Positions 1 through 64,000 of a stretch of DNA of 64,000 bases are shown here, in pieces. Under the pieces are notes generated by a model that was given only the letters and a program-made list of their open reading frames with translations, ran no database searches and was not told the origin of the DNA. The stretch is from Arcobacter ellisii (GTDB lineage Bacteria; Campylobacterota; Campylobacteria; Campylobacterales; Arcobacteraceae). Every line of letters starts with the position of its first letter. The stretch's first letter is position 1. The DNA is taken from contig NZ_CP032097.1 of NCBI RefSeq assembly GCF_003544915.1, positions 806,001 through 870,000 on the forward strand, written 5' to 3'. The position numbers and the translations under genes are program-made.

Positions 1-473
1 GATATTTAATTGCAAATATCTATGGTAAAGGTTTAGAAAACATTTCAGCGGCATTCAAAAAAAATGAATTTATCAAATTTTTAAGAAATAAAGAAACATT
101 AGCATTTGATGTAAATCTTTCTGGAAACATCGTAAAAGTTGTAGTTCAAGAATATCAAAAATGTCCATTAACTTCTGAGTTATTACATGTTGATTTAATG
201 GTTGCACAACCAGGTGTTAAAACTTCATATAAAATTCCAGTTAAAACTACAGGAATTGCAAAAGGTCTTAAAAATAAAGGTCTTTTAATGATTCATACTA
301 AAAGAGTACCTGTTAAATGTACACTTGAAAACTTACCAAATAACATTACTTTAGATGTAACAAATTTAGATACAGGTGATAATATCTTAATTAGAGATTT
401 AACTTTACCTGAAACTTTAGAGTGTTTCTTAGATCCAAGAGTACCAGTTGTTGGTGTAATTAAAGCTAAATAA
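1..473 (+). CDS. rplY: 50S ribosomal protein L25 (partial, 5' end outside window)
   Basis: The reading frame is open from base 3 and runs to the TAA at 471-473, giving about 156 residues. The start lies upstream of the window, so the ATG at 198 is internal. L25 binds 5S rRNA in the large ribosomal subunit. The N-terminal part ([17 protein letters not shown]) and the segment with [13 protein letters not shown] match the L25 core. The rest matches the C-terminal TL5/CTC-type beta domain (PVVGVIKAK at the end), so this is the long two-domain form. The pth gene follows 9 bases later, the usual rplY-pth order in bacteria. Identification rests on recognised sequence; the true start cannot be seen. 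Confidence 0.93.
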
Positions 474-482
474 TTAATATTT

Positions 483-1034
483 ATGTATTTAATAGTAGGT
501 CTTGGTAACATTGGTGAAAAATATCAATTAACAAGACATAATATAGGTTTTTTAGTTATCGATGAGATGACTAAAAATCTATCAACTTCAAATGTGAATA
601 ACACAAACTTTCAATCAACACTTTTAAAATCAGGTTACAATCTTTTTGCGAAACCAACAACATATATGAATAATTCTGGTGTTGCCGTTCATGCTATAAA
701 AGAGTATTATAAAATCGATTTAGAAAATATTATAGTAATTCATGATGATTTAGATTTACCATTTGGAACAGTAAAGTTTAAAATAGGTGGTGGTCATGGC
801 GGACATAATGGTCTTAGATCTTTAGATTCTCATATTGGAAAAGATTACATACGTGTAAGAATTGGAATAGGGAAACCAGCTGATAAAGGTGATGTTGCAA
901 ATTATGTATTAAGTAACTTTTCAAAAGAAGAGTTAAATAAATTGCAAGATATAATACCTCACACTATAAAAGCGATTGAAGCACTTAAAACTGAAGAAAT
1001 CGATTTAGTAAAATCAAAATTTTCATTGAAGTAG
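483..1034 (+). CDS. pth: peptidyl-tRNA hydrolase
   Basis: This 183-residue cytoplasmic enzyme releases tRNA from peptidyl-tRNA that drops off the ribosome. It has the family N terminus VGLGNIGEKYQLTRHNIGF with Asn9 and the catalytic His19. It also has KPTTYMNNSG near residue 57, HDDLD at 87-91 and the glycine/histidine-rich GGGHGGHNGLRS loop. Length and motif order are normal for bacterial Pth. It lies 9 bases after rplY and 2 bases before the permease gene, so the three are probably co-transcribed. Confidence is high. Confidence 0.97.
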   Translation: MYLIVGLGNIGEKYQLTRHNIGFLVIDEMTKNLSTSNVNNTNFQSTLLKSGYNLFAKPTTYMNNSGVAVHAIKEYYKIDLENIIVIHDDLDLPFGTVKFKIGGGHGGHNGLRSLDSHIGKDYIRVRIGIGKPADKGDVANYVLSNFSKEELNKLQDIIPHTIKAIEALKTEEIDLVKSKFSLK

Positions 1035-1036
1035 AT

Positions 1037-2104
1037 ATGAGCATACTAACAAAATTTATTCTAAAGAAATATATATTTAATTTTTTTATTGTTTTAATAT
1101 CATTAGAACTATTTTTTGTAGGAATAGATTATTTACAAAATTTCAAAAATATACCAGAATCTGCAAATTTACAATTACTTTATATTTTATATAATAGTTT
1201 TTTTACTTTAACACTTGCTTTACCATTATCAATAGTTTTTGGTTGGGTAATTACTTTGGTGATTTTTATTAAAAACAATGAATTTGTTGCCTTTAATGCA
1301 CTTGGTGCTACACGAAATGAGATATTTATGCCAATAATTTTTATATCTACATTTTTATTAATCTCTTTAATTGCTTTACAAATGACACCTTTAGCATATT
1401 CTTATGAACAAAAAAGAAAAATTTTAAATAATGAATATTTTACAAGTACAAAAAGTGATATTTTTTTAAAATATAATGATTATTATGTATATTTTAAAAA
1501 GTTATTACCATTAGAAAAAAAAGCTGAAAATATTCATATTTTCAAAGTAAATAATAGTGATGTTGTTGAGACTATTATTGGTGAGAAAGCATATTTCCAA
1601 AATAATAAATGGTATGTTGTAGATGTTAAAATTATAAATAAACCAGAAAATATTAATGTTGATAATTCAAAATTAGATATTAGATATGAAAAATTTTTGC
1701 ATACACTTGATGGCTTTAAACCTAAAATTTTAGATAATGTTTATGAAAGTAAAACAGATTTTTCTATTTTTGATGCAGTTTCAGCTCTGATTTTATTAAA
1801 AGAACAAGGAATAAATACTCAAAAAATTAGAGGAGTGATTTATAATCAAATTATTATTCCATTTTTTGTACTTCCGATGATATTATTAGTGTATGCATAC
1901 GCTTCTTTAAATAGTAGATTTTTTAATTTAGGTAAATTTACGTCCCTTTCAATTTTTGGAACACTTATTGTTTGGGGATTTTTCTTTATGTTATTTAAAC
2001 TAACAAGTTCTGGTAGTATAGTTCCAGAATTCTCTTTACTTTTACCAATGTTGATTTGGTTAATTCTTTCAACATACATTTACAATAAAAAAATAAATTC
2101 ATAA
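1037..2104 (+). CDS. LptF/LptG family permease (lipopolysaccharide export)
   Basis: A 355-residue inner-membrane protein of the YjgP/YjgQ family. These proteins are the membrane subunits of the LptBFG ABC transporter, which extracts lipopolysaccharide from the inner membrane. There are about three hydrophobic segments in the first 120 residues. A long polar, beta-rich periplasmic section spans roughly 125-255 (the jellyroll region in known LptF/G). About three hydrophobic segments follow at the C terminus. The motif FNALGATRNEIF near residue 90 is the cytoplasmic coupling region typical of the family. Whether it is LptF or LptG cannot be decided here; the partner is not in the window. It follows pth by 2 bases. 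Confidence 0.85.
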   Translation: MSILTKFILKKYIFNFFIVLISLELFFVGIDYLQNFKNIPESANLQLLYILYNSFFTLTLALPLSIVFGWVITLVIFIKNNEFVAFNALGATRNEIFMPIIFISTFLLISLIALQMTPLAYSYEQKRKILNNEYFTSTKSDIFLKYNDYYVYFKKLLPLEKKAENIHIFKVNNSDVVETIIGEKAYFQNNKWYVVDVKIINKPENINVDNSKLDIRYEKFLHTLDGFKPKILDNVYESKTDFSIFDAVSALILLKEQGINTQKIRGVIYNQIIIPFFVLPMILLVYAYASLNSRFFNLGKFTSLSIFGTLIVWGFFFMLFKLTSSGSIVPEFSLLLPMLIWLILSTYIYNKKINS

Positions 2105-2121
2105 TAAAGGCTTAAAAAATA

Positions 2122-2568
2122 ATGAAACCTCATGTAAAAGCTTATGGCTTAGTGCCTTATACTGTAAAAGATGATGTTATAAAAATACTTCTTTGTCGTT
2201 CTGTTGCAAGTAAAGATAAATGGGGATGTTTAAAAGGAACAAAAAATAAAAATGAAACTGCATATGAATGTGCTAAAAGAGAGTTTTTAGAAGAGAGTTC
2301 AATAAACGTTGATATAGCTTTATTTGAAGACTATTTTGAACAAATAAATATTGATAAAGATATTGGTATTTGGTTGGTTAATAGTAAAAATATTGAAGAT
2401 TTAGATAAGTATTTTACTAATGATACTTTAAAAAATAATTACTTATCTTGGGAAAATTCTAAAGTAAAATTCTTTTCTTTAGATAATCTTCCACGAATTA
2501 AAAATAAACAAGTTGATTTAATAAATGAAATCAAGGATTTTTTGAAAAGTAAGAATCTACACCATTAG
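2122..2568 (+). CDS. NUDIX hydrolase
   Basis: A 148-residue protein with a recognisable Nudix box near residues 39-61: GTKNKNETAYECAKREFLEE, which fits GX5EX7REUXEE. The box ends SSI rather than the usual XGU, so the last glycine is replaced. Nudix enzymes hydrolyse nucleoside diphosphates linked to another group. The N terminus (VKAYGLVPY) and the pattern following the box suggest an Ap4A/NTP-type cytoplasmic hydrolase, but the substrate cannot be read from sequence. The last 38 bases overlap the 3' end of the convergent amidase gene, so no terminator separates them. Confidence 0.85.
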   Translation: MKPHVKAYGLVPYTVKDDVIKILLCRSVASKDKWGCLKGTKNKNETAYECAKREFLEESSINVDIALFEDYFEQINIDKDIGIWLVNSKNIEDLDKYFTNDTLKNNYLSWENSKVKFFSLDNLPRIKNKQVDLINEIKDFLKSKNLHH

Positions 2569-4300
2569 CAATTCCATTTGCTAATAGTTGTTGATAAGAT
2601 TTATCATACAATCTTCTACTCTCTTCTTTGTGAGAAATATATCCTAACTCTACTAAAATTGATGGCATTTGAGCTCCAACAAGAACCCAAAATGGTCCTT
2701 CTCTAACTCCTGAGTCATTTGTATCTTTATATTTTGTTCTAGCTGCCTGTAATAATCCTGCTTGAACATCAATTGCAAACTTATGTGAAGCTGTGATTCT
2801 TGGACGATTTAAAGACTCTAAAAATACATCTTTTGAAGAGTCACTCATCTCTCTTATATCAGATTTATTTTCAAGTGCTGCTACACGTTTTGCTCTTTCA
2901 CTTCTTGCAGGACTTAAGAAAAATGTTTCTATTCCTGAAACTTCATTTGCTCTTTCTTTTGGAACAGCATTTGTGTGAATTGAAATAAATAAATCAGCTT
3001 TTTTCTCATTTGCAAGGATAGTTCTATCCATAACTTTAATAAATGTATCACTATTTCTTGTAAGATAAACTGTATAACCTCTTTGTTTTAAAATAGAAGC
3101 TAAATATTTAGATACATTAAGATTAACAACTTTTTCATATCTTTTATTTGGTCCAACAGCACCAACATCATCCGCTCCATGTCCAGCATCTATTACAATA
3201 ATTTTATTAATAGTTCTTTTTGGAGTATTTTGTTGACTAATTGCATCTGAAGTTGCTTCAGCCGAAATAATCAATTCTCTTTTATTTAAAGTGTAATTAA
3301 CTTTTGATTTTGATTTATTAATTAATCTAATTCTTACAGAATTATTCCCATTTGCTGTTGTAATAATTTTGTCAATTCCATCAATCTCGAGTTTTGTTGG
3401 GTCAATATATTTATATTTTCCTGTTATATCAAATATATTTTCATAATTTCCATTTTGTTTTAAAGTTCTAAATTTAACATTATTTTTGAAATAGTTTTTA
3501 TTAAATTTAACAATAATTTTATTGTTTTCACTAGAAATAGACCTAATTGAATTTTCTGAGTCAATATACTCTTTATTAGTTGGTTCTTCTTCTTTATCAG
3601 TAGGTGTAGTCACAACTTTTTCAACTTCTTTATTAATTACAGGTTCATTTTTTTCTATATTAGAAGGCAGATTATTAATCTTAATTATAATTTGTCTTTT
3701 ACTCATACTATATGAGAATTCTAAATTTTTCGAATTAGATAAAACAATTCTTAATACATTTGGTTTAAATTGCCCTAAAGTAATATTATCAACTCCCTTA
3801 ATAGATAATTTTGTTGGAATTGCATCTTTAAAATAACCATTAATATCAAATATACTCTTATAAACAGAAGCTTGGTTTAATCTAAAAAATTTGATGTCAT
3901 TTTTAGTAATATCAACATTAAAATCAATAACAATAGTATTATTTAAAGTTGAAACAGATTTTATCGAGTAGATAATATTTGAAGATGAACTACTTTTTTC
4001 AGTCTCTGTATTTTCTGTATTTTTTATTGAAGTAGAATTAGTTGTTTTTGCAACATTTTCATTTTGTTTAGATAAAAGTATTTCTAACTTTTTTCTATCA
4101 GGTCTTGTATCTTTATTTAGTTTTTCACCTAATTCTATCACTTTTTTAAGTTCATCAATTTTTAGCTGCTCATCTTTTTTGAGAGCAGCTTTTAAAAACT
4201 CTATTTTTGCAGATCTGTATTGTTGTTCTAAAACATCAACACTTACGTTTGCAAATAATATATTAAATGAAAAAATTAGAATAAAAAAGTTTTTAAAAAT
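2531..4300 (-). CDS. N-acetylmuramoyl-L-alanine amidase with tandem AMIN-like domains
   Basis: The protein cleaves the bond between N-acetylmuramic acid and L-alanine in peptidoglycan, in the periplasm. The C-terminal Amidase_3 domain has IDAGHGADDVGAVG (zinc His), a YEKVVNLNVS glutamate, SIHTNA (zinc His) and ILVELGYISHKEE (catalytic Glu). Before it are two similar beta-rich repeats that look like AMIN domains (starting SVSTLNNTIVIDF and SIRSISSENNKIIVKF). No ATG, GTG or TTG gives a signal peptide: the first GTG at 4141 starts inside the mature protein. The open frame continues upstream. From an ATT at 4298-4300 it reads MFKNFFILIFSFNILFANVS, a good signal peptide. GGAG in the last codons of the preceding gene lies 7 bases before that ATT. 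I therefore place the start at 4300 (589 aa), with an unusual start codon and translational coupling. Confidence 0.88.
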   Translation of the reverse strand: MFKNFFILIFSFNILFANVSVDVLEQQYRSAKIEFLKAALKKDEQLKIDELKKVIELGEKLNKDTRPDRKKLEILLSKQNENVAKTTNSTSIKNTENTETEKSSSSSNIIYSIKSVSTLNNTIVIDFNVDITKNDIKFFRLNQASVYKSIFDINGYFKDAIPTKLSIKGVDNITLGQFKPNVLRIVLSNSKNLEFSYSMSKRQIIIKINNLPSNIEKNEPVINKEVEKVVTTPTDKEEEPTNKEYIDSENSIRSISSENNKIIVKFNKNYFKNNVKFRTLKQNGNYENIFDITGKYKYIDPTKLEIDGIDKIITTANGNNSVRIRLINKSKSKVNYTLNKRELIISAEATSDAISQQNTPKRTINKIIVIDAGHGADDVGAVGPNKRYEKVVNLNVSKYLASILKQRGYTVYLTRNSDTFIKVMDRTILANEKKADLFISIHTNAVPKERANEVSGIETFFLSPARSERAKRVAALENKSDIREMSDSSKDVFLESLNRPRITASHKFAIDVQAGLLQAARTKYKDTNDSGVREGPFWVLVGAQMPSILVELGYISHKEESRRLYDKSYQQLLANGIANGVDSYFSKNP

Positions 4301-4302
4301 TT

Positions 4303-5382
4303 CTATTCTCCAATTGTTAATTTTTGCATTAATTCTTTTACAGAGATGATTTTATCTATTTTATAACCATTTGAACCAGAGAAGAATAAACCTGTCTCAA
4401 CATCACCTTTATATGCTGCACCTAATCTATCTGCAATACAATATCCAACAAGTTTAGCCTCATGTCCTCTATTGCAAGGAGCAACACAGTTAGAAATACA
4501 TTGAACTTTTGGTGCTGTATGATTTTCTATTGAAAACTGTAAATTTGTTCTTACACCACGTGCAGGAAGGCCAACAGGAGATTTCATTAGTTGAATATCT
4601 TCAGCTTTTGCATTTAATAAAACATCTTTAAATTTAGCATCTGCATCACATTCAAAAGTACCAATAAATCTAGTAGCCATTTGAACACCAGCACATCCCA
4701 TTGCTAAAAATTTATCAATGTCTTTTTTATCCCAAATCCCACCAGCTGCAATAATTGGAATATCTCCCCAATTTTTTGCTTCTTCAATAACAGGAGGAAC
4801 AATATTTTCTAATTGGAACTCTTCTTTATAACAATCTTCATATTTGAATCCTTGGTGTCCACCACTTAAAGGACCTTCAACAATAACTGCATCAGGAATT
4901 TTGTTATATCTTTGCCATTTCTTACAAATAAGTTTTAAAGCTCTTGCACTTGAAACAATTGGAACTAATGCAACATCTGGAAAATCTTTTGTAAATTCAG
5001 GCATATTTGTAGGAATTCCAGCTCCTGTGATTATAATATTAGCACCTGCTTTACAAGCATCTATTACAACTCTTCCATAATCGTTTATTGCATATAAAAC
5101 GTTACAAGCAAGTGGAGCATCTCCACATATTTTTCTTGCATTTACAAATATCTCTTTTAATGCATCTTCACTATAAAAATTTAAAACATCTTTTGGTTTA
5201 TCTTTTTTTGTAATGATATGAACATTTTCACTTAAATTTTTATAATAACCAGTTCCAACAGCAGAGATTACTCCAAGACCACCTTCTAAACTTACGTTTC
5301 CAGCTAATTGATCCCAACTAATACCTACACCCATTCCACCTTGGATAATTGGATGTTTTATTTCATACTTTCCTATTTTCAA
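4303..5382 (-). CDS. nitronate monooxygenase / 2-nitropropane dioxygenase family flavoprotein
   Basis: A 359-residue FMN-dependent TIM-barrel protein. It starts at TTG (5382), preceded by AAAGG. Family signatures are IIQGGMGVGISWDQLAG at the N terminus, GPLSGGHQGF mid-protein, and AAGGIWDKKDIDKFLAMGC followed by GVQMATRFIGTFEC. The C terminus carries an unusual cysteine-rich patch (CISNCVAPC). Relatives oxidise nitronates or act as FabK-type enoyl-ACP reductases; sequence alone does not separate these. A homologue sits next to tyrS in Campylobacter as I recall, so context supports a conserved, perhaps FabK-like or housekeeping role. Its stop codon is 2 bases from the amidase start. Confidence 0.85.
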   Translation of the reverse strand: MKIGKYEIKHPIIQGGMGVGISWDQLAGNVSLEGGLGVISAVGTGYYKNLSENVHIITKKDKPKDVLNFYSEDALKEIFVNARKICGDAPLACNVLYAINDYGRVVIDACKAGANIIITGAGIPTNMPEFTKDFPDVALVPIVSSARALKLICKKWQRYNKIPDAVIVEGPLSGGHQGFKYEDCYKEEFQLENIVPPVIEEAKNWGDIPIIAAGGIWDKKDIDKFLAMGCAGVQMATRFIGTFECDADAKFKDVLLNAKAEDIQLMKSPVGLPARGVRTNLQFSIENHTAPKVQCISNCVAPCNRGHEAKLVGYCIADRLGAAYKGDVETGLFFSGSNGYKIDKIISVKELMQKLTIGE

Positions 5383-5393
5383 AATTAGCCTTT

Positions 5394-6602
5394 CTATTTT
5401 ATTACTATCTTAGCGAAACTTTTTTTACCTTTTTGTAAAATGTATTCACCTTTTTCTAAATTTAACTTATCGTCACTTATTTTTTCCTGATTTATTGATA
5501 CAGCATTTGCTTTTATATCACGTCTAGCTTGAGAAGTTGAGTCAACTAACTTTGCATCAACTAAAGCTTGACAAATCCAAACTGGAGCTTCAAAAGTAAA
5601 TTCAGGCATATCAGTTGGAATATCTTTTTTTGCAAAAACTTTTTCAAACTCTTCTTTTGCTTTTTCTCCAAAACCAATACCATGGAATCTATCTACAATT
5701 TCCATTGCAAGTTCTTCTTTTACTTTTTTAGGATGTTTTGAACCATTTTCAACACCTTCTTTTAAAGCGTTAATTTCAACTAATGATTTAGCTGATAATA
5801 ATTCATAATATCTCCACATTAGTTCATCAGAAATTGATAAAACTTTTCCAAACATATCAAATGGCTCATCAGTAACACCAATATAATTTCCTAATGATTT
5901 TGACATTTTTTGAACTCCATCAAGACCTTCAAGAATTGGCATCATTAAAACTGCTTGTTGTTTTTTACAGTTATAAGCTTTTTGTAGAGTTCTTCCCATT
6001 AAAAGATTGAATTTTTGGTCAGTTCCACCAAGTTCAATATCAGTGTTCATTGCAACTGAATCATAACCTTGAAGTAAAGGGTACATAAATTCACTTACAG
6101 CAATTGGAGTATTAGAAGCATATCTTTTTGAAAAATCATCTCTTTCTAACATTCTTGCTACTGTTAAATTTGAAGCTAATGCAATTAATCCACCAGTTCC
6201 TAACTCTTTTAACCAAGTACTATTAAACATAACTTCTGTTTTTTCAGGATTTAATATTTTAAATACTTGTTCTTTATAAGTTTCAGCATTTTGTAAAACT
6301 TGCTCACTACTTAAAACTTTTCTTGTTTCACTTTTTCCTGTTGGATCACCAATTGTTGCTGTAAAGTCTCCAATTAAGAACTGTACAATTCCTCCAAATT
6401 TTTGGAAAGTTGCAAGTTTTTGGATTAATACAGTATGTCCTAAATGTAAATCAGGAGCTGTTGGATCAAATCCAGCTTTTACATAAAAATTTTCACCTGT
6501 TTCAAAATATTTTTTTATTAATTTTTCAATTGCTTCTATATCGATAATTTCAGCAATTCCTCTTTTTATCTCATTTAACGCTTCTTGAACTCTATTTTCC
6601 AT
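5394..6602 (-). CDS. tyrS: tyrosyl-tRNA synthetase
   Basis: A 402-residue class I aminoacyl-tRNA synthetase that charges tRNA-Tyr. It shows the HIGH-type motif HLGH at 53-56, preceded by [15 protein letters not shown] lies at 232-236. The tyrosine-binding region includes [13 protein letters not shown] near 192-204. The C-terminal 70 residues form an S4-type RNA-binding domain ([13 protein letters not shown]). The spacing between HIGH and KMSKS fits the TyrZ-type subgroup. It lies within the minus-strand housekeeping operon, between spoT and the nitronate monooxygenase gene. Confidence 0.97.
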
Positions 6603-6621
6603 TAATTTTTTAACCCTTTAA

Positions 6622-8766
6622 TTATTTGTTATAAGCATCTTTTTTTGAAAAGAACTCAATAACTTTTACTTTTTTTTCTACTATTTTTCTAACTTCATCA
6701 ATATTAGCTTTGTTTGTTTCAAATTCAATATCACAATATTGGATATAAGAATGTTTTTGTCTTCCAAAATCCACACCTAAAATATAAAATTCATATTCTG
6801 CTAAATAGGTTAAGACTTTTGCTAATTCACCTCTTGTATTTGGAATACTTATTACCATTTTATATTGATAAACACTATTTTGAGTCCATTTACAAAAAAG
6901 CATTTCTTGATTGTTTTTAATTTTACTGTAGGCTTTATCACACATTTTATGATGTATTATTGCTTCATTTCCATTTTTAAAAGCAACAATATCATCACCA
7001 AATTTTGGATGACAGCAATGGTCAAATGATACAGAACTTATACTAAAATTTGAATATATTAAGATGTTATCAAATCTAAATTCTTTTATTTTACTAGTTA
7101 AAATTTTAAATCTAGTCATCAAACCTTTATCTCTAAGTATATTTTTTTCAATAGTTAGTTTTGTATGTTTTAAATAGTCTAAGATTTGAGGTATTTTATA
7201 CAAAGATTCAATAGGATAAATTTTTGTAATATCTTCATAATATCTTGAAAATATAGTATTGATTATATTTTTACCTGATAATTCATCAATCTCTTTTTGT
7301 CTATGGGTACAGAGTAGTTTTATCTGTTTTTTTGCACGAGATGTTTTTACCATCTCTATCCATGAACATCTAACTACTGTTTCATCACCTATTTCAATTG
7401 ATACAATATCTGTACTTTTTAAAACAGTTAAAAGAGGTTTTTTAATCTTATTGATATAACAAGCAACAGCACGTTTACCAATATTTGTATGAACTGCAAA
7501 AGCAAAATCATAAGCTGTTGAACCAACAGGAAGAGTGAAAACTTCCCCTTTTGGTGAATATACAATAATCTCTTCACCATATAAATCAGCTTTTGTTTCT
7601 TGATAAAACTCTTCAACATTTTCATTTGAAAACTCTAATGATTTTAACCAGTTAAGATTTGTTGTATTTTTAACACCAGTTTTATACATCCAATGGGCAG
7701 CTATTCCATATTCTGCAATTTTATTCATTTCAAATGAACGAATTTGAATCTCATATATTTTTGAGTTATAAAATACAGTTGTATGAATAGTTTGATAACC
7801 ATTCTCTTTTGGAGTTGCTACATAATCTTTAAATCTAGAAATTAGTGGTTTATACTCTAAATGAATAAAACCTAAAACTTTGTAACAATCAATATCATTT
7901 TCAACTAAAATTCTAATTGCAAATAAATCTAAAACTTCATCAATTGAAATACCTTTTCTTTGCATTTTTAGATAAATTGAGTAATGATGTTTGATTCTTG
8001 AATAAATTTTAATTTTGTTTAAATCAAAATCATTTTTTTCTAGTAAAGTTTTTGTAGTTGTAATAAAGTTATTAAAACTTAATTGCATTGAGTGTTCATG
8101 TTCTTTTAAAAATGCATCAATTTTTTTATATTCATTTGGATAAATATAAAAAAATGCTAAATCTTCAAGAGTGTTTTTTAAAGTAGAAATACCTAATCTA
8201 TTTGCGATTGGAACATAAACAACTAAAGTCTCTTCTGCAATTCTTTTTTGTTTATTTGCTGGTAAAACATGAAGTGTTAACATATTGTGAAGTCTATCAC
8301 AAAGTTTTACAACTAAAACTCTAACATCATCAATTGAGGCAATAAGCATTTTTCTAAATGTTAAAGCTGATGAAATAATTTTAGAATCACTTGAATCTTT
8401 AGAAGTAACAAATTCATGTTCTCTTATTTCAACAATTTTTGTAAGTCCATCAACCATATGAGCAATATCACTGCCCCAAGTATTTTTTACATATTCTAAA
8501 GTATAAGGAGTATCTTCAACAACATCGTGAAGTAAAGCAGTTGCAATAACAGCTTCATCTTTTGAAAAACTTGCAGTTATTGTGGCAACTAAAATTGGGT
8601 GAACACAATATGGCTCACCACTTTTTCTAAATTGACCTTCATGGGCTTCAATAATAAAATTTATAATTTCATATAATTTTGGAGAAATGTCAATTTGAGT
8701 TTTTAATTTATTAATAGCATCATCAACATTGTTTATATGTTGAATTTCTTTGAAAAATTGATCCAT
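6622..8766 (-). CDS. spoT: bifunctional (p)ppGpp synthetase/hydrolase, RelA/SpoT family
   Basis: A 714-residue stringent-response enzyme. The N-terminal HD hydrolase domain has VHP at 55-57 and HDVVEDTPYT starting at 80, so the hydrolase site looks intact. The synthetase domain follows (RIKHHYSIYLKMQRKG, then ENGYQTIHTTVF). A TGS domain starts near residue 395 (EIIVYSPKGEVFTLPVGSTA), and an ACT-like domain is at the C terminus. This order is that of Rel/SpoT proteins with both activities, usually the only such enzyme in Campylobacterota. Immediate neighbours are rpoZ and tyrS. RNA polymerase omega next door is functionally apt, since ppGpp binds near omega in Proteobacteria. Confidence 0.96.
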   Translation of the reverse strand: MDQFFKEIQHINNVDDAINKLKTQIDISPKLYEIINFIIEAHEGQFRKSGEPYCVHPILVATITASFSKDEAVIATALLHDVVEDTPYTLEYVKNTWGSDIAHMVDGLTKIVEIREHEFVTSKDSSDSKIISSALTFRKMLIASIDDVRVLVVKLCDRLHNMLTLHVLPANKQKRIAEETLVVYVPIANRLGISTLKNTLEDLAFFYIYPNEYKKIDAFLKEHEHSMQLSFNNFITTTKTLLEKNDFDLNKIKIYSRIKHHYSIYLKMQRKGISIDEVLDLFAIRILVENDIDCYKVLGFIHLEYKPLISRFKDYVATPKENGYQTIHTTVFYNSKIYEIQIRSFEMNKIAEYGIAAHWMYKTGVKNTTNLNWLKSLEFSNENVEEFYQETKADLYGEEIIVYSPKGEVFTLPVGSTAYDFAFAVHTNIGKRAVACYINKIKKPLLTVLKSTDIVSIEIGDETVVRCSWIEMVKTSRAKKQIKLLCTHRQKEIDELSGKNIINTIFSRYYEDITKIYPIESLYKIPQILDYLKHTKLTIEKNILRDKGLMTRFKILTSKIKEFRFDNILIYSNFSISSVSFDHCCHPKFGDDIVAFKNGNEAIIHHKMCDKAYSKIKNNQEMLFCKWTQNSVYQYKMVISIPNTRGELAKVLTYLAEYEFYILGVDFGRQKHSYIQYCDIEFETNKANIDEVRKIVEKKVKVIEFFSKKDAYNK

Positions 8767-8804
8767 ATTATCTAAAACCTAGAGGTAAGTTTATTAACTT
8801 ATCT

Positions 8805-9023
8805 CTATTTTTTATCTACAAATCCTTCAATTTTTAGAAGACCTGCTGCAATTTCATCAATAGCAATATCAGTATATTTCATTTTTTGAGTATTTAATTC
8901 TAATAATGGTTTTGCACCTTTACTTAATTCATCTGCTCTTTGACCAACTGCAATTGCTAAAATATATCTATCATTATCAACTTGTTTTAATGCTTTTGAA
9001 ATTCTTTCTTCTAATCTTATCAT
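8805..9023 (-). CDS. rpoZ: DNA-directed RNA polymerase omega subunit
   Basis: A 72-residue protein beginning MIRLEERISKALKQVDNDRY. The core RYILAIAVGQRADELSKGAKP matches the omega fold that wraps the beta-prime C terminus and helps assemble RNA polymerase. A strong ribosome binding site (AAAAGGAAAG) precedes the ATG. It sits between pyrH and spoT, the same order as in Campylobacter as I recall. Length is normal for the Campylobacterota omega. Confidence 0.95.
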   Translation of the reverse strand: MIRLEERISKALKQVDNDRYILAIAVGQRADELSKGAKPLLELNTQKMKYTDIAIDEIAAGLLKIEGFVDKK

Positions 9024-9042
9024 AAATCTTTCCTTTTGATAT

Positions 9043-9780
<738 letters not shown>

Positions 9781-9806
9781 TTATCTAAAAAATCATTAAC
9801 AAATTC

Positions 9807-10874
9807 TTAGCTTAATGCCCATTCATAAAAAGGAAGAACATTTATTTTGATTTTTGGGTCTTGAATTTTTTCATTATTTGAAATTGTTATGATATTTATC
9901 TCTTTAATATTTAGTTCAAGTGCATTTTTAATAATTTTTTTTATTAAATTATTGTTCAAAAAAGTATTAAAAAATGGTATGGAAACAACAGCTATATTTT
10001 TTGATTTTATATAAAAATCAATTTGTTCATAGTAATAAATATCTTCATATTTATTGATTAATTCTAAAAAAACCATGTTAGAAAATTCATTTTTAAATTT
10101 TTTTGTATAGGTTATTGCATTTAAAAAAGAGTAGTTATAACAGAAAATTTTTTTTGTTGATTTTTCTTGATTATATTTTGGTAAAAAATAGATAATTCTG
10201 CTATTTTCTAAAATTTTACATACTTCATAAAATTTATCTTTTGAGAGTTTTATTTTTGTTTTTAATGAGTTAAATAGTTGAAAAAGAGATTTTTTTTCAT
10301 CAATATTTTCAATCATGATTTTAAGTATTTCATATTGAGTTTCATCTTTACAAATTAGTCTAATTATCTCTTGTAAACGTTGAATTTTTTTATGTTCTTC
10401 TAAATTTATAATTTCTGGAAGATTTCCAAATTTTAAAAAACTATTAAAACTTTGAGTAATATTTTGATGTTTATTATCATGTAATAAATACTCTTCAAAA
10501 TCTAAAGCATTTAGGTTTATATGTTCAAAACCTTCTATAATTTCATTACTTGATGTAGAAATGATTATATTTTCACATGAAGGTATTGAAAATTGAAATT
10601 CAAAATTTTCTAAAATTAAAACAATAATTTCATTTTTTTTGATAAATTCTTCTAAATTTTTAGCAATTTCAATTAAATCATTTCTTAAATCAGAAAAATC
10701 AATATAAAGATATTCATTTGATTTGAAATTAGATAAGAAATCATAAATTAAATAGGTTTTTCCAGTTTTGGAAGCACCACTTATTATGGTTTTTGGATTT
10801 GTTATTTTTACTTTTCTTTCTATGAAATTAATTTTTGAGAAATTAATTTCATAACAAGTTTCTAGGCTTTTCAT
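9807..10874 (-). CDS. AAA-type ATP-binding protein of unknown role
   Basis: A 355-residue protein with a P-loop, SGASKTGKTYLIYDF, near residues 32-46. A Walker B-like stretch (IIVLILENFEFQF) lies about 60 residues later. The layout resembles the predicted ATPase group that carries a DUF4143-like C-terminal part: an ATPase domain, a winged-helix-like middle (FYEVCKILENSRIIYFLPK), then a nuclease-like tail. The catalytic residues of a nuclease are not evident. The start overlaps the pdxA stop by 4 bases, so it is co-transcribed with vitamin B6 and nucleotide genes. I do not recognise a specific function. Confidence 0.6.
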   Translation of the reverse strand: MKSLETCYEINFSKINFIERKVKITNPKTIISGASKTGKTYLIYDFLSNFKSNEYLYIDFSDLRNDLIEIAKNLEEFIKKNEIIVLILENFEFQFSIPSCENIIISTSSNEIIEGFEHINLNALDFEEYLLHDNKHQNITQSFNSFLKFGNLPEIINLEEHKKIQRLQEIIRLICKDETQYEILKIMIENIDEKKSLFQLFNSLKTKIKLSKDKFYEVCKILENSRIIYFLPKYNQEKSTKKIFCYNYSFLNAITYTKKFKNEFSNMVFLELINKYEDIYYYEQIDFYIKSKNIAVVSIPFFNTFLNNNLIKKIIKNALELNIKEINIITISNNEKIQDPKIKINVLPFYEWALS

Positions 10875-11809
10875 TTTTTCATAGAGATTAGATTTATAGC
10901 TTCTTTTATTGCATTTATATAACTTTGAGTATTTATATTTTCATTTTTATATGCGATATTAAAAGCAGTCCCATGGTCAACTGAAGTTCTTATTATTGGT
11001 AAATTTAGACTTACATTTATACTTTCTTCAAAATATAAAGCTTTTAATGGAGCTAAACCTTGGTCATGATACATTGCAACAAAGTATTTGAAATTTTTTC
11101 TTGAAAGAGGAGAAAATGCAGTATCAGGAACAAGTGGACCTTTGAAAATATTTTTTTCAAAATGTTTATTTGCTTTTTTTATAGCTTTGAAAATCTGAAC
11201 TTCTTCATCACCTAAAACGCCATTATCACTTGCGTGTGGATTTAAACCAAGAACACCAATATTTTCGCTTTTTACATTGTTATAAAAATCAATTAAAAAT
11301 TGAGTTAAATCCTCTTCATTTATTTTTTTTGCAACTTTTCTAAGGGGAATATGTTCAGTAAAAAGTGCAACAAACATTTCTGAACATCCTAACATCATAA
11401 TTGCATGTTTTCCAAAATAGTCTCTTAAAACTTCTGTATGCCCTTTATATTTTATATCTGCTTTATTCCAAGACTCTTTATTTATTGGAAGTGTACAAAT
11501 TGCATCTACCTCTTTTAAATTTGCAAGATTTATTGCATCCATAAAAGAGTTAAATGAATATTTACCTGATTTTTTAGAAACTGTTCCTGGTTTTAAATCA
11601 AATTCACCTTTTGTTTTAAATATCTCAAAATCTTCTGGAATTTCAATTTTAAGTTCATTTGCTGCTCTTTTTAGCATTTTGTTATTTATACAATATATTG
11701 GTTGGCAAATTTTTGAAATTTCTTCATGACATTTAAAGGCTATTTCAATTCCAATACCATTTAGGTCACCAATACTAATAGCAATTTTAGGTTTATTGTT
11801 TTCAATCAT
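10871..11809 (-). CDS. pdxA: 4-hydroxythreonine-4-phosphate dehydrogenase
   Basis: A 312-residue NAD-dependent enzyme of pyridoxal-5-phosphate synthesis. It works in the DXP-dependent pathway together with PdxJ, encoded next to it. Signatures are ISIGDLNGIGIEIAFKC at the N terminus, YKGHTEVLRDYFG, LNPHASDNGVLGDEE and MYHDQGLAPLKAL; the last two carry metal-binding histidines. RTSVDHGTAFNIAYKN near the end is also typical. It overlaps pdxJ by 8 bases upstream and the ATPase gene by 4 bases downstream, so translation is probably coupled. Confidence 0.96.
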   Translation of the reverse strand: MIENNKPKIAISIGDLNGIGIEIAFKCHEEISKICQPIYCINNKMLKRAANELKIEIPEDFEIFKTKGEFDLKPGTVSKKSGKYSFNSFMDAINLANLKEVDAICTLPINKESWNKADIKYKGHTEVLRDYFGKHAIMMLGCSEMFVALFTEHIPLRKVAKKINEEDLTQFLIDFYNNVKSENIGVLGLNPHASDNGVLGDEEVQIFKAIKKANKHFEKNIFKGPLVPDTAFSPLSRKNFKYFVAMYHDQGLAPLKALYFEESINVSLNLPIIRTSVDHGTAFNIAYKNENINTQSYINAIKEAINLISMKK

Positions 11810-12587
11810 TTTTAACTAATTCTTTCATATCAATTATTGCTTTATTAAGTCCAGTAAAAACAGAACGTGCAATTATACTTTGACCAATATTTAACTCTTC
11901 AATTTCAGGAATTTTTGAAATCATTGTTACATTTTGATAATTTAATCCATGACCTGCTGCAATTTTAAGTCCAAGTTTTTTTGCAAGTTTTGAAGAGTTT
12001 TCTATCTCTTTTACAGATTTTAAAAGTTTTGTTTTTAATTCTTGTTTACTTAATTCTAACTCTTTTATTGAATGATGAGTGTTTGATAAATTTGTGTTTA
12101 ACATCGCATAAATATTTGCAAATGTTCCTGTATGAAGTTCAATCCATTCAACTTCTAACTCTTTTGATAATTCAATAATTTCTTCATTTGGGTCAATAAA
12201 AAGTGAAACTTCAATCTCATTTGCATGAAGTTTGTCTATTACTTTTTGAAGTTTTTCAAAGTTTCCTTTAATATCAAGTCCACCTTCTGTTGTAACTTCA
12301 TTTCTATTTTCAGGTACAAGTGTTGCACGACTTGGTTTTAGTTTACAAACTATATCAATAATATCACTATTGATTGAACATTCTAAGTTTACTGGTAATG
12401 CTGATTGTTCTATGATTGCTTTTGCATCATTATCGTGGATGTGTCGTCTATCTTCTCTTAAGTGGATTGTAATTTGATCTGCACCACTTAGTTTACAAAT
12501 ACCAAGTGCATCAAGGGGATTTGGGTCATTAATTTTTCGAGCTTCTCTTAAAACTGCAATGTGGTCAATATTTACACCAAGTAACAA
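11802..12587 (-). CDS. pdxJ: pyridoxine 5'-phosphate synthase
   Basis: PdxJ condenses 3-amino-2-oxopropyl phosphate with deoxyxylulose 5-phosphate to make pyridoxine 5'-phosphate. The sequence LLGVNIDHIAVLREARK at the N terminus, GADQITIHLREDRRHI, and the C-terminal AAGHGLNYQN are diagnostic. The frame is open further upstream to a TTG at 12632. I choose the TTG at 12587 because AGGA lies 6 bases before it and the resulting 261-residue protein begins MLLGVNIDH, as family members do. The longer version would add 15 unrelated residues. Confidence 0.93.
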   Translation of the reverse strand: MLLGVNIDHIAVLREARKINDPNPLDALGICKLSGADQITIHLREDRRHIHDNDAKAIIEQSALPVNLECSINSDIIDIVCKLKPSRATLVPENRNEVTTEGGLDIKGNFEKLQKVIDKLHANEIEVSLFIDPNEEIIELSKELEVEWIELHTGTFANIYAMLNTNLSNTHHSIKELELSKQELKTKLLKSVKEIENSSKLAKKLGLKIAAGHGLNYQNVTMISKIPEIEELNIGQSIIARSVFTGLNKAIIDMKELVKND

Positions 12588-12647
12588 TTTGTATCCTTTA
12601 ATATTGGCTTTTATGTTTGAAATAATAGCCAATATTAAATTAATAAA

Positions 12648-14057
12648 TTAAGATAAGTCTTTTAAAGTAGAGATATTAGCAGCTAGTTTATTTTGAACTT
12701 CAAGATATTCAAGTTCAGGATTTGAATCAGCAACAACTCCAGCTCCTGCTTGGAATACAACTGTATCTTCTGTTAATAGAGTTGTTCTAATTGTAATTGC
12801 ACTATCCATATTTCCATCAAAACCAAAATATGCGATACTTCCAGAATAGAAATTTCTTTTTATTCCTTCAAATTGAGCAATTAATTCCATAGCTCTAATT
12901 TTAGGAGCTCCTGTCATTGTTCCAGCTGTAAATGTAGCCATAAATAAATCAAACATATCATATTTGTCATCAATTATTGCTTCAACATCTGAAACCATAT
13001 GCATAACATGTGAGTATCTTTCTACTCTCATTAAATCTGTAACTTTTACAGTTCCAGGACGTGCAACACGACCAACGTCATTTCTTCCTAAATCAACAAG
13101 CATTATATGTTCAGCTTTTTCTTTAGTATCATTTAACATTTCAGCTTCTAATTCTAAATCCCTATCTAGGTTTTTTCCTCTTTTTCTAGTTCCAGCAATT
13201 GGTCTTAACAGTAAATGTCCATCAACAAGTCTAATCATTACTTCAGGGCTACTTCCTGCAATTGTAAATCTTTCAAACTCTAATAAAAATAGATAAGGAC
13301 TTGGATTTTTACTTCTTAATGCTCTATAAAAACTCAAGTGATCCACAACAGCTTTTTGAATAAATCTATTAGACATTAAAATCTGAAACACATCTCCTGA
13401 TTTTATCATCTCTTTAGAACGAGCAACCATTTCAAAAAATTCTTCTTTTGTAAAATTGAATTTTCCTTCATTTAAAATAGTAGCTTTTTTTAATGGAGCA
13501 TAAGAGTATGTTGTATAAAGAATATCTTCAATAGTTTTTAGTTCATCTTTTTTTGATTCAACAGACGTAACCATAACAAGTTTAGAAGTTTTATGTGAAA
13601 ATCCTAAAATGATGTTTGGTCTAATTAGGTCTAAATCAGGCATATCTAATTGGTCAACTAAATTATTCATTGACTCTTTTAGTTTAGGTTCAAACTCTTT
13701 TCCAATATCATAACCTACATTTCCAATAAATCCATCAATTAGACCAATACCTAATTCAAGAGCTTTCTCTTTATATAATTGTTTGTCAAAATTTTTATAA
13801 TATTTTTTTAAAAAAAGCAGAGGATTTGAATCAACTATTGTTACTTCACCTTCTTCATTTTTGTAATAACAAGTATCTTTGTCATACCAAACTCTTTCTC
13901 TTGCCCCAACAATTATATAAGAGTAATTTCCATCACTTGAATTAATTGTACTTTCAAATAAAAAAGTGATTTCATGTTGATATAATGATTTCACTTTTTC
14001 ATAAATTGAAACAGGTGTAAATTGATCTAATAAAATTTCTTTGCTGTAAAAATTCAT
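12648..14057 (-). CDS. trpE: anthranilate synthase component I
   Basis: A 469-residue chorismate-using enzyme of tryptophan synthesis. The C-terminal chorismate-binding domain has PIAGTRKRGKN, MLVDLGRNDVGRVA, VERYSHVMHMVSDVEA and GTMTGAPKIRAMELI. The N-terminal domain has FESTINSSDGNYSYI, similar to the LLES/YS tryptophan-feedback region of TrpE rather than PabB. No trpG, trpD, trpC or trpA lies beside it. trpB is some 13 kb away on the other strand, so the tryptophan genes are dispersed here. No leader peptide or attenuator was seen in the 12 bases to the upstream gene. Confidence 0.93.
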   Translation of the reverse strand: MNFYSKEILLDQFTPVSIYEKVKSLYQHEITFLFESTINSSDGNYSYIIVGARERVWYDKDTCYYKNEEGEVTIVDSNPLLFLKKYYKNFDKQLYKEKALELGIGLIDGFIGNVGYDIGKEFEPKLKESMNNLVDQLDMPDLDLIRPNIILGFSHKTSKLVMVTSVESKKDELKTIEDILYTTYSYAPLKKATILNEGKFNFTKEEFFEMVARSKEMIKSGDVFQILMSNRFIQKAVVDHLSFYRALRSKNPSPYLFLLEFERFTIAGSSPEVMIRLVDGHLLLRPIAGTRKRGKNLDRDLELEAEMLNDTKEKAEHIMLVDLGRNDVGRVARPGTVKVTDLMRVERYSHVMHMVSDVEAIIDDKYDMFDLFMATFTAGTMTGAPKIRAMELIAQFEGIKRNFYSGSIAYFGFDGNMDSAITIRTTLLTEDTVVFQAGAGVVADSNPELEYLEVQNKLAANISTLKDLS

Positions 14058-14069
14058 AATACTCTCTTT

Positions 14070-15080
14070 TTAAAATTTAACAACAAATGCACTTGTAACA
14101 TTTAATTTTTCTTTTATATCTTCAACGCTTTCACTAGCAGCAGCTTTTGATGAATAAGGACCAATTAAAACTTTATTATAAGTTACACCTTTTATCTCTT
14201 GTTGATATATTTTATACTTAAATTTTGCATTTCTAATAGTATTTATATAACCATCAGTTGGTTTTTTCGTAAAAGCTCCAATTTGTACAAAATATCCTGA
14301 AGACATTGATGTTGATGAAGTTGTTGAAGAAGAACTTGGTGAATCCATTAAATCTCTAACAGATTTTTTTTGTTCAACATTTTGAGTCACTTCTTTTGTC
14401 TGAGGAGCTTTTTTCTCTGTTGTTTGTACAACTTTTTCTTTTTGTGTAGCTTTTTTCTCTTCAATTTTTTTGATTGTTTCATCTAATGTTTCATTAGAGA
14501 TATTAGCAGGTGCTTCCTCTTGAATAGTTTCTCTCTCTTCTTGAGTTGTATTATCATTTGTTTGTTGTAAATTTTGAAGTCTTTGATCTGCTTGAATTGC
14601 ATTTTCTGGAATCATAGGTTCATTTGTATCTTTTTTAACTCTCTCATTAATGATTTTTTGAAAGTTTTCTTCAATATTACTATTTTCAGATAATTTCTTT
14701 ATTTCAGAAGAGTTAGCATTATTAGATGTAAATTGATCTTCTTTTGCTGGATCATTAGTTAGAAGTCTTATAATTATAATAGTTAATAAAAATAATACAA
14801 CAAGAACAATACCTAAAATTAGGTATTTTTTCTTATTTTCTTCATTACTTCCAATTGAAGAGGTACCCAACATAATATTATCAAGTTCATGTTCATTTGG
14901 TTCAAATTGAGTATTTCTGTTTAAATTTATTGAATCATTATTCATATTCAAATTATTATTAAGATTTATATTACCTATTGATACTTCAACTTCTTCAAGT
15001 TCACTTAGTTTTCTTTCAAGTTCTTCTCTTTCTTGTTGAAGTTGAACTTTTTTTATGAACTCTTCACCTTTTATTTGCAT
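14070..15080 (-). CDS. SPOR-domain membrane protein
   Basis: A 336-residue single-pass protein. The first 80 or so residues are polar and presumably cytoplasmic, with a short coiled coil (QLQQEREELERKLSELEE). A membrane segment (YLILGIVLVVLFLLTIIIIR) lies near 86-107. A long low-complexity, acidic and glutamine-rich periplasmic linker follows. The last 75 residues form a SPOR domain (GYFVQIGAFTKKP to TSAFVVKF), which in known proteins binds denuded glycan strands at the division septum. It sits between glyA and trpE. A role in division or cell-wall work is inferred from the domain only. Confidence 0.85.
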   Translation of the reverse strand: MQIKGEEFIKKVQLQQEREELERKLSELEEVEVSIGNINLNNNLNMNNDSINLNRNTQFEPNEHELDNIMLGTSSIGSNEENKKKYLILGIVLVVLFLLTIIIIRLLTNDPAKEDQFTSNNANSSEIKKLSENSNIEENFQKIINERVKKDTNEPMIPENAIQADQRLQNLQQTNDNTTQEERETIQEEAPANISNETLDETIKKIEEKKATQKEKVVQTTEKKAPQTKEVTQNVEQKKSVRDLMDSPSSSSTTSSTSMSSGYFVQIGAFTKKPTDGYINTIRNAKFKYKIYQQEIKGVTYNKVLIGPYSSKAAASESVEDIKEKLNVTSAFVVKF

Positions 15081-15107
15081 AACTTATCCTTATTTTATCT
15101 CTAAACC

Positions 15108-16370
15108 CTAAAAAGTAGATTGATTGTAAATCACAAAGTTTGAAGCAAGTTCTTCTAACTCTTTGTTGATTTTAGCATGTAAATTTGTATCTTCAATGTT
15201 ATCTAATACATCACAAATTTTGTTTGCTATTATTTCAAACTCTTTTTCTTTCATACCTCTAGCTGTTAATGCTGGGCTTCCTATTCTAATTCCTGAAGTT
15301 ATAAATGGACTTCTTGTTTCACCTGGAACTGTGTTTTTATTTACTGTAATCCCTGCATTTCCTAAAGCTGCATCTGCATCTTTTCCTGAAAATGGTTTAT
15401 TTAAAAAACTTACTAATACTAAGTGATTATCTGTTCCACCTGAAACAATATCATATCCTCTTTTTGTAAGAACTTGGGCTAATACTTTTGCATTCGCTTT
15501 TACTTGTTTTGCATAATCTTTCCATGATGGATCTAAAATTTCTTTAAATGCTACTGCTTTTGCAGCAATTACATGAACAAGTGGTCCACCTTGTAATCCT
15601 GGGAAAATTGCACTATTAATTTTTTTAGCAATCTCTTCATCATTTGTCATAATCATACCACCTCTTGGACCTCTTAAAGTCTTATGAGTAGTAGTTGTTA
15701 CAACATCAGCATAAGGGAATGGACTTGGATGTTCACCAGCAGCAACAAGACCAGCAATATGTGCAATATCAGCAAATAAAATAGCACCAACTGCATCAGC
15801 TATTTCTCTGAATTTTTTAAAGTCAATTTCTCTAGCATAAGCACTTGCACCACAAACAATAATTTTTGGTTGACAAATTTTAGCTATTTCCATAACTTTA
15901 TCATAATTGATTCTTCCATCAAGTTCTACACCATAATAAAATGCAGAATAGTTTTTACCAGAAAAACTTGGTTTTGAACCATGAGTTAAATGTCCACCAT
16001 GAGATAAATCCATACCTAAGATTTTATCACCAGCACTTAATAATGCAGCATAAACAGCACCATTAGCTTGGCTCCCTGAATGAGGTTGAACATTAGCATA
16101 AGAACAACCAAAGATTTTACAAGCTCTGTCAATTGCTAATTGCTCAACAGCATCAGCAAACTCACAACCACCATAATATCTTTTGTAAGGATAACCTTCT
16201 GCATATTTGTTAGTAAAAACAGAACCCATAGCTTGCATAACAGCAGGAGAAGTAAAGTTCTCAGATGCAATCATTTCAAGATGATTAGTTTGTCTTTTTA
16301 ATTCATTTTCTATTATTGAAAATACTTCATTATCTGCTTGTTCTAAATTCGCGTTTGTTATATAACTCAT
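15108..16370 (-). CDS. glyA: serine hydroxymethyltransferase
   Basis: A 420-residue PLP enzyme that interconverts serine and glycine and charges tetrahydrofolate with a one-carbon unit. It has [46 protein letters not shown] and the PLP lysine in [14 protein letters not shown] (Lys230). Length is normal. It is followed 22 bases upstream by lysS; lysS-glyA is a conserved pair in Campylobacterota. It is part of the long minus-strand transcription unit. Confidence 0.97.
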
Positions 16371-16392
16371 GTTTTTTCCTTAATTCTTTTTA

Positions 16393-17910
16393 TTAATTTT
16401 CTTGATCTTCATATAAATCAATTTCTTGTTTTATTGGTTTCATAGCTGGGAATAATAAAACATCTCTAATAGAGTGTTCATTTGTAAGCATCATTACTAA
16501 TCTATCAATACCAATACCTTGACCTGCTGTTGGTGCCATACCATAAGATAAAGCATTTACAAAATCTTCATCCATTTCGTGAGCTTCATCATCTCCTGCT
16601 TCTTTTGCAGCGATTTGAGATTCAAATCTTTGAAGTTGGTCTAGTGGGTCATTTAACTCACTAAAGGCATTAGCAATCTCTTTACCAGCAATAAATAATT
16701 CAAATCTATCTGTTAAATGTGGTTTTTCATCATTTCTTCTTGCAAGTGGTGAAATTTCAACTGGATATTCAGTGATAAATGTTGGATTAATTAATTTAGC
16801 TTCAACATATTCATCAAATAACTCACCTTGAAGTTGACCTAAATTCATATTTACATTAACATCTAAATTTTTTTCTTTCATAAATGTTATGATTTTTTCT
16901 TTATCTTCAACTATATCTTGTGGAACTCCACCAATTTCATATAAAGATTGAATTAATGGAATCTCAGTAAATTTACTAAAGTCAATTTTTAAATTACCAT
17001 AAGGTAAAACAGTTGGTAAATTTAAGTGTTCAAATAAATATTCAAAATACTCTTTAGTAATAACAATTAAATCTTTATAAGTTTTATATGCCCAATAAAA
17101 TTCAATAGATGTAAATTCAGGATTGTGAGTTGCATCCATTCCTTCGTTTCTAAAGTTTCTATTTATTTCAAATACTGCTTCAAATCCACCAACAATTAGT
17201 CTTTTTAAATAAAGTTCCGGTGCAATTCTTAAAAATCTATCAATTCCTAAAGCATTATGATGAGTTACAAATGGTTTTGCATTTGCTCCACCTGCAATTG
17301 GATGCATCATTGGAGTTTCAACTTCTAAGAAACCTTTGTTTTCAAAAAATCTTCTTGTTAAACTTATAACTTTACTTCTAATTTGAAAAGTTTTTCGCAC
17401 TTCTGAATTCATAATTAAGTCTAAATATCTTTGTCTATATCTTAATTCTTTATCTTGAATACCATGATATTTTTCAGGAAGTGGAGAGATAGCTTTTGTA
17501 AGTATTCTTAAATCATCTGCATGAAGTGAAAGTTCACCTTGACCTGTAACAAATGGATAACCAGAAACTTCAATAATATCACCAACTTCAATATTCTTTT
17601 TGAAAATATCGTTATAAAAACCTTCTGGTAAATTATCTCTTGCCACATATATTTGAAGCATTCCACTTTCATCTTCAATTTTTAAGAAAGCTGCTTTTCC
17701 CATAAGTCTGAAAAATTTAATTCTTCCAGCAACTGTATAAGTTCTGTTTTCATCTCTTTTTTCTTCACTATGTAAAATATCACTATTTACATTTAAAAAT
17801 TTTGCAATTGTACAATTTCTCAAACTTTCATTTGAGTAAGGATTAATTCCCACTTCTCTTAATTTTTCAGCTTTTTCAATTCTTTGTTGTATATATTTAT
17901 TTTCAAACAA
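16393..17910 (-). CDS. lysS: lysyl-tRNA synthetase (class II)
   Basis: A 505-residue class II synthetase. The N-terminal OB-fold anticodon-binding domain has [21 protein letters not shown]. Catalytic motifs follow: [33 protein letters not shown] (motif 2) and the C-terminal [12 protein letters not shown] (motif 3). The start is TTG at 17910, preceded by AAGGGA with about 7 bases spacing. The cvpA stop lies 12 bases upstream. Confidence is high. Confidence 0.97.
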
Positions 17911-17922
17911 TATTAAATCCCT

Positions 17923-18657
17923 TTATTTATTTTCTTCTGGTTTATTTGCAATATTTTTAAGTTTTTCTTTTACTGCATCAACTTGTTCAGAAGTTGTATT
18001 TGTAGTATCTTCAATTTTCTCTTCAACTTTTTGAACTACTTCTTCTTTTATAGCTTCTTGTACTCCATCTACAGTTGAATTAACTTCTTCTTTAAGATTA
18101 GAAGTTGCATCTTTTACAATTTGTGTATCTTTTACAGTTTTTACAGCTTTATCAAAACTATTTGTTAATGAATCTGTATCTAGTTTTATTATGTAAGAAC
18201 CAACGCTAATTAAGTGAGGCATTACAGCAGAAGTAGCAAATTTTTCATCCATAACTTTTTTAAATGAATTAACTTGATAAAGCGCATATGCAATAACAGA
18301 AAAAATTAAAAATATTTTTGAAGCACCAAAAACAAATCCAAATATTCTATCTATAACACCTAAACCACTTGCTGAAAATATTTTACTAACAACTAATCCT
18401 GCACTATAAACTACAAGCCAAACACCAACTAAAGCTACCACAAAACCGATTAATTTTATTGTTGCTTGATTTTCTAAAACTAATACAGGAGCTAATAATT
18501 CACCTGTTTCTGTTGAAATTCTTGAAGCTACAAAAATTGCACCAATGATTCCAATAATTCCAAAAACCTCTTTAATTAGACCTCTAAAAAGACCTTTTAG
18601 TCCTAAAATAAGAGTAATAGATATTATTATTAAATCAAAAATAGCAAAATCTTGCAT
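17923..18657 (-). CDS. CvpA family inner-membrane protein
   Basis: A 244-residue protein with four predicted membrane segments in the first 150 residues. The CvpA core is visible at the N terminus (FDLIIISITLILGLKGLFRGLIKE) and in VISRIFG-like segments (GVIDRIFGFVFGASKIF). The C-terminal 90 residues are charged and probably form a coiled coil (EVVQKVEEKIEDTTNT). Related proteins were first linked to colicin V production and more recently to envelope stress tolerance. It directly precedes lysS. Confidence 0.85.
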   Translation of the reverse strand: MQDFAIFDLIIISITLILGLKGLFRGLIKEVFGIIGIIGAIFVASRISTETGELLAPVLVLENQATIKLIGFVVALVGVWLVVYSAGLVVSKIFSASGLGVIDRIFGFVFGASKIFLIFSVIAYALYQVNSFKKVMDEKFATSAVMPHLISVGSYIIKLDTDSLTNSFDKAVKTVKDTQIVKDATSNLKEEVNSTVDGVQEAIKEEVVQKVEEKIEDTTNTTSEQVDAVKEKLKNIANKPEENK

Positions 18658-18713
18658 AAAAATCCTTTTCTTATTAATGCGGGTATTTTATCCAATCTTT
18701 ACAAAATAGAAGT

Positions 18714-20789
18714 TTAATTGAAATTAATTATAAAATTTGTTCCTGAATATTTCTTGTTTTCATGTTCAAATGTTACATTTTTGATGTCAATTTTGTAACC
18801 TAAATTTTTTACAAAAAATTCATGTACTACAAAAAGACCAAGACCAACACCAAATGATTGATGTTTTGTTGTAAAATATGGTTCTACAATTTTAGCAATA
18901 ATTTGTTCATCTATTCCATTTGCACTATCTTTTATTTGTAAAACTTTATCTTTAAAATCAATAAAAATAAATCTATCTTCTTCTTTTTTATTCTCAATTA
19001 GTGCATAAACTGAATTATCTAATATGTTTAAAATTGCTTCAGAAAATTCATTTCTATTACAAGTTAAGATAAAATCTGTATCATAATTAAAACTACATTT
19101 TATGTTGTTTTTTTCAAAAATTGAATCAAAAAATGCAAGGGTATTTTTTACAGTTTCTATAATCGAAAAATTTGATACTACTTCATCTTTTGAGAAGAAA
19201 TTTGTAAAATTTTCAATTGTATTTGAAAGTTTTTGTGTATTGTCAATAATCACTTCACATGAGTTATAAAACTCATCATTTGGAAGATTATCTAACTCTT
19301 TTTTAAGTTTCATTCCACTTGTAATTGTACTAATAACACTTAAAGGTTGTCTCCATTGATGGGCAATATTTTTTAAAATATCAGCAATTGCAGCAATTTT
19401 TGATTGTTGATAAAGTAATCTATCTTTTTCTTTATCTTTTTCAACTTCTTCAATCTCTTTTGTTATATCTGTAAATGTAGTGATGATATAGTTTTCAGAT
19501 TTTATTTTAGAGGCATTTAGTGAAAAATGTCTAATTTCATCTAAAGAGTTTTTCATAGCAACTCTAAAATTTTTATTTTTATTTTCAAAAACATATTGAG
19601 CCCAATTTTTGCCATCATAATCTTTTTCTAAAATATAAATAGGATCTTTTAAATCTAAAAATTTACTACAAATACATCTATATTTATTTTTAAATTCAGT
19701 TAAATTGGAAACAGATGTGAAAAATTCAAATAATTGTTTATTTGCATCAATAATTTCTGTACCATTTGTAATAACAATAATACTTGATTGTGAATCTAAA
19801 ATAGATTGTTTTTTATTCTCTTGTTGTTTTAATTCTTTTAAATATGTAGAGTAAAGATAGATTAAAAAAGAGAAAAATAGAATAATCAAAGCAATTACAC
19901 AAATCATAATAATTTGAACTTTAAATGATTTTATAATTTGTGTATCAATATTTTTTAAATCAATAAAATTTAATATATATGCTAATTTTTCACCATTTTT
20001 ATCATATAAGATATAGTTTGAGATTAGATAATTATTTTCAATTATATAGTTTGGAATATTTATATATCTATCAATTTTATTATTTTTTACATAATTTAAT
20101 AAATCAACATTTGCATTTTCATTTGCTATATAATAATCATCAATAAAAATATTTGTGTATGGAAATTTTAAAGTGTTTTTAAATTTTTTATCTGTGATTA
20201 CTAAAGAATCAATATTGTTCTCTTTTAGATCATTTGTGATTGAATTAAAATGAGTTATAACTTCTAATGCTCCTTGAAAGTTATTCTCTTTATCATAAAT
20301 TGGAGTTCTAGCTTTTAATGTAATACTAAATAAAGCAACACTTATTGAAGTTGAAATATTTTGATTTGTTAATGTGTTTTTTAAATCTTTTCTAAAAAGC
20401 AAATTATCACCTTTTTTATCAGTCCAAGAACGATAAACACTATTTCCATTTTTATCAACTATTTGAATCCAGACATTTTTGTATTTAGAATAGTTTTTAA
20501 TCTCTTCAATAATATTTTTATAATTTAATTTTTCATAATTTTCATTTTTCATACATTCATATAAATTATCATCTTTTGCTAAAGCTAATGCAATTGCTAA
20601 AGTTGCATTTTGTTTATCTTTTATAAGATTTTGTGTAGTTTTTGTAATATTTTCATGTGTTGAAAAATAAAGAGAGTCTAAAAGTTTAGTCTGTTTATTT
20701 AAAATGTAAAAATAGCTTCCAAATGTTATAAAAAAAGCTATTATTAAAAATAACAGAATCATGATAAAAATATTTTTTTTGATTTCCAT
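18714..20789 (-). CDS. sensor histidine kinase with periplasmic Cache-like domain and PAS domain
   Basis: A 691-residue membrane kinase. There is a membrane segment at about 8-28 and an extracellular sensor region of about 260 residues with the look of a dCache domain (IQIVDKNGNSVYRSW, ARTPIYDKENNFQGALEVIT). A second membrane segment lies near 290-315, followed by a PAS-like domain (SIIVITNGTEIIDANKQLFEFF). The phosphoacceptor helix contains NIAHQWRQPLSVIST, the H-box form common in Campylobacterota. The ATPase domain has NILDNSVYALIENK and GVGLGLFVVHEF. No response regulator is adjacent, so it is an orphan kinase. The ligand is unknown. Confidence 0.88.
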   Translation of the reverse strand: MEIKKNIFIMILLFLIIAFFITFGSYFYILNKQTKLLDSLYFSTHENITKTTQNLIKDKQNATLAIALALAKDDNLYECMKNENYEKLNYKNIIEEIKNYSKYKNVWIQIVDKNGNSVYRSWTDKKGDNLLFRKDLKNTLTNQNISTSISVALFSITLKARTPIYDKENNFQGALEVITHFNSITNDLKENNIDSLVITDKKFKNTLKFPYTNIFIDDYYIANENANVDLLNYVKNNKIDRYINIPNYIIENNYLISNYILYDKNGEKLAYILNFIDLKNIDTQIIKSFKVQIIMICVIALIILFFSFLIYLYSTYLKELKQQENKKQSILDSQSSIIVITNGTEIIDANKQLFEFFTSVSNLTEFKNKYRCICSKFLDLKDPIYILEKDYDGKNWAQYVFENKNKNFRVAMKNSLDEIRHFSLNASKIKSENYIITTFTDITKEIEEVEKDKEKDRLLYQQSKIAAIADILKNIAHQWRQPLSVISTITSGMKLKKELDNLPNDEFYNSCEVIIDNTQKLSNTIENFTNFFSKDEVVSNFSIIETVKNTLAFFDSIFEKNNIKCSFNYDTDFILTCNRNEFSEAILNILDNSVYALIENKKEEDRFIFIDFKDKVLQIKDSANGIDEQIIAKIVEPYFTTKHQSFGVGLGLFVVHEFFVKNLGYKIDIKNVTFEHENKKYSGTNFIINFN

Positions 20790-20902
20790 AAAACAGTAAC
20801 TTATTTGTGTATTAATTTTAAATGATTATAGGAAATAACTTCTTGTAGTTTTATTAAATATTTTTCATATTAAATTAATATTTTTGTGATAAAATCCCAA
20901 TT

Positions 20903-21964
20903 ATGATAAAAAGATACCCAACAAAACAAATATTCGTAGGAAATGTTCCTATTGGTGGTGATGCACCAATTCCAGTACAATCAATGACTTTTTCAAAAAC
21001 ATCAGATGTTAAAGCAACAGTAGAACAAATAACAAGATTACATTTTGCTGGTGCTGATATAGTAAGAGTTGCTGTTCCTGATATGGATGCAGCTAATGCA
21101 CTAAAAGAGATAAAATCTCAAATAGATTTACCACTTGTTGCAGATATTCATTTTAAATATAAGCTTGCTTTAATTGCTGCTGAAGTTGTGGATTGTATTA
21201 GAATTAACCCAGGAAATATTGGAGAAAAAAGTAGGGTTAAAGAGATTGTTAAAGCTTGTGAACAAAGAAATATTCCAATTAGAATTGGTGTAAATTCAGG
21301 TTCACTAGAAAAACAATTTGAAGATAAATATGGTCAAACACCTGAAGGTATGGTAGCTTCAGCTGAGTACAATATCAAATATCTTGAAGATTTAGGATTT
21401 ACAAATTTAAAGGTTTCCCTAAAAGCTAGTGATGTTCAAAGAACTGTAGAAGCTTATAGATTATTAAGACCTAAAAATAATTATCCATTCCATTTAGGTG
21501 TAACAGAAGCTGGAACACAATTTCACTCAACAATTAAATCATCAATTGCATTAGGAAGTTTGCTTCTTGATGGAATTGGAGATACTTTAAGAGTTTCTAT
21601 GACAGGGGAACTTGAAGAAGAGATAAAAGTAGGAAAAGCAATTTTAAAAGATGTTGGAATTGCAAAAGAAGGCTTAAATATCGTTTCTTGTCCAACTTGT
21701 GGAAGAATTGAAGCTGATTTAGTAAGTGCAGTTGCTGAAATAGAAAAAAGAACTGCTCATATAAAAACACCTCTTGATGTTTCAGTTATGGGATGTGTAG
21801 TAAATGCAATCGGAGAAGCAAAAAGTGCTGATGTTGCAATTGCTTTTGGAAAAGGTAGCGGACTTGTAATGAAAAAAGGTGAAATTATTGAAAAATTAAG
21901 TGGAGATGCACTTATAAATAGATTCATCCAAGAAGTTGAAATTGAAGCAGAAAAAAGAAAATAA
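20903..21964 (+). CDS. ispG: (E)-4-hydroxy-3-methylbut-2-enyl-diphosphate synthase
   Basis: A 353-residue iron-sulfur enzyme of the MEP isoprenoid pathway. It has [20 protein letters not shown] at the N terminus and [10 protein letters not shown] in the barrel. The cluster cysteines are in [11 protein letters not shown] (Cys263, Cys266) and [11 protein letters not shown] (Cys298), with the nearby essential Glu305. Its TAA stop shares a base with the dnaB ATG at 21964. A weak -10-like GATAAAAT lies about 10 bases before the start, giving at most a very short leader. Confidence 0.97.
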
Positions 21965-23406
21965 TGGATAGCGTATATAGTATAAACATTGAAAGAGCTG
22001 TATTAAGTTCAATTTTATTTAATCCAGAAGAATTGGAAGATGTTTTAGGTGTTTTAAAACCTAAAGATTTTTATCTTCCTGCTCACAAAAAAATCTTTGA
22101 AGTAATGGTTAAACTTCATAATGATGATATGCCAATTGATGAAGAGTTTATAAGAAAAAGACTTGATTCAAAAGATGTAGATGACTCTATTTTATTAGAA
22201 ATACTTTCAGCAAATCCAATTACAAACACTTTAGCTTATGTGAGAGAAATTAAAGATGGTGCTGTAAAAAGAGAGTTAGCCTCACTAGCAACTACCATAA
22301 AAAAAGTTGCAATTGAAGAGGAAGTTAGTGCAAATGAAGCCCTTGATACAATTCAAGGGGAACTTTATAAAATTTCTACTGATAGTGCAACTTCTGAATT
22401 AAAAGATATGCATACAATCACCCACGATACCCTTTCATATATTGAAAAGATGAAAAAACTTGGGAATAAACATCTAATTGGAGAAACAACAGGTTTTGAT
22501 GCTCTTGATAAAAGAACAACTGGTTTTAACGAAGGTGATTTAATAATTATTGCAGCACGTCCAGCAATGGGAAAAACAGCACTTGTTTTAAATATGGCTC
22601 TTAAAAATGTAGAAAGAGGAAAAGGTGTAATATTTTTCTCTTTAGAGATGCCCGCTGAACAATTGATGTTAAGGATGCTTTCTGCAAAAACTTCAATTCC
22701 ATTACAAAATCTAAGAAAAGGTGATATGGATGATTCTCAATGGTCAAATTTGAGTAAAGCTTTTGATGATCTAAATTCAAAAAAACTTTTTGTTGATGAT
22801 GGTGGAAGTATAAATATTAATCAACTAAGAGCAAGGGTGCGAAAACTTGCTCAAAATGAAGCAAATAATATAAAACTTGTAATTATCGATTATCTTCAAC
22901 TAATGCAAGGAACTGGAAATAAAGATAGACACCAAGAGGTTTCTGATATTTCAAGGGGATTAAAAATGCTTGCAAGAGAGATGAAAATCCCAATTATTGC
23001 ACTTTCTCAGCTGAATAGGGGACTTGAAAATAGACCAGATAAAAGACCAATGTTAAGTGATTTAAGAGAGTCTGGAGCTATTGAGCAAGATGCCGATATT
23101 ATAATGTTTGTTTATAGAGATGACGTTTATAAAGAAAGAGAAGAAGCAAAAAAAGAGAAAGAGGCTAAAGATAAAGGTGAAGATTATAAATCGAAATTTA
23201 TAAATAAACCAGTTGAAGAAGCAGAAGTAATTATTGGAAAACAAAGAAATGGACCAATAGGTACTGTAAAACTTGATTTTCATAAAGCACTTACTAGATT
23301 TATGGATAAAGAGAATGAAAATAGTGCTGCACCAATAGAAGTTATTTTTGAAAATGTTGCTGATGTGGAAAAAGAGACAAATATCGATATTCCTGATATT
23401 TTGTAA
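21964..23406 (+). CDS. dnaB: replicative DNA helicase DnaB
   Basis: A 480-residue hexameric helicase of the replication fork. The N-terminal DnaB domain starts ERAVLSSILFNPEELEDV. The RecA-like domain has the Walker A RPAMGKTAL at 199-207, and Walker B in VIIDYLQLMQG. LREMK-like and LRESGAIEQDADIIMFVYR segments near residue 365-385 follow. The C-terminal region contains a lysine/glutamate-rich insert (EREEAKKEKEAKDKGED). Translation is coupled to ispG by a TAATG overlap. No intein or insertion was seen. Confidence 0.97.
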   Translation: MDSVYSINIERAVLSSILFNPEELEDVLGVLKPKDFYLPAHKKIFEVMVKLHNDDMPIDEEFIRKRLDSKDVDDSILLEILSANPITNTLAYVREIKDGAVKRELASLATTIKKVAIEEEVSANEALDTIQGELYKISTDSATSELKDMHTITHDTLSYIEKMKKLGNKHLIGETTGFDALDKRTTGFNEGDLIIIAARPAMGKTALVLNMALKNVERGKGVIFFSLEMPAEQLMLRMLSAKTSIPLQNLRKGDMDDSQWSNLSKAFDDLNSKKLFVDDGGSININQLRARVRKLAQNEANNIKLVIIDYLQLMQGTGNKDRHQEVSDISRGLKMLAREMKIPIIALSQLNRGLENRPDKRPMLSDLRESGAIEQDADIIMFVYRDDVYKEREEAKKEKEAKDKGEDYKSKFINKPVEEAEVIIGKQRNGPIGTVKLDFHKALTRFMDKENENSAAPIEVIFENVADVEKETNIDIPDIL

Positions 23407-23440
23407 AAAAGTTATAAACTCATTAATAGAATAATAGTTG

Positions 23441-23446
23441 TATAAT
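23441..23446 (+). promoter_or_regulatory. -10 promoter element for UDP-sugar dehydrogenase gene
   Basis: A perfect TATAAT preceded by TTG lies 57 bases before the start at 23503, in the 96-base gap after dnaB. No clear -35 box is seen, as is common in this phylum. Confidence 0.5.
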
Positions 23447-23502
23447 CACTAAACAATTTTAAAAATATAAACTTAAGAACGTAAATTTTAATAGGAAAAA
23501 AG

Positions 23503-24747
23503 ATGAAAAAGATTTGTGTAATAGGATTAGGATATGTAGGCTTGCCATTAGCTCATGCCTTTTCTTCAAAATATCAAGTAGTAGGATTTGATATAAATAC
23601 AAAAAGAATAGAAGAGCTTAATAATGGATTTGATAGAACAGAAGAATTAAATGAAACTCAAGTAAATGAAGCTATTAAAAATGGAATGAAATTTTCTTTA
23701 GATATAAATGATATAAAAGATTGTAATGTATTTATAGTAACTGTTCCAACTCCTATTGATAAAAATAATAGACCTGATCTTACACCTTTAATCAAATCAT
23801 CTCAAACTGTAGGACGTGTTCTAAAAAAAGATGATATAGTAATCTATGAATCTACAGTATATCCAGGTGTAACAGAAGAAGTTTGTGTTCCTGAATTAGA
23901 AAAAGTTAGTGGATTAAAATTTAATGTTGACTTTTTTTGTGGTTATTCTCCTGAAAGAATAAACCCAGGTGATAAAGAACATACTGTAACTAAAATTCTA
24001 AAAGTAACTTCTGGAAGTACCCCACAAATTGCAACTGTTGTTGATGAACTTTATAAATCAATAATTACAGCAGGAACTCATAAAGCAAGCTCTATAAAAG
24101 TAGCAGAAGCTTCAAAAGTTATTGAAAATACTCAAAGAGATGTAAATATTGCATTAATTAATGAATTAGCACTAATCTTTAATACAATGAATATAAATAC
24201 TAATGAAGTAATAGAAGCAGCAGCAACTAAATGGAACTTTATAAAATTAACTCCAGGACTTGTTGGTGGTCATTGTATTGGTGTTGACCCATATTACCTA
24301 ACTTATAAAGCTGAAGAATTAGGATATAAACCAAACTTGATTTTAGGCGCAAGACAAATAAATAATGGAATGGCTAAATATATAGCAGAAAAAACAATAA
24401 AACTGATGATAAAAAAAGGTCTTCAAATAAAAGACTCAAAAGTATTGGTTTTAGGAATGACATTTAAAGAAAATTGCCCAGATGTAAGAAATACAAAAGT
24501 AGTAGATATAATAAATGAGATGAAAGAGTATGGATGTGTTGTAGAAGTTGCAGATTATTGGGCAGATAAAAATGAAGTAAAACATGAATATGATTTAGAT
24601 TTAATAGAGAATTATGACCTAAATGATTATAAAGCAATAATAGTAGCAGTAGGACATGAGAAATATAGAGGATTAGAGATATCAACAGATAATAAAGTAG
24701 TATTTGATATAAAATCTATTTTACCAAAAGCTGATGCAAGACTATAA
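23503..24747 (+). CDS. UDP-N-acetyl-hexosamine / UDP-sugar 6-dehydrogenase (WbpO/TviB type)
   Basis: A 414-residue NAD-dependent nucleotide-sugar dehydrogenase. The Rossmann motif GLGYVGLP is at 8-15, and VTVPTPIDKNNRPDLTPL follows near 79-96. The catalytic cysteine is in GGHCIGVDPYY (Cys258). The C-terminal UDP-binding domain contains VLGMTFKENCPDVRNTKV. It oxidises the C6 hydroxyl of a UDP-sugar to a uronic acid for surface polysaccharide. The close resemblance to the Vi-antigen/WbpO type suggests UDP-GlcNAc or UDP-GalNAc. It stands alone, with no glycosyltransferases nearby, which is unusual for such genes. Confidence 0.88.
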   Translation: MKKICVIGLGYVGLPLAHAFSSKYQVVGFDINTKRIEELNNGFDRTEELNETQVNEAIKNGMKFSLDINDIKDCNVFIVTVPTPIDKNNRPDLTPLIKSSQTVGRVLKKDDIVIYESTVYPGVTEEVCVPELEKVSGLKFNVDFFCGYSPERINPGDKEHTVTKILKVTSGSTPQIATVVDELYKSIITAGTHKASSIKVAEASKVIENTQRDVNIALINELALIFNTMNINTNEVIEAAATKWNFIKLTPGLVGGHCIGVDPYYLTYKAEELGYKPNLILGARQINNGMAKYIAEKTIKLMIKKGLQIKDSKVLVLGMTFKENCPDVRNTKVVDIINEMKEYGCVVEVADYWADKNEVKHEYDLDLIENYDLNDYKAIIVAVGHEKYRGLEISTDNKVVFDIKSILPKADARL

Positions 24748-24783
24748 TAACTAATAATATTATTTTAAGAAACAAAAAAATAT

Positions 24784-24815
24784 AATCCTTTAAATTATTA
24801 TTTAAAGGATTTTTT
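24784..24815 (+). promoter_or_regulatory. 12-bp hairpin plus T-run that covers the pseudopilin ribosome binding site
   Basis: The arms 24784-24795 and 24800-24811 are exact reverse complements (12 bp) around the loop TATT. The second arm contains AAAGGA at 24804-24809, the only ribosome binding site of the gene starting at 24816, and runs straight into TTTTT. It can act as a Rho-independent terminator for the upstream dehydrogenase gene and, if transcribed through, would hide the binding site. Confidence 0.65.
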
Positions 24816-25214
24816 ATGAAATCTGCATTTTCTTTACTTGAGTTAATTTTCGCAATTGTGATTTTAGGAATTATTGCATCATTTGCAGTACCAAAACTTA
24901 TGGACACAAAAGATAGTGCGTTGATTTCAACTATAAAAAGAGATATAAATACTTCAATAAATTCTATTCAAAGTTACTATTTACTTAATCAAAAGATAGA
25001 AAAAATAAGTGATACAATGAATATAAATGATACAAATTGGATTATAAGCGATTTGAAAATGCAAGATAGAAATAGTTGTTTATCTTTAGAAGTAAAAACA
25101 TCAGATCTTGGAAATAAAACAATTGAATTAACAGTTGATGATACAAAAGAGATTACTATTTGTAAAAAATTAAGAGATGCTGGTTTGATTTCAAAAACTT
25201 ATGAGTTATATTAA
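24816..25214 (+). CDS. type II secretion / type IV pilin-like protein
   Basis: A 132-residue protein with a classic class III leader: MKSAFSLLELIFAIVILGII. The prepilin peptidase site would be before Phe5, with Glu at mature position 5, a long hydrophobic helix, then a small globular domain. As in other Campylobacterota pseudopilins the residue before the cut is Ala, not Gly. No secretion or pilus assembly genes are nearby. The ribosome binding site is inside the hairpin at 24784-24811. Whether it is a pilus, T2SS or competence component is not decidable. Confidence 0.82.
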   Translation: MKSAFSLLELIFAIVILGIIASFAVPKLMDTKDSALISTIKRDINTSINSIQSYYLLNQKIEKISDTMNINDTNWIISDLKMQDRNSCLSLEVKTSDLGNKTIELTVDDTKEITICKKLRDAGLISKTYELY

Positions 25215-25217
25215 ATT

Positions 25218-26021
25218 TTATTCCTTTTTTCTAACTCTTAAAAAAGAAGCAAATTTTGGTTTTCCATTTTTTGTTAAATCATAATATTTAAAAGTTATTG
25301 TTTCTCCAATTTTGGGAGGATTTAATCTCTCTTTATTTGAAAAACCTCCACCTAAATTAAAAATTATTCCATTTTTTAACTTCACAACTAAACTTTTGAA
25401 TTTTTTATCTTTATTAAAATTATGTGATATAACAACAGCTTCATCATCAAAAAAAGTTTTTACTTTTAAAAGATTATCATTTCTTCCAGTTTGATACTCT
25501 AAATTTGGATTTTTTATTATAATCCCTTCAGCTTTTTTGTTTATTAGTTCTTTTAGATAATTATTTAAGTGAGTTTTATCTTTACAAATTATTTGGGGAA
25601 TAATTTTTATATTGTTATTTGGATTTTTATTTAGCCAATCTTGTAGTTTTTCTAATCTTTTTGGAAAAATACCTTTTGTATTTGGAACTTCAAAAATATT
25701 ATACGTAATTTGTTCCCAGTTTTTAGAAGGTTTTGAATCTAAAACTATATTTTGTATATTTTCAAAGTTATCTTTTTTTGTATATAACTCTCCATCGAGT
25801 TCAAATGGTGGAAAATCTTTTATAAACCAAGATGGAGCATAAATTTTATTTCCATTTTTACTTAAAAATTCTTTTCCATTCCAGTATGCTCTTATTCCAT
25901 CTAACTTTTCACTCATATACCAATTTTCGATTTTATGCTTTTTTTCATCATATATAGTTGCTTTTTGTAAATCAAAACAAAAAAGTGAAGTAGAAAGTAA
26001 AAAAATAAGTAAAAATCTCAT
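25218..26021 (-). CDS. exported ATP-dependent DNA ligase (LigE-like)
   Basis: A 267-residue minimal DNA ligase. The adenylation lysine is in motif I SEKLDGIRAYWNG (Lys39). Further nucleotidyltransferase motifs include FELDGELYT, EGIIIKNPNLEYQ and LLKVKTFFDDEA (motif V). A short OB domain (GETITFKYYDLT) ends the protein. The first 16 residues (MRFLLIFLLSTSLFCF) look like a signal peptide, so the enzyme probably acts in the periplasm, as proposed for LigE-type ligases linked to DNA uptake. It has no DNA-binding accessory domains. It is convergent with the pseudopilin gene (3-base gap), a suggestive but unproven competence pairing. Confidence 0.85.
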   Translation of the reverse strand: MRFLLIFLLSTSLFCFDLQKATIYDEKKHKIENWYMSEKLDGIRAYWNGKEFLSKNGNKIYAPSWFIKDFPPFELDGELYTKKDNFENIQNIVLDSKPSKNWEQITYNIFEVPNTKGIFPKRLEKLQDWLNKNPNNNIKIIPQIICKDKTHLNNYLKELINKKAEGIIIKNPNLEYQTGRNDNLLKVKTFFDDEAVVISHNFNKDKKFKSLVVKLKNGIIFNLGGGFSNKERLNPPKIGETITFKYYDLTKNGKPKFASFLRVRKKE

Positions 26022-26156
26022 AAAAAAGCCTTTAAATAATTTAAAATATTATATTTACAATATTCTTAAATATTTTAAAAACATCATAAAATCATAATAA
26101 TTATTTAGCTAAAATAAACCACTTTTCACAAGAAAATAGATATAAAAGGACTTGAA

Positions 26157-26714
26157 TTGGGTGAAAATAAAATATTAGATGAAAATAGTAAAAAAGTAAT
26201 ATTAGATTCAATTAGAAGTATAAAAGATTTTCCAAAACATGGAATTATATTTAAAGATATTACAACTTTGTTAAATAATAAAGAGGCTTTTCAATTATTG
26301 ATGAATCATTTAGAAGATAGATATAAATCATATAATTTAGATTATATAGCTGGAATTGACTCTCGTGGTTTTATCTTTGGAGCAGCACTTGCTGATAGAT
26401 TAGGAGTTGGATTTGTTCCTGTACGAAAAAAAGGAAAACTTCCAAGTACAACAGTTTGTGAGAAATATGAATTAGAGTATGGTTTTGATGAAGTTGAACT
26501 ACATCTTGATGCTTTTAATAATCAAAAAAATTTAAATGTTTTATTAATAGATGATATTATTGTAAGTGGTGGAACAGCGTACGCAGCTGCAAATTTAATC
26601 AAAAAACTTGATGTAAATTTAGTAGAGATGTGTTTTTTGATGAATATTCATATTTTAAACGGTGCTAAAAAATTAAGTGAAGTTGCACCTGTTTATTCTG
26701 TATTAGAAATTTAA
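26157..26714 (+). CDS. apt: adenine phosphoribosyltransferase
   Basis: A 185-residue purine salvage enzyme making AMP from adenine and PRPP. It has [18 protein letters not shown] near the N terminus, [17 protein letters not shown] in the middle, and the PRPP-binding motif [17 protein letters not shown]. The start is TTG at 26157; AAAAGGA lies 6 bases before it and no in-frame ATG fits. trpB follows after 16 bases, so the two are probably co-transcribed. Confidence 0.95.
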
Positions 26715-26730
26715 TAAAAAGAGAAAATAA

Positions 26731-27939
26731 ATGAGTAATTATATTCCAAAACCAAGTATTTTTGATCCGGATGAAAAGGGTCAATTTGGTATTTTTGGGG
26801 GACAATATGTTCCTGAAACATTAATGCCAATTTTAAAAGAATTAGAAACACAATATAAAAAATATAGATTTGATAAAGAGTTTTGGGCAGAAGTTAATGC
26901 TTTATTAAAAGATTATGTAGGACGTGAAAATCCTTTATATTTTGCAAAAAATATAAGTGATGAAATCGGTGCAAAGATTTATTTAAAAAGAGAAGACTTA
27001 AATCATACAGGAGCTCATAAAGTAAATAATGTAATTGCTCAAGGTTTACTTGCAAAAAAAATGGGAAAAACGAAGGTGATTGCTGAAACAGGAGCAGGAC
27101 AACATGGTGTTGCAACTGCTACAATTGCAGCACTTATGGGACTTGAATGTACTGTTTTTATGGGTGCAAAAGATGTTGAAAGACAAGAGTTAAATGTATT
27201 TAGAATGAAACTTTTAGGAGCAAAAGTTGTTGCTGTTGAAAGTGGAAGTAAAACTTTAAAAGATGCTATGAATGATGCAATTAGATATTGGGTTACAAAC
27301 GCACGTGATACATTTTATATAATTGGAACTGTTGCAGGTCCTCATCCTTATCCTATGATGGTAAGAGATTTTCAAGCAGTTATTGGTTATGAAGCCAGAA
27401 AACAAATTTTAGAAAAAGAGGGAAAACTTCCTGATTATGTGGTTGCTTGTATTGGTGGTGGATCAAACGCTATTGGTATGTTCTCTCATTTTTTAGAGGA
27501 CAAAGAAGTTAAATGTGTTGGAATTGAAGCAGGTGGATTAGGAATTGATACTGATAAACATGGCTGTTCTTTAGAAAAAGGAACACCTGGTGTTTTACAT
27601 GGTCAATGTTCATATTTACTTCAAGATGAAGATGGGCAAGTTTTAGAGGCTCACTCAATTAGTGCAGGACTTGATTATCCTGGAATTGGCCCAGAACATG
27701 CTTTTCATAAAGATAATAAATCAGTAAGTTATGATTCAATTACAGACCAAGAAGCTTTAGATGCTTTTGTATGGTTGAGTAGAGCAGAGGGAATTATTCC
27801 AGCTTTTGAATCATCTCATGCAATTGCATATTTAAAGAAAGCAAAAGAAAAATTAAAAGGGAAGATAGTAATCGTAAATTTATCAGGACGTGGAGATAAA
27901 GATATGGTTCAAGCAAAAAGTTTATTAGATTTTAAATAG
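26731..27939 (+). CDS. trpB: tryptophan synthase beta chain
   Basis: A 402-residue PLP enzyme that joins indole and serine to give tryptophan. The PLP lysine is in [14 protein letters not shown] (Lys97). [10 protein letters not shown] binds the phosphate, and [14 protein letters not shown] is the substrate loop. It is the canonical TrpB1 length. trpA is not next to it; downstream is a DedA membrane protein. With trpE on the other strand about 13 kb away, the trp pathway is scattered in this genome segment. Confidence 0.97.
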
Positions 27940-27950
27940 TAGGGAAAAAT

Positions 27951-28652
27951 GTGAAAGAACTTTTTAGAAAAATTCAGCCTTATTCGGGAAAAATATTTGC
28001 AATAGGATTAGTTTTATTCTTTTCCTTTCTAGCGTACAATTTATATAATGCGCCAGTTGATGGTTTTGATGAAAAATTTATTTATTTACTTAAAAAATAT
28101 GGATATATCATACTTTTTGCATGGGGTATGCTAGAAGGTGAAGCTGGTCTTGTAATGGCTGGATTATTATCTCATACGGGTGATATGAATTTGTATCTTG
28201 CAATATTTGTAGCAGGTCTTGGTGGTTTTGCAGGTGACCAAGTCTATTTTTATATAGGAAGATTTAATAAAGCTTATGTACATAGAAACTTCAAAAGTCA
28301 AAGAAGGAAATTTGCTTTAGCACATATTTTATTGAAAAAACATGGTTGGCCAATTATTTTTGTACAAAGATATATGTATGGAATGAGAACTGTAATCCCT
28401 ATTTCAATTGGTCTTACAAGATATAGTGCTAAAATGTTTGCGTTTATAAATTTAATATCAGCTTGGTGTTGGGCTGCGATTACCATTGTACCTGTTTGGT
28501 ATTTTGGGAATGAAATATTAGTTGTTTTAGAGTGGGCAAAGGAACATTGGTATTTAGCAATTCCAATTGCTGCAATATTTGGTGGAGGTATTATATACTA
28601 CATCAATAAGGCTACAAAAAAAGTAGAGAAAAGGAGTTTAAATGAAGATTAA
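27951..28652 (+). CDS. DedA/VTT-family membrane protein
   Basis: A 233-residue multi-pass inner-membrane protein. The VTT/DedA core is visible: GMLEGEAGLVMAGLLSHTG, then GGFAGDQVYFYIGRF and QRYMYGMRTVIPISIGL with the conserved arginine and glycine. Family members move lipid carriers such as undecaprenyl phosphate or phospholipids across the membrane. The start is GTG (27951), since the ATG two bases earlier is immediately followed by a stop. Its end overlaps pepA by 11 bases. Confidence 0.87.
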   Translation: MKELFRKIQPYSGKIFAIGLVLFFSFLAYNLYNAPVDGFDEKFIYLLKKYGYIILFAWGMLEGEAGLVMAGLLSHTGDMNLYLAIFVAGLGGFAGDQVYFYIGRFNKAYVHRNFKSQRRKFALAHILLKKHGWPIIFVQRYMYGMRTVIPISIGLTRYSAKMFAFINLISAWCWAAITIVPVWYFGNEILVVLEWAKEHWYLAIPIAAIFGGGIIYYINKATKKVEKRSLNED

Positions 28653-30060
28653 TTTAGTTGAAAAAAGTGAAAAAATTAGTTCAGAAGTTGAAATAATTTT
28701 TGTTAAAGATTTAGAAAACTTAACAAATGACAAAGAAGTTTTAGAAATTCTTGATTTTAAAGCAAAAGATGAATCTTGCGTTTTATTAGCTGAATCTAAA
28801 AAAATTTATGTGGGATTTGAAGATAATTCTTATGAGTGTATAGCAATAGCAACAGCAACAGCTATTAAAAAACTTCAAACTACAAATTTCAAAAATGCAA
28901 AAATTGAATTAAATGAAGTTTTAGAAGAAAATTTTAAAGCTTTAGTTGAAGGTGCAGCTTTAGGACAATATAAATTTGTTGATTACAAATCAGAAAAAGA
29001 TAAGAAAAAAATTGAATTAGATATTATAGTAGATGAAAAAACAAAAAAATTAGAATCAATTTTAAATGAATCAAAAATTATTGCAAAAGCTGTAAATAAA
29101 GCTAGAAATATGGTAAATACAGCTCCAGCTGATTTTTATCCTGAAGTTATGGCAAAAATGGCACAAGAAATTGCAAAAGATGTTGAAATAAAATGTGAAA
29201 TTCATGGTGAAAGTTATTTAGAAAAACATAAAATGATGGCAATGCATAGTGTTGGAAGAGCTTCAATTCATGAGTCAAAACTAATTCATTTAACATATAA
29301 ACCAAAAAATCCAAAATTTAAAATTGTTTTAGTTGGAAAAGGTTTAACTTATGATTCTGGTGGATTATCTTTAAAACCTGCTGATTTTATGGTAACTATG
29401 AAAGCTGATAAATCAGGTGGTTGTGCCGTTCTTTCAACTATGTGGGCAATTGCAAAACTTGAACTTCCATTTGAAGTTCATGGAATTGTTGGAGCTGTTG
29501 AAAATATGATAGGTGGAAATGCTTATAAACCTGATGATATTTTAACTGCAAAAAATGGAAAAACTATAGAAGTAAGAAATACAGATGCTGAAGGAAGATT
29601 AGTTTTAGCAGATTGTTTATGTTATGCCCAAGATGAGATTAAAGATATTGATTATATTTTTGATTATGCAACACTAACGGGTGCTTGTGTAGTTGGAGTT
29701 GGTGAATATACAACTGGAATTATGGGAAATAATGAAGTTTTAAAAAGAAATGCAGTTGCTAGTGCTTTAAAAGCCGGTGAATATGCTACTTCTTTAGATT
29801 TTAACAGATTTCTGAAAAAAACAATTAAATCAGAAATTGCAGATGTTTGTAATGTTGCAAATACAAGATATGGTGGAGCAATAACAGCTGGAATGTTTTT
29901 AGATAATTTTATTTATGATGAAAATAAAAACAAATGGATACATTTTGATATAGCTGGACCTGCATATGTTGAAAAAGCTTGGGGCTATAATGCCCATGGT
30001 GCAAGTGGTGCTGGTGTTAGAACTACTATAGGATTTTTAAAAGATTTATTGGAAGATTAA
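28642..30060 (+). CDS. pepA: leucyl aminopeptidase (M17)
   Basis: A 472-residue cytoplasmic dizinc peptidase. The C-terminal catalytic domain shows VGKGLTYDSGGLSLKPADFM, MKADKSGGCAV, and the family signature NTDAEGRLVLADCLCYA. The N-terminal domain is less conserved, as usual. The start ATG lies inside the dedA end with AAAAGGAG in front. A strong hairpin (30061-30087) ends the unit just after the stop. Confidence 0.95.
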   Translation: MKINLVEKSEKISSEVEIIFVKDLENLTNDKEVLEILDFKAKDESCVLLAESKKIYVGFEDNSYECIAIATATAIKKLQTTNFKNAKIELNEVLEENFKALVEGAALGQYKFVDYKSEKDKKKIELDIIVDEKTKKLESILNESKIIAKAVNKARNMVNTAPADFYPEVMAKMAQEIAKDVEIKCEIHGESYLEKHKMMAMHSVGRASIHESKLIHLTYKPKNPKFKIVLVGKGLTYDSGGLSLKPADFMVTMKADKSGGCAVLSTMWAIAKLELPFEVHGIVGAVENMIGGNAYKPDDILTAKNGKTIEVRNTDAEGRLVLADCLCYAQDEIKDIDYIFDYATLTGACVVGVGEYTTGIMGNNEVLKRNAVASALKAGEYATSLDFNRFLKKTIKSEIADVCNVANTRYGGAITAGMFLDNFIYDENKNKWIHFDIAGPAYVEKAWGYNAHGASGAGVRTTIGFLKDLLED

Positions 30061-30087
30061 AATAATGGGATAAAAATCCCATTATTT
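30061..30087. terminator. bidirectional terminator between pepA and tonB
   Basis: An inverted repeat with arms around AATGGGAT and ATCCCATT, loop AAA, flanked by A-runs and T-runs, lies between the convergent pepA and tonB stops. Confidence 0.8.
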
Positions 30088-30814
30088 AATTTCTACTTAT
30101 TTGATAAACAATAGGAACAGTAATTTCCCAAGAGTTTTTATCAAGTTTTTCTGGAATAGGCTCAAAGCTAGCAATTTTTTCAAAAATTTCAAGAGCTGCA
30201 TTATCTAAACTATCAAAATTTGAACTTTTATGAATTTTACAATGTTTTATTTTCCCATCTTTTAAAATAAAAAATGTAACATGAACTTTTCCAGTTTGAT
30301 TTAATCTTTTTGCTGTTTTAGGGTAAATTTTATTTTTTTCAATATGAAATCTTACTTTTGATAAATATTCAGATTCTATACTTTCTATTTCACTTGCACT
30401 CATCATTGGTTTTGAAGGAAGTGCTTCAACTGGTTTTGCTTCTTGAACAGGAATAACTTCTGTTTTTTGTTCAACTTTTTCTATTGGTTTCTCAATAGGT
30501 TTTTCTACTTGTTTTTTTTCAACTATTTTTTTAGGTTTTTGAACAGGTTTTTCTACTTTTTTCTTAATAGGTTTTGGTGTTTCAACAACAGGTTCAGGAA
30601 TTGGTTCTGGTTCAACTAAAGTTTGTTCAGGTTGAGATTCAACAACAGGTTCAGGTTTTAAATCTACATGTTGTAAAGATATTGTTTTAACCTCTTCAAC
30701 TTTTTTTTCAGGCATGATTAAAGTATCTGCAAAAACATAAAATAGAAAAAAAGAGGCAATTAAATATATACTAATTGCCATAAAGAATGAGTTTAAATAT
30801 CTGTAACTATTCAT
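30086..30814 (-). CDS. tonB: TonB energy-transducing protein
   Basis: A 242-residue protein with one N-terminal membrane segment (about 13-32). A long proline/lysine/glutamate periplasmic spacer follows (repeats such as EPVVE, KPIKK, VEKPIEK at about 50-130). The C-terminal TonB domain is YLSKVRFHIEKNKIYPKTAKRLNQ to VPIVYQI. It carries inner-membrane proton energy to outer-membrane receptors such as the three in this window. The start overlaps the exbD stop by 4 bases. The block exbB-exbD-tonB reads away from the Fur box at 31649-31663. Confidence 0.93.
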   Translation of the reverse strand: MNSYRYLNSFFMAISIYLIASFFLFYVFADTLIMPEKKVEEVKTISLQHVDLKPEPVVESQPEQTLVEPEPIPEPVVETPKPIKKKVEKPVQKPKKIVEKKQVEKPIEKPIEKVEQKTEVIPVQEAKPVEALPSKPMMSASEIESIESEYLSKVRFHIEKNKIYPKTAKRLNQTGKVHVTFFILKDGKIKHCKIHKSSNFDSLDNAALEIFEKIASFEPIPEKLDKNSWEITVPIVYQISRN

Positions 30815-31188
30815 TTTTTTGTCACTATCGATACATTAGAATAATGATTCTTTTTTAACATATCAAGTACTTCTACAAAAGATTCAAATTTTGTGTTTTT
30901 ATCTGTATTAATATGTATTGGAGTCTCTTTTGAAGATTCTAAAATAATTTTTTCAATATTCTCTAAAGTTTCAATTCTATCTTCAAAAAACAATTCTCCA
31001 CTCTCTTGAATTACCAAAATAATCTCTTTATCTGGTTTTAATTGGTCTGCATTTGAAGCATTTGGTAAAGATATTGGAATAATTCCTCTTGTAATAAAAG
31101 TTGAAGTTAATAAAACAATTGCTAAAAGAACAAGTAAAACATCAATAAATGGAATTACATTTATTGAATCATATTTCTTCAGTTTCAT
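30811..31188 (-). CDS. exbD: biopolymer transport protein ExbD
   Basis: A 125-residue inner-membrane protein. It begins with a short cytoplasmic tail and one membrane helix (INVIPFIDVLLVLLAIVLL) carrying the proton-pathway Asp at position 16. A periplasmic domain with PISLPNAS follows. It works with ExbB to energise TonB. It overlaps exbB by 20 bases and tonB by 4, so translation is tightly coupled. Confidence 0.94.
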   Translation of the reverse strand: MKLKKYDSINVIPFIDVLLVLLAIVLLTSTFITRGIIPISLPNASNADQLKPDKEIILVIQESGELFFEDRIETLENIEKIILESSKETPIHINTDKNTKFESFVEVLDMLKKNHYSNVSIVTKK

Positions 31189-31603
31189 ATAAACTCTCCA
31201 AAACTTCTGCGTATCTTCCTAAAATATTATAAAACACCATAGAGATGATAGCTACAACAAGTCCAACAGCAGTTGCTTTTAATGCTAATGCTAAAGATTC
31301 CATAATTTTTGCTGCATCAATATCTCCACTTCCCATAGTCATAAAAGTAAGCATAATCGCTAATACAGTTCCAAGCAATCCAATATATGGTGAATTTGAT
31401 GCAATTGTTCCTATAACAGTTAGATGTTTTGTTAATGCTACATCAAGTTGTTTTTTGTTTTTATATTGTTTTATATTGATTTTTTTATAAAAAATTATTC
31501 TTTCAATAAAAAACCATACAGCAATAAAACTCATAAATATTAATAGTGAAATCACCCCATAATCCACTAAATGTTTAAGAGTTTCAATGTCCATGTTTTC
31601 CAT
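31169..31603 (-). CDS. exbB: biopolymer transport protein ExbB
   Basis: A 144-residue MotA/TolQ/ExbB-family protein with three membrane segments. The conserved core is IGTIASNSPYIGLLGTVLAI, followed by LALALKATAVGLVVAI. It forms the proton channel with ExbD. It is first in the exbB-exbD-tonB unit. AAAGGA precedes the ATG, and the Fur box lies 46 bases upstream of the start. Confidence 0.94.
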   Translation of the reverse strand: MENMDIETLKHLVDYGVISLLIFMSFIAVWFFIERIIFYKKINIKQYKNKKQLDVALTKHLTVIGTIASNSPYIGLLGTVLAIMLTFMTMGSGDIDAAKIMESLALALKATAVGLVVAIISMVFYNILGRYAEVLESLYETEEI

Positions 31604-31648
31604 AATTTTTCCTTTCCATGTTTTCTAATGTGAATTTTATTACAATAT

Positions 31649-31663
31649 TGATAATAATTATCT
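31649..31663. promoter_or_regulatory. Fur box between exbB and tolC-like gene
   Basis: TGATAATAATTATCT is a near-perfect 7-1-7 inverted repeat of the Fur type, in the 93- to 147-base gap between the divergent exbB and outer-membrane-factor genes. It could control both directions. Confidence 0.8.
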
Positions 31664-31750
31664 TAATTGAAATATAAATTAACTTTTTGTTAAAAAATGA
31701 TTAAAAAAGCTGATATACAATTTCGATTGAAAAAAATGAAAGGAAATAAG

Positions 31751-32941
31751 TTGCGTAAAATAATAGTGTGTTCATTGTTTTGTAGTTTAGCCTTTGCAAA
31801 TAATTTAGAAATTTTGCAAAAGGATAAAAAAGAGTTAAGGCAATTAGATAAAAAATCAATAGAATCAAATTATGAGAGTAACAAAAATGATTGGATTTCA
31901 CCAATTAATCTAAGCTCAGGATTAAGTAGAAATCACTCTTTTTCTACTGAAAGTGATAAGTTCTCAAAAAGTGTTTCTATAGGTTTTACTCAAAGTATTT
32001 ATCAATCAGGTGGAATTGAGTTTACTATTCAATATGCAAAAGACCAATTAAATTATGATTTATTAACTTGGGAAAATGAAAATGCTCAACTTTTAGAATC
32101 TATTTATGATACTTTATTAGAGATTAGAAAGATAAAAATTCAGATAGAGCAGGGCATTTATAAACTTGCAAGTAAAGAGATAGAACTAAATATTAAAAAG
32201 ATTCAATATGAAGCAGGGAATACTGATATTGTTGAATTAAATAATGCTTTAATGAGTAAAAACACTCAAATTAAAGAGAATATCTCTTTGGAAAATTCTT
32301 TAAAAGATAAAATTTTTGAGTTATCAAAATATACAGATTTAAAATATGATGAAATTGAGATAATAGATTTTAATAATGTTTCAAAAGAGGATTATGTAAG
32401 TAAAAATATAGAGTATTTAGTAGAAGACGCAAGAGTTGAAATGTTAAATACTAACTATAAAAAAACAAAAACTAACTATCTTCCAAAAGTCTCTTTAGGA
32501 TTAAATGGTTCTTATTCAAATATTGATGATTTGATAAAAAATACAAAAAATGAAGATGAAACTTCAGGAAGTGCTTCTTTAACTTTGAGTGTTCCTTTAT
32601 ATGATTATAATAAAACAAGTAAATTAGAAGATGCAAAATTAGAGTATTTAAAACAAAAAAGTTCGGCAAATGATTTAAAAAATGAGTTAGCTTATGAGTA
32701 TGAACAAATTATAAATCAAATTGATACATATAAAAAACAAAATAAAATTATTGAAGATAATATCAAATTATATGATGATTTGATAACTGCAAATAGAGTT
32801 TCAAATGATGCTGGAATGACTTCTGCTTATGATTTAGAGGTTTTAGAAAATACAAAAAAAGTAAATGAGTATGATTTACAAATCAATGAGATAAATATCA
32901 AATTACAATTCTCAAAATTATATTTTAAAATAAAAGGCTAA
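31751..32941 (+). CDS. TolC-like outer membrane efflux protein
   Basis: A 396-residue outer-membrane factor with long alternating helices and polar strands (for example EIRKIKIQIEQGIYKLASKE and the repeat half EYEQIINQIDTYKKQNKIIE). I start at TTG 31751: AAAGGA lies 6 bases before it and the protein then begins MRKIIVCSLFCSLAFANNL, a clean signal peptide. The frame is open to an ATG at 31697, which would put 18 polar residues in front. It heads an apparent operon with an adaptor, an ABC ATPase and an ABC permease, so it should be the outer-membrane exit of a MacAB-TolC-type pump. It starts next to a Fur box. Confidence 0.85.
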   Translation: MRKIIVCSLFCSLAFANNLEILQKDKKELRQLDKKSIESNYESNKNDWISPINLSSGLSRNHSFSTESDKFSKSVSIGFTQSIYQSGGIEFTIQYAKDQLNYDLLTWENENAQLLESIYDTLLEIRKIKIQIEQGIYKLASKEIELNIKKIQYEAGNTDIVELNNALMSKNTQIKENISLENSLKDKIFELSKYTDLKYDEIEIIDFNNVSKEDYVSKNIEYLVEDARVEMLNTNYKKTKTNYLPKVSLGLNGSYSNIDDLIKNTKNEDETSGSASLTLSVPLYDYNKTSKLEDAKLEYLKQKSSANDLKNELAYEYEQIINQIDTYKKQNKIIEDNIKLYDDLITANRVSNDAGMTSAYDLEVLENTKKVNEYDLQINEINIKLQFSKLYFKIKG

Positions 32942-32950
32942 GGTAGATAG

Positions 32951-34222
32951 ATGGAAGATAAAAAGTTATTGGAAGAGTTAGAGAGTCATAGTAATAAAAA
33001 ATCAAAAAAATTCTATATTTTTGTAATACTATTTTTAGTTGTAGGTGCTGTTTTAGCCTATTATTTTTTAATTTTTAATAAAACAAATAAAAGTGAAGTT
33101 GTTGAATATGTAACAAAAAATGTAACACGAGGTGATTTATCAGTAGTTGTTAGTGCAACAGGAACTTTAAATCCTACAAATAGTGTTGAAGTTGGAGTTG
33201 AAGTATCTGGAACTTTAAAAGAGATTTATGTTGATTTTAATGATGAAGTTGAAGTTGGACAAGTTTTAGCAAGACTTGATACAAGAAAATTACAATCTGA
33301 AGTTGATGGACAAACAGCAGCTTTAGCAATTGCAAAAGCAAATCAACTTGAAAGTGAAGTTGATTTAAAAAATAAAAAATTAGTTTATGATAGAACTTTA
33401 AAAATGTTTAATAGTTCAGGTGGAAAATATCCATCAAAAAATGAGTTAGACCAAGCTAAATTTGGTTATGAAGCAGCTCTATCATCTTTACAAGCTGCAA
33501 AATCTAAAGTTGAACAAGCTTCATTTACTTTAAAAACTGCAATGCAAAATTTAGATAAAGCAGAAGTTAAATCATCAATAAAAGGTATAGTTTTAGATAG
33601 AGCCGTTGAAGTTGGACAAACACTTGCAGCTTCTATGAATGCTCCAAAACTTTTTGTTATTGCAAAAGATTTAAGAAATATGGATTTAATTGTAAGTATT
33701 GATGAATCAGATGTTGCAGATATTAAAAAAGATTTACCTGTTACTTTTACAGTTGATGCTTATCCAAATAGAACTTTTAAAGGAAAAATTAAACAAGTAA
33801 GACTTAATCCAACTGATACAAATGGAGTAGTAACTTATGAAACAGTTGTTTCAGTTGATAATGAAGAGTTACTTTTAAGACCTGGAATGACTGCAACTGC
33901 AAATATTGTTACAAAACAGAGTCTTGATAAATTGATTATTCCAAATAGTGCATTAAGATTTAAACCAAAAATGCCTCAAACTGATGAGAAAAAAGGAACG
34001 ATGACTTTTGTAGGACCTCCAAGACGTCCTTTAGGTGAAAATGCTCCAAAAGAGTTAGGAAAAAGAGAGTTTTCTCCTATATTTATTTTAGAAAATAATC
34101 AACCTAAACGTGTAATGGTTAAAGTTTTAGACAGTGATGGAAAATCAACAACTATTGAATCAAATGATTTAAAAGTAGATGATGTAGTAATTATTTCACA
34201 AAAGAGTGAAAATGCAAACTAA
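32951..34222 (+). CDS. MacA-like periplasmic adaptor (HlyD/RND membrane-fusion family)
   Basis: A 423-residue adaptor. A membrane anchor is at about 22-43 (FYIFVILFLVVGAVLAYYF). The lipoyl half-motifs are VVSATGTLNPTNSVEVGVEV SG and KSSIKGIVLDRAVEVGQ, separated by a helical hairpin of about 90 residues. Beta-barrel and membrane-proximal domains follow, with RPGMTATANIV. It links the MacB-type ATPase/permease with the outer-membrane factor. The 3' end overlaps the ATPase gene. It may export peptides, lipids or siderophores. Confidence 0.88.
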   Translation: MEDKKLLEELESHSNKKSKKFYIFVILFLVVGAVLAYYFLIFNKTNKSEVVEYVTKNVTRGDLSVVVSATGTLNPTNSVEVGVEVSGTLKEIYVDFNDEVEVGQVLARLDTRKLQSEVDGQTAALAIAKANQLESEVDLKNKKLVYDRTLKMFNSSGGKYPSKNELDQAKFGYEAALSSLQAAKSKVEQASFTLKTAMQNLDKAEVKSSIKGIVLDRAVEVGQTLAASMNAPKLFVIAKDLRNMDLIVSIDESDVADIKKDLPVTFTVDAYPNRTFKGKIKQVRLNPTDTNGVVTYETVVSVDNEELLLRPGMTATANIVTKQSLDKLIIPNSALRFKPKMPQTDEKKGTMTFVGPPRRPLGENAPKELGKREFSPIFILENNQPKRVMVKVLDSDGKSTTIESNDLKVDDVVIISQKSENAN

Positions 34223-34916
34223 TAAGACTATCATAGAGTTTAAAAATATAGTAAAAACCTATGGTTTAGGTGAAGCTAAAACTTATGCTCTAAATGGTGT
34301 TAGTTTTACAATTAAACAAGGTGAATTTATCGCTATTATGGGAGCAAGTGGAAGTGGTAAATCAACTTCTATGAATATGATAGGATGTTTAGATAAACCA
34401 AGTAGTGGTGAATATTTATTTAATGGAATAAATGTAGAAAAACTAAATAGAAATCAAATGGCAATTTTACGAAGAAACTATTTAGGTTTTGTGTTTCAAG
34501 GGTTTAATTTGCTTGGAAGAACATCTGCTTTAGAAAATGTTGAATTACCTTTGATTTATAGAAAAGTTCCTTTGGCACAAAGAAAAATATTAGCTCTAAA
34601 AGCTTTGGAAAAAGTTGGACTTGGAAGTGTAAGTCATCACACTCCAGCTGAACTTAGTGGAGGTCAGCAACAGCGTGTGGCAATTGCAAGGGCGATTGTA
34701 ACAAATCCTTTGGTGTTACTTGCAGATGAACCAACGGGAAATCTTGATAGTATAAAAAGTGTTGAGATAATGAATTTATTAAAAGAGTTAAACGAAGAGT
34801 CAGGTATTACGATTATTATGGTAACGCACGAAGAAGAGATGGCTAAGTATGCAAATAGAATCATATATTTTAGAGATGGGCATATTGATGATAGTTTAAA
34901 AAAAGGATATAAATAA
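34212..34916 (+). CDS. MacB/LolD-type ABC transporter ATPase
   Basis: About 234 residues. Walker A is GASGSGKSTSMN near residue 43, the signature is ELSGGQQQRVAIARAI, Walker B is VLLADEPTGNLDS, and the switch histidine is in MVTHEEEMA. This is the short MacB/LolD/FtsE class. I start at ATG 34212, with AAGAG ahead of it; a GTG at 34206 is possible. It overlaps the adaptor gene upstream by 11 bases, and its last base is the first base of the permease ATG. Confidence 0.9.
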   Translation: MQTNKTIIEFKNIVKTYGLGEAKTYALNGVSFTIKQGEFIAIMGASGSGKSTSMNMIGCLDKPSSGEYLFNGINVEKLNRNQMAILRRNYLGFVFQGFNLLGRTSALENVELPLIYRKVPLAQRKILALKALEKVGLGSVSHHTPAELSGGQQQRVAIARAIVTNPLVLLADEPTGNLDSIKSVEIMNLLKELNEESGITIIMVTHEEEMAKYANRIIYFRDGHIDDSLKKGYK

Positions 34917-36127
34917 TGTTAACTAATGCCTTATTAATAGCCTTAAAAGAGATTAGAAGAAATCTTTTAAGATCTTTTTTAACAATCCTTGGAATTGTAA
35001 TTGGAGTTGCTTCTGTAATAGCAATGGTTATGATTGGAGATGGAACAACTGCAAATGTAAAACAAAGTATTTCTAAACTTGGAACAAATATGCTAACTTT
35101 AAGAGTAGGGCAAGAAAGACGAGGAGCTCCAAGAGATGATAATAGTGCAAAACCATTTACACAAGATGATATAGTTGCAATAAAAAATGATATTCAAAAT
35201 ATAAAAGCAGTTGCAGCTGAAAACTCAACAAAAATGAATATAGTTTATGGAAATAAAAGTACAAGTTCCTCTGTAATTGGTACTTCTAATGACTATTTTA
35301 TTATTAAAGATTGGGAGTTACTTGAAGGAAGAACTTTTGAAGAGAGTGAGTTAAATAGTGGAAAATCTTCTTGTATTGTAGGAACAACAATAGTAAAACA
35401 GTTATTTGATGCAGAAAGTCCTATTGGAGCAAATATAAGACTTAAAAATATCTCTTGTAATATTATTGGAGTTTTAAAATCAAAAGGTGCAGCAGCTTTT
35501 GGTAATGACCAAGATGAGATTATTATTGTTCCTCTTAAAATGTATCAAAGTAAAATAAAAGGTAATAAAGATATATCTTCAATTTTAATTTCTATAACTG
35601 AAGGAAAATATATTGAAGGTGCAAAAACAGATATAACTTTATTGATGCAAGAAAGAAGAGCTATAAAAGTTGGTGAAGCTGATAATTTCCACATACGTGA
35701 TATGGAAGATTTATTATCAACTATGACATCTACAACTAAAATGCTTACATATTTACTTGGTTCAATTGCAGCAATTTCTTTACTTGTTGGAGGAATTGGA
35801 ATTATGAATATAATGTTAGTTTCTGTAACTGAAAGAACAAGAGAAATAGGAACTAGACTTGCTATTGGAGCAATGGAGAGTGAAGTTTTACTTCAATTTT
35901 TAGTTGAAGCAGTTGTTTTATCAATGTTTGGGGGAATTATAGGAATTGTTTTTGGGATGTGTATTGGTTACATAGTTGTTAATTCAATGGATTTATTGTT
36001 TATTATTAATAAGCAAATAATTATGATTTCATTTTTCTTTTCTACACTGATTGGAGTTGTTTTTGGATATTTTCCAGCTAGAAAAGCTGCAAGATTAAAT
36101 CCAATTGAAGCTTTACGATATGAATAA
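34916..36127 (+). CDS. MacB-type ABC transporter permease (FtsX-like)
   Basis: A 403-residue four-helix permease. The N-terminal helix is ALKEIRRNLLRSFLTILGIVIGVASVIAM. A large periplasmic MacB_PCD domain spans about 50-270. Three helices at the end form the FtsX domain (LLVGGIGIMNIMLVSVTERTREIGTRLAIGA). Separation from the ATPase differs from E. coli MacB, where they are fused. A strong palindrome ends the unit at 36126-36158. With the Fur box upstream of the operon, iron-controlled export is plausible. Confidence 0.9.
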   Translation: MLTNALLIALKEIRRNLLRSFLTILGIVIGVASVIAMVMIGDGTTANVKQSISKLGTNMLTLRVGQERRGAPRDDNSAKPFTQDDIVAIKNDIQNIKAVAAENSTKMNIVYGNKSTSSSVIGTSNDYFIIKDWELLEGRTFEESELNSGKSSCIVGTTIVKQLFDAESPIGANIRLKNISCNIIGVLKSKGAAAFGNDQDEIIIVPLKMYQSKIKGNKDISSILISITEGKYIEGAKTDITLLMQERRAIKVGEADNFHIRDMEDLLSTMTSTTKMLTYLLGSIAAISLLVGGIGIMNIMLVSVTERTREIGTRLAIGAMESEVLLQFLVEAVVLSMFGGIIGIVFGMCIGYIVVNSMDLLFIINKQIIMISFFFSTLIGVVFGYFPARKAARLNPIEALRYE

Positions 36128-36158
36128 ATATTAAGTAGAAATTTTCTACTTAATATTT
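36126..36158. terminator. bidirectional terminator between the MacB permease and ankyrin genes
   Basis: A 16-bp perfect inverted repeat (arms around TTAAGTAGAAA and TTTCTACTTAA) with A-rich and T-rich ends. It sits on the convergent stop codons at 36127 and 36146. Confidence 0.82.
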
Positions 36159-36655
36159 AACTTTTCCATTAAAAAATCAATTTTCAGATTTTTTGCTAAA
36201 TTAAGAGCACTATTTCCTAAAAAATCTTCATGTTCTATATTTGCACCATTTTCTAAAAGGTACTTAATACTATTTTGTTTATTATATAAGATTGCATAAA
36301 TTAAAGGAGTAGAGTTTATATCATCTGTTTCATTAATATCAATGCCACAATTTTTTAGGCATTTAATGACTTTTATGTTATCCATATAAACAGCATAATT
36401 TATAGCAGATAGATTTGTAGATACTTCTGTACTTATATTTAGTTCAAGTAGTTTTTTTATTACATCAGTTTTATTTTTACAAATTGCCCAATATAATGCA
36501 TTTCTTCCTTTATAATCCCTTGCATTTATATTTAGAACCTGCAGTCTAAACATCTCTATTAACATTTCCCATTTTTCTCCATCTACAAGAGAAGAAAAGA
36601 TATTTGCAACAATTTTTTCATTTAGATTTTTTTCAAGAAGATGATTATTAGACAT
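36146..36655 (-). CDS. ankyrin-repeat protein
   Basis: A 169-residue protein made of about four ankyrin repeats (NARDYKGRNALYWAICKNKT, NLSAINYAVYMDNIKVIKCL, NSTPLIYAILYNKQNSIKYL, GNSALNLAKNLKIDFL). There is no signal peptide or membrane segment, so it is probably cytoplasmic. Its binding partner is unknown. A perfect Fur-type 15-mer (36674-36688) lies 18 bases before the start, so it should be expressed under iron limitation. Ankyrin proteins next to iron or oxidative-stress genes are known in other bacteria, but no firm function follows. Confidence 0.8.
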   Translation of the reverse strand: MSNNHLLEKNLNEKIVANIFSSLVDGEKWEMLIEMFRLQVLNINARDYKGRNALYWAICKNKTDVIKKLLELNISTEVSTNLSAINYAVYMDNIKVIKCLKNCGIDINETDDINSTPLIYAILYNKQNSIKYLLENGANIEHEDFLGNSALNLAKNLKIDFLMEKLNIK

Positions 36656-36673
36656 ACTAATCCTTTATAAAAA

Positions 36674-36688
36674 TGATAATTGTTATCA
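36674..36688. promoter_or_regulatory. Fur box upstream of the ankyrin gene
   Basis: TGATAATTGTTATCA is an almost perfect 7-1-7 inverted repeat, placed right before the ankyrin gene start and after the 76-residue gene end. Confidence 0.8.
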
Positions 36689-36721
36689 TAATATAAAGAA
36701 TCTTAACTGAAGTTGAAAATA

Positions 36722-36952
36722 TTAATTAAGCTGAGGTTTTTCTTCTTTTGTTTTTTTAATTTGATTATTTTTTTTTGGTTGGTAAAGCATATGGTGCCAT
36801 AATGCGAAGCCACAAAATGCAACTCCTGCAACAACGTGAGTTTTTTTAGCAATAGAGTTTTTCATAAACATTGATGTTACTACTGTAGCACCTAACGTTG
36901 CTGTCATTCCAATTTTTGCAGCTTCTCTTTGAAGTTCTAAATCAAATTTCAT
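36722..36952 (-). CDS. small membrane protein, end of ferrosome-like island
   Basis: A 76-residue protein with two hydrophobic stretches (IGMTATLGATVVTSMFM and VVAGVAFCGFALWHHMLY), glycine/alanine rich. A lysine-rich tail (KKNNQIKKTKEEK) is probably cytoplasmic. I know no named family for it. Its start overlaps the end of the 38-residue gene by 11 bases, so both are one transcript, driven from the region with two Fur boxes. Its hydrophobic, glycine-containing helices resemble those of other proteins in the neighbouring ferrosome-like cluster, so it may be a component of that system. Confidence 0.68.
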   Translation of the reverse strand: MKFDLELQREAAKIGMTATLGATVVTSMFMKNSIAKKTHVVAGVAFCGFALWHHMLYQPKKNNQIKKTKEEKPQLN

Positions 36953-37058
36953 TATTTATTTTCCTTTTTTTTCTTCTTTCCATAGTTTTTACTGTTTTGT
37001 TTACTGTTTTAACTGTTAAAACGGCTGTTAAAGCTGTTGCAAGAAATAATATTGGCAC
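36942..37058 (-). CDS. 38-residue small membrane protein (GTG start)
   Basis: A short gene beginning GTG at 37058, with AAAAGGA five bases upstream. It ends in TGA at 36942-36944 and overlaps the next gene by 11 bases. The product starts MPILFLATALTAVLTVKTVN: a short hydrophobic N terminus, then a basic tail (MERRKKRK). Length, ribosome binding site, overlap and position directly behind two Fur boxes argue that it is translated. Function unknown; a small anchor or regulator of the ferrosome-like system is an inference. Confidence 0.55.
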   Translation of the reverse strand: MPILFLATALTAVLTVKTVNKTVKTMERRKKRKINNEI

Positions 37059-37069
37059 AAAAATCCTTT

Positions 37070-37084
37070 TGATAATAATTATCA
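37070..37084. promoter_or_regulatory. Fur box (perfect) upstream of the small membrane-protein genes
   Basis: TGATAATAATTATCA is a perfect 7-1-7 inverted repeat, 12 bases upstream of the GTG at 37058. A -10-like TATACT lies at 37100-37095 on the minus strand, so this site would cover the transcription start. Confidence 0.85.
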
Positions 37085-37114
37085 TAATTCTATCAGTATA
37101 TACTTAAATAAAAC

Positions 37115-37129
37115 TGATAACTATTATCA
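37115..37129. promoter_or_regulatory. second Fur box upstream of the small membrane-protein genes
   Basis: TGATAACTATTATCA matches the 7-1-7 pattern at 14 of 15 positions. It lies where the -35 region of the TATACT promoter (37100-37095, minus strand) would be, so two Fur dimers would bracket the promoter. Confidence 0.78.
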
Positions 37130-37134
37130 TATAA

Positions 37135-39243
37135 TTAGATTTTTACACCTTTTATTGAATTAAACAGTAATCCAATAGTTGTACCATTATGTAAAACTGC
37201 TGTTACAATTGGAGAAAATACCCCAAAAGTAGCACCTGCTAAAATACAAGAGTTTATTCCAACTGTCGCATTAAAGTTATTGTTTATTAAATTCATAGTT
37301 TTATTTGCATACTCTTTTGCTTCAACAACAGCAGCAATATCATCTTTCAGTAAAGATATATCAGCAGTTGCTTTTGCTATATCTGCACCTCTACTCATTG
37401 AAATTCCAACATGTGCAGAAATAAGTGCAGGAGCATCATTTATTCCATCTCCAACAAAAGCTACTTTTTTACCTTCAGCCATTAACTCTTTTACTATATT
37501 TGCTTTATCTTGAGGTAAAAGTTCAGCTCTTACTTCATCAATCCCTAATTCACTAGCAATTTTTAAAGCTTTTTCTTTTGTATCGCCAGTTAACATTATA
37601 ATATTTTTAACACCTAATTTCTTTAGTTTTTTTATTGATTCTTTTGCATTACTTCTTAACTCATCACTTAAACCAATTGTTCCAAGTAATTTCCCATCGT
37701 AACCAACATATAATAGAGTTTTTCCATTTTTTAAAGAGTTTTCAATTTTCTCTTTATGTTCTCCAAAATCTATTTTTTCATCATCTTCTAAAAAATGTCT
37801 ACTTCCAATAACTACAGATTTTCCATTTACTTCTGTTTTTACTCCATGAGCCACTATAAATTCAACTTCTTCATGGTGCATATGTACAAAACCTCTTTGT
37901 TTTGCAGCCTTTACAACAGCTTCAGCCACTGGATGAAAATAGTGTTCTTCAGTTGAAGCAGTTAGATTTAAAATTTCATCTTCACTCCATTTATCACTAT
38001 AAGATTCAACACTTATAACTTCAAGTTCACCAGCTGTTAAAGTTCCTGTTTTATCAAAAACAAAAGTATCAGCACTATTTAAAGCCTCAATAGATTTCGC
38101 ACCTTTTATCATAATTCCATTATGTCCAGCTTTTGAAATAGTTGATTTAAACGCTACAGGAGTTGCAAGTTTTAAAGCACAAGAATAATCAGCTTGTAAA
38201 ATAGAAGCTACTCTTTCAAAATCTTTTGCAAATATATATGAAACTCCAGCTAAGCCTAAAGTTACAGGAACTAATTTATTTGCAAGTTTATTTGCTTTTA
38301 ATTGAACTGATGATTTTTCATTTAAAGAGTTTTCTATATAGTGTTTTATTCTTTGAGTTGCTGTATTTGCTCCAACATGTTCAGCCCAAATTCTAAATCT
38401 TCCTTCTTCAACAATTGTTCCAGAAATAACTCTATCACCTCTATATTTTACAACTGGTTGTGCTTCTCCTGTCATTGAAACTTGATTTACACTACCACTT
38501 CCTTCAATAATATGTCCATCAACTGGAATTGTATTTCCAATTCCAACGACAACTATATCTCCAACTTGAATGTTTTCACTTTTTACTAAGATTTCAGTGA
38601 TTTTATCATCAATCTTTTTTTCTATCCAAGCCTCTTCAACATTTGGTTTTGATAACTCTTTTAATAAATCATCACTTTTATGAACAGTCGTCTCTTCAAT
38701 ATATTCACCAAGTTCAAGCATAGCATTTGTTGAGTTTGCAGCCAAATAATCTTTTCTGTATATTGAAATTGCAACTGCTGCACTTTCTAATACTTTTGAA
38801 GTTAAACCTTCATTTAACAACTCTTTTGAACCTTCAACCAATAAAGGAACACAAGCAGCAGTAGTAAGAGTTGCTTTTAAAGCATTATTTGTAATAAATC
38901 TTTCTGTTACTAAGGCTGAACTAGCTCTAATTATTCCTTTTATAGAAGGTTCTTCACTACTTACACAAGATACACAAACAGCTGCAACTTCTTCTTCACA
39001 AGATTTTAATAACTCTTCAATTGTTAAATTATTTAAAATCTCTTCAATTTTTGAAGTTATATCACTTTTTAATTCAAAGATAATACTGTAAGCTTTTTTA
39101 TTAATTCTTACACTTTCTATCTCTTTTATTTTTCTAAAGTAATTTTTTAAAATCTCTTCATCAATATATTTTTCTTTTAATAAGAAGAGTTTATATCTTA
39201 CTCTAAAAGCAGTTTGATGTACTTTTACAAATTTGTTTTTCAT
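37135..39243 (-). CDS. P1B-type metal ATPase without CPC motif (FezB-like, ferrosome candidate)
   Basis: A 702-residue heavy-metal ATPase. The catalytic motifs are present: TGE at 258-260, DKTGT at 397-401, HP at 437-438 and GDGINDAP at 598-605. The N terminus (VHQTAFRVRYKLFLL) resembles an HMA fold without CxxC. The membrane metal site reads YSCALKLATP (353-362) instead of CPC, with only one cysteine. This matches my memory of the P1B-6 group, whose members (FezB) build ferrosome iron-storage compartments. A CVSC pair occurs at 90-93. It ends a compact minus-strand operon with small glycine-rich membrane proteins, a ferritin-like protein and an HMA-like protein. Metal specificity cannot be proved by sequence; iron is inferred from context and Fur boxes. 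Confidence 0.85.
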   Translation of the reverse strand: MKNKFVKVHQTAFRVRYKLFLLKEKYIDEEILKNYFRKIKEIESVRINKKAYSIIFELKSDITSKIEEILNNLTIEELLKSCEEEVAAVCVSCVSSEEPSIKGIIRASSALVTERFITNNALKATLTTAACVPLLVEGSKELLNEGLTSKVLESAAVAISIYRKDYLAANSTNAMLELGEYIEETTVHKSDDLLKELSKPNVEEAWIEKKIDDKITEILVKSENIQVGDIVVVGIGNTIPVDGHIIEGSGSVNQVSMTGEAQPVVKYRGDRVISGTIVEEGRFRIWAEHVGANTATQRIKHYIENSLNEKSSVQLKANKLANKLVPVTLGLAGVSYIFAKDFERVASILQADYSCALKLATPVAFKSTISKAGHNGIMIKGAKSIEALNSADTFVFDKTGTLTAGELEVISVESYSDKWSEDEILNLTASTEEHYFHPVAEAVVKAAKQRGFVHMHHEEVEFIVAHGVKTEVNGKSVVIGSRHFLEDDEKIDFGEHKEKIENSLKNGKTLLYVGYDGKLLGTIGLSDELRSNAKESIKKLKKLGVKNIIMLTGDTKEKALKIASELGIDEVRAELLPQDKANIVKELMAEGKKVAFVGDGINDAPALISAHVGISMSRGADIAKATADISLLKDDIAAVVEAKEYANKTMNLINNNFNATVGINSCILAGATFGVFSPIVTAVLHNGTTIGLLFNSIKGVKI

Positions 39244-39245
39244 TT

Positions 39246-39593
39246 TTACTGTTCTTGTTGTGCTTGCATTTGAGCTTTTGCGTCTTCGTATCTCTCTTTT
39301 AACTCTTCAATTCCAGCTTGAAAAAGTTCACTTCCTTTTCCAAAGGCTTTTAAAATAGTCTCTTGAGCATTTTTATTTGTAAGAAGATAAGTAACAGCAG
39401 CACCTAAAAGTGCACCTTTTACAAAATCATTATTTATAAATCCATTAGAATTAGCTACTGGCATTTGATTTTGAGTAGGAGTTTGTAATGAATTTATATT
39501 TTGATTAATATAAGGATTTTGATTAATATTTATTCCATTTTGAGTATTTTTAGGTCTACTGTTTTCAATATTAAAATCATATTGATTATTCAT
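39246..39593 (-). CDS. glycine-zipper membrane protein with coiled tail
   Basis: A 115-residue protein. The first half is polar and low complexity (many Asn, Gln, Pro: NGININQNPYINQNINSL). A short hydrophobic stretch follows (FVKGALLGAAVTYLLT), and the C terminus is a charged helix (ELKERYEDAKAQMQAQQEQ). I start at ATG 39593, because GGAGG lies 6 bases before it; an in-frame TTG at 39608 is less likely. It lies 2 bases before the P1B ATPase gene and overlaps the preceding gene by 8 bases. The composition recalls scaffold-like proteins of bacterial organelles, but I know no named family. Confidence 0.65.
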   Translation of the reverse strand: MNNQYDFNIENSRPKNTQNGININQNPYINQNINSLQTPTQNQMPVANSNGFINNDFVKGALLGAAVTYLLTNKNAQETILKAFGKGSELFQAGIEELKERYEDAKAQMQAQQEQ

Positions 39594-39948
39594 AATCTTC
39601 CTCCTCAACAGGGATATTTTGATTTGTTAAATATTTTTGGTCAAGTTTTTCTTCAATTACTTCAATTGCATAAATTCCCATCATTCCAATACTTGCAGCT
39701 GTTAATGCTTTGAATAATCCACCTTCTTGACCTAAATAATTTGCAGTTGCAATTGCACTTCCTGTAGCAATTGCTCCTTGAGAAGTTCTTTTAATAGTAT
39801 CTTTAATTGCCTCTTTTTTTGTTATTTGTCTTGATTGTGCTTTTTTATAATTAATTGCTCCACTAATAACAGCACTAGCAACAGCTCCACTAATAACATG
39901 ACCTAAAACATTTCTTGGTGTTCCGGTATTGATAGTAATATCTTTCAT
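39586..39948 (-). CDS. glycine/alanine-rich membrane protein
   Basis: A 120-residue protein with two hydrophobic, glycine/alanine-rich stretches (NVLGHVISGAVASAVISGAI and AIATGSAIATANYLG, then AASIGMMGIYAIEVI). The C terminus is acidic (VEEEDYE). The small-residue spacing suggests tight helix packing in a membrane, reminiscent of magnetosome proteins such as MamC/MamD types, though I cannot assign homology. It starts ATG with overlap to the previous gene (ATGA) and overlaps the next by 8 bases, so it belongs to the operon. Confidence 0.65.
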   Translation of the reverse strand: MKDITINTGTPRNVLGHVISGAVASAVISGAINYKKAQSRQITKKEAIKDTIKRTSQGAIATGSAIATANYLGQEGGLFKALTAASIGMMGIYAIEVIEEKLDQKYLTNQNIPVEEEDYE

Positions 39949-40145
39949 TCTTCTTCCTTAGCTTTTTCTTTTTTCTTCTCTTCTATGCACTCTTTTGTAG
40001 CACAAATAGTCTCTTTTATTTCATTTACATTTTCTTTTGTTTTTTCAAATAGTTTTGAAGTTTTTTCTTTTAGTTTGTCTTTATTACTAAAAGCAATAAC
40101 AGCACCAGCACCTACAGCCAATCCTAATATAAATGGTAAAGCCAT
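39945..40145 (-). CDS. YtxH-like small membrane protein
   Basis: A 66-residue protein with an N-terminal membrane helix rich in glycine and alanine (PFILGLAVGAGAVIAFSN). A long, highly charged helix follows (KLKEKTSKLFEKTKENVNEI and KKKEKAKEEE). It has two cysteines (ICATKECIEE). The arrangement resembles YtxH/GvpP-like proteins, which bear one short helix and a long coiled region. It lies 3 bases after the ferritin-like gene and overlaps the next start. Confidence 0.62.
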   Translation of the reverse strand: MALPFILGLAVGAGAVIAFSNKDKLKEKTSKLFEKTKENVNEIKETICATKECIEEKKKEKAKEEE

Positions 40146-40148
40146 TTT

Positions 40149-40832
40149 TTACTCCTCTTCTTCAATATTTTTTTTTGAAATATAGTTATTTAAAAGTGCA
40201 ATAATAGCACCACCTAAAACAGCACCACTAACCATAGATAGATTTAATTTTGAAAAGATTTTAGATATTGAACTTTCATCAATATTTCCAGACATAATAT
40301 CATCTAAAATAACTTGATATTCTCCAAGTTTTTCCATAATATTTTCTTGATTTATATTTGTATTATTTCCATTTGAATAGTGATTTATTACACAATTTCT
40401 AAATGCAGGTAGATGATTATTATATGAAGCAGCTTGTAGTTTGAAAAGAGTATCTTTTATATCATCTTCAACTGCATAACCTAATAAATTGTTATACATA
40501 GCAATATTTGCTATTTCTCCTGCAACTCCCATTTCACAACACTCAATTAAAGTGTTTGGAATTTCAATTCTTGAAGCCCAATTATTTATTGGAACTTCAA
40601 TATTATATTTTTGCATTAGTTGAATAAGTGTAGCATAGTGAATAGCTTCTGCCTCTTTAATATTTACAAAAGGTTGAACTAAACCAAATTTTTCAATTAT
40701 TTTTGTATATGTTTCATAAGCTTTGAACTCATCATATACAGCAATTCTTAAAATCTGAGTTTGAACAGGAATGTCACTATTTATATCAACTCTTGCTTTT
40801 ATTAATAAGGATTCATCAATATTTTCTTCCAT
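40149..40832 (-). CDS. ferritin-like four-helix protein with C-terminal membrane anchor
   Basis: A 227-residue protein. The helical part contains carboxylate/histidine positions of a diiron ferritin-like bundle: YDEFKAYE near 33-40, KEAEAIHYATL with an ExxH at 62-65, GEIANIAMYNN with Glu106, and His140. This pattern fits the DUF2202/ferritin-like group. The tail has a hydrophobic glycine-zipper helix (MVSGAVLGGAIIALLNNYI), so the protein is probably membrane-tethered. Its ATG overlaps the preceding stop. In this cluster it could oxidise or store iron at the membrane; that role is inferred. The domain assignment is moderately sure. Confidence 0.68.
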   Translation of the reverse strand: MEENIDESLLIKARVDINSDIPVQTQILRIAVYDEFKAYETYTKIIEKFGLVQPFVNIKEAEAIHYATLIQLMQKYNIEVPINNWASRIEIPNTLIECCEMGVAGEIANIAMYNNLLGYAVEDDIKDTLFKLQAASYNNHLPAFRNCVINHYSNGNNTNINQENIMEKLGEYQVILDDIMSGNIDESSISKIFSKLNLSMVSGAVLGGAIIALLNNYISKKNIEEEE

Positions 40833-41146
40833 TAAATTACCTCCTTTGCAAGTTTGTTTATGAGTATTGATAACTCTTCTAAATTTTCATTTTTAACTAA
40901 ATCTTCCCAAAGTTTTGGTTTAAAAATATTTGGGTCGTAAGTAATTGTAACAGATGCAATAATTTTATTTATTTTAATATTTATTATTCCATCTATTTTT
41001 TTTGGTAAATCTTCTATATCACTTAAAGAGATATTTCCAGCATTTTGTGTAATTTTTGGATTAACTCTTACTCTTAGCCTTCCAGGAGTATGTGCAATAA
41101 TAGAAAAATAACTAGCAATTTTTATAATATCATCTGTACTTATCAA
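40832..41146 (-). CDS. HMA-like domain protein (FezC-like candidate)
   Basis: A 104-residue protein with a metal-binding-domain-like fold. IIAHTPGRLRVRVNP near residue 16-30 matches the HMA_2-type start seen also at the N terminus of the P1B ATPase (VHQTAFRVRY). It lacks the CxxC metal site. The start is TTG at 41146, with AAAGGA 6 bases upstream. It is the first gene after the Fur-controlled promoter at 41199-41222. An HMA-containing companion is a hallmark of ferrosome clusters as I recall. Confidence 0.68.
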   Translation of the reverse strand: MISTDDIIKIASYFSIIAHTPGRLRVRVNPKITQNAGNISLSDIEDLPKKIDGIINIKINKIIASVTITYDPNIFKPKLWEDLVKNENLEELSILINKLAKEVI

Positions 41147-41198
41147 AAATAATCCTTTCTTAGATGTATTTTTTCTTTTTAAATATTAAAGTAAACTT

Positions 41199-41222
41199 AT
41201 TATAAACTAATAATTATTATCA
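41199..41222 (-). promoter_or_regulatory. Fur box and -10 of the ferrosome-like operon
   Basis: On the minus strand, TATAAT is at 41204-41199. A Fur-type inverted repeat (TAATAATTATTATCA on the plus strand) is at 41208-41222 in the -35 to -10 region. It lies between the fur stop (41228) and the first operon gene (41146), so Fur would block polymerase binding when iron is abundant. Confidence 0.75.
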
Positions 41223-41227
41223 AAAGA

Positions 41228-41677
41228 TTATTGACATCTTTCACATAAGCCATAAATTGTCATTACATGTTCTTTTAAAATAAAATTGTTTTTACTTGCA
41301 ATTTTAATTTGATTTAATTCAATTAAATCATCAGTAAACTCAATAATTGTGCCACAAGAAGTACAAATAAGGTGGTCATGATGATCTGAAAGATTAAGTT
41401 CATATCTTAAAATCCCATCTCCAATATCTAACTGATTTACAAGTTTCATATCATGAAAAAATTTCATAGCTCTATAAACTGTTGCAATACCGATAGATAC
41501 ATTATAAATTGTTTTTATCTCATTTGATATATCTTCAGCTGTTAGATGTTTTTTTGAAAAGTATAAAACTTTTAAAATATAATCTTTTTGTATTGAATTT
41601 TTTAAACCAATTTTTGAAACTTGTTTTTTAAAATTTTTTAAAAATATATTAAATGCTACTTCTTGATTATTTTCCAT
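41228..41677 (-). CDS. fur: Fur family transcriptional regulator
   Basis: A 149-residue metalloregulator. The winged helix is in the first 90 residues (LKNSIQKDYILKVLYFSKKHLTAEDI and IGIATVYRAMKFFHDM). The metal and dimer region has HHDHLICTSCGTIIEF and a C-terminal YGLCERCQ, so both CxxC pairs for structural zinc are present. It is close to typical Fur rather than PerR or Zur, but sensing of iron is inferred from the many Fur boxes nearby. Its ATG shares bases with the stop of a 49-residue gene (TAATG). A Fur-type site upstream (41881-41895) suggests self-regulation. Confidence 0.88.
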   Translation of the reverse strand: MENNQEVAFNIFLKNFKKQVSKIGLKNSIQKDYILKVLYFSKKHLTAEDISNEIKTIYNVSIGIATVYRAMKFFHDMKLVNQLDIGDGILRYELNLSDHHDHLICTSCGTIIEFTDDLIELNQIKIASKNNFILKEHVMTIYGLCERCQ

Positions 41678-41826
41678 TAGTTTATACCTTTTATTAAGAT
41701 AAATATTACACTAAAACCAAGAGTTAGTCCATATAATTTCCATAAATTTTTATGAATTTTTACATTTGTTTTGTACAAAGATGAATTTGAGATTTTTTCA
41801 TTATTAACATCCATAAAGTTTTTCAT
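41677..41826 (-). CDS. 49-residue single-helix membrane protein upstream of fur
   Basis: A small gene with AAAAGGAG five bases before its ATG (41826). Its TAA (41677-41679) overlaps the fur start. The product is polar for 30 residues (MKNFMDVNNEKISNSSLYKT at the start), then has one short membrane helix (LYGLTLGFSVIFILIKGIN). The strong binding site, overlap with fur and Fur-type site ahead of it support translation. Function unknown. Confidence 0.6.
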   Translation of the reverse strand: MKNFMDVNNEKISNSSLYKTNVKIHKNLWKLYGLTLGFSVIFILIKGIN

Positions 41827-41880
41827 ATTAAACTCCTTTTATTAAATGAAACTTTAACATTAAATTTCTTAAAAGAATAT

Positions 41881-41895
41881 TGATTGTAATTATCA
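41881..41895. promoter_or_regulatory. Fur box between the 49-residue gene/fur unit and the 130-residue gene
   Basis: TGATTGTAATTATCA matches the 7-1-7 pattern with two differences in the left half. It lies in the 127-base divergent gap and could control both sides, including fur itself. Confidence 0.65.
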
Positions 41896-41953
41896 TTTTA
41901 AATGAAAATTAAGTATTTCATAAATATAATCAAAAAAAATAAAAAGGATTTTT

Positions 41954-42346
41954 ATGTTAAATGTTACTCTTTTAACATCAGTTGCAAAAAGTGCCTTAGT
42001 TGGGGCAGTTGCGACAAAATTGGTTGATACATTAGTCTCTTCAAAAATAAATAATAAAATTGAACAAAATAAATGGCTTAGAGATACAAAATTGGATTTA
42101 TATTCTAAATTAACAGAAGAGATTATGTTAATTGATGATGAAAATTTTCAAACACAAATTAGAGAAATAAAAAGAATTTCAGCAAAAATCATACTTTTGG
42201 TAAATGATAGAAAATTAGAAGAGAAAATTGAAGATTATATAAATAGATTAAACAGATTTTCTCAAAATGAAAAAATTGAGAGAAATGCCTTATCTTTAGT
42301 AAATAAAGATATGATTTCTTATTTACAAAAAAATATTCGATTATAG
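41954..42346 (+). CDS. hypothetical protein with hydrophobic N terminus and helical body
   Basis: A 130-residue protein. The first 25 residues are hydrophobic and glycine/alanine rich (SVAKSALVGAVATKLVDTLV). The rest is charged and predicted helical (DTKLDLYSKLTEEIMLIDDE). I recognise no family. AAAAGGA precedes the ATG. It is divergent from the fur unit across a Fur-like site and near the ferrosome-like operon. Its N-terminal helix resembles those of the glycine-rich membrane proteins in that operon, so it may belong functionally, but this is weak. Confidence 0.6.
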   Translation: MLNVTLLTSVAKSALVGAVATKLVDTLVSSKINNKIEQNKWLRDTKLDLYSKLTEEIMLIDDENFQTQIREIKRISAKIILLVNDRKLEEKIEDYINRLNRFSQNEKIERNALSLVNKDMISYLQKNIRL

Positions 42347-42460
42347 AGGAAACTTTATAATTGAATATTTTCTTTCACTTTTATACTAAAGATTGACTAA
42401 AATCATTTTAAACTGATAAATTCTTAGATACACTTTTTTATTAATCATAAAAGGATTTTG

Positions 42461-42646
42461 ATGTTTGGTTTTATTTTTGGTAAAAAAGAGAAAAAATTCA
42501 AAAGAGAAAAAACTTTTGTTTGTAAACATTGTAAATACACATGTGAGGGTTGTAATACCAGATTTTGTTATGCCTGTCATGCAAATCCTGGTAATCCTTG
42601 CCCTAGATGTGGTAAAACAAATTTACAAGAAAAAGAGATTAAATAG
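42461..42646 (+). CDS. small cysteine-rich zinc-ribbon-like protein
   Basis: A 61-residue basic protein starting at ATG 42461, with AAAAGGA five bases upstream. It has nine cysteines in CxxC-type spacings: VCKHCKYTCEGCNTRFCYAC followed by NPCPRCGK. This suggests one or two structural zinc (or iron) knuckles. No membrane segment is obvious. I do not recognise a family. It lies between the 130-residue gene and the convergent kinase gene. A metal-handling or nucleic-acid-binding role are both possible. Confidence 0.62.
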   Translation: MFGFIFGKKEKKFKREKTFVCKHCKYTCEGCNTRFCYACHANPGNPCPRCGKTNLQEKEIK

Positions 42647-42662
42647 AAATTCTTTTTTAGTT

Positions 42663-44357
42663 TTAGATTATTATTGAAAAAGAAACACCATATTTATCAT
42701 TTACAACATTTATTTTACCTCTAAAATGGCTTTCAATAATCATTTTTGACATATAAAGTCCTATTCCATTTCCTTTTTGTTTAGTTGTAAAATATGGTTC
42801 AAATATCATATTAATAAATTTATCTTCTATTCCTCCTGCATTATCTGAAATAGTAGTTTTTGAAATATTATTTTTTGTATCAATTGCAATTTTTATTTTA
42901 GGTTTTTTTATATTTCTTGAAATAATTGCATCTTTTGAGTTTGTTAAAAGATTTAATATAACTTGGGAATACTCATTTTCATAAGCATAGATTTGTTTAT
43001 CTTTTATTACATTAAAATCAAATTCTATTTCATGACTTTCAAAAATAGGTTCCATTATATCAAGAGCCTTTTTTACAGCATTACTAATATAAAAAAGCTC
43101 TTTTTCTTTATTTAATTTATAAAAATCCATAAAATTATCAATCGTTTTTGACATAAAATCTAATTGTGAATTTGATTCCTCAATTTTTTCATTTAGATAT
43201 TTTTTATTTATTGGGTTATCTTCAAATGCAAGTTGCAAATTCATATTTATAAAACCAAGATGAGTTAATGGTTGTCTCCATTGATGGGCAATATTATTAA
43301 TCATCTCTCCCATGGAAGCTAGTTTACTTTTATGAATTAAAAGTTTTTCTTTTTCATTTTTTTCTTTTACTAAAATCTTTAACATATATCCTAATGCAAA
43401 ACTAAAAATTAAAGATTCTAAAGGAGCTCCTATATGAATTATATAAATATTACTAATAGGAAATATTCTATTTTCAGCAATATAAATAAATATAGATACA
43501 ACTAACCAACCAAAAGTATAAATAATTGCATATTTATCACCTTTTAAAATAGCTATAAATCCAGCAATAGTTGGAATTAGAAAACCTATATAAAAAGGTA
43601 AATACTCATAAAGAATCGAGTATTTATAAATACATATAGCTACTAAATCAAAGATATTTAATAGAATAAAAAAGTTAAAAAAATTATGAACTTTTGGTAT
43701 TTTTTCTTTTGTATTTAAAATAGTTTGTGTAAATAAAAGTGTAAATAAAAAACTAAGAGTTTCACAAAAATCAACTATTGCTTGGGGAATTGAGTCAGGA
43801 TATGGTTTATAACTAAAATATACAAAACCAATCAAAGATAATAAAACAAAAAATTGCATTAAGGAGTAATATAAAAAACATCTCATTTTTGTTGAAAAAT
43901 AGATAATGATATAGTATAAAAAAGCACAAAATATTATTCCATAAGAGATACCATATAAAATACCTTCAAATTTTAATAAATAGGTATATTCAAAATTTGT
44001 AATTGTATTCCATCTAAATTCAGCTCGTTTTGGTTTTTCATATTTATAGTGAAAAAATAGTTCATTTTTTTGATTAGAATCTAGTTTTATTACCATTGTA
44101 TTATTTATTATTTCATAATTTGCATTTGTATAAATTAATGAATTTTTATCAGAAACAATTGTCAAATAATTTATTCTATTTTTTAGTTTTTCTAAATCAA
44201 TTTTAAATTTGATTGTAAACTCTTTTATCTTTTTTGTTTTATATTCTGTAAAAGAGGCTTCTTTAAAATTTATATTATCTTCAGATATATAATCTTTGAT
44301 AAAATAGTGTGCTTGTAGGTTTGATATAAATAGGATTAAAAGTAATAAATATTTCAT
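42663..44357 (-). CDS. 7TM-type (DISM-like) sensor histidine kinase
   Basis: A 564-residue membrane kinase. A signal peptide (MKYLLLLILFISNLQA) and an extracellular beta-rich domain of about 115 residues come first. About seven membrane segments follow (roughly 130-340), as in 7TMR-DISM receptors. The kinase core has NNIAHQWRQPLTHLGF (phosphoacceptor His), NLLTNSKDAIISRN (N box) and KGNGIGLYMSKMII (G2 box). It is divergent from the response regulator at 44427, its likely partner. A Fur-type site (44382-44396) lies 24 bases upstream. The signal it senses is unknown; proximity to receptor genes suggests iron or siderophore status. Confidence 0.86.
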   Translation of the reverse strand: MKYLLLLILFISNLQAHYFIKDYISEDNINFKEASFTEYKTKKIKEFTIKFKIDLEKLKNRINYLTIVSDKNSLIYTNANYEIINNTMVIKLDSNQKNELFFHYKYEKPKRAEFRWNTITNFEYTYLLKFEGILYGISYGIIFCAFLYYIIIYFSTKMRCFLYYSLMQFFVLLSLIGFVYFSYKPYPDSIPQAIVDFCETLSFLFTLLFTQTILNTKEKIPKVHNFFNFFILLNIFDLVAICIYKYSILYEYLPFYIGFLIPTIAGFIAILKGDKYAIIYTFGWLVVSIFIYIAENRIFPISNIYIIHIGAPLESLIFSFALGYMLKILVKEKNEKEKLLIHKSKLASMGEMINNIAHQWRQPLTHLGFINMNLQLAFEDNPINKKYLNEKIEESNSQLDFMSKTIDNFMDFYKLNKEKELFYISNAVKKALDIMEPIFESHEIEFDFNVIKDKQIYAYENEYSQVILNLLTNSKDAIISRNIKKPKIKIAIDTKNNISKTTISDNAGGIEDKFINMIFEPYFTTKQKGNGIGLYMSKMIIESHFRGKINVVNDKYGVSFSIII

Positions 44358-44381
44358 TTTGAAATTATACTTAATTAATAT

Positions 44382-44396
44382 TAATAATAGTTATCA
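44382..44396. promoter_or_regulatory. Fur box between the 7TM kinase and its response regulator
   Basis: TAATAATAGTTATCA follows the pattern of the other sites in the island. It sits in the 69-base divergent gap and so could control both members of the two-component system. Confidence 0.7.
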
Positions 44397-44426
44397 TAAT
44401 TTAGAAAATATTTTGTATAATATGAA

Positions 44427-45113
44427 ATGAGTAGAAATGAATTTAAAAATATAAAGATTTTATTTGTTGAAGATGAAGATAATATTAGAATTAATGCAAC
44501 TTCATATTTAAAAAGATTGTTTGATGAGGTTTATGAAGCAAAAGATGTAAATGAAGCATTTGAGATTATTGAAGTTAAAAAACCTCATATTATTATAACT
44601 GATATAAATTTGCCTAAAACAAATGGTTTAGAGATGGTGAAAAAGATTAGGCAAAAAAATTTAGATACAAAAATTATAGTATTAAGTGCATATACAAAAA
44701 CTGATTATTTGTTAGAAGCTGTTGAGTTGGGACTTGAAAAATATTTAGTCAAACCAATTCGACATGAAACAATATTTCCAATATTAAATCAATGTGTAAA
44801 TAAAATAAGAAACAATAACAAAAATCTAAAATATTTTTCAAAAGATTCTTATTTTAATCTTTTGAGTAAATCCTTATTTGTAAATAATGAACAAGTGAAA
44901 CTAACAAATAAAGAGACAGATTTTTTGACTTTACTTTGTGAAAATAACAACAATTTAGTAACTTATGAAACAATTCAAGCAGTTGTTTGGAATGAATCTT
45001 TTATGAGTGAAGATGCAATTCGTTCAGTTGCAAGAAAATTAAGAAGTAAACTTCCAAAGAATTCTTTAGAAAATTTCTCAAAAGTTGGATATAAAATAAT
45101 TACAATTTTTTAA
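44427..45113 (+). CDS. OmpR-type response regulator
   Basis: A 228-residue regulator. The receiver domain has LFVEDEDN, the phosphoacceptor Asp59 in IIITDINLPKTNG, and the lysine in KYLVKPI. The C-terminal winged helix (LTNKETDFLTLLCENNNNLV to VRSVARKLRSK-like and FSKVGYKIITIF) binds DNA. It lies divergently next to the 7TM kinase and 258 bases before the first TonB-dependent receptor, so that receptor is a candidate target. Confidence 0.88.
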   Translation: MSRNEFKNIKILFVEDEDNIRINATSYLKRLFDEVYEAKDVNEAFEIIEVKKPHIIITDINLPKTNGLEMVKKIRQKNLDTKIIVLSAYTKTDYLLEAVELGLEKYLVKPIRHETIFPILNQCVNKIRNNNKNLKYFSKDSYFNLLSKSLFVNNEQVKLTNKETDFLTLLCENNNNLVTYETIQAVVWNESFMSEDAIRSVARKLRSKLPKNSLENFSKVGYKIITIF

Positions 45114-45331
45114 AAAATTAATAATTATTTTTATCTAACAAAAAAAATAAAAATATCTTTATAAAATCATAAAATAAAAAACTAAATTTACCATAAAATA
45201 GTAATTTAAAATCAATTATATTAAAAAAATGTCCTAAAAATGTCTTTGTTAAAAAATTATTTTTATAGGCAAAAATTACTTTTCTACTAAGGAATAATTA
45301 AGAAAACAATTGATTTAATTCCATAATTAAT

Positions 45332-45346
45332 TGAGAGTAATTATCA
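45332..45346. promoter_or_regulatory. Fur box before the first TonB-dependent receptor
   Basis: TGAGAGTAATTATCA keeps the right half-site exactly and part of the left. TATAAT follows at 45351-45356, so the site overlaps the promoter. The rest of the gap 45114-45331 is AT-rich with no gene that I can support. Confidence 0.65.
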
Positions 45347-45371
45347 TAATTATAATGAAAAAAGGAAACAT

Positions 45372-47498
45372 ATGAAAAATATTGAAAGAAAAATAATTCC
45401 ATTATCACTTTGTTTGTCATTAGCATTATCTGCAAATGCAAAAGCAGAAGAAAAAACTATTCTGGAAGAGATTAAAGTATCTGAAGAGCTTGGATATTAT
45501 ATTAGTGAAGGTACAACAGAAGGGGTAGATTCATATACAACAAAAAGTATGGGAACAGCAACAAAATTAAATTTATCTGTTAAAGATACCCCACAATCTG
45601 TAAAAGTATTGACGAACCAATATTTAAAAGATACAAATATAAGTTCTTATCAAGATGTACTTGAAAAAATACCTGGAGTTACTTTAAATAGATGGGATGA
45701 AAGAGTTAATGCAAGTGCAAGAGGATTTGATATTGACTATTACAAAATTGATGGAATGCCCACTTATTCAACTTATAATGAAAGAGATTTTGATTTATCT
45801 GTATATGATAGAGTTGAATTAGTAAAAGGAGCAAATGGATTAACAACTGGTTATGGTAATCCTTCAATGAGTATTAATCTTGTTAGAAAAAGAGCAAATA
45901 GTAAAGAATTAACAGGAGATATTTCAGCAACTGCTGGTTCTTGGGACTCTTATGGAATAGCAGCAGATGTGGGTTCTGCTTTAAATGAAAGTGGAAGTGT
46001 AAGAGGAAGAGTTGTTTTAAAACATGAAGAACAAGATTCATATATGGATAATTATAAAAGAGAAAATAATTTATTTTATGGAGTAATAGATTCAGATTTA
46101 AGTGATACTACTTATTTATCAACGGGAGTTTCATATCAAAATTTAGATAGAGATGGTGTTAGATGGGGTGGTTTACCTGCTTTTTATAGTGATGGAACAA
46201 GAACTGATTTTAGTAGGTCAAAAACTGTAAGTGATGATTGGACTTATTGGAATAGTGAAATAAAATCTGTATTTGCTGATTTAAAACAATATTTACCAAA
46301 AGATATGACTTTAAATTTATCTTATGCTTATGATGAAATAAATACTGATACAGCTTTATTATATTTTTCTGGTAAAGTTAATAAAGTAGATGGTAGTGGG
46401 TTACAATATATGGATTGGGAAGCTCAAACTCAGAATAAACAACATAATATTGATTTATCTATGAACATACCTTATAAACTTGCTAAAAAAGAACATGAAT
46501 TAGTGATTGGAACTTCTTATAATTTAGATAAAACAACAAAATATGAAGGAAGATATCCAAATGGATATTACTCTACACTAAACAATTTTTATGATTATAA
46601 TTTAACACTTCCAAGTGCTTCAAGTTCTGATGCACCTTATATTTTACAGCCAGAACAAATTGAACAAAAAGCAATTTATTTAGCAAATAATATTTTATTG
46701 ATGGATGATTTAAAATTTATTGTAGGAGCAAGAGTTAGTAACTGGGAATATACAAGTAAAAATTCAACAAAACAGAGTAGAAAATTTGATAATGAATTAA
46801 CACCTTATGTTGGATTAGTTTATGATTTAGACAAAAATCATTCAATCTATACAAGTTATACAAGTATTTTTAAACCACAAGATAAAAAAACAGTTAGTGG
46901 GGAGTATTTAGACCCAATTGAAGGGAATAATTATGAAATAGGAATTAAAGGAGAATATTTTGATAATAGATTAAATACATCTTTAGCACTATTTAGAATA
47001 GAACAAGATAATGTAGCAGAAGATGATCCTTCTGGAACTTTTGTTCCTGGAACAACAACAGTAGCAAGTGTATCAGCTGATGGAGTAACAAGTAAAGGAT
47101 TTGAATTTGATATAGCAGGACAAATAACTGATAACTTCAGTATGGATTTTGGATTAGCAAATTTTGAAGCTGAAGATGCAAATGGAGAAAAGTTTAATAC
47201 AAAGGCTTCAAGAACAACAGCCAATATTTTTGCGAAATATAAAGTAAATGAATATAGAGCAGGTCTTGGATTAAATTATAAAAGTAAAATTTATACTGGA
47301 ACAGGTTTATCTGAAATTACACAAGACGCTTATATAACTACTGATTTAATGTTAGGTTATGAATTATCAAAAAATACAGATTTACAATTAAATATAAATA
47401 ATATTTTTGATAAAGAGTATTACACTGGAATTGGAGCAAATTCAATGGTTTATGGTGATCCAAGAAATACAACACTTACAATGAGATATAAATTCTAA
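45372..47498 (+). CDS. TonB-dependent siderophore receptor (FhuE/FpvA-like)
   Basis: A 708-residue outer-membrane receptor. A signal peptide (IIPLSLCLSLALSANAKA) is followed by a TonB-box-like segment EEIKVSEE. The plug domain has TPQSVKVLTNQYLKD, LEKIPGVTLNRWDER and YDRVELVKGANGL, typical of the siderophore-receptor subgroup. A 22-strand barrel follows and ends in an aromatic MRYKF, as outer-membrane proteins do. The ligand is not readable; hydroxamate-type siderophores are common for this subgroup. A Fur box and TATAAT precede it. A terminator (47497-47526) follows, but small membrane and PepSY genes continue in the same direction. Confidence 0.9.
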   Translation: MKNIERKIIPLSLCLSLALSANAKAEEKTILEEIKVSEELGYYISEGTTEGVDSYTTKSMGTATKLNLSVKDTPQSVKVLTNQYLKDTNISSYQDVLEKIPGVTLNRWDERVNASARGFDIDYYKIDGMPTYSTYNERDFDLSVYDRVELVKGANGLTTGYGNPSMSINLVRKRANSKELTGDISATAGSWDSYGIAADVGSALNESGSVRGRVVLKHEEQDSYMDNYKRENNLFYGVIDSDLSDTTYLSTGVSYQNLDRDGVRWGGLPAFYSDGTRTDFSRSKTVSDDWTYWNSEIKSVFADLKQYLPKDMTLNLSYAYDEINTDTALLYFSGKVNKVDGSGLQYMDWEAQTQNKQHNIDLSMNIPYKLAKKEHELVIGTSYNLDKTTKYEGRYPNGYYSTLNNFYDYNLTLPSASSSDAPYILQPEQIEQKAIYLANNILLMDDLKFIVGARVSNWEYTSKNSTKQSRKFDNELTPYVGLVYDLDKNHSIYTSYTSIFKPQDKKTVSGEYLDPIEGNNYEIGIKGEYFDNRLNTSLALFRIEQDNVAEDDPSGTFVPGTTTVASVSADGVTSKGFEFDIAGQITDNFSMDFGLANFEAEDANGEKFNTKASRTTANIFAKYKVNEYRAGLGLNYKSKIYTGTGLSEITQDAYITTDLMLGYELSKNTDLQLNINNIFDKEYYTGIGANSMVYGDPRNTTLTMRYKF

Positions 47499-47526
47499 AA
47501 AAGAGACTTTTAAAGTCTCTTTTTTA
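47497..47526 (+). terminator. Rho-independent terminator after the first receptor
   Basis: The hairpin has arms AAAGAGACTTT and AAGTCTCTTT followed by a T-run. It comes right after the receptor stop and may only reduce expression of the genes behind it. Confidence 0.85.
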
Positions 47527-47539
47527 TTTTAGGAGAAAA

Positions 47540-47845
47540 ATGAAAAAATTAATAAAATCTTTATCTATTCCTGAATCAAGTGGAAAAAAGATAGGTTTAT
47601 TTAGAACAATTTGTGCAATATTTGGTGGTTTGTTAGTTGCTTATCTTTCAATGACTTTACTAATATTTTTAATTCCAGCTAGTGTTGGAGAATCAATAAT
47701 AATTCCTTTACTTTTAAATACTTTTGTTTGGGCAGTTTGTGCTTTATGGATTAGTTTATCTTCTACAAAATTAAATGCTTTATTAAAAGTTATTGTTCCA
47801 TCTTCTATTTTTTCTATTTTGATAATAATTTTATATAATATTTGA
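47540..47845 (+). CDS. small three-helix membrane protein of an iron-uptake operon
   Basis: A 101-residue protein with three hydrophobic segments (AIFGGLLVAYLSMTLLIFLI, LLLNTFVWAVCALWI, SSIFSILIIILYN). It resembles the short iron-uptake-associated proteins (DUF3649-type) that accompany siderophore receptors and PepSY proteins, though my family call is tentative. AGGAG precedes the ATG. The PepSY gene follows after 9 bases. Confidence 0.65.
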   Translation: MKKLIKSLSIPESSGKKIGLFRTICAIFGGLLVAYLSMTLLIFLIPASVGESIIIPLLLNTFVWAVCALWISLSSTKLNALLKVIVPSSIFSILIIILYNI

Positions 47846-47854
47846 GGTAAATAA

Positions 47855-49408
47855 ATGAGTAAACAATTTAATCAAAGACTTCAAAGGGTTCATGTAGCAA
47901 CTGGAATTTCCCTTTCATTACTTATGTATATTGCTGTATTTTTTGGAATCTTTGCAATATTACTTCCTTATATTCAAGTATGGGAAAAACCATCACGACA
48001 TTTTAAATTAGCTGATATTTCAACAATTGATTATGGAGCTATGATTGATCCAGTTTTAGCAGATTCTGATTATCCAAAAATAAATGGAATTCATATAATA
48101 CTTCCTGGATATATGGGTGATCCAGCATTAAGAATAAGTACAGATTTTACTAAAACACGAGTTTTTAATCCAAATACAAATCAAGAAGTTGAAAATGAAG
48201 ACAAAGCATCAGAACTTGCAAAGTTTTTAAATCATATGCATTATGGGAGACCTTTTAAGGATTTTGGATATATTTTATTTGGTCTTATGGCAGTAGGTGT
48301 TATGTTTTTAGTTATTGGTGGAGTAATACTTATAACAAAAATAAAATATAAAAATAGTTCAAAAACAGCAACTAGCAGATTTTCAAAATGGCATAGAAAA
48401 ATATTTACATTTGTCTTTCCTCCTTTTATTATTATAACTTTAACAGGGGCATTGATGAATATAGGATTTACAGGTTCAGCTCCAATGGCTTATCTTGCAT
48501 CAAAAGGCGAAGCAACAAATGTTTTACAACTAACTTATCCAATTTTATATCCACTTGAAAAAGAGATAGAAAAGAAAAATGATAATGTTCAAATGATAAC
48601 AATGAATGAATTAATCAAAAAAGCAAAAGAAATTAATCCAAATATTGATATTCAAGAAATAGAACTCACAAATTGGCAAGATTCAAGTGCAACTGCAAAA
48701 CTTGAAGGATATAATCCATATATGCCATTTTTAAATGGAATTTCAAACAAACCAAGTGTGACTTTAAGTGGAGTTGATGGAAGTTTGATAACACAACAAA
48801 CAGTAATGGATAAACATTGGTCTGGACTATTTTATGATAGTGTTTTTTTCTTACATTTTTTGTTTGGTGTTGATACTTTTACTAGATTTTTAGTAGCAAT
48901 AATTATGACAATTTCAACTTTTGCAATTGGTTTTGGAGTTTTATTATGGCTTGAAAAAAGAGCAAGAAAATTCCCTGAAGGAATACCAGTATATCAAGGA
49001 ATGGGAAAACTTTCTTTAGCAGTAATGATTGGAGTTATTCCTGCAACAGGTTTACTGTTTTTTTTACAGTGGTTATTACCTTTTGATATGCAAAATAGAG
49101 TTTTAATACAAAAAGAACTTTTTGCAATATTATGGGTAGGAACTTTAACTTGGTCTTTTTACAGATTAAACTCTTATCAAACAGCAAAAGAGTTTCTTTT
49201 CTTAGGTGGAATTTTATTTATGTTAAGTCCAATTGTGCATTTTATTAATAGTGGTTTTTCACCAATTAGACTTTTAAATGAAGAGATGTTTACTATTTTA
49301 AACGTTGATATTGGTTTATTTTTGTTTGGTGCGATATTGTTTTTTGTTGCTTATAAACTTCCTACAAAAAGAGAAGAAATCCAAGCTTTTTGGACAAAAA
49401 AAATTTAA
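47855..49408 (+). CDS. PepSY-associated membrane protein (ferric/siderophore reductase-like)
   Basis: A 517-residue multi-pass protein. The N terminus has a helix (VATGISLSLLMYIAVFFGIF) typical of PepSY_TM proteins. Histidines are conserved in membrane regions (NHMHYGRP, WHRKIFTFVF, LHFLFGVD). PepSY-like periplasmic sequence includes ELIKKAKEINPNIDIQEIEL. At least seven further membrane segments follow. Such proteins are thought to reduce iron in siderophores taken up by an adjacent receptor. It lies in the operon of the first receptor. The C terminus extends beyond the usual PepSY length with four extra helices. Confidence 0.8.
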   Translation: MSKQFNQRLQRVHVATGISLSLLMYIAVFFGIFAILLPYIQVWEKPSRHFKLADISTIDYGAMIDPVLADSDYPKINGIHIILPGYMGDPALRISTDFTKTRVFNPNTNQEVENEDKASELAKFLNHMHYGRPFKDFGYILFGLMAVGVMFLVIGGVILITKIKYKNSSKTATSRFSKWHRKIFTFVFPPFIIITLTGALMNIGFTGSAPMAYLASKGEATNVLQLTYPILYPLEKEIEKKNDNVQMITMNELIKKAKEINPNIDIQEIELTNWQDSSATAKLEGYNPYMPFLNGISNKPSVTLSGVDGSLITQQTVMDKHWSGLFYDSVFFLHFLFGVDTFTRFLVAIIMTISTFAIGFGVLLWLEKRARKFPEGIPVYQGMGKLSLAVMIGVIPATGLLFFLQWLLPFDMQNRVLIQKELFAILWVGTLTWSFYRLNSYQTAKEFLFLGGILFMLSPIVHFINSGFSPIRLLNEEMFTILNVDIGLFLFGAILFFVAYKLPTKREEIQAFWTKKI

Positions 49409-49422
49409 AAGGATTTACAAAT

Positions 49423-49902
49423 ATGAAAAAAATTATGTATATTTTTCTTTTTTTAACTTCATATATTTATTCACATGAATTGATGTTAAATGTTATAGAA
49501 AATAGGGATAAAACAGTTACTTTAATTGGTGGAGAAACAATTCCTGGTGCTATGATTAGATTTGAATCATTACAAACAGGAGAAGTGATTTTTAAACAAA
49601 GATTACCAAAAGAGAGTGAAATTACTGTTTCAATACCAAATGAACCTTATCAGATTGTTCTTGATGGAGGTCCAGGTGAAAAAGTTATTAAAACAGGAAT
49701 TTTTGAAAAAAGAGATGATGAAATAAAAGTAAAACCAGAAATAAAAGAAAAATTAACAAAACCAGAACATGAAGTACATGAATGGGATAGTTTTACTTTA
49801 ACATTTTTTCTAATTATTATGGTTTTATTAATTTTAACAATCTATTTTAGTAATAAAAATAGTAATAAAATTTTAAAACAATTAAAAAATACACAATTAT
49901 AA
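49423..49902 (+). CDS. exported protein with C-terminal membrane anchor
   Basis: A 159-residue protein. I start at ATG 49423 because AAAAGGA precedes it and the result begins with a signal peptide (MKKIMYIFLFLTSYIYSHEL). A TTG in frame at 49390 lacks these features. A beta-rich periplasmic part follows (NRDKTVTLIGGETIPGAMIR). One membrane helix is near the end (FTLTFFLIIMVLLILTIYF). It resembles a transthyretin-like or CopC-like domain and may help iron passage, but I know no named family. It ends the first receptor operon. Confidence 0.65.
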   Translation: MKKIMYIFLFLTSYIYSHELMLNVIENRDKTVTLIGGETIPGAMIRFESLQTGEVIFKQRLPKESEITVSIPNEPYQIVLDGGPGEKVIKTGIFEKRDDEIKVKPEIKEKLTKPEHEVHEWDSFTLTFFLIIMVLLILTIYFSNKNSNKILKQLKNTQL

Positions 49903-49921
49903 AGAGGCTCCTCTTTATAAT
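49896..49921 (+). terminator. hairpin terminator after the first receptor operon
   Basis: A perfect stem (ATTATAAAGAGG with its complement, loop CT) spans the stop codon of the exported protein. It is followed by an AT-rich stretch without a clear T-run. Confidence 0.65.
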
Positions 49922-49923
49922 AT

Positions 49924-49938
49924 TGATAGCAATTATCA
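49924..49938. promoter_or_regulatory. Fur box upstream of hemP and the second receptor
   Basis: TGATAGCAATTATCA fits the 7-1-7 pattern with symmetric ends extended by one base on each side. It stands in the 120 bases before hemP. Confidence 0.75.
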
Positions 49939-50022
49939 ATTTTATTTATTTTTAAGATTTCTTGCGTTAATATCCCGTTTACATTTTGTTAATAATTAGT
50001 TAAAAATTTTACGAGAGTGATA

Positions 50023-50157
50023 ATGAAAGAAAAAAAAGATAAAAAAATTGATAGTAAAGAGATTTTCAATCAGACAAATATCATAACAATTGTTCATGAT
50101 GGACAAGAATATCACTTAAGAATCACAAAAGCAAATAAACTAATCCTAACAAAATAA
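50023..50157 (+). CDS. hemP: hemin uptake protein HemP
   Basis: A 44-residue protein with the HemP signature: IITIVHDGQEYHLRITKANK and the ending LILTK, matching I-x-HxGxxYxLRxTxxxKLILTK. The N terminus is charged (MKEKKDKKIDSKEIF). HemP is a small accessory or regulatory protein of heme and iron uptake loci in many Proteobacteria. It lies between a Fur box and the second TonB-dependent receptor, 107 bases ahead of it, so both are probably one Fur-controlled unit. Confidence 0.85.
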   Translation: MKEKKDKKIDSKEIFNQTNIITIVHDGQEYHLRITKANKLILTK

Positions 50158-50167
50158 TTATATTAAA

Positions 50168-50215
50168 TAGCTAGCCAAAAAATAAAAAGTTCTCCTAAAA
50201 AGTAGCCAGCCAAAA
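50168..50215 (+). repeat. leader repeat element, copy 1 (upstream of second receptor)
   Basis: TAGCTAGCCAAAA (50168-50180), AGTTCTCCTA (50188-50197) and TAGCCAGCCAAAA (50203-50215) form an ordered pattern between hemP and the receptor gene. The same order recurs at 56283-56324. It lies inside the probable transcript. Confidence 0.75.
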
Positions 50216-50264
50216 ATTAAAATCAAACATAAAAAATATTTAATTTTCTTGGAGGGAAATAAAA

Positions 50265-52424
50265 TTGAGAAATCATATCGTAAGTAAAAAACACAAAACT
50301 ACAAATTATCTAGGTGCATCTGTTGTAACAGCAGCAGTATTATTAACAACTCCTATGATGCTTAATGCTGAAGCAACAACTGTATTAGACAAAATCGATG
50401 TTGTTGAAGTTGAAAAAAATGATTATACAGAAAAATATAAAGTGGATAAATCATCTTCATCTAAAGTTACACAAGAATTAGTTGATACTCCTCAAACAAT
50501 ACAAGTTATTACAAAAAAAGTAATGGATGAACAACAAGCAACTACTTTACAAGAAGCTTTAAGAAATACTCCTGGTATTACTTTAAATCTTGGTGAAAAT
50601 GGAAACACAAACTCAAAAGATAATATCAATATGAGAGGTTTTGATGTTCAAGGAAGTATTTTCAAAGATGGAATTAGAGATTTAACAAATGCAGCAAAAG
50701 ATATGTACAACACTGAAGCTGTTGAAGTTACAAAAGGTGCAGTTGGTTCTGATAATGGAAGAGGTGTTTCTTCTGGATATATAAATCAAGTTACAAAAAC
50801 AGCAAAAAATGTTGATGAAGTTTCTGGAACAGTAGGGTATAGCACTGCAAAAAATGCAAGATTAACAGCTGATTTAAACAAAGCACTAAATGAAACAACA
50901 GGTGTTAGATTAAATGTTATGAAACAAAAAGGTGAAGTAGCTGGGCGAGATGAAGTTGAAATAGATAGAACTGGAATTGCTGCTTCTGTTGCATTTGGAA
51001 TTGGGACAGCTTCAAGAACTACAATTAATTATGAACATACTATTCAAGATGATGTTCCAGATGGAGGAATTCCAACTGTTGGACTTGATGGTTTAAATCA
51101 AAAAGTTGATTCTTCAACATTTTACGGAAGCGTAAATGATTTTGAAGAATCTAAAAGTGATACTTTTACAGTTAAATTTGAACAAGATTTCGCTTCAAAT
51201 TCAACATTCTCAAATACTATGAGATATGGTAAAACTAGACAAGAGATGTTATTAACTTCTCCATTTAATTATGACTCAACAGCAAATACAGTTGATAGAA
51301 GATTACATGCTAGATGGCAAGAGAATGAATTATTAACAAATCAATCAAATATAAAAACTGAATTTAAAACAGGTATGTTAATTCATAATGTAAGTACAGG
51401 TGTAGAAATTACAAAAGAGAATCAATTAACAAAAAATTATGCTTCTCAAACAGCTCAAATAACAGATTTATATAATCCAACAGCTATTTCTTGGAATGAC
51501 TTAACTTTCTCTGGTCAAAAAAGTGATGGAGAAACAACTACAATTGGAGCATATTTATTTGATTCAATTAGTATTGGTGAGAAATTTATCCTAACAGGTG
51601 GTGGAAGATTTGATAGATATGAAACAACAAATGATGTAGTTTCAAGTACTTTAGTTGCTTCAACATTAGAAGATGATGGGCACTTAAATAGTTATAAAGC
51701 AGGGTTAGTTTACAAACCACTTGATAATGGAAGTGTTTACATCTCAAGAGCAACTACACAATTACCTCCAGGTGGAGCCAACTTTACTTTAAGTGCAACA
51801 ACTACAAATGCAAATAATCCAGATATGGAACCACAAAAATCAACTACTGATGAAATTGGTACAAAATGGGATTTATTAAATAATAGAATTTCTTTAACAA
51901 CAGCTATTTATAAAACAGTAGTTGAAAATGAAACTATGACAGAAGCAGACGGAACTACTTCTCAAAATGGTGAAAAAGAAGTAAAAGGAATTGAGTTTGG
52001 TATTGTAGGTGATATCACTGATAAATGGAGTATGAGTGCAGGACTTGCAAAAATGGATACTGAATATACTAACTCAACATCAACAAATGAAGGATTAAGT
52101 CTAAGATTTGCTCCTGAACATACAGCAACTTTATGGACAACATATAAATTTACACCAGCGTTTAATCTAGGAGCAGGTGCAAGATATGTAGGAACTCAAG
52201 AAGTTAAAATAAGTACAACTTCAACAGCTCCTATTTCAAAAATTGAAGAGTATGTTGTTTATGATGCTATGGCTTCATACAAATATAACAAAAATATTAC
52301 TTATCAATTAAATGTTTATAATTTAACTGATGAAGAGTATGTTGCAAATATGAATAATTCTGGAAGAAGATACACACCAGGTGCTTCAAGAAGTGGATTA
52401 TTAACTTTTGCATATAAATTTTAA
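50265..52424 (+). CDS. TonB-dependent receptor (Fiu/PiuA-like catecholate siderophore type)
   Basis: A 719-residue outer-membrane receptor. The start is TTG at 50265, with GGAGG nine bases ahead. The signal region is VVTAAVLLTTPMMLNAEA; the TonB box is near VLDKIDVVEVE. The plug has DTPQTIQVITKKVMDEQ, LRNTPGITLNLGENG and AVEVTKGAVGSD. The barrel ends in FAYKF. The combination with a PiuC/YbiX hydroxylase just downstream is that of Fiu/PiuA-type catecholate receptors; HemP just upstream is usual for heme loci, so the ligand is uncertain. Confidence 0.9.
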   Translation: MRNHIVSKKHKTTNYLGASVVTAAVLLTTPMMLNAEATTVLDKIDVVEVEKNDYTEKYKVDKSSSSKVTQELVDTPQTIQVITKKVMDEQQATTLQEALRNTPGITLNLGENGNTNSKDNINMRGFDVQGSIFKDGIRDLTNAAKDMYNTEAVEVTKGAVGSDNGRGVSSGYINQVTKTAKNVDEVSGTVGYSTAKNARLTADLNKALNETTGVRLNVMKQKGEVAGRDEVEIDRTGIAASVAFGIGTASRTTINYEHTIQDDVPDGGIPTVGLDGLNQKVDSSTFYGSVNDFEESKSDTFTVKFEQDFASNSTFSNTMRYGKTRQEMLLTSPFNYDSTANTVDRRLHARWQENELLTNQSNIKTEFKTGMLIHNVSTGVEITKENQLTKNYASQTAQITDLYNPTAISWNDLTFSGQKSDGETTTIGAYLFDSISIGEKFILTGGGRFDRYETTNDVVSSTLVASTLEDDGHLNSYKAGLVYKPLDNGSVYISRATTQLPPGGANFTLSATTTNANNPDMEPQKSTTDEIGTKWDLLNNRISLTTAIYKTVVENETMTEADGTTSQNGEKEVKGIEFGIVGDITDKWSMSAGLAKMDTEYTNSTSTNEGLSLRFAPEHTATLWTTYKFTPAFNLGAGARYVGTQEVKISTTSTAPISKIEEYVVYDAMASYKYNKNITYQLNVYNLTDEEYVANMNNSGRRYTPGASRSGLLTFAYKF

Positions 52425-52426
52425 TT

Positions 52427-52450
52427 AATTCAATCCTTCGGGATTGAATT
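52427..52450 (+). terminator. hairpin with TTCG loop after the second receptor
   Basis: A stem AATTCAATCC/GGATTGAATT closes a stable TTCG tetraloop right after the receptor stop, followed by T-rich sequence. Confidence 0.75.
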
Positions 52451-52504
52451 ATTATTTTATAGATGAAATTTTGTTTTATTTATAAAGTAATAAAAGGAAA
52501 AAAG

Positions 52505-53185
52505 ATGATTTTACATATTCCAAATGTTTTAACTAAAGAGCAGTTAATTGAGTGTAGAAGATTATTAGATAATGCCAATTGGATAGATGGAAAATTAACT
52601 GCTGGAAGTCAAGCTGTTAATGTAAAAAATAATTTTCAATTATCAGAAAATGATGAACTAACTGCATATTTAAGAGAAGTTATAACAAATGCTTTGAGTT
52701 GTAATCCTTTGTTTATAAGTGCAGCTTTACCAAATCATATTATTTCACCATTTTTTAACAGATATGAAAATGGTGGAAACTATGGAAATCATGTTGATAA
52801 CTCAATAATGTTTGATAAAAAAATGAAAAAAAATTATCGTACAGATATCTCTTGTTCATTATTTTTTACAGACCCAGAAGAGTATGAAGGTGGAGAAATG
52901 GTTATTGAAGATACTTTTGGAACACATGAAGTAAAACTTCCAGCAGGAGATATGATTCTTTATCCATCAACTTCTTTACATAGAGTTGAACCTGTTACAA
53001 GTGGAGCTAGAATGGTTAGTTTTATGTGGGTTCAAAGTATGATAAGAAGTGCTTGGAAAAGAAGTATGTTATTTGAACTTGATAATACTATTCAAAGTAT
53101 AAGAGCAAAATATGGTGAAACAAGTGAAGCTGTAAATTTATCAATTCATTATCATAAACTTCTTCAAGAGTGGGCTGAACTTTGA
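52505..53185 (+). CDS. piuC: Fe(II)/2-oxoglutarate PKHD-type hydroxylase (PiuC/YbiX)
   Basis: A 226-residue dioxygenase. I start at ATG 52505 because AAAAGGAAAAAAG precedes it and the protein then begins MILHIPNVLTKEQL as in the family; an upstream in-frame ATG at 52463 adds 14 odd residues. Iron ligands are His96 and Asp98 (GNHVDNS) and His159 (LHRVEP); Arg169 would bind 2-oxoglutarate. Length and ligand positions match YbiX. These enzymes are encoded beside Fiu-type receptors and may modify siderophores or help release iron. The stop overlaps the next gene. Confidence 0.9.
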   Translation: MILHIPNVLTKEQLIECRRLLDNANWIDGKLTAGSQAVNVKNNFQLSENDELTAYLREVITNALSCNPLFISAALPNHIISPFFNRYENGGNYGNHVDNSIMFDKKMKKNYRTDISCSLFFTDPEEYEGGEMVIEDTFGTHEVKLPAGDMILYPSTSLHRVEPVTSGARMVSFMWVQSMIRSAWKRSMLFELDNTIQSIRAKYGETSEAVNLSIHYHKLLQEWAEL

Positions 53186-54258
53186 AAGAAAAATTAACTT
53201 TTATTCCAAATGATTTAGTCTCTTTAAAAGACTATGAACGATATGCAAAAGAGCGAATGAGTATTAACTCTTTAGCTTATGTTTGTAGTGGAGCAGGAGA
53301 TGAAATAACTTTTAAAAGAAATGAAGAGGCATTTCAAGAAATATATTTAGAAGCTAATACTTTAGAAGATTTAAGTGAAGCAAATACAAAAATAGAACTT
53401 TTTGGACAAACTTATGACTCTCCAATAATCTTAGCACCAGTTGCTTATCAAAAATTAGTGGATATAAATGGTGAAATAGCAACTGCACAAGCTGCAAATG
53501 TTACAAATACTTGTATGTGTGTTAGTTCTTTTTCAAGTTGTACTTTAGAGGAGATTTCAGAATCTACAAAATCACCATTATGGTTTCAATTATACATTCA
53601 ACCTGATATGAAAACAAATTTAGAACTAATACAAAAAGCTGAAATCTTAGGTTTTAAAGCAATAGTCATAACTATTGATGCACCAATTTCAGGAATTAGA
53701 AACGTAGAACAAAGATATGGATTTTCTTTACCTGAAAATATTAGTGCAGTAAACATAAATAATCCAATTCAAACTATAAGTAATTTTGAAAATATTTTAG
53801 AAATGGCAAAAATACTTCCTACTTGGAAAGATATAGAATTTATTAAAAATAATACAAAACTTCCAGTTATTTTAAAAGGAATAACAAACACTTCTTACGC
53901 AAAAAAAGCAATAGATTTAGGAATTGATGGAATTATTGTTTCAAATCATGGGGGAAGAACTTTAGATACACTTCCATCAACTATAGAAATTTTGCCAAAA
54001 ATAACAAAAGCTGTTGATAAGAAAATTCCAATTTTATTTGATGGTGGAATAAAAAGAGGAACAGATATTATAAAAGCTATAGCTTTAGGTGCAAGTGCAG
54101 TTTTAATTGGTCGTCCAATTATGTATGGTTTAGCAACAGCAGGTGCTTTAGGTGTTGCACATACACTTAAAATCTTAAAAGAAGAATTAGAAGTTTCTAT
54201 GATTTTTACAGGTTGTAAAGATATAAAGCAGATAAAAAATAAAGAGATTATTTTTTAA
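53182..54258 (+). CDS. FMN-dependent alpha-hydroxy-acid oxidase family protein
   Basis: A 358-residue TIM-barrel flavoenzyme. It has NTLEDLSEANTKIELFG, SPIILAPVAYQKL, WFQLYIQPD, KGITNTSYAKKAI, the catalytic histidine in SNHGGRTLDTLPS, and FDGGIKRGTDIIKAIALGA. The family includes lactate oxidase and glycolate oxidase. The start is TTG at 53182, overlapping the piuC stop by 4 bases. Coupling with a receptor and a hydroxylase suggests oxidation of an alpha-hydroxy-acid group such as in a citrate- or hydroxy-acid-containing siderophore, but plain lactate oxidation cannot be excluded. Confidence 0.85.
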   Translation: MKEKLTFIPNDLVSLKDYERYAKERMSINSLAYVCSGAGDEITFKRNEEAFQEIYLEANTLEDLSEANTKIELFGQTYDSPIILAPVAYQKLVDINGEIATAQAANVTNTCMCVSSFSSCTLEEISESTKSPLWFQLYIQPDMKTNLELIQKAEILGFKAIVITIDAPISGIRNVEQRYGFSLPENISAVNINNPIQTISNFENILEMAKILPTWKDIEFIKNNTKLPVILKGITNTSYAKKAIDLGIDGIIVSNHGGRTLDTLPSTIEILPKITKAVDKKIPILFDGGIKRGTDIIKAIALGASAVLIGRPIMYGLATAGALGVAHTLKILKEELEVSMIFTGCKDIKQIKNKEIIF

Positions 54259-55417
54259 AATTACTCTTTATTAAAAATTTTGCTCCATTTTCGTAGCTAT
54301 AAGTTATAGTTCCCATAAGTTGAAATTTTACAATCATATTTATAAGTCTTAATCCCAAAGTTTCATTTGAAATTTTAGAGAACTCTTTTTGTAAACCTTT
54401 TCCATTATCTTTAACTATTAGTTCTATTTCTTCATTATTGTTTTTCAAAATATAAATTTCAAGTTTAGGATTTTTTTGGTTTATAAAGGCATATTTAAAA
54501 GCATTTGTTAGTAGTTCATTTAAAATTAAGCCATAAGGCATTGCTGTTTCTATTGATAAATTTATATCTTCAACTTTCATTTTTATCTCTATTTTTTCAT
54601 GATAATTATATGTTTTTGAAATGGTTTGAACTAAATCATTTATATAATTTTTTAAAGAAATTTCACTCAAATTTGTAGATTCATAAAGTTTTCTGTGAAG
54701 AAGTTCCATAGTGTAGAGTCTTTCTTGAATATTAAATAAGACTTTTTTTGCTTTAACATCATCTATTTCTTCTTCTTGTAACTCAATAAGACTTATTGTT
54801 AAAGCAAGATTATTTTTTACTCTATGATGAATTTCTTTTAATAAAATATCTTTTTCTTCCAAAGATTTTGTAAGTTGTTTATTTAATATCTCTATATCTT
54901 TTAACATTTTTCTAACAAGTATTAAAATAAGAAAAATGCCAATTGCTAAAGCTATTAAAGTTTCAGGAAGTAAAAATTTTACTAAAAAACTTGTATTGTT
55001 TTTATCTTCAAGCTCTTTTTTATCAAGACTAAATTTTAAAAAACGATTTTTTTCATTTTTAAAATTTAATTTAAAACACCAAACAATAAAAGTTTTATTA
55101 TCTATTTTTTCTTCTGAGGTAAAAAAATCTTTATCGATATTAGAATTAAAAAACTCAACTTTTGAGCTTTTTAAAGCTAAATTTTTTTCTAAAATCTCTT
55201 TTAACTCTATTTCTAAAGTAGATTCATTTACTAAATCTTTTGCTACTAAAAGGGCTTTTGTTATATGTGTAACATCATCTTTTATATTTTTTTCTTCAAT
55301 TTTTGGTTGAGCAAGGGCTGTTCTTAAAAAAATAGAAAAAAAAGTTATGATAAAAAAAATAATTAAAACTTTTGTAATTAAAGAATAGTTCTTTAAATTA
55401 AATATTTTCATTATCAT
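54248..55417 (-). CDS. sensor histidine kinase (HisKA_2 type)
   Basis: A 389-residue kinase with two membrane segments (about 13-35 and 150-170) framing a small extracellular domain. The phosphoacceptor region is LLKEIHHRVKNNLALTISLI, typical of HisKA_2 kinases. The ATPase domain has LNELLTNAFKYAF and DNGKGLQKEF. It ends with an 11-base overlap of the convergent flavoenzyme gene and starts inside the end of the response regulator gene, which is its likely partner. It lies between two receptor loci. Confidence 0.86.
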   Translation of the reverse strand: MIMKIFNLKNYSLITKVLIIFFIITFFSIFLRTALAQPKIEEKNIKDDVTHITKALLVAKDLVNESTLEIELKEILEKNLALKSSKVEFFNSNIDKDFFTSEEKIDNKTFIVWCFKLNFKNEKNRFLKFSLDKKELEDKNNTSFLVKFLLPETLIALAIGIFLILILVRKMLKDIEILNKQLTKSLEEKDILLKEIHHRVKNNLALTISLIELQEEEIDDVKAKKVLFNIQERLYTMELLHRKLYESTNLSEISLKNYINDLVQTISKTYNYHEKIEIKMKVEDINLSIETAMPYGLILNELLTNAFKYAFINQKNPKLEIYILKNNNEEIELIVKDNGKGLQKEFSKISNETLGLRLINMIVKFQLMGTITYSYENGAKFLIKSNFKK

Positions 55418-56138
55418 TTTCTAATTTTAATCTATAGCCTTCTTCATATAAATTTTCAAAAGGATTAAATCCAAGCTTATTTTTCAATCGATAAATAAGA
55501 GATCTTAATTTTGATAAATCATAAACATCTTCTCTATAAATAAAATTAAATATTGTGTTAAAACTTACGACTTTACCAGCATTTAATGAGAGTATTTCAA
55601 AAAGTTTTTTTTCTGTTTTTGTAAGATAAAAGGGTTTTTCATCTATAAAAAGTTCCAACTGAATAGTGTCAAATTTTATATTTTTTGTAAGGTTGATAAA
55701 TTTAGTTTTATTTGGTTTTAAAAGTGTTTTATTTTTGAAGAAAAATTGATGTTTGTGCATTGTTGTGTTTATTGCAACTTTTAACTCTTCATTTCTGCAA
55801 GGTTTTATCAAATATGCATAGGGTTCTGCTTCCATTGCTTGATTTAATATTTTGTCATTGTAGTATGAAGTCAAAAAAATAATTGGAATATTAAAATTTT
55901 TCCAAATATAAGTAGCTACATCAATCCCTGTTTTTGTTGAGTTTAAATTTATATCAACAATAGCTAAATCAGGATAATAATTAATTGTGTGTCGGATTGC
56001 ATTTTCAGCTGTTGTAGCAATTCCACTGATTTCAAATCCCATTTTTTTTAATTTTAATTCCATTGCCATAGCGAGGATTGATTCATCTTCAACAATTAAA
56101 ATATCAAAATTCTTTTTTGAACATAAATTACTCGACAA
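55398..56138 (-). CDS. response regulator with receiver and winged-helix domains
   Basis: A 246-residue regulator. The receiver contains ILIVEDESIL, the phosphoacceptor Asp62 in LAIVDINLNSTKTG, and the conserved lysine in AYLIKPC. The C-terminal winged helix has LTKTEKKLFEILSLNAGKVV and RSLIYRLKNKLG. It overlaps the kinase gene by 20 bases. It is divergent from the third receptor with 209 bases between, and both neighbouring receptors share a leader repeat, so they are plausible targets. Confidence 0.87.
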   Translation of the reverse strand: MSSNLCSKKNFDILIVEDESILAMAMELKLKKMGFEISGIATTAENAIRHTINYYPDLAIVDINLNSTKTGIDVATYIWKNFNIPIIFLTSYYNDKILNQAMEAEPYAYLIKPCRNEELKVAINTTMHKHQFFFKNKTLLKPNKTKFINLTKNIKFDTIQLELFIDEKPFYLTKTEKKLFEILSLNAGKVVSFNTIFNFIYREDVYDLSKLRSLIYRLKNKLGFNPFENLYEEGYRLKLENDNENI

Positions 56139-56203
56139 ATTTAAAAACCCTTATTTTAAAGTGCTTAATTATAAAGTAAAGTTCTTTAAATTAGTTTTAA
56201 TTT

Positions 56204-56218
56204 TAATAGTTATTATCA
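56204..56218. promoter_or_regulatory. Fur box between the response regulator and the third receptor
   Basis: TAATAGTTATTATCA follows the island pattern, with the right half-site exact. A -10-like TATAAT is at 56250-56255 on the plus strand. Confidence 0.65.
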
Positions 56219-56249
56219 AAAATATCATTTTTGAGTCATTATTTAACAA

Positions 56250-56255
56250 TATAAT
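56250..56255 (+). promoter_or_regulatory. -10 element for the third receptor
   Basis: TATAAT lies 32 bases downstream of the Fur box and 92 bases before the start. Transcription from here would give a leader of about 85 bases containing the repeat element. Confidence 0.45.
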
Positions 56256-56282
56256 TTCATAAGTTTTTACTAAAAAACAAAA

Positions 56283-56324
56283 TAGCCAGCAAAAGTAAGT
56301 TCTCCTACAAATAGCCAGCCAAAA
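56283..56324 (+). repeat. leader repeat element, copy 2 (upstream of third receptor)
   Basis: TAGCCAGCAAAA (56283-56294), AGTTCTCCTA (56298-56307) and TAGCCAGCCAAAA (56312-56324) match copy 1 at 50168-50215 in order and sequence, with 29 instead of 35 bases between the outer repeats. It ends 23 bases before the start codon. Confidence 0.75.
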
Positions 56325-56347
56325 TATTTTACTTACAAGGAAAAAAT

Positions 56348-58342
56348 ATGAAGATTAATATGGCAAAAACAGCTGCAACTTTATTATTAGTAAATATTGT
56401 ATTAGTAGCTGAAGATACAACAACATTAGATGATATAAATGTAACGACAGTTAGTACAGCTTCTGGTTATGAGCAAAAATTGAAAGACGCTCCTGCAAGT
56501 ATCACAGTTATTTCAGGGGAAGAAATTGCTAAAAAATCATATACAGATTTATCTGATGTTTTAAAAAGTGTTCCAGGAGTAATTGTTCAAGGAAGTGGAA
56601 CAGAACAATCTATTTCTATTAGAGGTATGAGTAGTTCTTATACACTATTTTTGATTGATGGAAGACCAGCTCAAGGTGGAGATACTTTTGAATTTAATGG
56701 TGGAGGAAAAGGTCAACAACTTGCACTTATGCCACCACTTGAAATGATTGAAAGAATTGAAGTTGTAAGAGGTCCAGCTTCAGGACTTTATGGTTCTGAT
56801 GCAATGGGTGGAGTTATAAATATTATTACAAAAAAAGTGATGAATAAATGGGCTGGAAGTGTTTCTACTGAATATATAGTTGCTGATAAAAACAATGATG
56901 TAAATGGAAATGGATATAACACAAGTTTTGTATTAAATGGACCACTAATAAAAGATGTTTTAGGTTTTCAATTATCAGGTGGAATTAGAGGAACACAAGA
57001 GGGAAGTCAAACAGCATTTGGAGATTCTACAACATCTGATGGAGATTATATAAATAAAAATATTGGAACAAAATTTACTTGGAAAGTTGATGATTCAAAT
57101 ACAATTACAACAGGACAAACTCATACAGATACTTTAAATAAAAGAACACCAGGTGAATCTTTAGCAACAACAGCAACTGCATCAAGACAAGGTTCATTAA
57201 AAAACAACTATTTTTTAAGCCATGATGGTACTTATGATAGATTAATTTTAAGTTCATATATCAATTATGATTATGCAAAAAATAATACTACAAGGGGAAC
57301 TGGAAATGGAGTTCAGTTTGAAACAGTAACCCTTAATACACAAGCAACTTATATGTTTGATACACATACTCTTTCAGCAGGTGCAACATATAAAAATGAA
57401 CAACTAAGTGATGGAGCAACTGGTTTAACTTATGTATATAATCCAACAGGATATATTACTTTAGAGAGATATCAAAACTCTTTATTTTTAGAAGATGAGT
57501 GGATGTTAACTGATGATTTAGCATTAACTTTAAGTGGAAGATATGATAATAATGAACAATTTGGAGATCAAATAAGTCCAAAAGCCTATCTAGTTTATCA
57601 TTTAACTGATAATTTAAGCCTAAAAGGTGGAGTGATAGCAGGTTATAAAGCACCATCACTTAGAAATTCTGCACCTGAATTTATTCCAACATCAAGAGGT
57701 GGATACTCTTTACCAAATAGTGAATTAACGCCTGAAACTTCTTTAACATACGAAAGTGGACTTGATTATGAAAACAATGATTTAGGATTAAAATCTAGTT
57801 TAACAGTTTATCAAACAGATTTCAAAGATAGAATTACAAGAGGTGATATTATTTGTGCAGCAGGTGTAGAGTGTGTATATAATGGTGTTACTTATCCAGC
57901 AGCAGCTTATAGTTATAGAGAAACTGTAAATGTAGATGAAGCTGAGGTTAAAGGTGTGGAATTTACATTTGATTATGAATTAACTGAGGACTTAAATTCA
58001 AGATCAAATTATACTTATACTCATTCTGAACAAAAATCTGGCTCTAATATAGGAGAACCTTTAAATGATTTACCAAAACATGTATTTAATACGGGATTGG
58101 TTTATGATATAACTAAAGCAACTAATTTATGGTCACAATTAGCTTTTATAGGTGAAGGAATAAGTGATACAACAGCATCAGTTAGTTATACAACTATTGA
58201 TACTGGGTTTATTCATAAAATTTCAAAGGATATAACATTTAAAGCTGGTGTTTATAATATTACAAACAAAGAAGTTGCAAATAGTGTAAATGGATATGTA
58301 GATGGTAGAAAATATAGCTTTGGAATGAATTATAAATTCTAA
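56348..58342 (+). CDS. TonB-dependent receptor (FepA/CirA-like)
   Basis: A 664-residue outer-membrane receptor. The signal peptide is short (MAKTAATLLLVNIVLVAE). The plug has DAPASITVISGEEIAKKSY, VLKSVPGVIVQGSGTEQ, ISIRGMSSSYTLFLIDGRP and IEVVRGPASGLYGSDAMGGV, the classic TonB-receptor order. The barrel ends YSFGMNYKF. The CirA/FepA look suggests catecholate siderophores. A CAAGGA binding site precedes the ATG. Regulation is suggested by the Fur box, the leader repeat and the divergent response regulator. A DUF4198-like and a PepSY gene follow in the same direction. Confidence 0.92.
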   Translation: MKINMAKTAATLLLVNIVLVAEDTTTLDDINVTTVSTASGYEQKLKDAPASITVISGEEIAKKSYTDLSDVLKSVPGVIVQGSGTEQSISIRGMSSSYTLFLIDGRPAQGGDTFEFNGGGKGQQLALMPPLEMIERIEVVRGPASGLYGSDAMGGVINIITKKVMNKWAGSVSTEYIVADKNNDVNGNGYNTSFVLNGPLIKDVLGFQLSGGIRGTQEGSQTAFGDSTTSDGDYINKNIGTKFTWKVDDSNTITTGQTHTDTLNKRTPGESLATTATASRQGSLKNNYFLSHDGTYDRLILSSYINYDYAKNNTTRGTGNGVQFETVTLNTQATYMFDTHTLSAGATYKNEQLSDGATGLTYVYNPTGYITLERYQNSLFLEDEWMLTDDLALTLSGRYDNNEQFGDQISPKAYLVYHLTDNLSLKGGVIAGYKAPSLRNSAPEFIPTSRGGYSLPNSELTPETSLTYESGLDYENNDLGLKSSLTVYQTDFKDRITRGDIICAAGVECVYNGVTYPAAAYSYRETVNVDEAEVKGVEFTFDYELTEDLNSRSNYTYTHSEQKSGSNIGEPLNDLPKHVFNTGLVYDITKATNLWSQLAFIGEGISDTTASVSYTTIDTGFIHKISKDITFKAGVYNITNKEVANSVNGYVDGRKYSFGMNYKF

Positions 58343-58346
58343 AAAA

Positions 58347-58370
58347 AGATAAGTAGGCTTCTACTTATCT
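58347..58370 (+). terminator. hairpin terminator after the third receptor
   Basis: A 10-bp stem (AGATAAGTAG/CTACTTATCT) with loop GCTT follows the receptor stop by 4 bases. Confidence 0.75.
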
Positions 58371-58376
58371 AATAAA

Positions 58377-58391
58377 TAATAACAATTATCA
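58377..58391. promoter_or_regulatory. Fur box upstream of the DUF4198-like gene
   Basis: TAATAACAATTATCA matches the pattern, 65 bases before the next start. It gives the DUF4198-PepSY pair its own Fur-controlled promoter. Confidence 0.72.
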
Positions 58392-58455
58392 ATTTCGTTA
58401 AAAAACCGTTAAAAATCATAAGTTAAAATCCAATTTTAAAAAATAAAGGAGTTAC

Positions 58456-59121
58456 ATGAAAAATCTTATTTATTCAATATTGATATCATCAACTGCAATT
58501 ATTAATCTTAGTGCCCATGACATTTGGTTAGAATTTGATGATAAAAAAGATGAGGTAAAATTATATTTTGGAGAATTTGAAGATAAACATTTAGAAAGTG
58601 GTGAAAAATTTTCCAAGATAAAAGAGGGAATTTTATATCCTTCTGAATTATTAAAAGAAGTTAAAAGAAATGATAATAATATTACATATTCTCTAACAAA
58701 AAAAGATGATGTAGTTGTTATTAGAACTGCAGAACCTAAAAAAGCAAGAGATTTAGAAATTATTGAAAATAAAATTTCTTATTTAAAAACTGGAAGAGTA
58801 AATACTCAATCTTTTGTTGATTTTGATATTGTGCCACTTAACAAAGATAGTAATAGTTTTAAAATTCTTTTTAAAAATGAACCAATTAAAAAATCAAGAA
58901 TTACAGTTATCTCTCCAACAGGTTGGGAAAAAACATTTATGAGTAGTGATAAAGGTGAGTTTACAATACACACTCCTTGGATTGGTAAATATTTATTAAA
59001 AGCTGAAATTCATGATGATACAAAGGGTGAAATTGATGGGAAAGTTTATGATAGAACAGTTCATTCTATCGTTTATACAATAGAAGAAAAACAAGGTTTA
59101 CCTTGGGAAATTAAAAGATAA
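58456..59121 (+). CDS. DUF4198-type exported protein
   Basis: A 221-residue periplasmic protein. The signal peptide is NLIYSILISSTAIINLSA. Mature sequence starts HDIWLEFDD, the hallmark of DUF4198 proteins, which often accompany TonB-dependent metal or siderophore uptake. The C-terminal half (SRITVISPTGWEKTF, FTIHTPWIGKYLL) looks like a beta-sandwich. AAAGGAG precedes the ATG. It is 10 bases ahead of the PepSY gene. Confidence 0.82.
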   Translation: MKNLIYSILISSTAIINLSAHDIWLEFDDKKDEVKLYFGEFEDKHLESGEKFSKIKEGILYPSELLKEVKRNDNNITYSLTKKDDVVVIRTAEPKKARDLEIIENKISYLKTGRVNTQSFVDFDIVPLNKDSNSFKILFKNEPIKKSRITVISPTGWEKTFMSSDKGEFTIHTPWIGKYLLKAEIHDDTKGEIDGKVYDRTVHSIVYTIEEKQGLPWEIKR

Positions 59122-59131
59122 GAAGTAAAAT

Positions 59132-60352
59132 ATGCATAAAACAATATGGTTTAAAATACATTGGATTTTAGGAATCTTTTTGGGAGTTTTCCTTTTTATA
59201 GTTGGAATTACAGGAGCTATATTATCTTTTGAAAAAGAGTTAACAAAGTTTATAAATCAAGATAGTTTTTACGTAACTGCCCCTTTAAATCAAGAAAAAC
59301 TAACTCCTAAAGAGTTATTAGAAAAATATCAAATAACTAATCCAAAAGCAAAAATAAATAGTATTTCTGTTTCAACTGATGCTAGTGAATCATCTGTTAT
59401 AAATATAGCTGGAAGTGGTGAAGGAAGAGAAGCTAAAAGAGGAATAAATATTTATATAAATCCTTATACAGCTGAGGTTTTACCAGAAGTAAAAGGAAAA
59501 GCTTTTTTCTCTTTGATATTAGATTTACATAGAAGATTAATGTTAGGTGAAGTAGGGAAACAAATAGTTGCTATTTCTACAATTGCATTAATAATTCTTA
59601 CGATTAGTGGTATTATAATTTATTGGGGAAGAATAAAACACTCATTCTTTAAAAGTTTTACATTTAAGTTTAAACATAAAGGTAGAGCTTTTTTATCAAC
59701 TATGCACAGTGCAGTTGGGATGTGGGTAATTCCATTTTATTTATTAGTTGCTTTAACTGGACTTTTCTGGTCATATCAATGGTATAACACAATGCTTTAT
59801 AAAATAGCAGGTGTTGAAAAACCACAAAGACAACAAGCCCCTCAAATGCAACAAGGACAAAAAAACGAAGAAGCTTCAAAATCGCCAAAAGTAGAAGGAC
59901 AAAAAACACAAAAAGATGCTCAGGCACGAGGTGAAAGTCAACGTGGAGGGGATAACTCTGCAAAATTTGATGATTTACAAAAAGCTGTAAATATGTTTAA
60001 TATTTTTGTTCAAAAAGATTATTATACATTTACTGTTAAACTACCACAAAAAGGTACTTTATATAGTTTTTCATATTTAGATGATAAATCAAAACACTTT
60101 AGAGAATCAAATAATTTAGAATTAGATATAAATTCTTGGCAATTAGTAAAACATGAAAGATTTGAAAACAAACCTTTAAATGAACAATTAATGAGAAGTA
60201 TTTTACCTTTACATACTGGGGAATATTTTGGACTTATTGGACAAATTGGTATGTTTTTAGCTTCATCACTTATGGCACTTTTTGTAATAACTGGATTTAT
60301 GTTATTTATAAATAGACATAAAAAGAAAAAAGCAAAAATAATAAAAGAGTAG
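59132..60352 (+). CDS. PepSY-domain membrane protein
   Basis: A 406-residue protein with four membrane segments. The N-terminal helix (IHWILGIFLGVFLFIVGITG) carries the conserved histidine; LHRRLMLGEVGKQIVA and MHSAVGMWVIPFYLLVALTG follow. PepSY-like segments are in the periplasm. A low-complexity Gln/Lys/Gly stretch (residues about 230-275: PQRQQAPQMQQGQKNEEA) interrupts the periplasmic domain. Typical partner of a siderophore receptor, probably in iron reduction. A terminator follows at once. Confidence 0.85.
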   Translation: MHKTIWFKIHWILGIFLGVFLFIVGITGAILSFEKELTKFINQDSFYVTAPLNQEKLTPKELLEKYQITNPKAKINSISVSTDASESSVINIAGSGEGREAKRGINIYINPYTAEVLPEVKGKAFFSLILDLHRRLMLGEVGKQIVAISTIALIILTISGIIIYWGRIKHSFFKSFTFKFKHKGRAFLSTMHSAVGMWVIPFYLLVALTGLFWSYQWYNTMLYKIAGVEKPQRQQAPQMQQGQKNEEASKSPKVEGQKTQKDAQARGESQRGGDNSAKFDDLQKAVNMFNIFVQKDYYTFTVKLPQKGTLYSFSYLDDKSKHFRESNNLELDINSWQLVKHERFENKPLNEQLMRSILPLHTGEYFGLIGQIGMFLASSLMALFVITGFMLFINRHKKKKAKIIKE

Positions 60353-60370
60353 TTTTAAACTACTCTTTTT
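60343..60370 (+). terminator. Rho-independent terminator after the second PepSY gene
   Basis: A stem AAAAGAGTAGTTT/AACTACTCTTTTT, with a T-run, overlaps the stop codon and ends the iron island. Confidence 0.85.
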
Positions 60371-60423
60371 CTTCATAAAAATTTAATTCCCTCATTTTAT
60401 CTCTTTTTTTACCTTCTTTTACT

Positions 60424-60429
60424 ATAATA
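60424..60429 (+). promoter_or_regulatory. -10 element for ychF
   Basis: TATAAT is 45 bases before the ychF start, in the AT-rich gap after the terminator. Confidence 0.5.
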
Positions 60430-60473
60430 TTAATAAACATAATAAATTAAAATAACAAAAAAAAAGGTAGAAA

Positions 60474-61577
60474 ATGGGATTAGGTGTAGGAATAGTAGGA
60501 CTTCCAAACGTAGGTAAATCAACAACTTTTAATGCTTTAACAAAAGCACAAAATGCAGAGGCACAAAATTATCCGTTTTGTACAATTGAGCCAAATAAAG
60601 CGATTGTTCCAGTACCTGATAAAAGACTTGATGAGTTAGCAAAGATTGTTAATCCAAATAAAATTCAACATTCAACTATCGATTTTGTTGATATTGCAGG
60701 ACTTGTAAGAGGTGCAAGTAAAGGTGAGGGTTTAGGAAATCAATTTTTATCAAATATTAGAGAAGTTGAAGTTATTTTACATATGGTAAGATGTTTTGAA
60801 GATGGAAATATCACTCACGTTGAAGGAGATGTAAATCCTTTAAGAGATATTGAAATCATTGAAACAGAACTTATTTATGCTGATATTTCTCAACTAGAGA
60901 AAAAAATTGAAAGACTTAAAAAACAAGCAAAAGCTTCAAAAGAGGCTGCTTCTCAACTTATAATTGCTGAAGAGTTATTTGCTCACGTTGGAGAGTTACA
61001 ACCTGTAAAAACTTTTGAAAAACTTGAAGATGAAGCATTTAAAGCTTTAGATAAAGAGTTAAGATTTTTATCAAATAAAGATGTAATTTATGGTGCAAAT
61101 GTTGATGAAGATTCATTAGCAGATGGAGGAAATAAATACGTTGATTTAGTAAAAGAACATGCAGCAAATGTAAATGCCGATGTTATTATGCTTTGTGCAA
61201 AAATTGAAGAGGAATTAGTTGGTCTTTCAGATGAAGAAGCAACAGAGTTTTTATCTGATTTAGGCGTTCAAGAATCAGGACTAGAGCAAATTATTCATAA
61301 AGCATTTGATAAATTAGGTTTAATGAGTTATTTTACAGCTGGAAAAATTGAAGTTAGAGCTTGGACTATTAGAAAAAATACAAAAGCACCACAAGCAGCA
61401 GCAGTTATTCATAATGACTTTGAAAAAGGATTTATTAAAGCTGAAGTTATCTCTTATGAGGATTTTGTTACTTTAGGTGGTGAGACTAAATGTAAAGAAT
61501 CTGGAAAATTAAGACTTGAAGGAAAAGATTACGTTGTTCAAGACGGTGATATTATGCATTTTAGATTTAACGTATAG
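60474..61577 (+). CDS. ychF: redox-regulated ATPase/GTPase YchF
   Basis: A 367-residue Obg-family P-loop protein. It has G1 GLPNVGKSTTFNALT at 9-23, the phenylalanine-rich YPFCTIEPNKAIV, VDIAGLVRGASKGEGLGN (G3), and a C-terminal TGS domain (GGETKCKESGKLRLEGKDYV). YchF prefers ATP over GTP and associates with ribosomes. The usual length and motif order are kept. It has its own promoter-like TATAAT. Confidence 0.97.
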   Translation: MGLGVGIVGLPNVGKSTTFNALTKAQNAEAQNYPFCTIEPNKAIVPVPDKRLDELAKIVNPNKIQHSTIDFVDIAGLVRGASKGEGLGNQFLSNIREVEVILHMVRCFEDGNITHVEGDVNPLRDIEIIETELIYADISQLEKKIERLKKQAKASKEAASQLIIAEELFAHVGELQPVKTFEKLEDEAFKALDKELRFLSNKDVIYGANVDEDSLADGGNKYVDLVKEHAANVNADVIMLCAKIEEELVGLSDEEATEFLSDLGVQESGLEQIIHKAFDKLGLMSYFTAGKIEVRAWTIRKNTKAPQAAAVIHNDFEKGFIKAEVISYEDFVTLGGETKCKESGKLRLEGKDYVVQDGDIMHFRFNV

Positions 61578-61648
61578 TTAAGATTTATTATTAATTGATT
61601 AGTTTTTTGTTACAATTGACATAATATACGAATAGTAGGAGTTTAAAT

Positions 61649-62473
61649 TTGTTATCTAATAGTATCCTTGAAAAAATAGAGTCTCTTCCTCCATTACCAA
61701 AAACGATTATTGAAATTGAAGAGTTTAGAAAACAACCAAATAAAGAAGCAGTAGATTTATTAAAAATTATTGAAAAAGATGCTTTAATAATTTCTACTTT
61801 ATTGAAAATTTCAAATTCAGCAATGTTTGGATTTCGTTCAAAAGTTGAAACACCTAGTCGTGCTATAAATCTGCTAGGAATAAATTTTACAATTTCTATT
61901 GCAATTGGTGGAACAGTACAAAACCTTTTAATGACAAATTTAGAGCCATATGGAATAAACAGTGATGATTTTATGAGAGCATCAAATATTTCATCAACAT
62001 TGGCTAATTTATGGCTTTCAAAAATTGATGTTGATTTAAAAGAAGATATTATTTTACCTGCACTTTTACAAGAAACAGGAAAGTTTATTTTAGCTGATAT
62101 TATTTCAAACGAAGGAAAAACTGAGTTGTTTAAAACAAAAATAGCTTCAGGTGCAAGTATTGAAGTAGTTGAAAAAGAGTTATTAGATGTTACAACTTCA
62201 CAAATCACTGCAAATATTTTTAGACATTGGAAACTTAGTGAAAACTTAATAAATATGATTGAACATGTAGATGATATTTCAAATGCAATTCCTGAATATA
62301 AAAAAAGATCACAAATTTTGGATGTAATAAAAACAGCAGCTCATGTAAAAAATCCATTAAGTGATGAAAATATTGAAAAAGCTATTTCTAAAGCAACTTC
62401 TTATGGTTTTGATACAAAAATCTTAAAAAATGCTATTCAAACTTTGCAAGATAGATTGTTAGACGAACTTTAG
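61649..62473 (+). CDS. HDOD-domain protein
   Basis: A 274-residue protein with an HDOD fold: LPPLPKTIIEIEEF, DALIISTLLKISNSAMFGF, ETPSRAINLLGINF and LLQETGKFILADII. HDOD proteins are non-catalytic HD relatives used in signalling. There is no output domain. The start is TTG (61649), with TAGGAG seven bases ahead. It faces recO, with one base between the two stops. Confidence 0.85.
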   Translation: MLSNSILEKIESLPPLPKTIIEIEEFRKQPNKEAVDLLKIIEKDALIISTLLKISNSAMFGFRSKVETPSRAINLLGINFTISIAIGGTVQNLLMTNLEPYGINSDDFMRASNISSTLANLWLSKIDVDLKEDIILPALLQETGKFILADIISNEGKTELFKTKIASGASIEVVEKELLDVTTSQITANIFRHWKLSENLINMIEHVDDISNAIPEYKKRSQILDVIKTAAHVKNPLSDENIEKAISKATSYGFDTKILKNAIQTLQDRLLDEL

Positions 62474-62474
62474 T

Positions 62475-63089
62475 CTATAAACCTTGAAGTATAATATTCC
62501 ATAAATATTCTACTTCACTATCATCTAAATCTATCATTTTTTTCTTCTCAAAAAAATCTTTTATCTTTTTAAATTCAAATACTCTTGAGTGAGTACATTG
62601 TGCATGAACTGGCAAAAATCCACGTACTAAAGATACATTATCATTTATAGGTATTTCGCATAATAAACACTCAAAATCTGTATGAAGTCTTCCTTCATGT
62701 TCAAGTAATGTTATATAAGATTCACAGATTGCTCTTAAAACATTTTGTTTTGTCATTATATGAATAAGATTTTCTAAAGAGTAGAAATAAAATGGGTCAA
62801 GTTCTTCTATCTCTTTTAAGTGAGGGTAAAATAGTTTTATATATCGTTGCCAACAATACATTTTTTCATTGTCTAAAATCCAAGGGAATCCAAGTTGAAT
62901 AACATCTTTTAATCTTGGAATATTAGCCCTTGTACTTTCTAATTCAAAATCAATTTTATAGCCTATATTTATGTTTGAATGCCTTGCTCCATAAAATCTA
63001 TATGCAGTTATTAATTCATTTTCACTTAAAATAGTTACTATTAAATCATCATCTTTTACAGGTTTAATATCTATTATATAACCTTGCAT
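62475..63089 (-). CDS. recO: recombination protein RecO
   Basis: A 204-residue protein of the RecFOR pathway (short Campylobacterota form). The OB-fold N terminus is MQGYIIDIKPVKDDDLIVTI. A helical middle follows, with a cysteine pair (FECLLCEIP) and another histidine/cysteine (HAQCTHSR) that may bind zinc. The gene just upstream encodes a small acidic protein (8-base gap). Confidence 0.85.
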   Translation of the reverse strand: MQGYIIDIKPVKDDDLIVTILSENELITAYRFYGARHSNINIGYKIDFELESTRANIPRLKDVIQLGFPWILDNEKMYCWQRYIKLFYPHLKEIEELDPFYFYSLENLIHIMTKQNVLRAICESYITLLEHEGRLHTDFECLLCEIPINDNVSLVRGFLPVHAQCTHSRVFEFKKIKDFFEKKKMIDLDDSEVEYLWNIILQGL

Positions 63090-63097
63090 AAAAGTTA

Positions 63098-63361
63098 TTA
63101 GTCCTCTAAATCTTCTTTTCTCATTTCATGAATTTCTTCTATGATTTCTCTACACTCTTCATCATCAATATCACCATGAATTAAATCAGCTAACATCTCT
63201 TCAAAATCTTTTTTCATTTCTTGAACTTGTTTTAGTTCTTCTTTTGTATTTTCATCATCTTTTTTTGCAGCAATAATTTCAAATAATTCATCAATATAAT
63301 CTTCAATTTCTACAAGTACTTCATTTTTTATTAAATCTTCTAATTCTTCTTGAATAGTCAT
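63098..63361 (-). CDS. small acidic helical protein
   Basis: An 87-residue protein, very acidic and predicted all-helical, with coiled-coil character (LKQVQEMKKDFEEMLADLIH and IIEEIHEMRKEDLED). No signal or membrane segment. I know no family name. AAAAAGGTG-type binding site precedes the ATG. It is 8 bases before recO and likely co-transcribed with it. Confidence 0.65.
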   Translation of the reverse strand: MTIQEELEDLIKNEVLVEIEDYIDELFEIIAAKKDDENTKEELKQVQEMKKDFEEMLADLIHGDIDDEECREIIEEIHEMRKEDLED

Positions 63362-63437
63362 TTCTACACCTTTTTTTAAATTTTGGAATTATAACAAAAA
63401 AGAACTACTCTTTTGCTTCAATATAATAATATAATAG

Positions 63438-63456
63438 TTGTGTTACAATAACACAA
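63438..63456. promoter_or_regulatory. palindrome overlapping a -10-like box before ppnP
   Basis: TTGTGTTACAATAACACAA is an 8-bp perfect inverted repeat around CAA. TACAAT in its middle resembles a -10 element 32 bases before the ppnP start. It could be an operator; its protein is unknown. Confidence 0.5.
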
Positions 63457-63477
63457 ATAATAACGTAAGGAATGTAA

Positions 63478-63792
63478 ATGGCAGAGTTTAACGGTGTTTC
63501 TATTGCAAAAGCAGCAAATATTCTTTTTGAAGGTAATATCACAAGTAGAACTATCACATTTGAAGATGGTTCAAGAAAAACTTTAGGGATAATGTTACCA
63601 GGTGAATATGAATTAAATACAGTTCATAAAGAGGTAATTGATATTCAAAGAGGTGTATTAGAAGTTATGTTACCAGCTAAAGATTGGGCAAAATATGAAG
63701 GTCCAGCTTCTTTTGAAATTCCAGCAAATTCAAAATTCAAATTAAGAGTTCACTCTTTAGTAGATTATTGTTGTTCTTTTATTAAAAACTAA
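63478..63792 (+). CDS. ppnP: pyrimidine/purine nucleoside phosphorylase PpnP
   Basis: A 104-residue cupin-fold enzyme (formerly DUF1255/YaiE) that phosphorolyses a range of nucleosides. It has FNGVSIAKAANILFEGNIT, FEDGSRKTLGIMLPGEYE and FEIPANSKFKLRV. The length is typical. TAAGGA lies before the ATG. It faces a NosL-like gene across a terminator. Confidence 0.93.
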   Translation: MAEFNGVSIAKAANILFEGNITSRTITFEDGSRKTLGIMLPGEYELNTVHKEVIDIQRGVLEVMLPAKDWAKYEGPASFEIPANSKFKLRVHSLVDYCCSFIKN

Positions 63793-63806
63793 ATTGTTAT
63801 TTATTG

Positions 63807-63844
63807 CTTACAAACAATGCGATAAAATCGCATTGTAATGTAAG
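63807..63844. terminator. bidirectional terminator between ppnP and the NosL-like gene
   Basis: A long inverted repeat: outer arms CTTACA/TGTAAG, inner arms ACAATGCGAT/ATCGCATTGT, loop AAA. It sits between the convergent stops. Confidence 0.85.
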
Positions 63845-64000
63845 TTAAAATAACATCTCTTTTTTTAATTCTTCAAATTTTAAAACTTTTTTTCCAAAAT
63901 GGTCTTCCATAAATTTTTTAGCTTGAGATTCATTTTTAAATGGAATTAGCTCTTCACCCATTGGTCCATATACATTTGAACCAATTACAAAATAGGCATC
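63845..64000 (-). CDS. NosL-like copper protein, 3' part only
   Basis: The last 51 codons of a minus-strand gene whose start lies beyond the window. The residues AYFVIGSNVYGPMGEELIPF and AKKFMEDHFGKKVLKFEEL match the C-terminal half of NosL-family proteins, copper-binding lipoproteins linked to nitrous oxide reductase maturation. Copper ligands (Cys, Met) upstream are not visible here. If confirmed, denitrification or copper genes may begin just past base 64000. Confidence 0.8.
   Translation of the reverse strand, partial: DAYFVIGSNVYGPMGEELIPFKNESQAKKFMEDHFGKKVLKFEELKKEMLF

Follow-up and report, generated by a model that had tools for sequence, protein, structure and literature searches.

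The window, the whole 64,000-nt stretch analysed from Arcobacter ellisii, holds a compact minus-strand operon across positions 36722-41146, with its open reading frames read from the sequence (Table 1). The gene order is an HMA_2-like protein, the ferritin-like protein FTN, s66 (66 aa), a MamC-like protein, NQ (Asn/Gln-rich and YtxH-like) and a P1B ATPase, followed by a second transcript that carries s38 (38 aa) and then a DUF4405-like (FezC-like) protein. The original prediction of a ferrosome-like cluster had counted eight genes at 36942-41146: all exist as read, but this range holds seven, and the eighth, the DUF4405-like gene, overlaps it by only 11 bases. The operon genes had pN/pS values of 0.13-0.72 in every comparison made.

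Table 1. Features of the operon region, listed along the minus strand with window coordinates
Feature	Position	Strand	Remarks
s49, 49-aa ORF with a single TM	41677-41826	-	Stop codon overlaps the Fur-family gene's start
Fur-family regulator	41228-41677	-	PF01475, 112 bits
Fur-like palindrome (41207-41221), 2 nt before TATAAT (41199-41204)	41199-41221	-	Candidate main-operon promoter
HMA_2-like protein, 104 aa, TTG start	40832-41146	-	PF19991
FTN: ferritin-like (DUF2202) domain at about residues 25-150 and C-terminal glycine-rich membrane anchor	40149-40832	-	
s66: N-terminal TM anchor and charged tail, probably cytosolic	39945-40145	-	
MamC-like glycine-rich membrane protein, 120 aa	39586-39948	-	NF038051
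NQ: Asn/Gln-rich N-tail, TM anchor and YtxH-like C-terminal helix	39246-39593	-	
P1B-6-type ATPase (FezB-like), 702 aa, DKTGT	37135-39243	-	TIGR01525, 499 bits
Two Fur boxes (37115-37129 and 37070-37084) before the second transcript	37070-37129	-	
s38: TM peptide with Lys/Arg tail, 38 aa	36942-37058	-	GTG start proposed
DUF4405-like (FezC-like) protein, 76 aa, with His39 and His53	36722-36952	-	

The peptide s38 probably starts at the GTG at 37058 and not at the ATG formed by a Fur box; it was detected in 25 of 42 other loci (26 counting the window copy), and a profile search found no match to it in the clusters of Azospirillum, Vibrio or Cereibacter. At the other end, s49 is possibly the first gene of the upstream transcript. 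Its homologues occur in 14 of 42 loci (L005-L046), 13 of them directly before a Fur-family gene and one (L016) without a Fur match at that place.

The window ATPase carries YSCALKLATP in TM4 where CPC is expected, as had been claimed, and LHNGTT in TM6. Lack of CPC in TM4 together with HN in TM6 is the pattern expected of the P1B-6 type, and the HN motif is given as a P1B6 criterion in the available excerpt of PMC9374683. SCALKLATP and LHNGTT were found in 40 of 40 ATPase rows (the window copy and its relatives, some of them MAGs with other labels) once L006, L042 and L043, with split or partial ORFs, had been dropped; the three other P1B ATPases of the genome are of the CPC type. In a tree of 33 of the 57 aligned rows (24 omitted for size, and a Shinella ATPase excluded before sampling because the frame used holds six stops), the window copy shared a clade with ATPases from Azospirillum, Vibrio and Cereibacter that also have the HN motif (bootstrap/SH-aLRT 100/100), and it lay outside the genome's three CPC-type ATPases and CopA and ZntA of E. 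coli. Grouping with copper or zinc exporters had been set beforehand as grounds for rejecting the prediction; no such grouping appeared, and a copper or zinc exporter identity was rejected on the TM4 motif and the separate clade. By motif and phylogeny, the ATPase is P1B-6-like. The DNA pattern of this TM4 segment was present in 105 of 397 Campylobacterota genomes, compared with 1 of 369 in the class of a MAG labelled Gammaproteobacteria, the one being that MAG itself.

These results bear on whether the genes could instead serve the export of copper, zinc or cobalt and lie in an iron region by chance. The ATPase does pass the cut-off of the cadmium family TIGR01512 (365 bits versus 313.5), but the lack of CPC, the tree placement, an HMA_2 protein without cysteine, the Fur boxes of the second transcript, the ferritin-like and FezC-like partners and the presence of separate CPC-type ATPases in the genome all make this explanation very improbable.

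To compare the operon with ferrosome clusters, we used a six-gene P1B ATPase cluster of Azospirillum brasilense (L082, NZ_CP059451.1) as a proxy for experimentally proven fez clusters. Operon profiles matched it in order: HMA_2 at 1e-13, s66 at 0.003, MamC-like at 1e-5, YtxH/NQ at 4e-13 and the ATPase at 5e-247. The Asn/Gln-rich protein had been regarded as non-standard, a view that did not hold: orthologues of NQ directly precede the ATPase in Azospirillum (4e-13), Vibrio (7e-19) and Cereibacter (2e-16), which refutes its being a foreign member, and because the Azospirillum cluster was matched in order, NQ can be regarded as a standard one. The small membrane proteins thus keep a conserved order with the ATPase, as expected of a fez cluster.

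The remaining core proteins were each compared with known families. The HMA_2-like protein, said to lack CxxC, contains no cysteine at all; it carries a PGRLRVRV motif, scores 30.0 bits against PF19991 (exactly the cut-off of 30) and its profile found counterparts in the Azospirillum and Vibrio clusters at 1e-13; it is a candidate iron-binding or adaptor protein. The MamC model NF038051 matched 27 of 32 MamC-like members at E<=1e-3 (best 3.2e-8), with the window copy at 25.1 bits, below the curated cut-off of 100; a composition artefact was rejected on reversed controls (0 of 7 matched). The MamC-like profile in turn found counterparts in Vibrio (7e-11), Azospirillum (1e-5) and Cereibacter (2e-4), of which the Vibrio protein matched NF038051 (8.8e-9) and those of Azospirillum and Cereibacter did not. 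The DUF4405-like protein of the window reached E 0.014 against Pfam DUF4405, below the cut-off, and 31 of 34 members matched at E<0.05. His39 and His53 are kept in all 34 members and are candidate haem ligands; FezC is described as a DUF4405-like haem protein in an excerpt of PMC10979944. The DUF4405-like profile also reached the tail of the first gene of the Azospirillum cluster (3e-4).

FTN was predicted to be a membrane-anchored ferritin-like protein, and profile searches agree. The DUF2202 profile (PF09968) matched 30 of 37 members at E<=1e-3 (best 1.2e-7; the window copy, at 19.5 bits, is below the Pfam cut-off of 22), 13 of 14 plasmid relatives are annotated as DUF2202, the FTN profile matched MJ0754 (PDB 3q4n) at E 6.6e-6 and a C-terminal hydrophobic stretch is present in 80 of 81 sequences. 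Flanking charges did not give the orientation of the protein. Among the 81 FTNs, likely ligand positions were occupied as follows: E35 in 77, E62 in 62, H65 in 65, E106 in 81 and H140 in 69, leaving 19 without E62, 16 without H65 and 12 without H140; N138 is present in all 81. In the literature searched, we found no mention of MJ0754, DUF2202 or PF09968, and a term search of the Arcobacter butzleri genome paper (PMC2147049) for 'ferritin' and 'P-type ATPase' returned nothing.

We found that FTN holds a fixed place in the operon. In every distinct copy (82 of 82, representing 97 loci), its immediate neighbours are HMA_2 on one side and s66 on the other, and the ATPase gene follows a short way on. 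Of the 105 loci, 8 were left out because they lack a complete FTN: contig ends truncate six (L014, L029, L033, L039, L041 and L043), L134 has a shortened FTN and L135 has none. When loci were selected by their ATPase instead, FTN was present in 36 of 36 with enough flank and, in a second set, full-length in 18 of 20. The two exceptions, with truncated or absent FTN, also had no MamC-like match, so these parts are not indispensable everywhere. Apparent cases of one gene without the other did not stand up in the genomes fetched. Seventeen genomes had FTN and lacked the TM4 DNA pattern, suggesting FTN without FezB, but all 12 that were fetched have the ATPase, with SCALKL[T/V]TP and the same gene order, and a thirteenth (L078) shows the ATPase start. 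Conversely, 76 among 298 genomes bear the pattern and 36 of these gave no FTN match with a single-sequence query; the seven fetched (L127-L131, L138 and L146) were all FTN-positive by profile. The whole gene set, FTN included, also occurs on an Arcobacter plasmid. Outside the phylum, the ferritin-like domain is absent from the four clusters examined, and a weak FTN match in Cereibacter proved to cover the anchor only; as far as these four clusters show, the suggestion that the ferritin-like protein is a non-standard member is borne out.

Searched against 5160 ORFs at E<1, the FTN anchor profile matched, apart from FTN, 32 of 41 NQ, 21 of 41 s66 and 3 of 40 MamC-like proteins and 3 others, compared with 2 s66, no NQ, 4 others and 2 FTN among reversed ORFs. 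The best single E-values were weak (2e-5 outside the phylum and 2e-3 within it), a reversed MamC-like protein reached E 0.24, and relaxing the threshold to E<10 brought in 13 reversed NQ as well as 31 unrelated ORFs. The profile likeness between the FTN anchor and the anchors of the other small operon proteins consists of weak single E-values plus enrichment.

Within a ferrosome operon, FTN might be a protective add-on, a rubrerythrin-like scavenger of peroxide or oxygen that sits on the membrane outside iron loading. The rubrerythrin profile matches 9 of 37 members, ligands are partly lost in about a fifth of copies and FTN is truncated or missing in the 2 of 20 loci noted above, all of which fit such a role. 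A structural role in the compartment is favored instead by the invariant operon position, by the retention of E106 and N138 in every sequence and of H140 in 69 of 81, and by an anchor like that of the core proteins, so we consider the add-on a plausible minority reading.

Fur-type sites had been predicted before both transcripts; those before the second are strong and the one before the first is weak. The two palindromes of the second transcript are near-perfect (best 16/19 to the consensus, a score reached by 0 of 60 shuffles), and across loci sites at this place scored >=14/19 in 26 of 42 and >=15/19 in 17 of 42, compared with 64 and 48 of 326 control gene starts, an excess with p 7e-6. The Fur-like site before HMA_2 scored 14/19, which 5% of 60 shuffles reached; sites there scored >=14/19 in 14 of 36 loci (controls, 64 of 326) and >=15/19 in 1 of 36, below the 48 of 326 of control starts, and a rank test was positive (p 0.001). 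A variable element like TTGATAATGA..TTTATAATAAG was visible before HMA_2 in the 12 of 36 loci inspected. Fur control of the first transcript is weakly supported by these sites. A Fur-family gene does adjoin the operon, as claimed, and many loci have one a short distance upstream of HMA_2. The genome has four Fur-family genes, however, and this one ranks second as a Fur match (112 versus 146 bits), which does not support its being the cell's main Fur. A review (PMC12574912, excerpt) states that C. difficile FezA/FezB are repressed by Fur.

The timing of expression matters for another explanation, a plasma-membrane iron(II) efflux platform with no organelle, in which iron leaves the cell through the ATPase, the small proteins gather the ATPase into clusters and FTN supplies it with cytosolic iron in the manner of MbfA. 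Precedents exist in excerpts of two papers: the cytosolic ferritin-like domain of MbfA has ferroxidase activity and is required for iron transport (PMC7762939), and PacL1 and a P1B ATPase operate together in zinc-efflux foci of the membrane (PMC9374683). The sequence offers no proof of a closed vesicle, and we count the Fur site before the ATPase transcript as weak. However, the strong boxes of the second transcript suggest expression at low iron, when efflux would be ill-timed; FTN carries no transporter domain; and the operon is co-linear with a six-gene cluster, six fez genes being the source of R. palustris ferrosomes (PMC12016538, excerpt). We therefore regard an efflux platform as unlikely.

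Taken together, the ATPase clade, the co-linearity with Azospirillum and the FezC-like protein, which the original prediction had not named, support the ferrosome-like reading at the level of genes. The cluster is probably a ferrosome-type operon that is widespread in Campylobacterota and has a ferritin-like subunit as a regular member. Under iron scarcity, Fur-type repression would be lifted and the genes expressed, a step we infer from the control of fez in C. difficile and from the Fur-type sites, of which only those at the second transcript are strong. Small glycine-rich membrane proteins could then mould and label a membrane domain or vesicle, into the lumen of which the P1B-6 ATPase would pump cytosolic metal, presumably Fe(II), perhaps assisted by the cysteine-free HMA_2 protein. 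The DUF4405/FezC-like protein, as work on FezC suggests, may carry electrons across the membrane and so change the redox state of the stored iron. FTN, apparently held at the membrane by its anchor, might collect and oxidise or buffer iron, perhaps on the cytosolic side, and might guard the store from oxygen.

A bolder and distinctly tentative idea is that Campylobacterota possess hybrid ferrosomes, lipid-bounded stores with a ferritin-like ferroxidase that arose from a DUF2202 domain grafted onto the common ferrosome anchor; the MamC-like subunit would then mark a shared root of ferrosomes and magnetosomes. If this is true, lipid and ferritin iron storage are joined in a single device. More generally, FTN appears to be fixed in the same membrane, so that two established ways of dealing with stored iron may act jointly. 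Ferrosomes have been described only recently and, to our knowledge, their loading and protection are unsettled. An FTN fixed in the operon across Campylobacterota is a specific protein that could carry out loading or oxidation, the anchor common to the small proteins provides a testable idea for sorting to the organelle membrane, and ferrosome-type storage would extend to a phylum rich in microaerobic and host-associated bacteria. The literature searched, whose coverage does not include the founding ferrosome papers, yielded no report of ferrosomes in Campylobacterota or Campylobacter.

Several known systems share single elements with the operon. MbfA of rhizobia, like FTN, has a cage-less ferritin-like domain tied to a membrane iron-transport function, but MbfA is fused to a VIT1-like transporter whereas FTN, which gave no VIT1 family match and has one C-terminal hydrophobic stretch, is not of the MbfA type and pairs a single anchor with a separate P-type ATPase. 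Encapsulated ferritin (EncFtn, PDB 5n5e), which the FTN profile matched weakly (E 0.0073), is likewise a ferritin-like protein with a separate compartment; that compartment is a protein shell, and the ten family-scanned proteins of the operon region include no shell gene. The 120-aa protein resembles magnetosome MamC in the members counted above, the window copy being below the cut-off, and other magnetosome families were absent among the scanned proteins. Ferrosome (fez) clusters, reportedly described by Grant in 2022 and Pi in 2023, are said to occur in Desulfovibrio magneticus, Rhodopseudomonas palustris, Shewanella putrefaciens and Clostridioides difficile. The Azospirillum proxy has the operon's order of HMA_2, a 66-like protein (weak), MamC-like, YtxH/NQ and ATPase; it differs in having no ferritin-like domain or s38 match and in carrying its DUF4405-like part at the opposite end, fused to an HMA_2 domain as the tail of the first gene, whereas the operon's FezC-like protein stands in the second transcript without an HMA_2 part. 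The operon is set apart from the fez clusters by the ferritin-like subunit between HMA_2 and s66, which the four outside clusters examined lack, and by this placing of the FezC-like protein; it shares with them a P1B-6-type ATPase, a candidate FezC (DUF4405-like) protein, small membrane proteins and Fur-type boxes.

The genome carrying the window is 2.80 Mb in one contig. Within the stretch from the HMA_2-like gene to the P1B ATPase, which forms the first transcript of the cluster, adjoining genes overlap or lie at most 3 bases apart, and a second, short transcript follows. pN/pS, computed against up to three relatives, was 0.13–0.72 for the cluster-region genes and the neighboring ankyrin-repeat gene.

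Features of the proposed ferrosome-type cluster (window positions) and second P1B ATPases in compared loci (locus:positions)
Feature	Location	Strand	Remark
s49 (49-aa protein)	41677-41826	minus	
Fur-family gene	41228-41677	minus	
HMA_2-like protein	40832-41146	minus	
FTN (ferritin-like protein)	40149-40832	minus	
s66 (66-aa protein)	39945-40145	minus	
MamC-like protein	39586-39948	minus	
NQ (Asn/Gln-rich YtxH-like protein)	39246-39593	minus	
P1B ATPase	37135-39243	minus	
Two Fur boxes	between P1B ATPase and second short transcript	minus-strand reading	
s38 (38-aa protein)	36942-37058	minus	second short transcript
DUF4405-like (FezC-like) protein	36722-36952	minus	second short transcript
Second P1B ATPase	L028:3528-5768		
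Second P1B ATPase	L030:3528-5708		
Second P1B ATPase	L031:3699-5885		
Second P1B ATPase	L032:3789-5981		
Second P1B ATPase	L035:3881-6052		

The window ATPase scored above the cut-off of a general heavy-metal ATPase model (499 bits), also passed a cadmium-family model (365 versus 313.5 bits) and did not reach the copper ATPase model (337 versus 397 bits). SCALKLATP replaced CPC, and LHNGTT occupied transmembrane helix 6 (TM6), in 40 of 40 rows (the window ATPase and its relatives, mostly labelled Campylobacterota, with some MAGs under other labels); the variants SCALKL[T/V]TP and HNGTTI occurred in 12 of 12 additional genomes examined. An HN motif in TM6 is described as one P1B6 hallmark (PMC9374683), and a review table lists Fe(II) as the P1B-6 metal (PMC7558416). 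In a 33-row tree, the window ATPase, whose nearest relatives are from Arcobacter and Aliarcobacter, grouped with those of Azospirillum, Vibrio and Cereibacter (support 100/100), apart from Escherichia coli CopA and ZntA and the three further P1B ATPases that the window's genome encodes, each with CPC; this tree drew warnings for long branches, long branches meeting and uneven composition in 15 rows, and the TM4 and TM6 motifs agreed independently with its split. Motifs and tree agree with the original reading of a P1B-6 ATPase without CPC and show its class at the sequence level. A second P1B ATPase was encoded upstream of HMA_2 in L028, L030, L031, L032, L035, L130, L133 and L141, in most of these loci with a Fur-family gene directly ahead. 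Its TM4 reads SCPC[AS]T[VI]LAAS, its TM6 has an H[IL][GA]HT-like motif where the window ATPase has HN, and its Arg-containing N-terminus is similar.

Family profiles built from relatives (26 to 43 sequences each) were searched in plasmid-reached clusters of other phyla. In Azospirillum brasilense (NZ_CP059451.1), the profiles of HMA_2 (1e-13), s66 (weakly, 0.003), MamC-like (1e-5), NQ/YtxH (4e-13) and ATPase (5e-247) matched in the same order as in the window, which establishes the small proteins as co-linear; the first gene ended in a DUF4405-like tail (3e-4), and the s38 profile had no match in this cluster. Like the six fez genes reported to produce Rhodopseudomonas palustris ferrosomes (PMC12016538), the Azospirillum cluster has six genes, and the two sets may be the same. 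MamC-like and NQ profiles also matched in Vibrio (7e-11 and 7e-19) and Cereibacter (2e-4 and 2e-16). Because these outside clusters carry matching NQ proteins, NQ is a standard member and not the foreign one it was first taken for. Its unusual part is the N-tail, with 36% Asn plus Gln (41 tails) versus 10% in 422 ORFs (150 aa or longer) from the same loci. Lys and Arg were more abundant after the TM in 42 of 42 NQ proteins, which by the positive-inside rule would place the tail on the lumenal or periplasmic side.

A search with the window FTN as sole query detected the protein in 57 of 298 Campylobacterota genomes; an ATPase DNA pattern was present in 105 of 397, 76 of which were among the 298, and 40 genomes had both. 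Among the 17 genomes with an FTN match only, the ATPase was found in all 12 examined and its start in one more; among the 36 with the pattern only, a profile found FTN in all 7 examined. All 82 distinct FTN copies examined lay directly between HMA_2 and s66, at most 2.2 kb from the ATPase start. ATPase-selected loci (L005–L046) contained FTN in 36 of 36 with sufficient flank, including a very divergent Helicobacter locus, the other six being interrupted by contig ends. Full-length FTN was present in 18 of 20 further ATPase genomes; it was truncated in L134 and lacking in L135, and both also missed the MamC-like match. Plasmid relatives from other phyla matched FTN only at about residues 11–150 (12 of 14 records).

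A complete operon with FTN was also located on a 133-kb Arcobacter plasmid (CP129951.1), where an integrase gene lies a few kb away, and a second Arcobacter plasmid (CP134847.1) had ATPase and FTN matches. Three MAGs labelled Gammaproteobacteria (L027, L042 and L044) carried the FTN-bearing set, possibly through transfer or mislabelling; L032, from a MAG labelled Desulfosporosinus, shares contig number and match place with one Arcobacteraceae-family genome.

DUF2202 matched 30 of 37 FTN members and rubrerythrin 9 of 37, and the FTN profile matched the solved protein MJ0754 (6.6e-6) and encapsulated ferritin (0.0073). Based on the ferritin-like fold, the likely metal ligands are E35, E62, H65, E106 and H140, retained in 77, 62, 65, 81 and 69 of 81 distinct FTNs. 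A C-terminal hydrophobic stretch was present in 80 of 81, and five had an additional one in the first 150 residues. When a profile of this anchor (residues 163–222) was searched against 870 ORFs from six plasmid loci outside Campylobacterota, the best 8 matches there (E 2e-5 to 0.95; top match in Cereibacter) were all P1B-cluster small proteins; the ferritin domain (residues 1–152) reached at best E 2.6 in these ORFs. With the ORFs reversed, only a MamC-like protein matched below E 1 (0.24). Across 5,160 ORFs of L005–L046, non-FTN matches at E<1 comprised 32 of 41 NQ, 21 of 41 s66, 3 of 40 MamC-like and 3 of about 4,840 other ORFs (1,244 with a TM-like stretch), one of these three lying inside the L030 operon; reversed ORFs gave 2 s66, 2 FTN, 4 others and no NQ. 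Relaxing the threshold to E<10 weakens the contrast (forward, 31 others; reversed, 13 NQ and 27 others). At the sequence level, these profiles show an anchored ferritin-like protein. We interpret it as the union of a ferritin-like domain with the anchor common to this operon, an arrangement that would put FTN and the ATPase in one membrane.

In 26 of 42 loci a Fur-type site scoring at least 14/19 followed the ATPase (rank test p 7e-6), and in 14 of 36 one preceded HMA_2 (p 0.001); among other gene starts in the same loci, 64 of 326 had such a site. At 15/19 or better, the second transcript remained distinct (17 of 42 versus 48 of 326), and HMA_2 showed no excess (1 of 36). The sequence shows the Fur boxes of the second transcript to be strong. 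A variable element resembling TTGATAATGA..TTTATAATAAG held a near-constant position ahead of HMA_2 in the 12 loci inspected (of 36). Promoter-located Fur sites would suggest repression under plentiful iron, as reported for Clostridioides difficile FezA/FezB (PMC12574912); any of the genome's four Fur-family proteins could act at the cluster. The adjoining ankyrin-repeat gene (36146-36655) has, by eye, its own near-perfect Fur-box palindrome (36674-36688), and in 4 of 42 loci a homologue directly follows the DUF4405-like gene. A divergent 130-aa gene (41954-42346), without a convincing family match, has homologues in 14 of 42 loci and shares a Fur-like site (41881-41895, by eye) with the s49-fur transcript. 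Window positions 30086-36127 and 45372-54258 appear, from translations, to form an iron-acquisition region (TonB/ExbB/ExbD-like, MacAB-TolC-like, two TonB-dependent receptors, PepSY-like and PiuC-like).

Ferrosome FezC is described as a DUF4405-like haem protein whose modelled homodimerisation creates haem sites (PMC10979944). The FezC-like gene, just beyond the end of the originally predicted range, has a weak DUF4405 match (E 0.014); 31 of 34 family members match at E<0.05, and all 34 keep His39 and His53. A SpoIIAA-like domain occurs in 2 of 34 (best 2.5e-19), the likely carriers being two long Sulfurospirillum ORFs (L030:10201-10824 and L035:10193-10840).

In the working proposed as most likely, Fe(II) would be pumped into a store enclosed by a membrane; the FezC-like protein would balance electrons, and FTN would handle iron at the store membrane. 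The main competing explanation is an efflux platform with no organelle. For a ferrosome-type store, our literature search found no report in Campylobacterota; the founding ferrosome papers, outside that search, may list Campylobacterota FezB carriers. Among the papers searched, ferrosomes and Campylobacter were mentioned together only in a gut-metals review and a C. difficile diet study. The closest precedents for FTN are encapsulated ferritin and MbfA, whose cytosolic ferritin-like domain is reported to have ferroxidase activity and to be needed for iron transport (PMC7762939).
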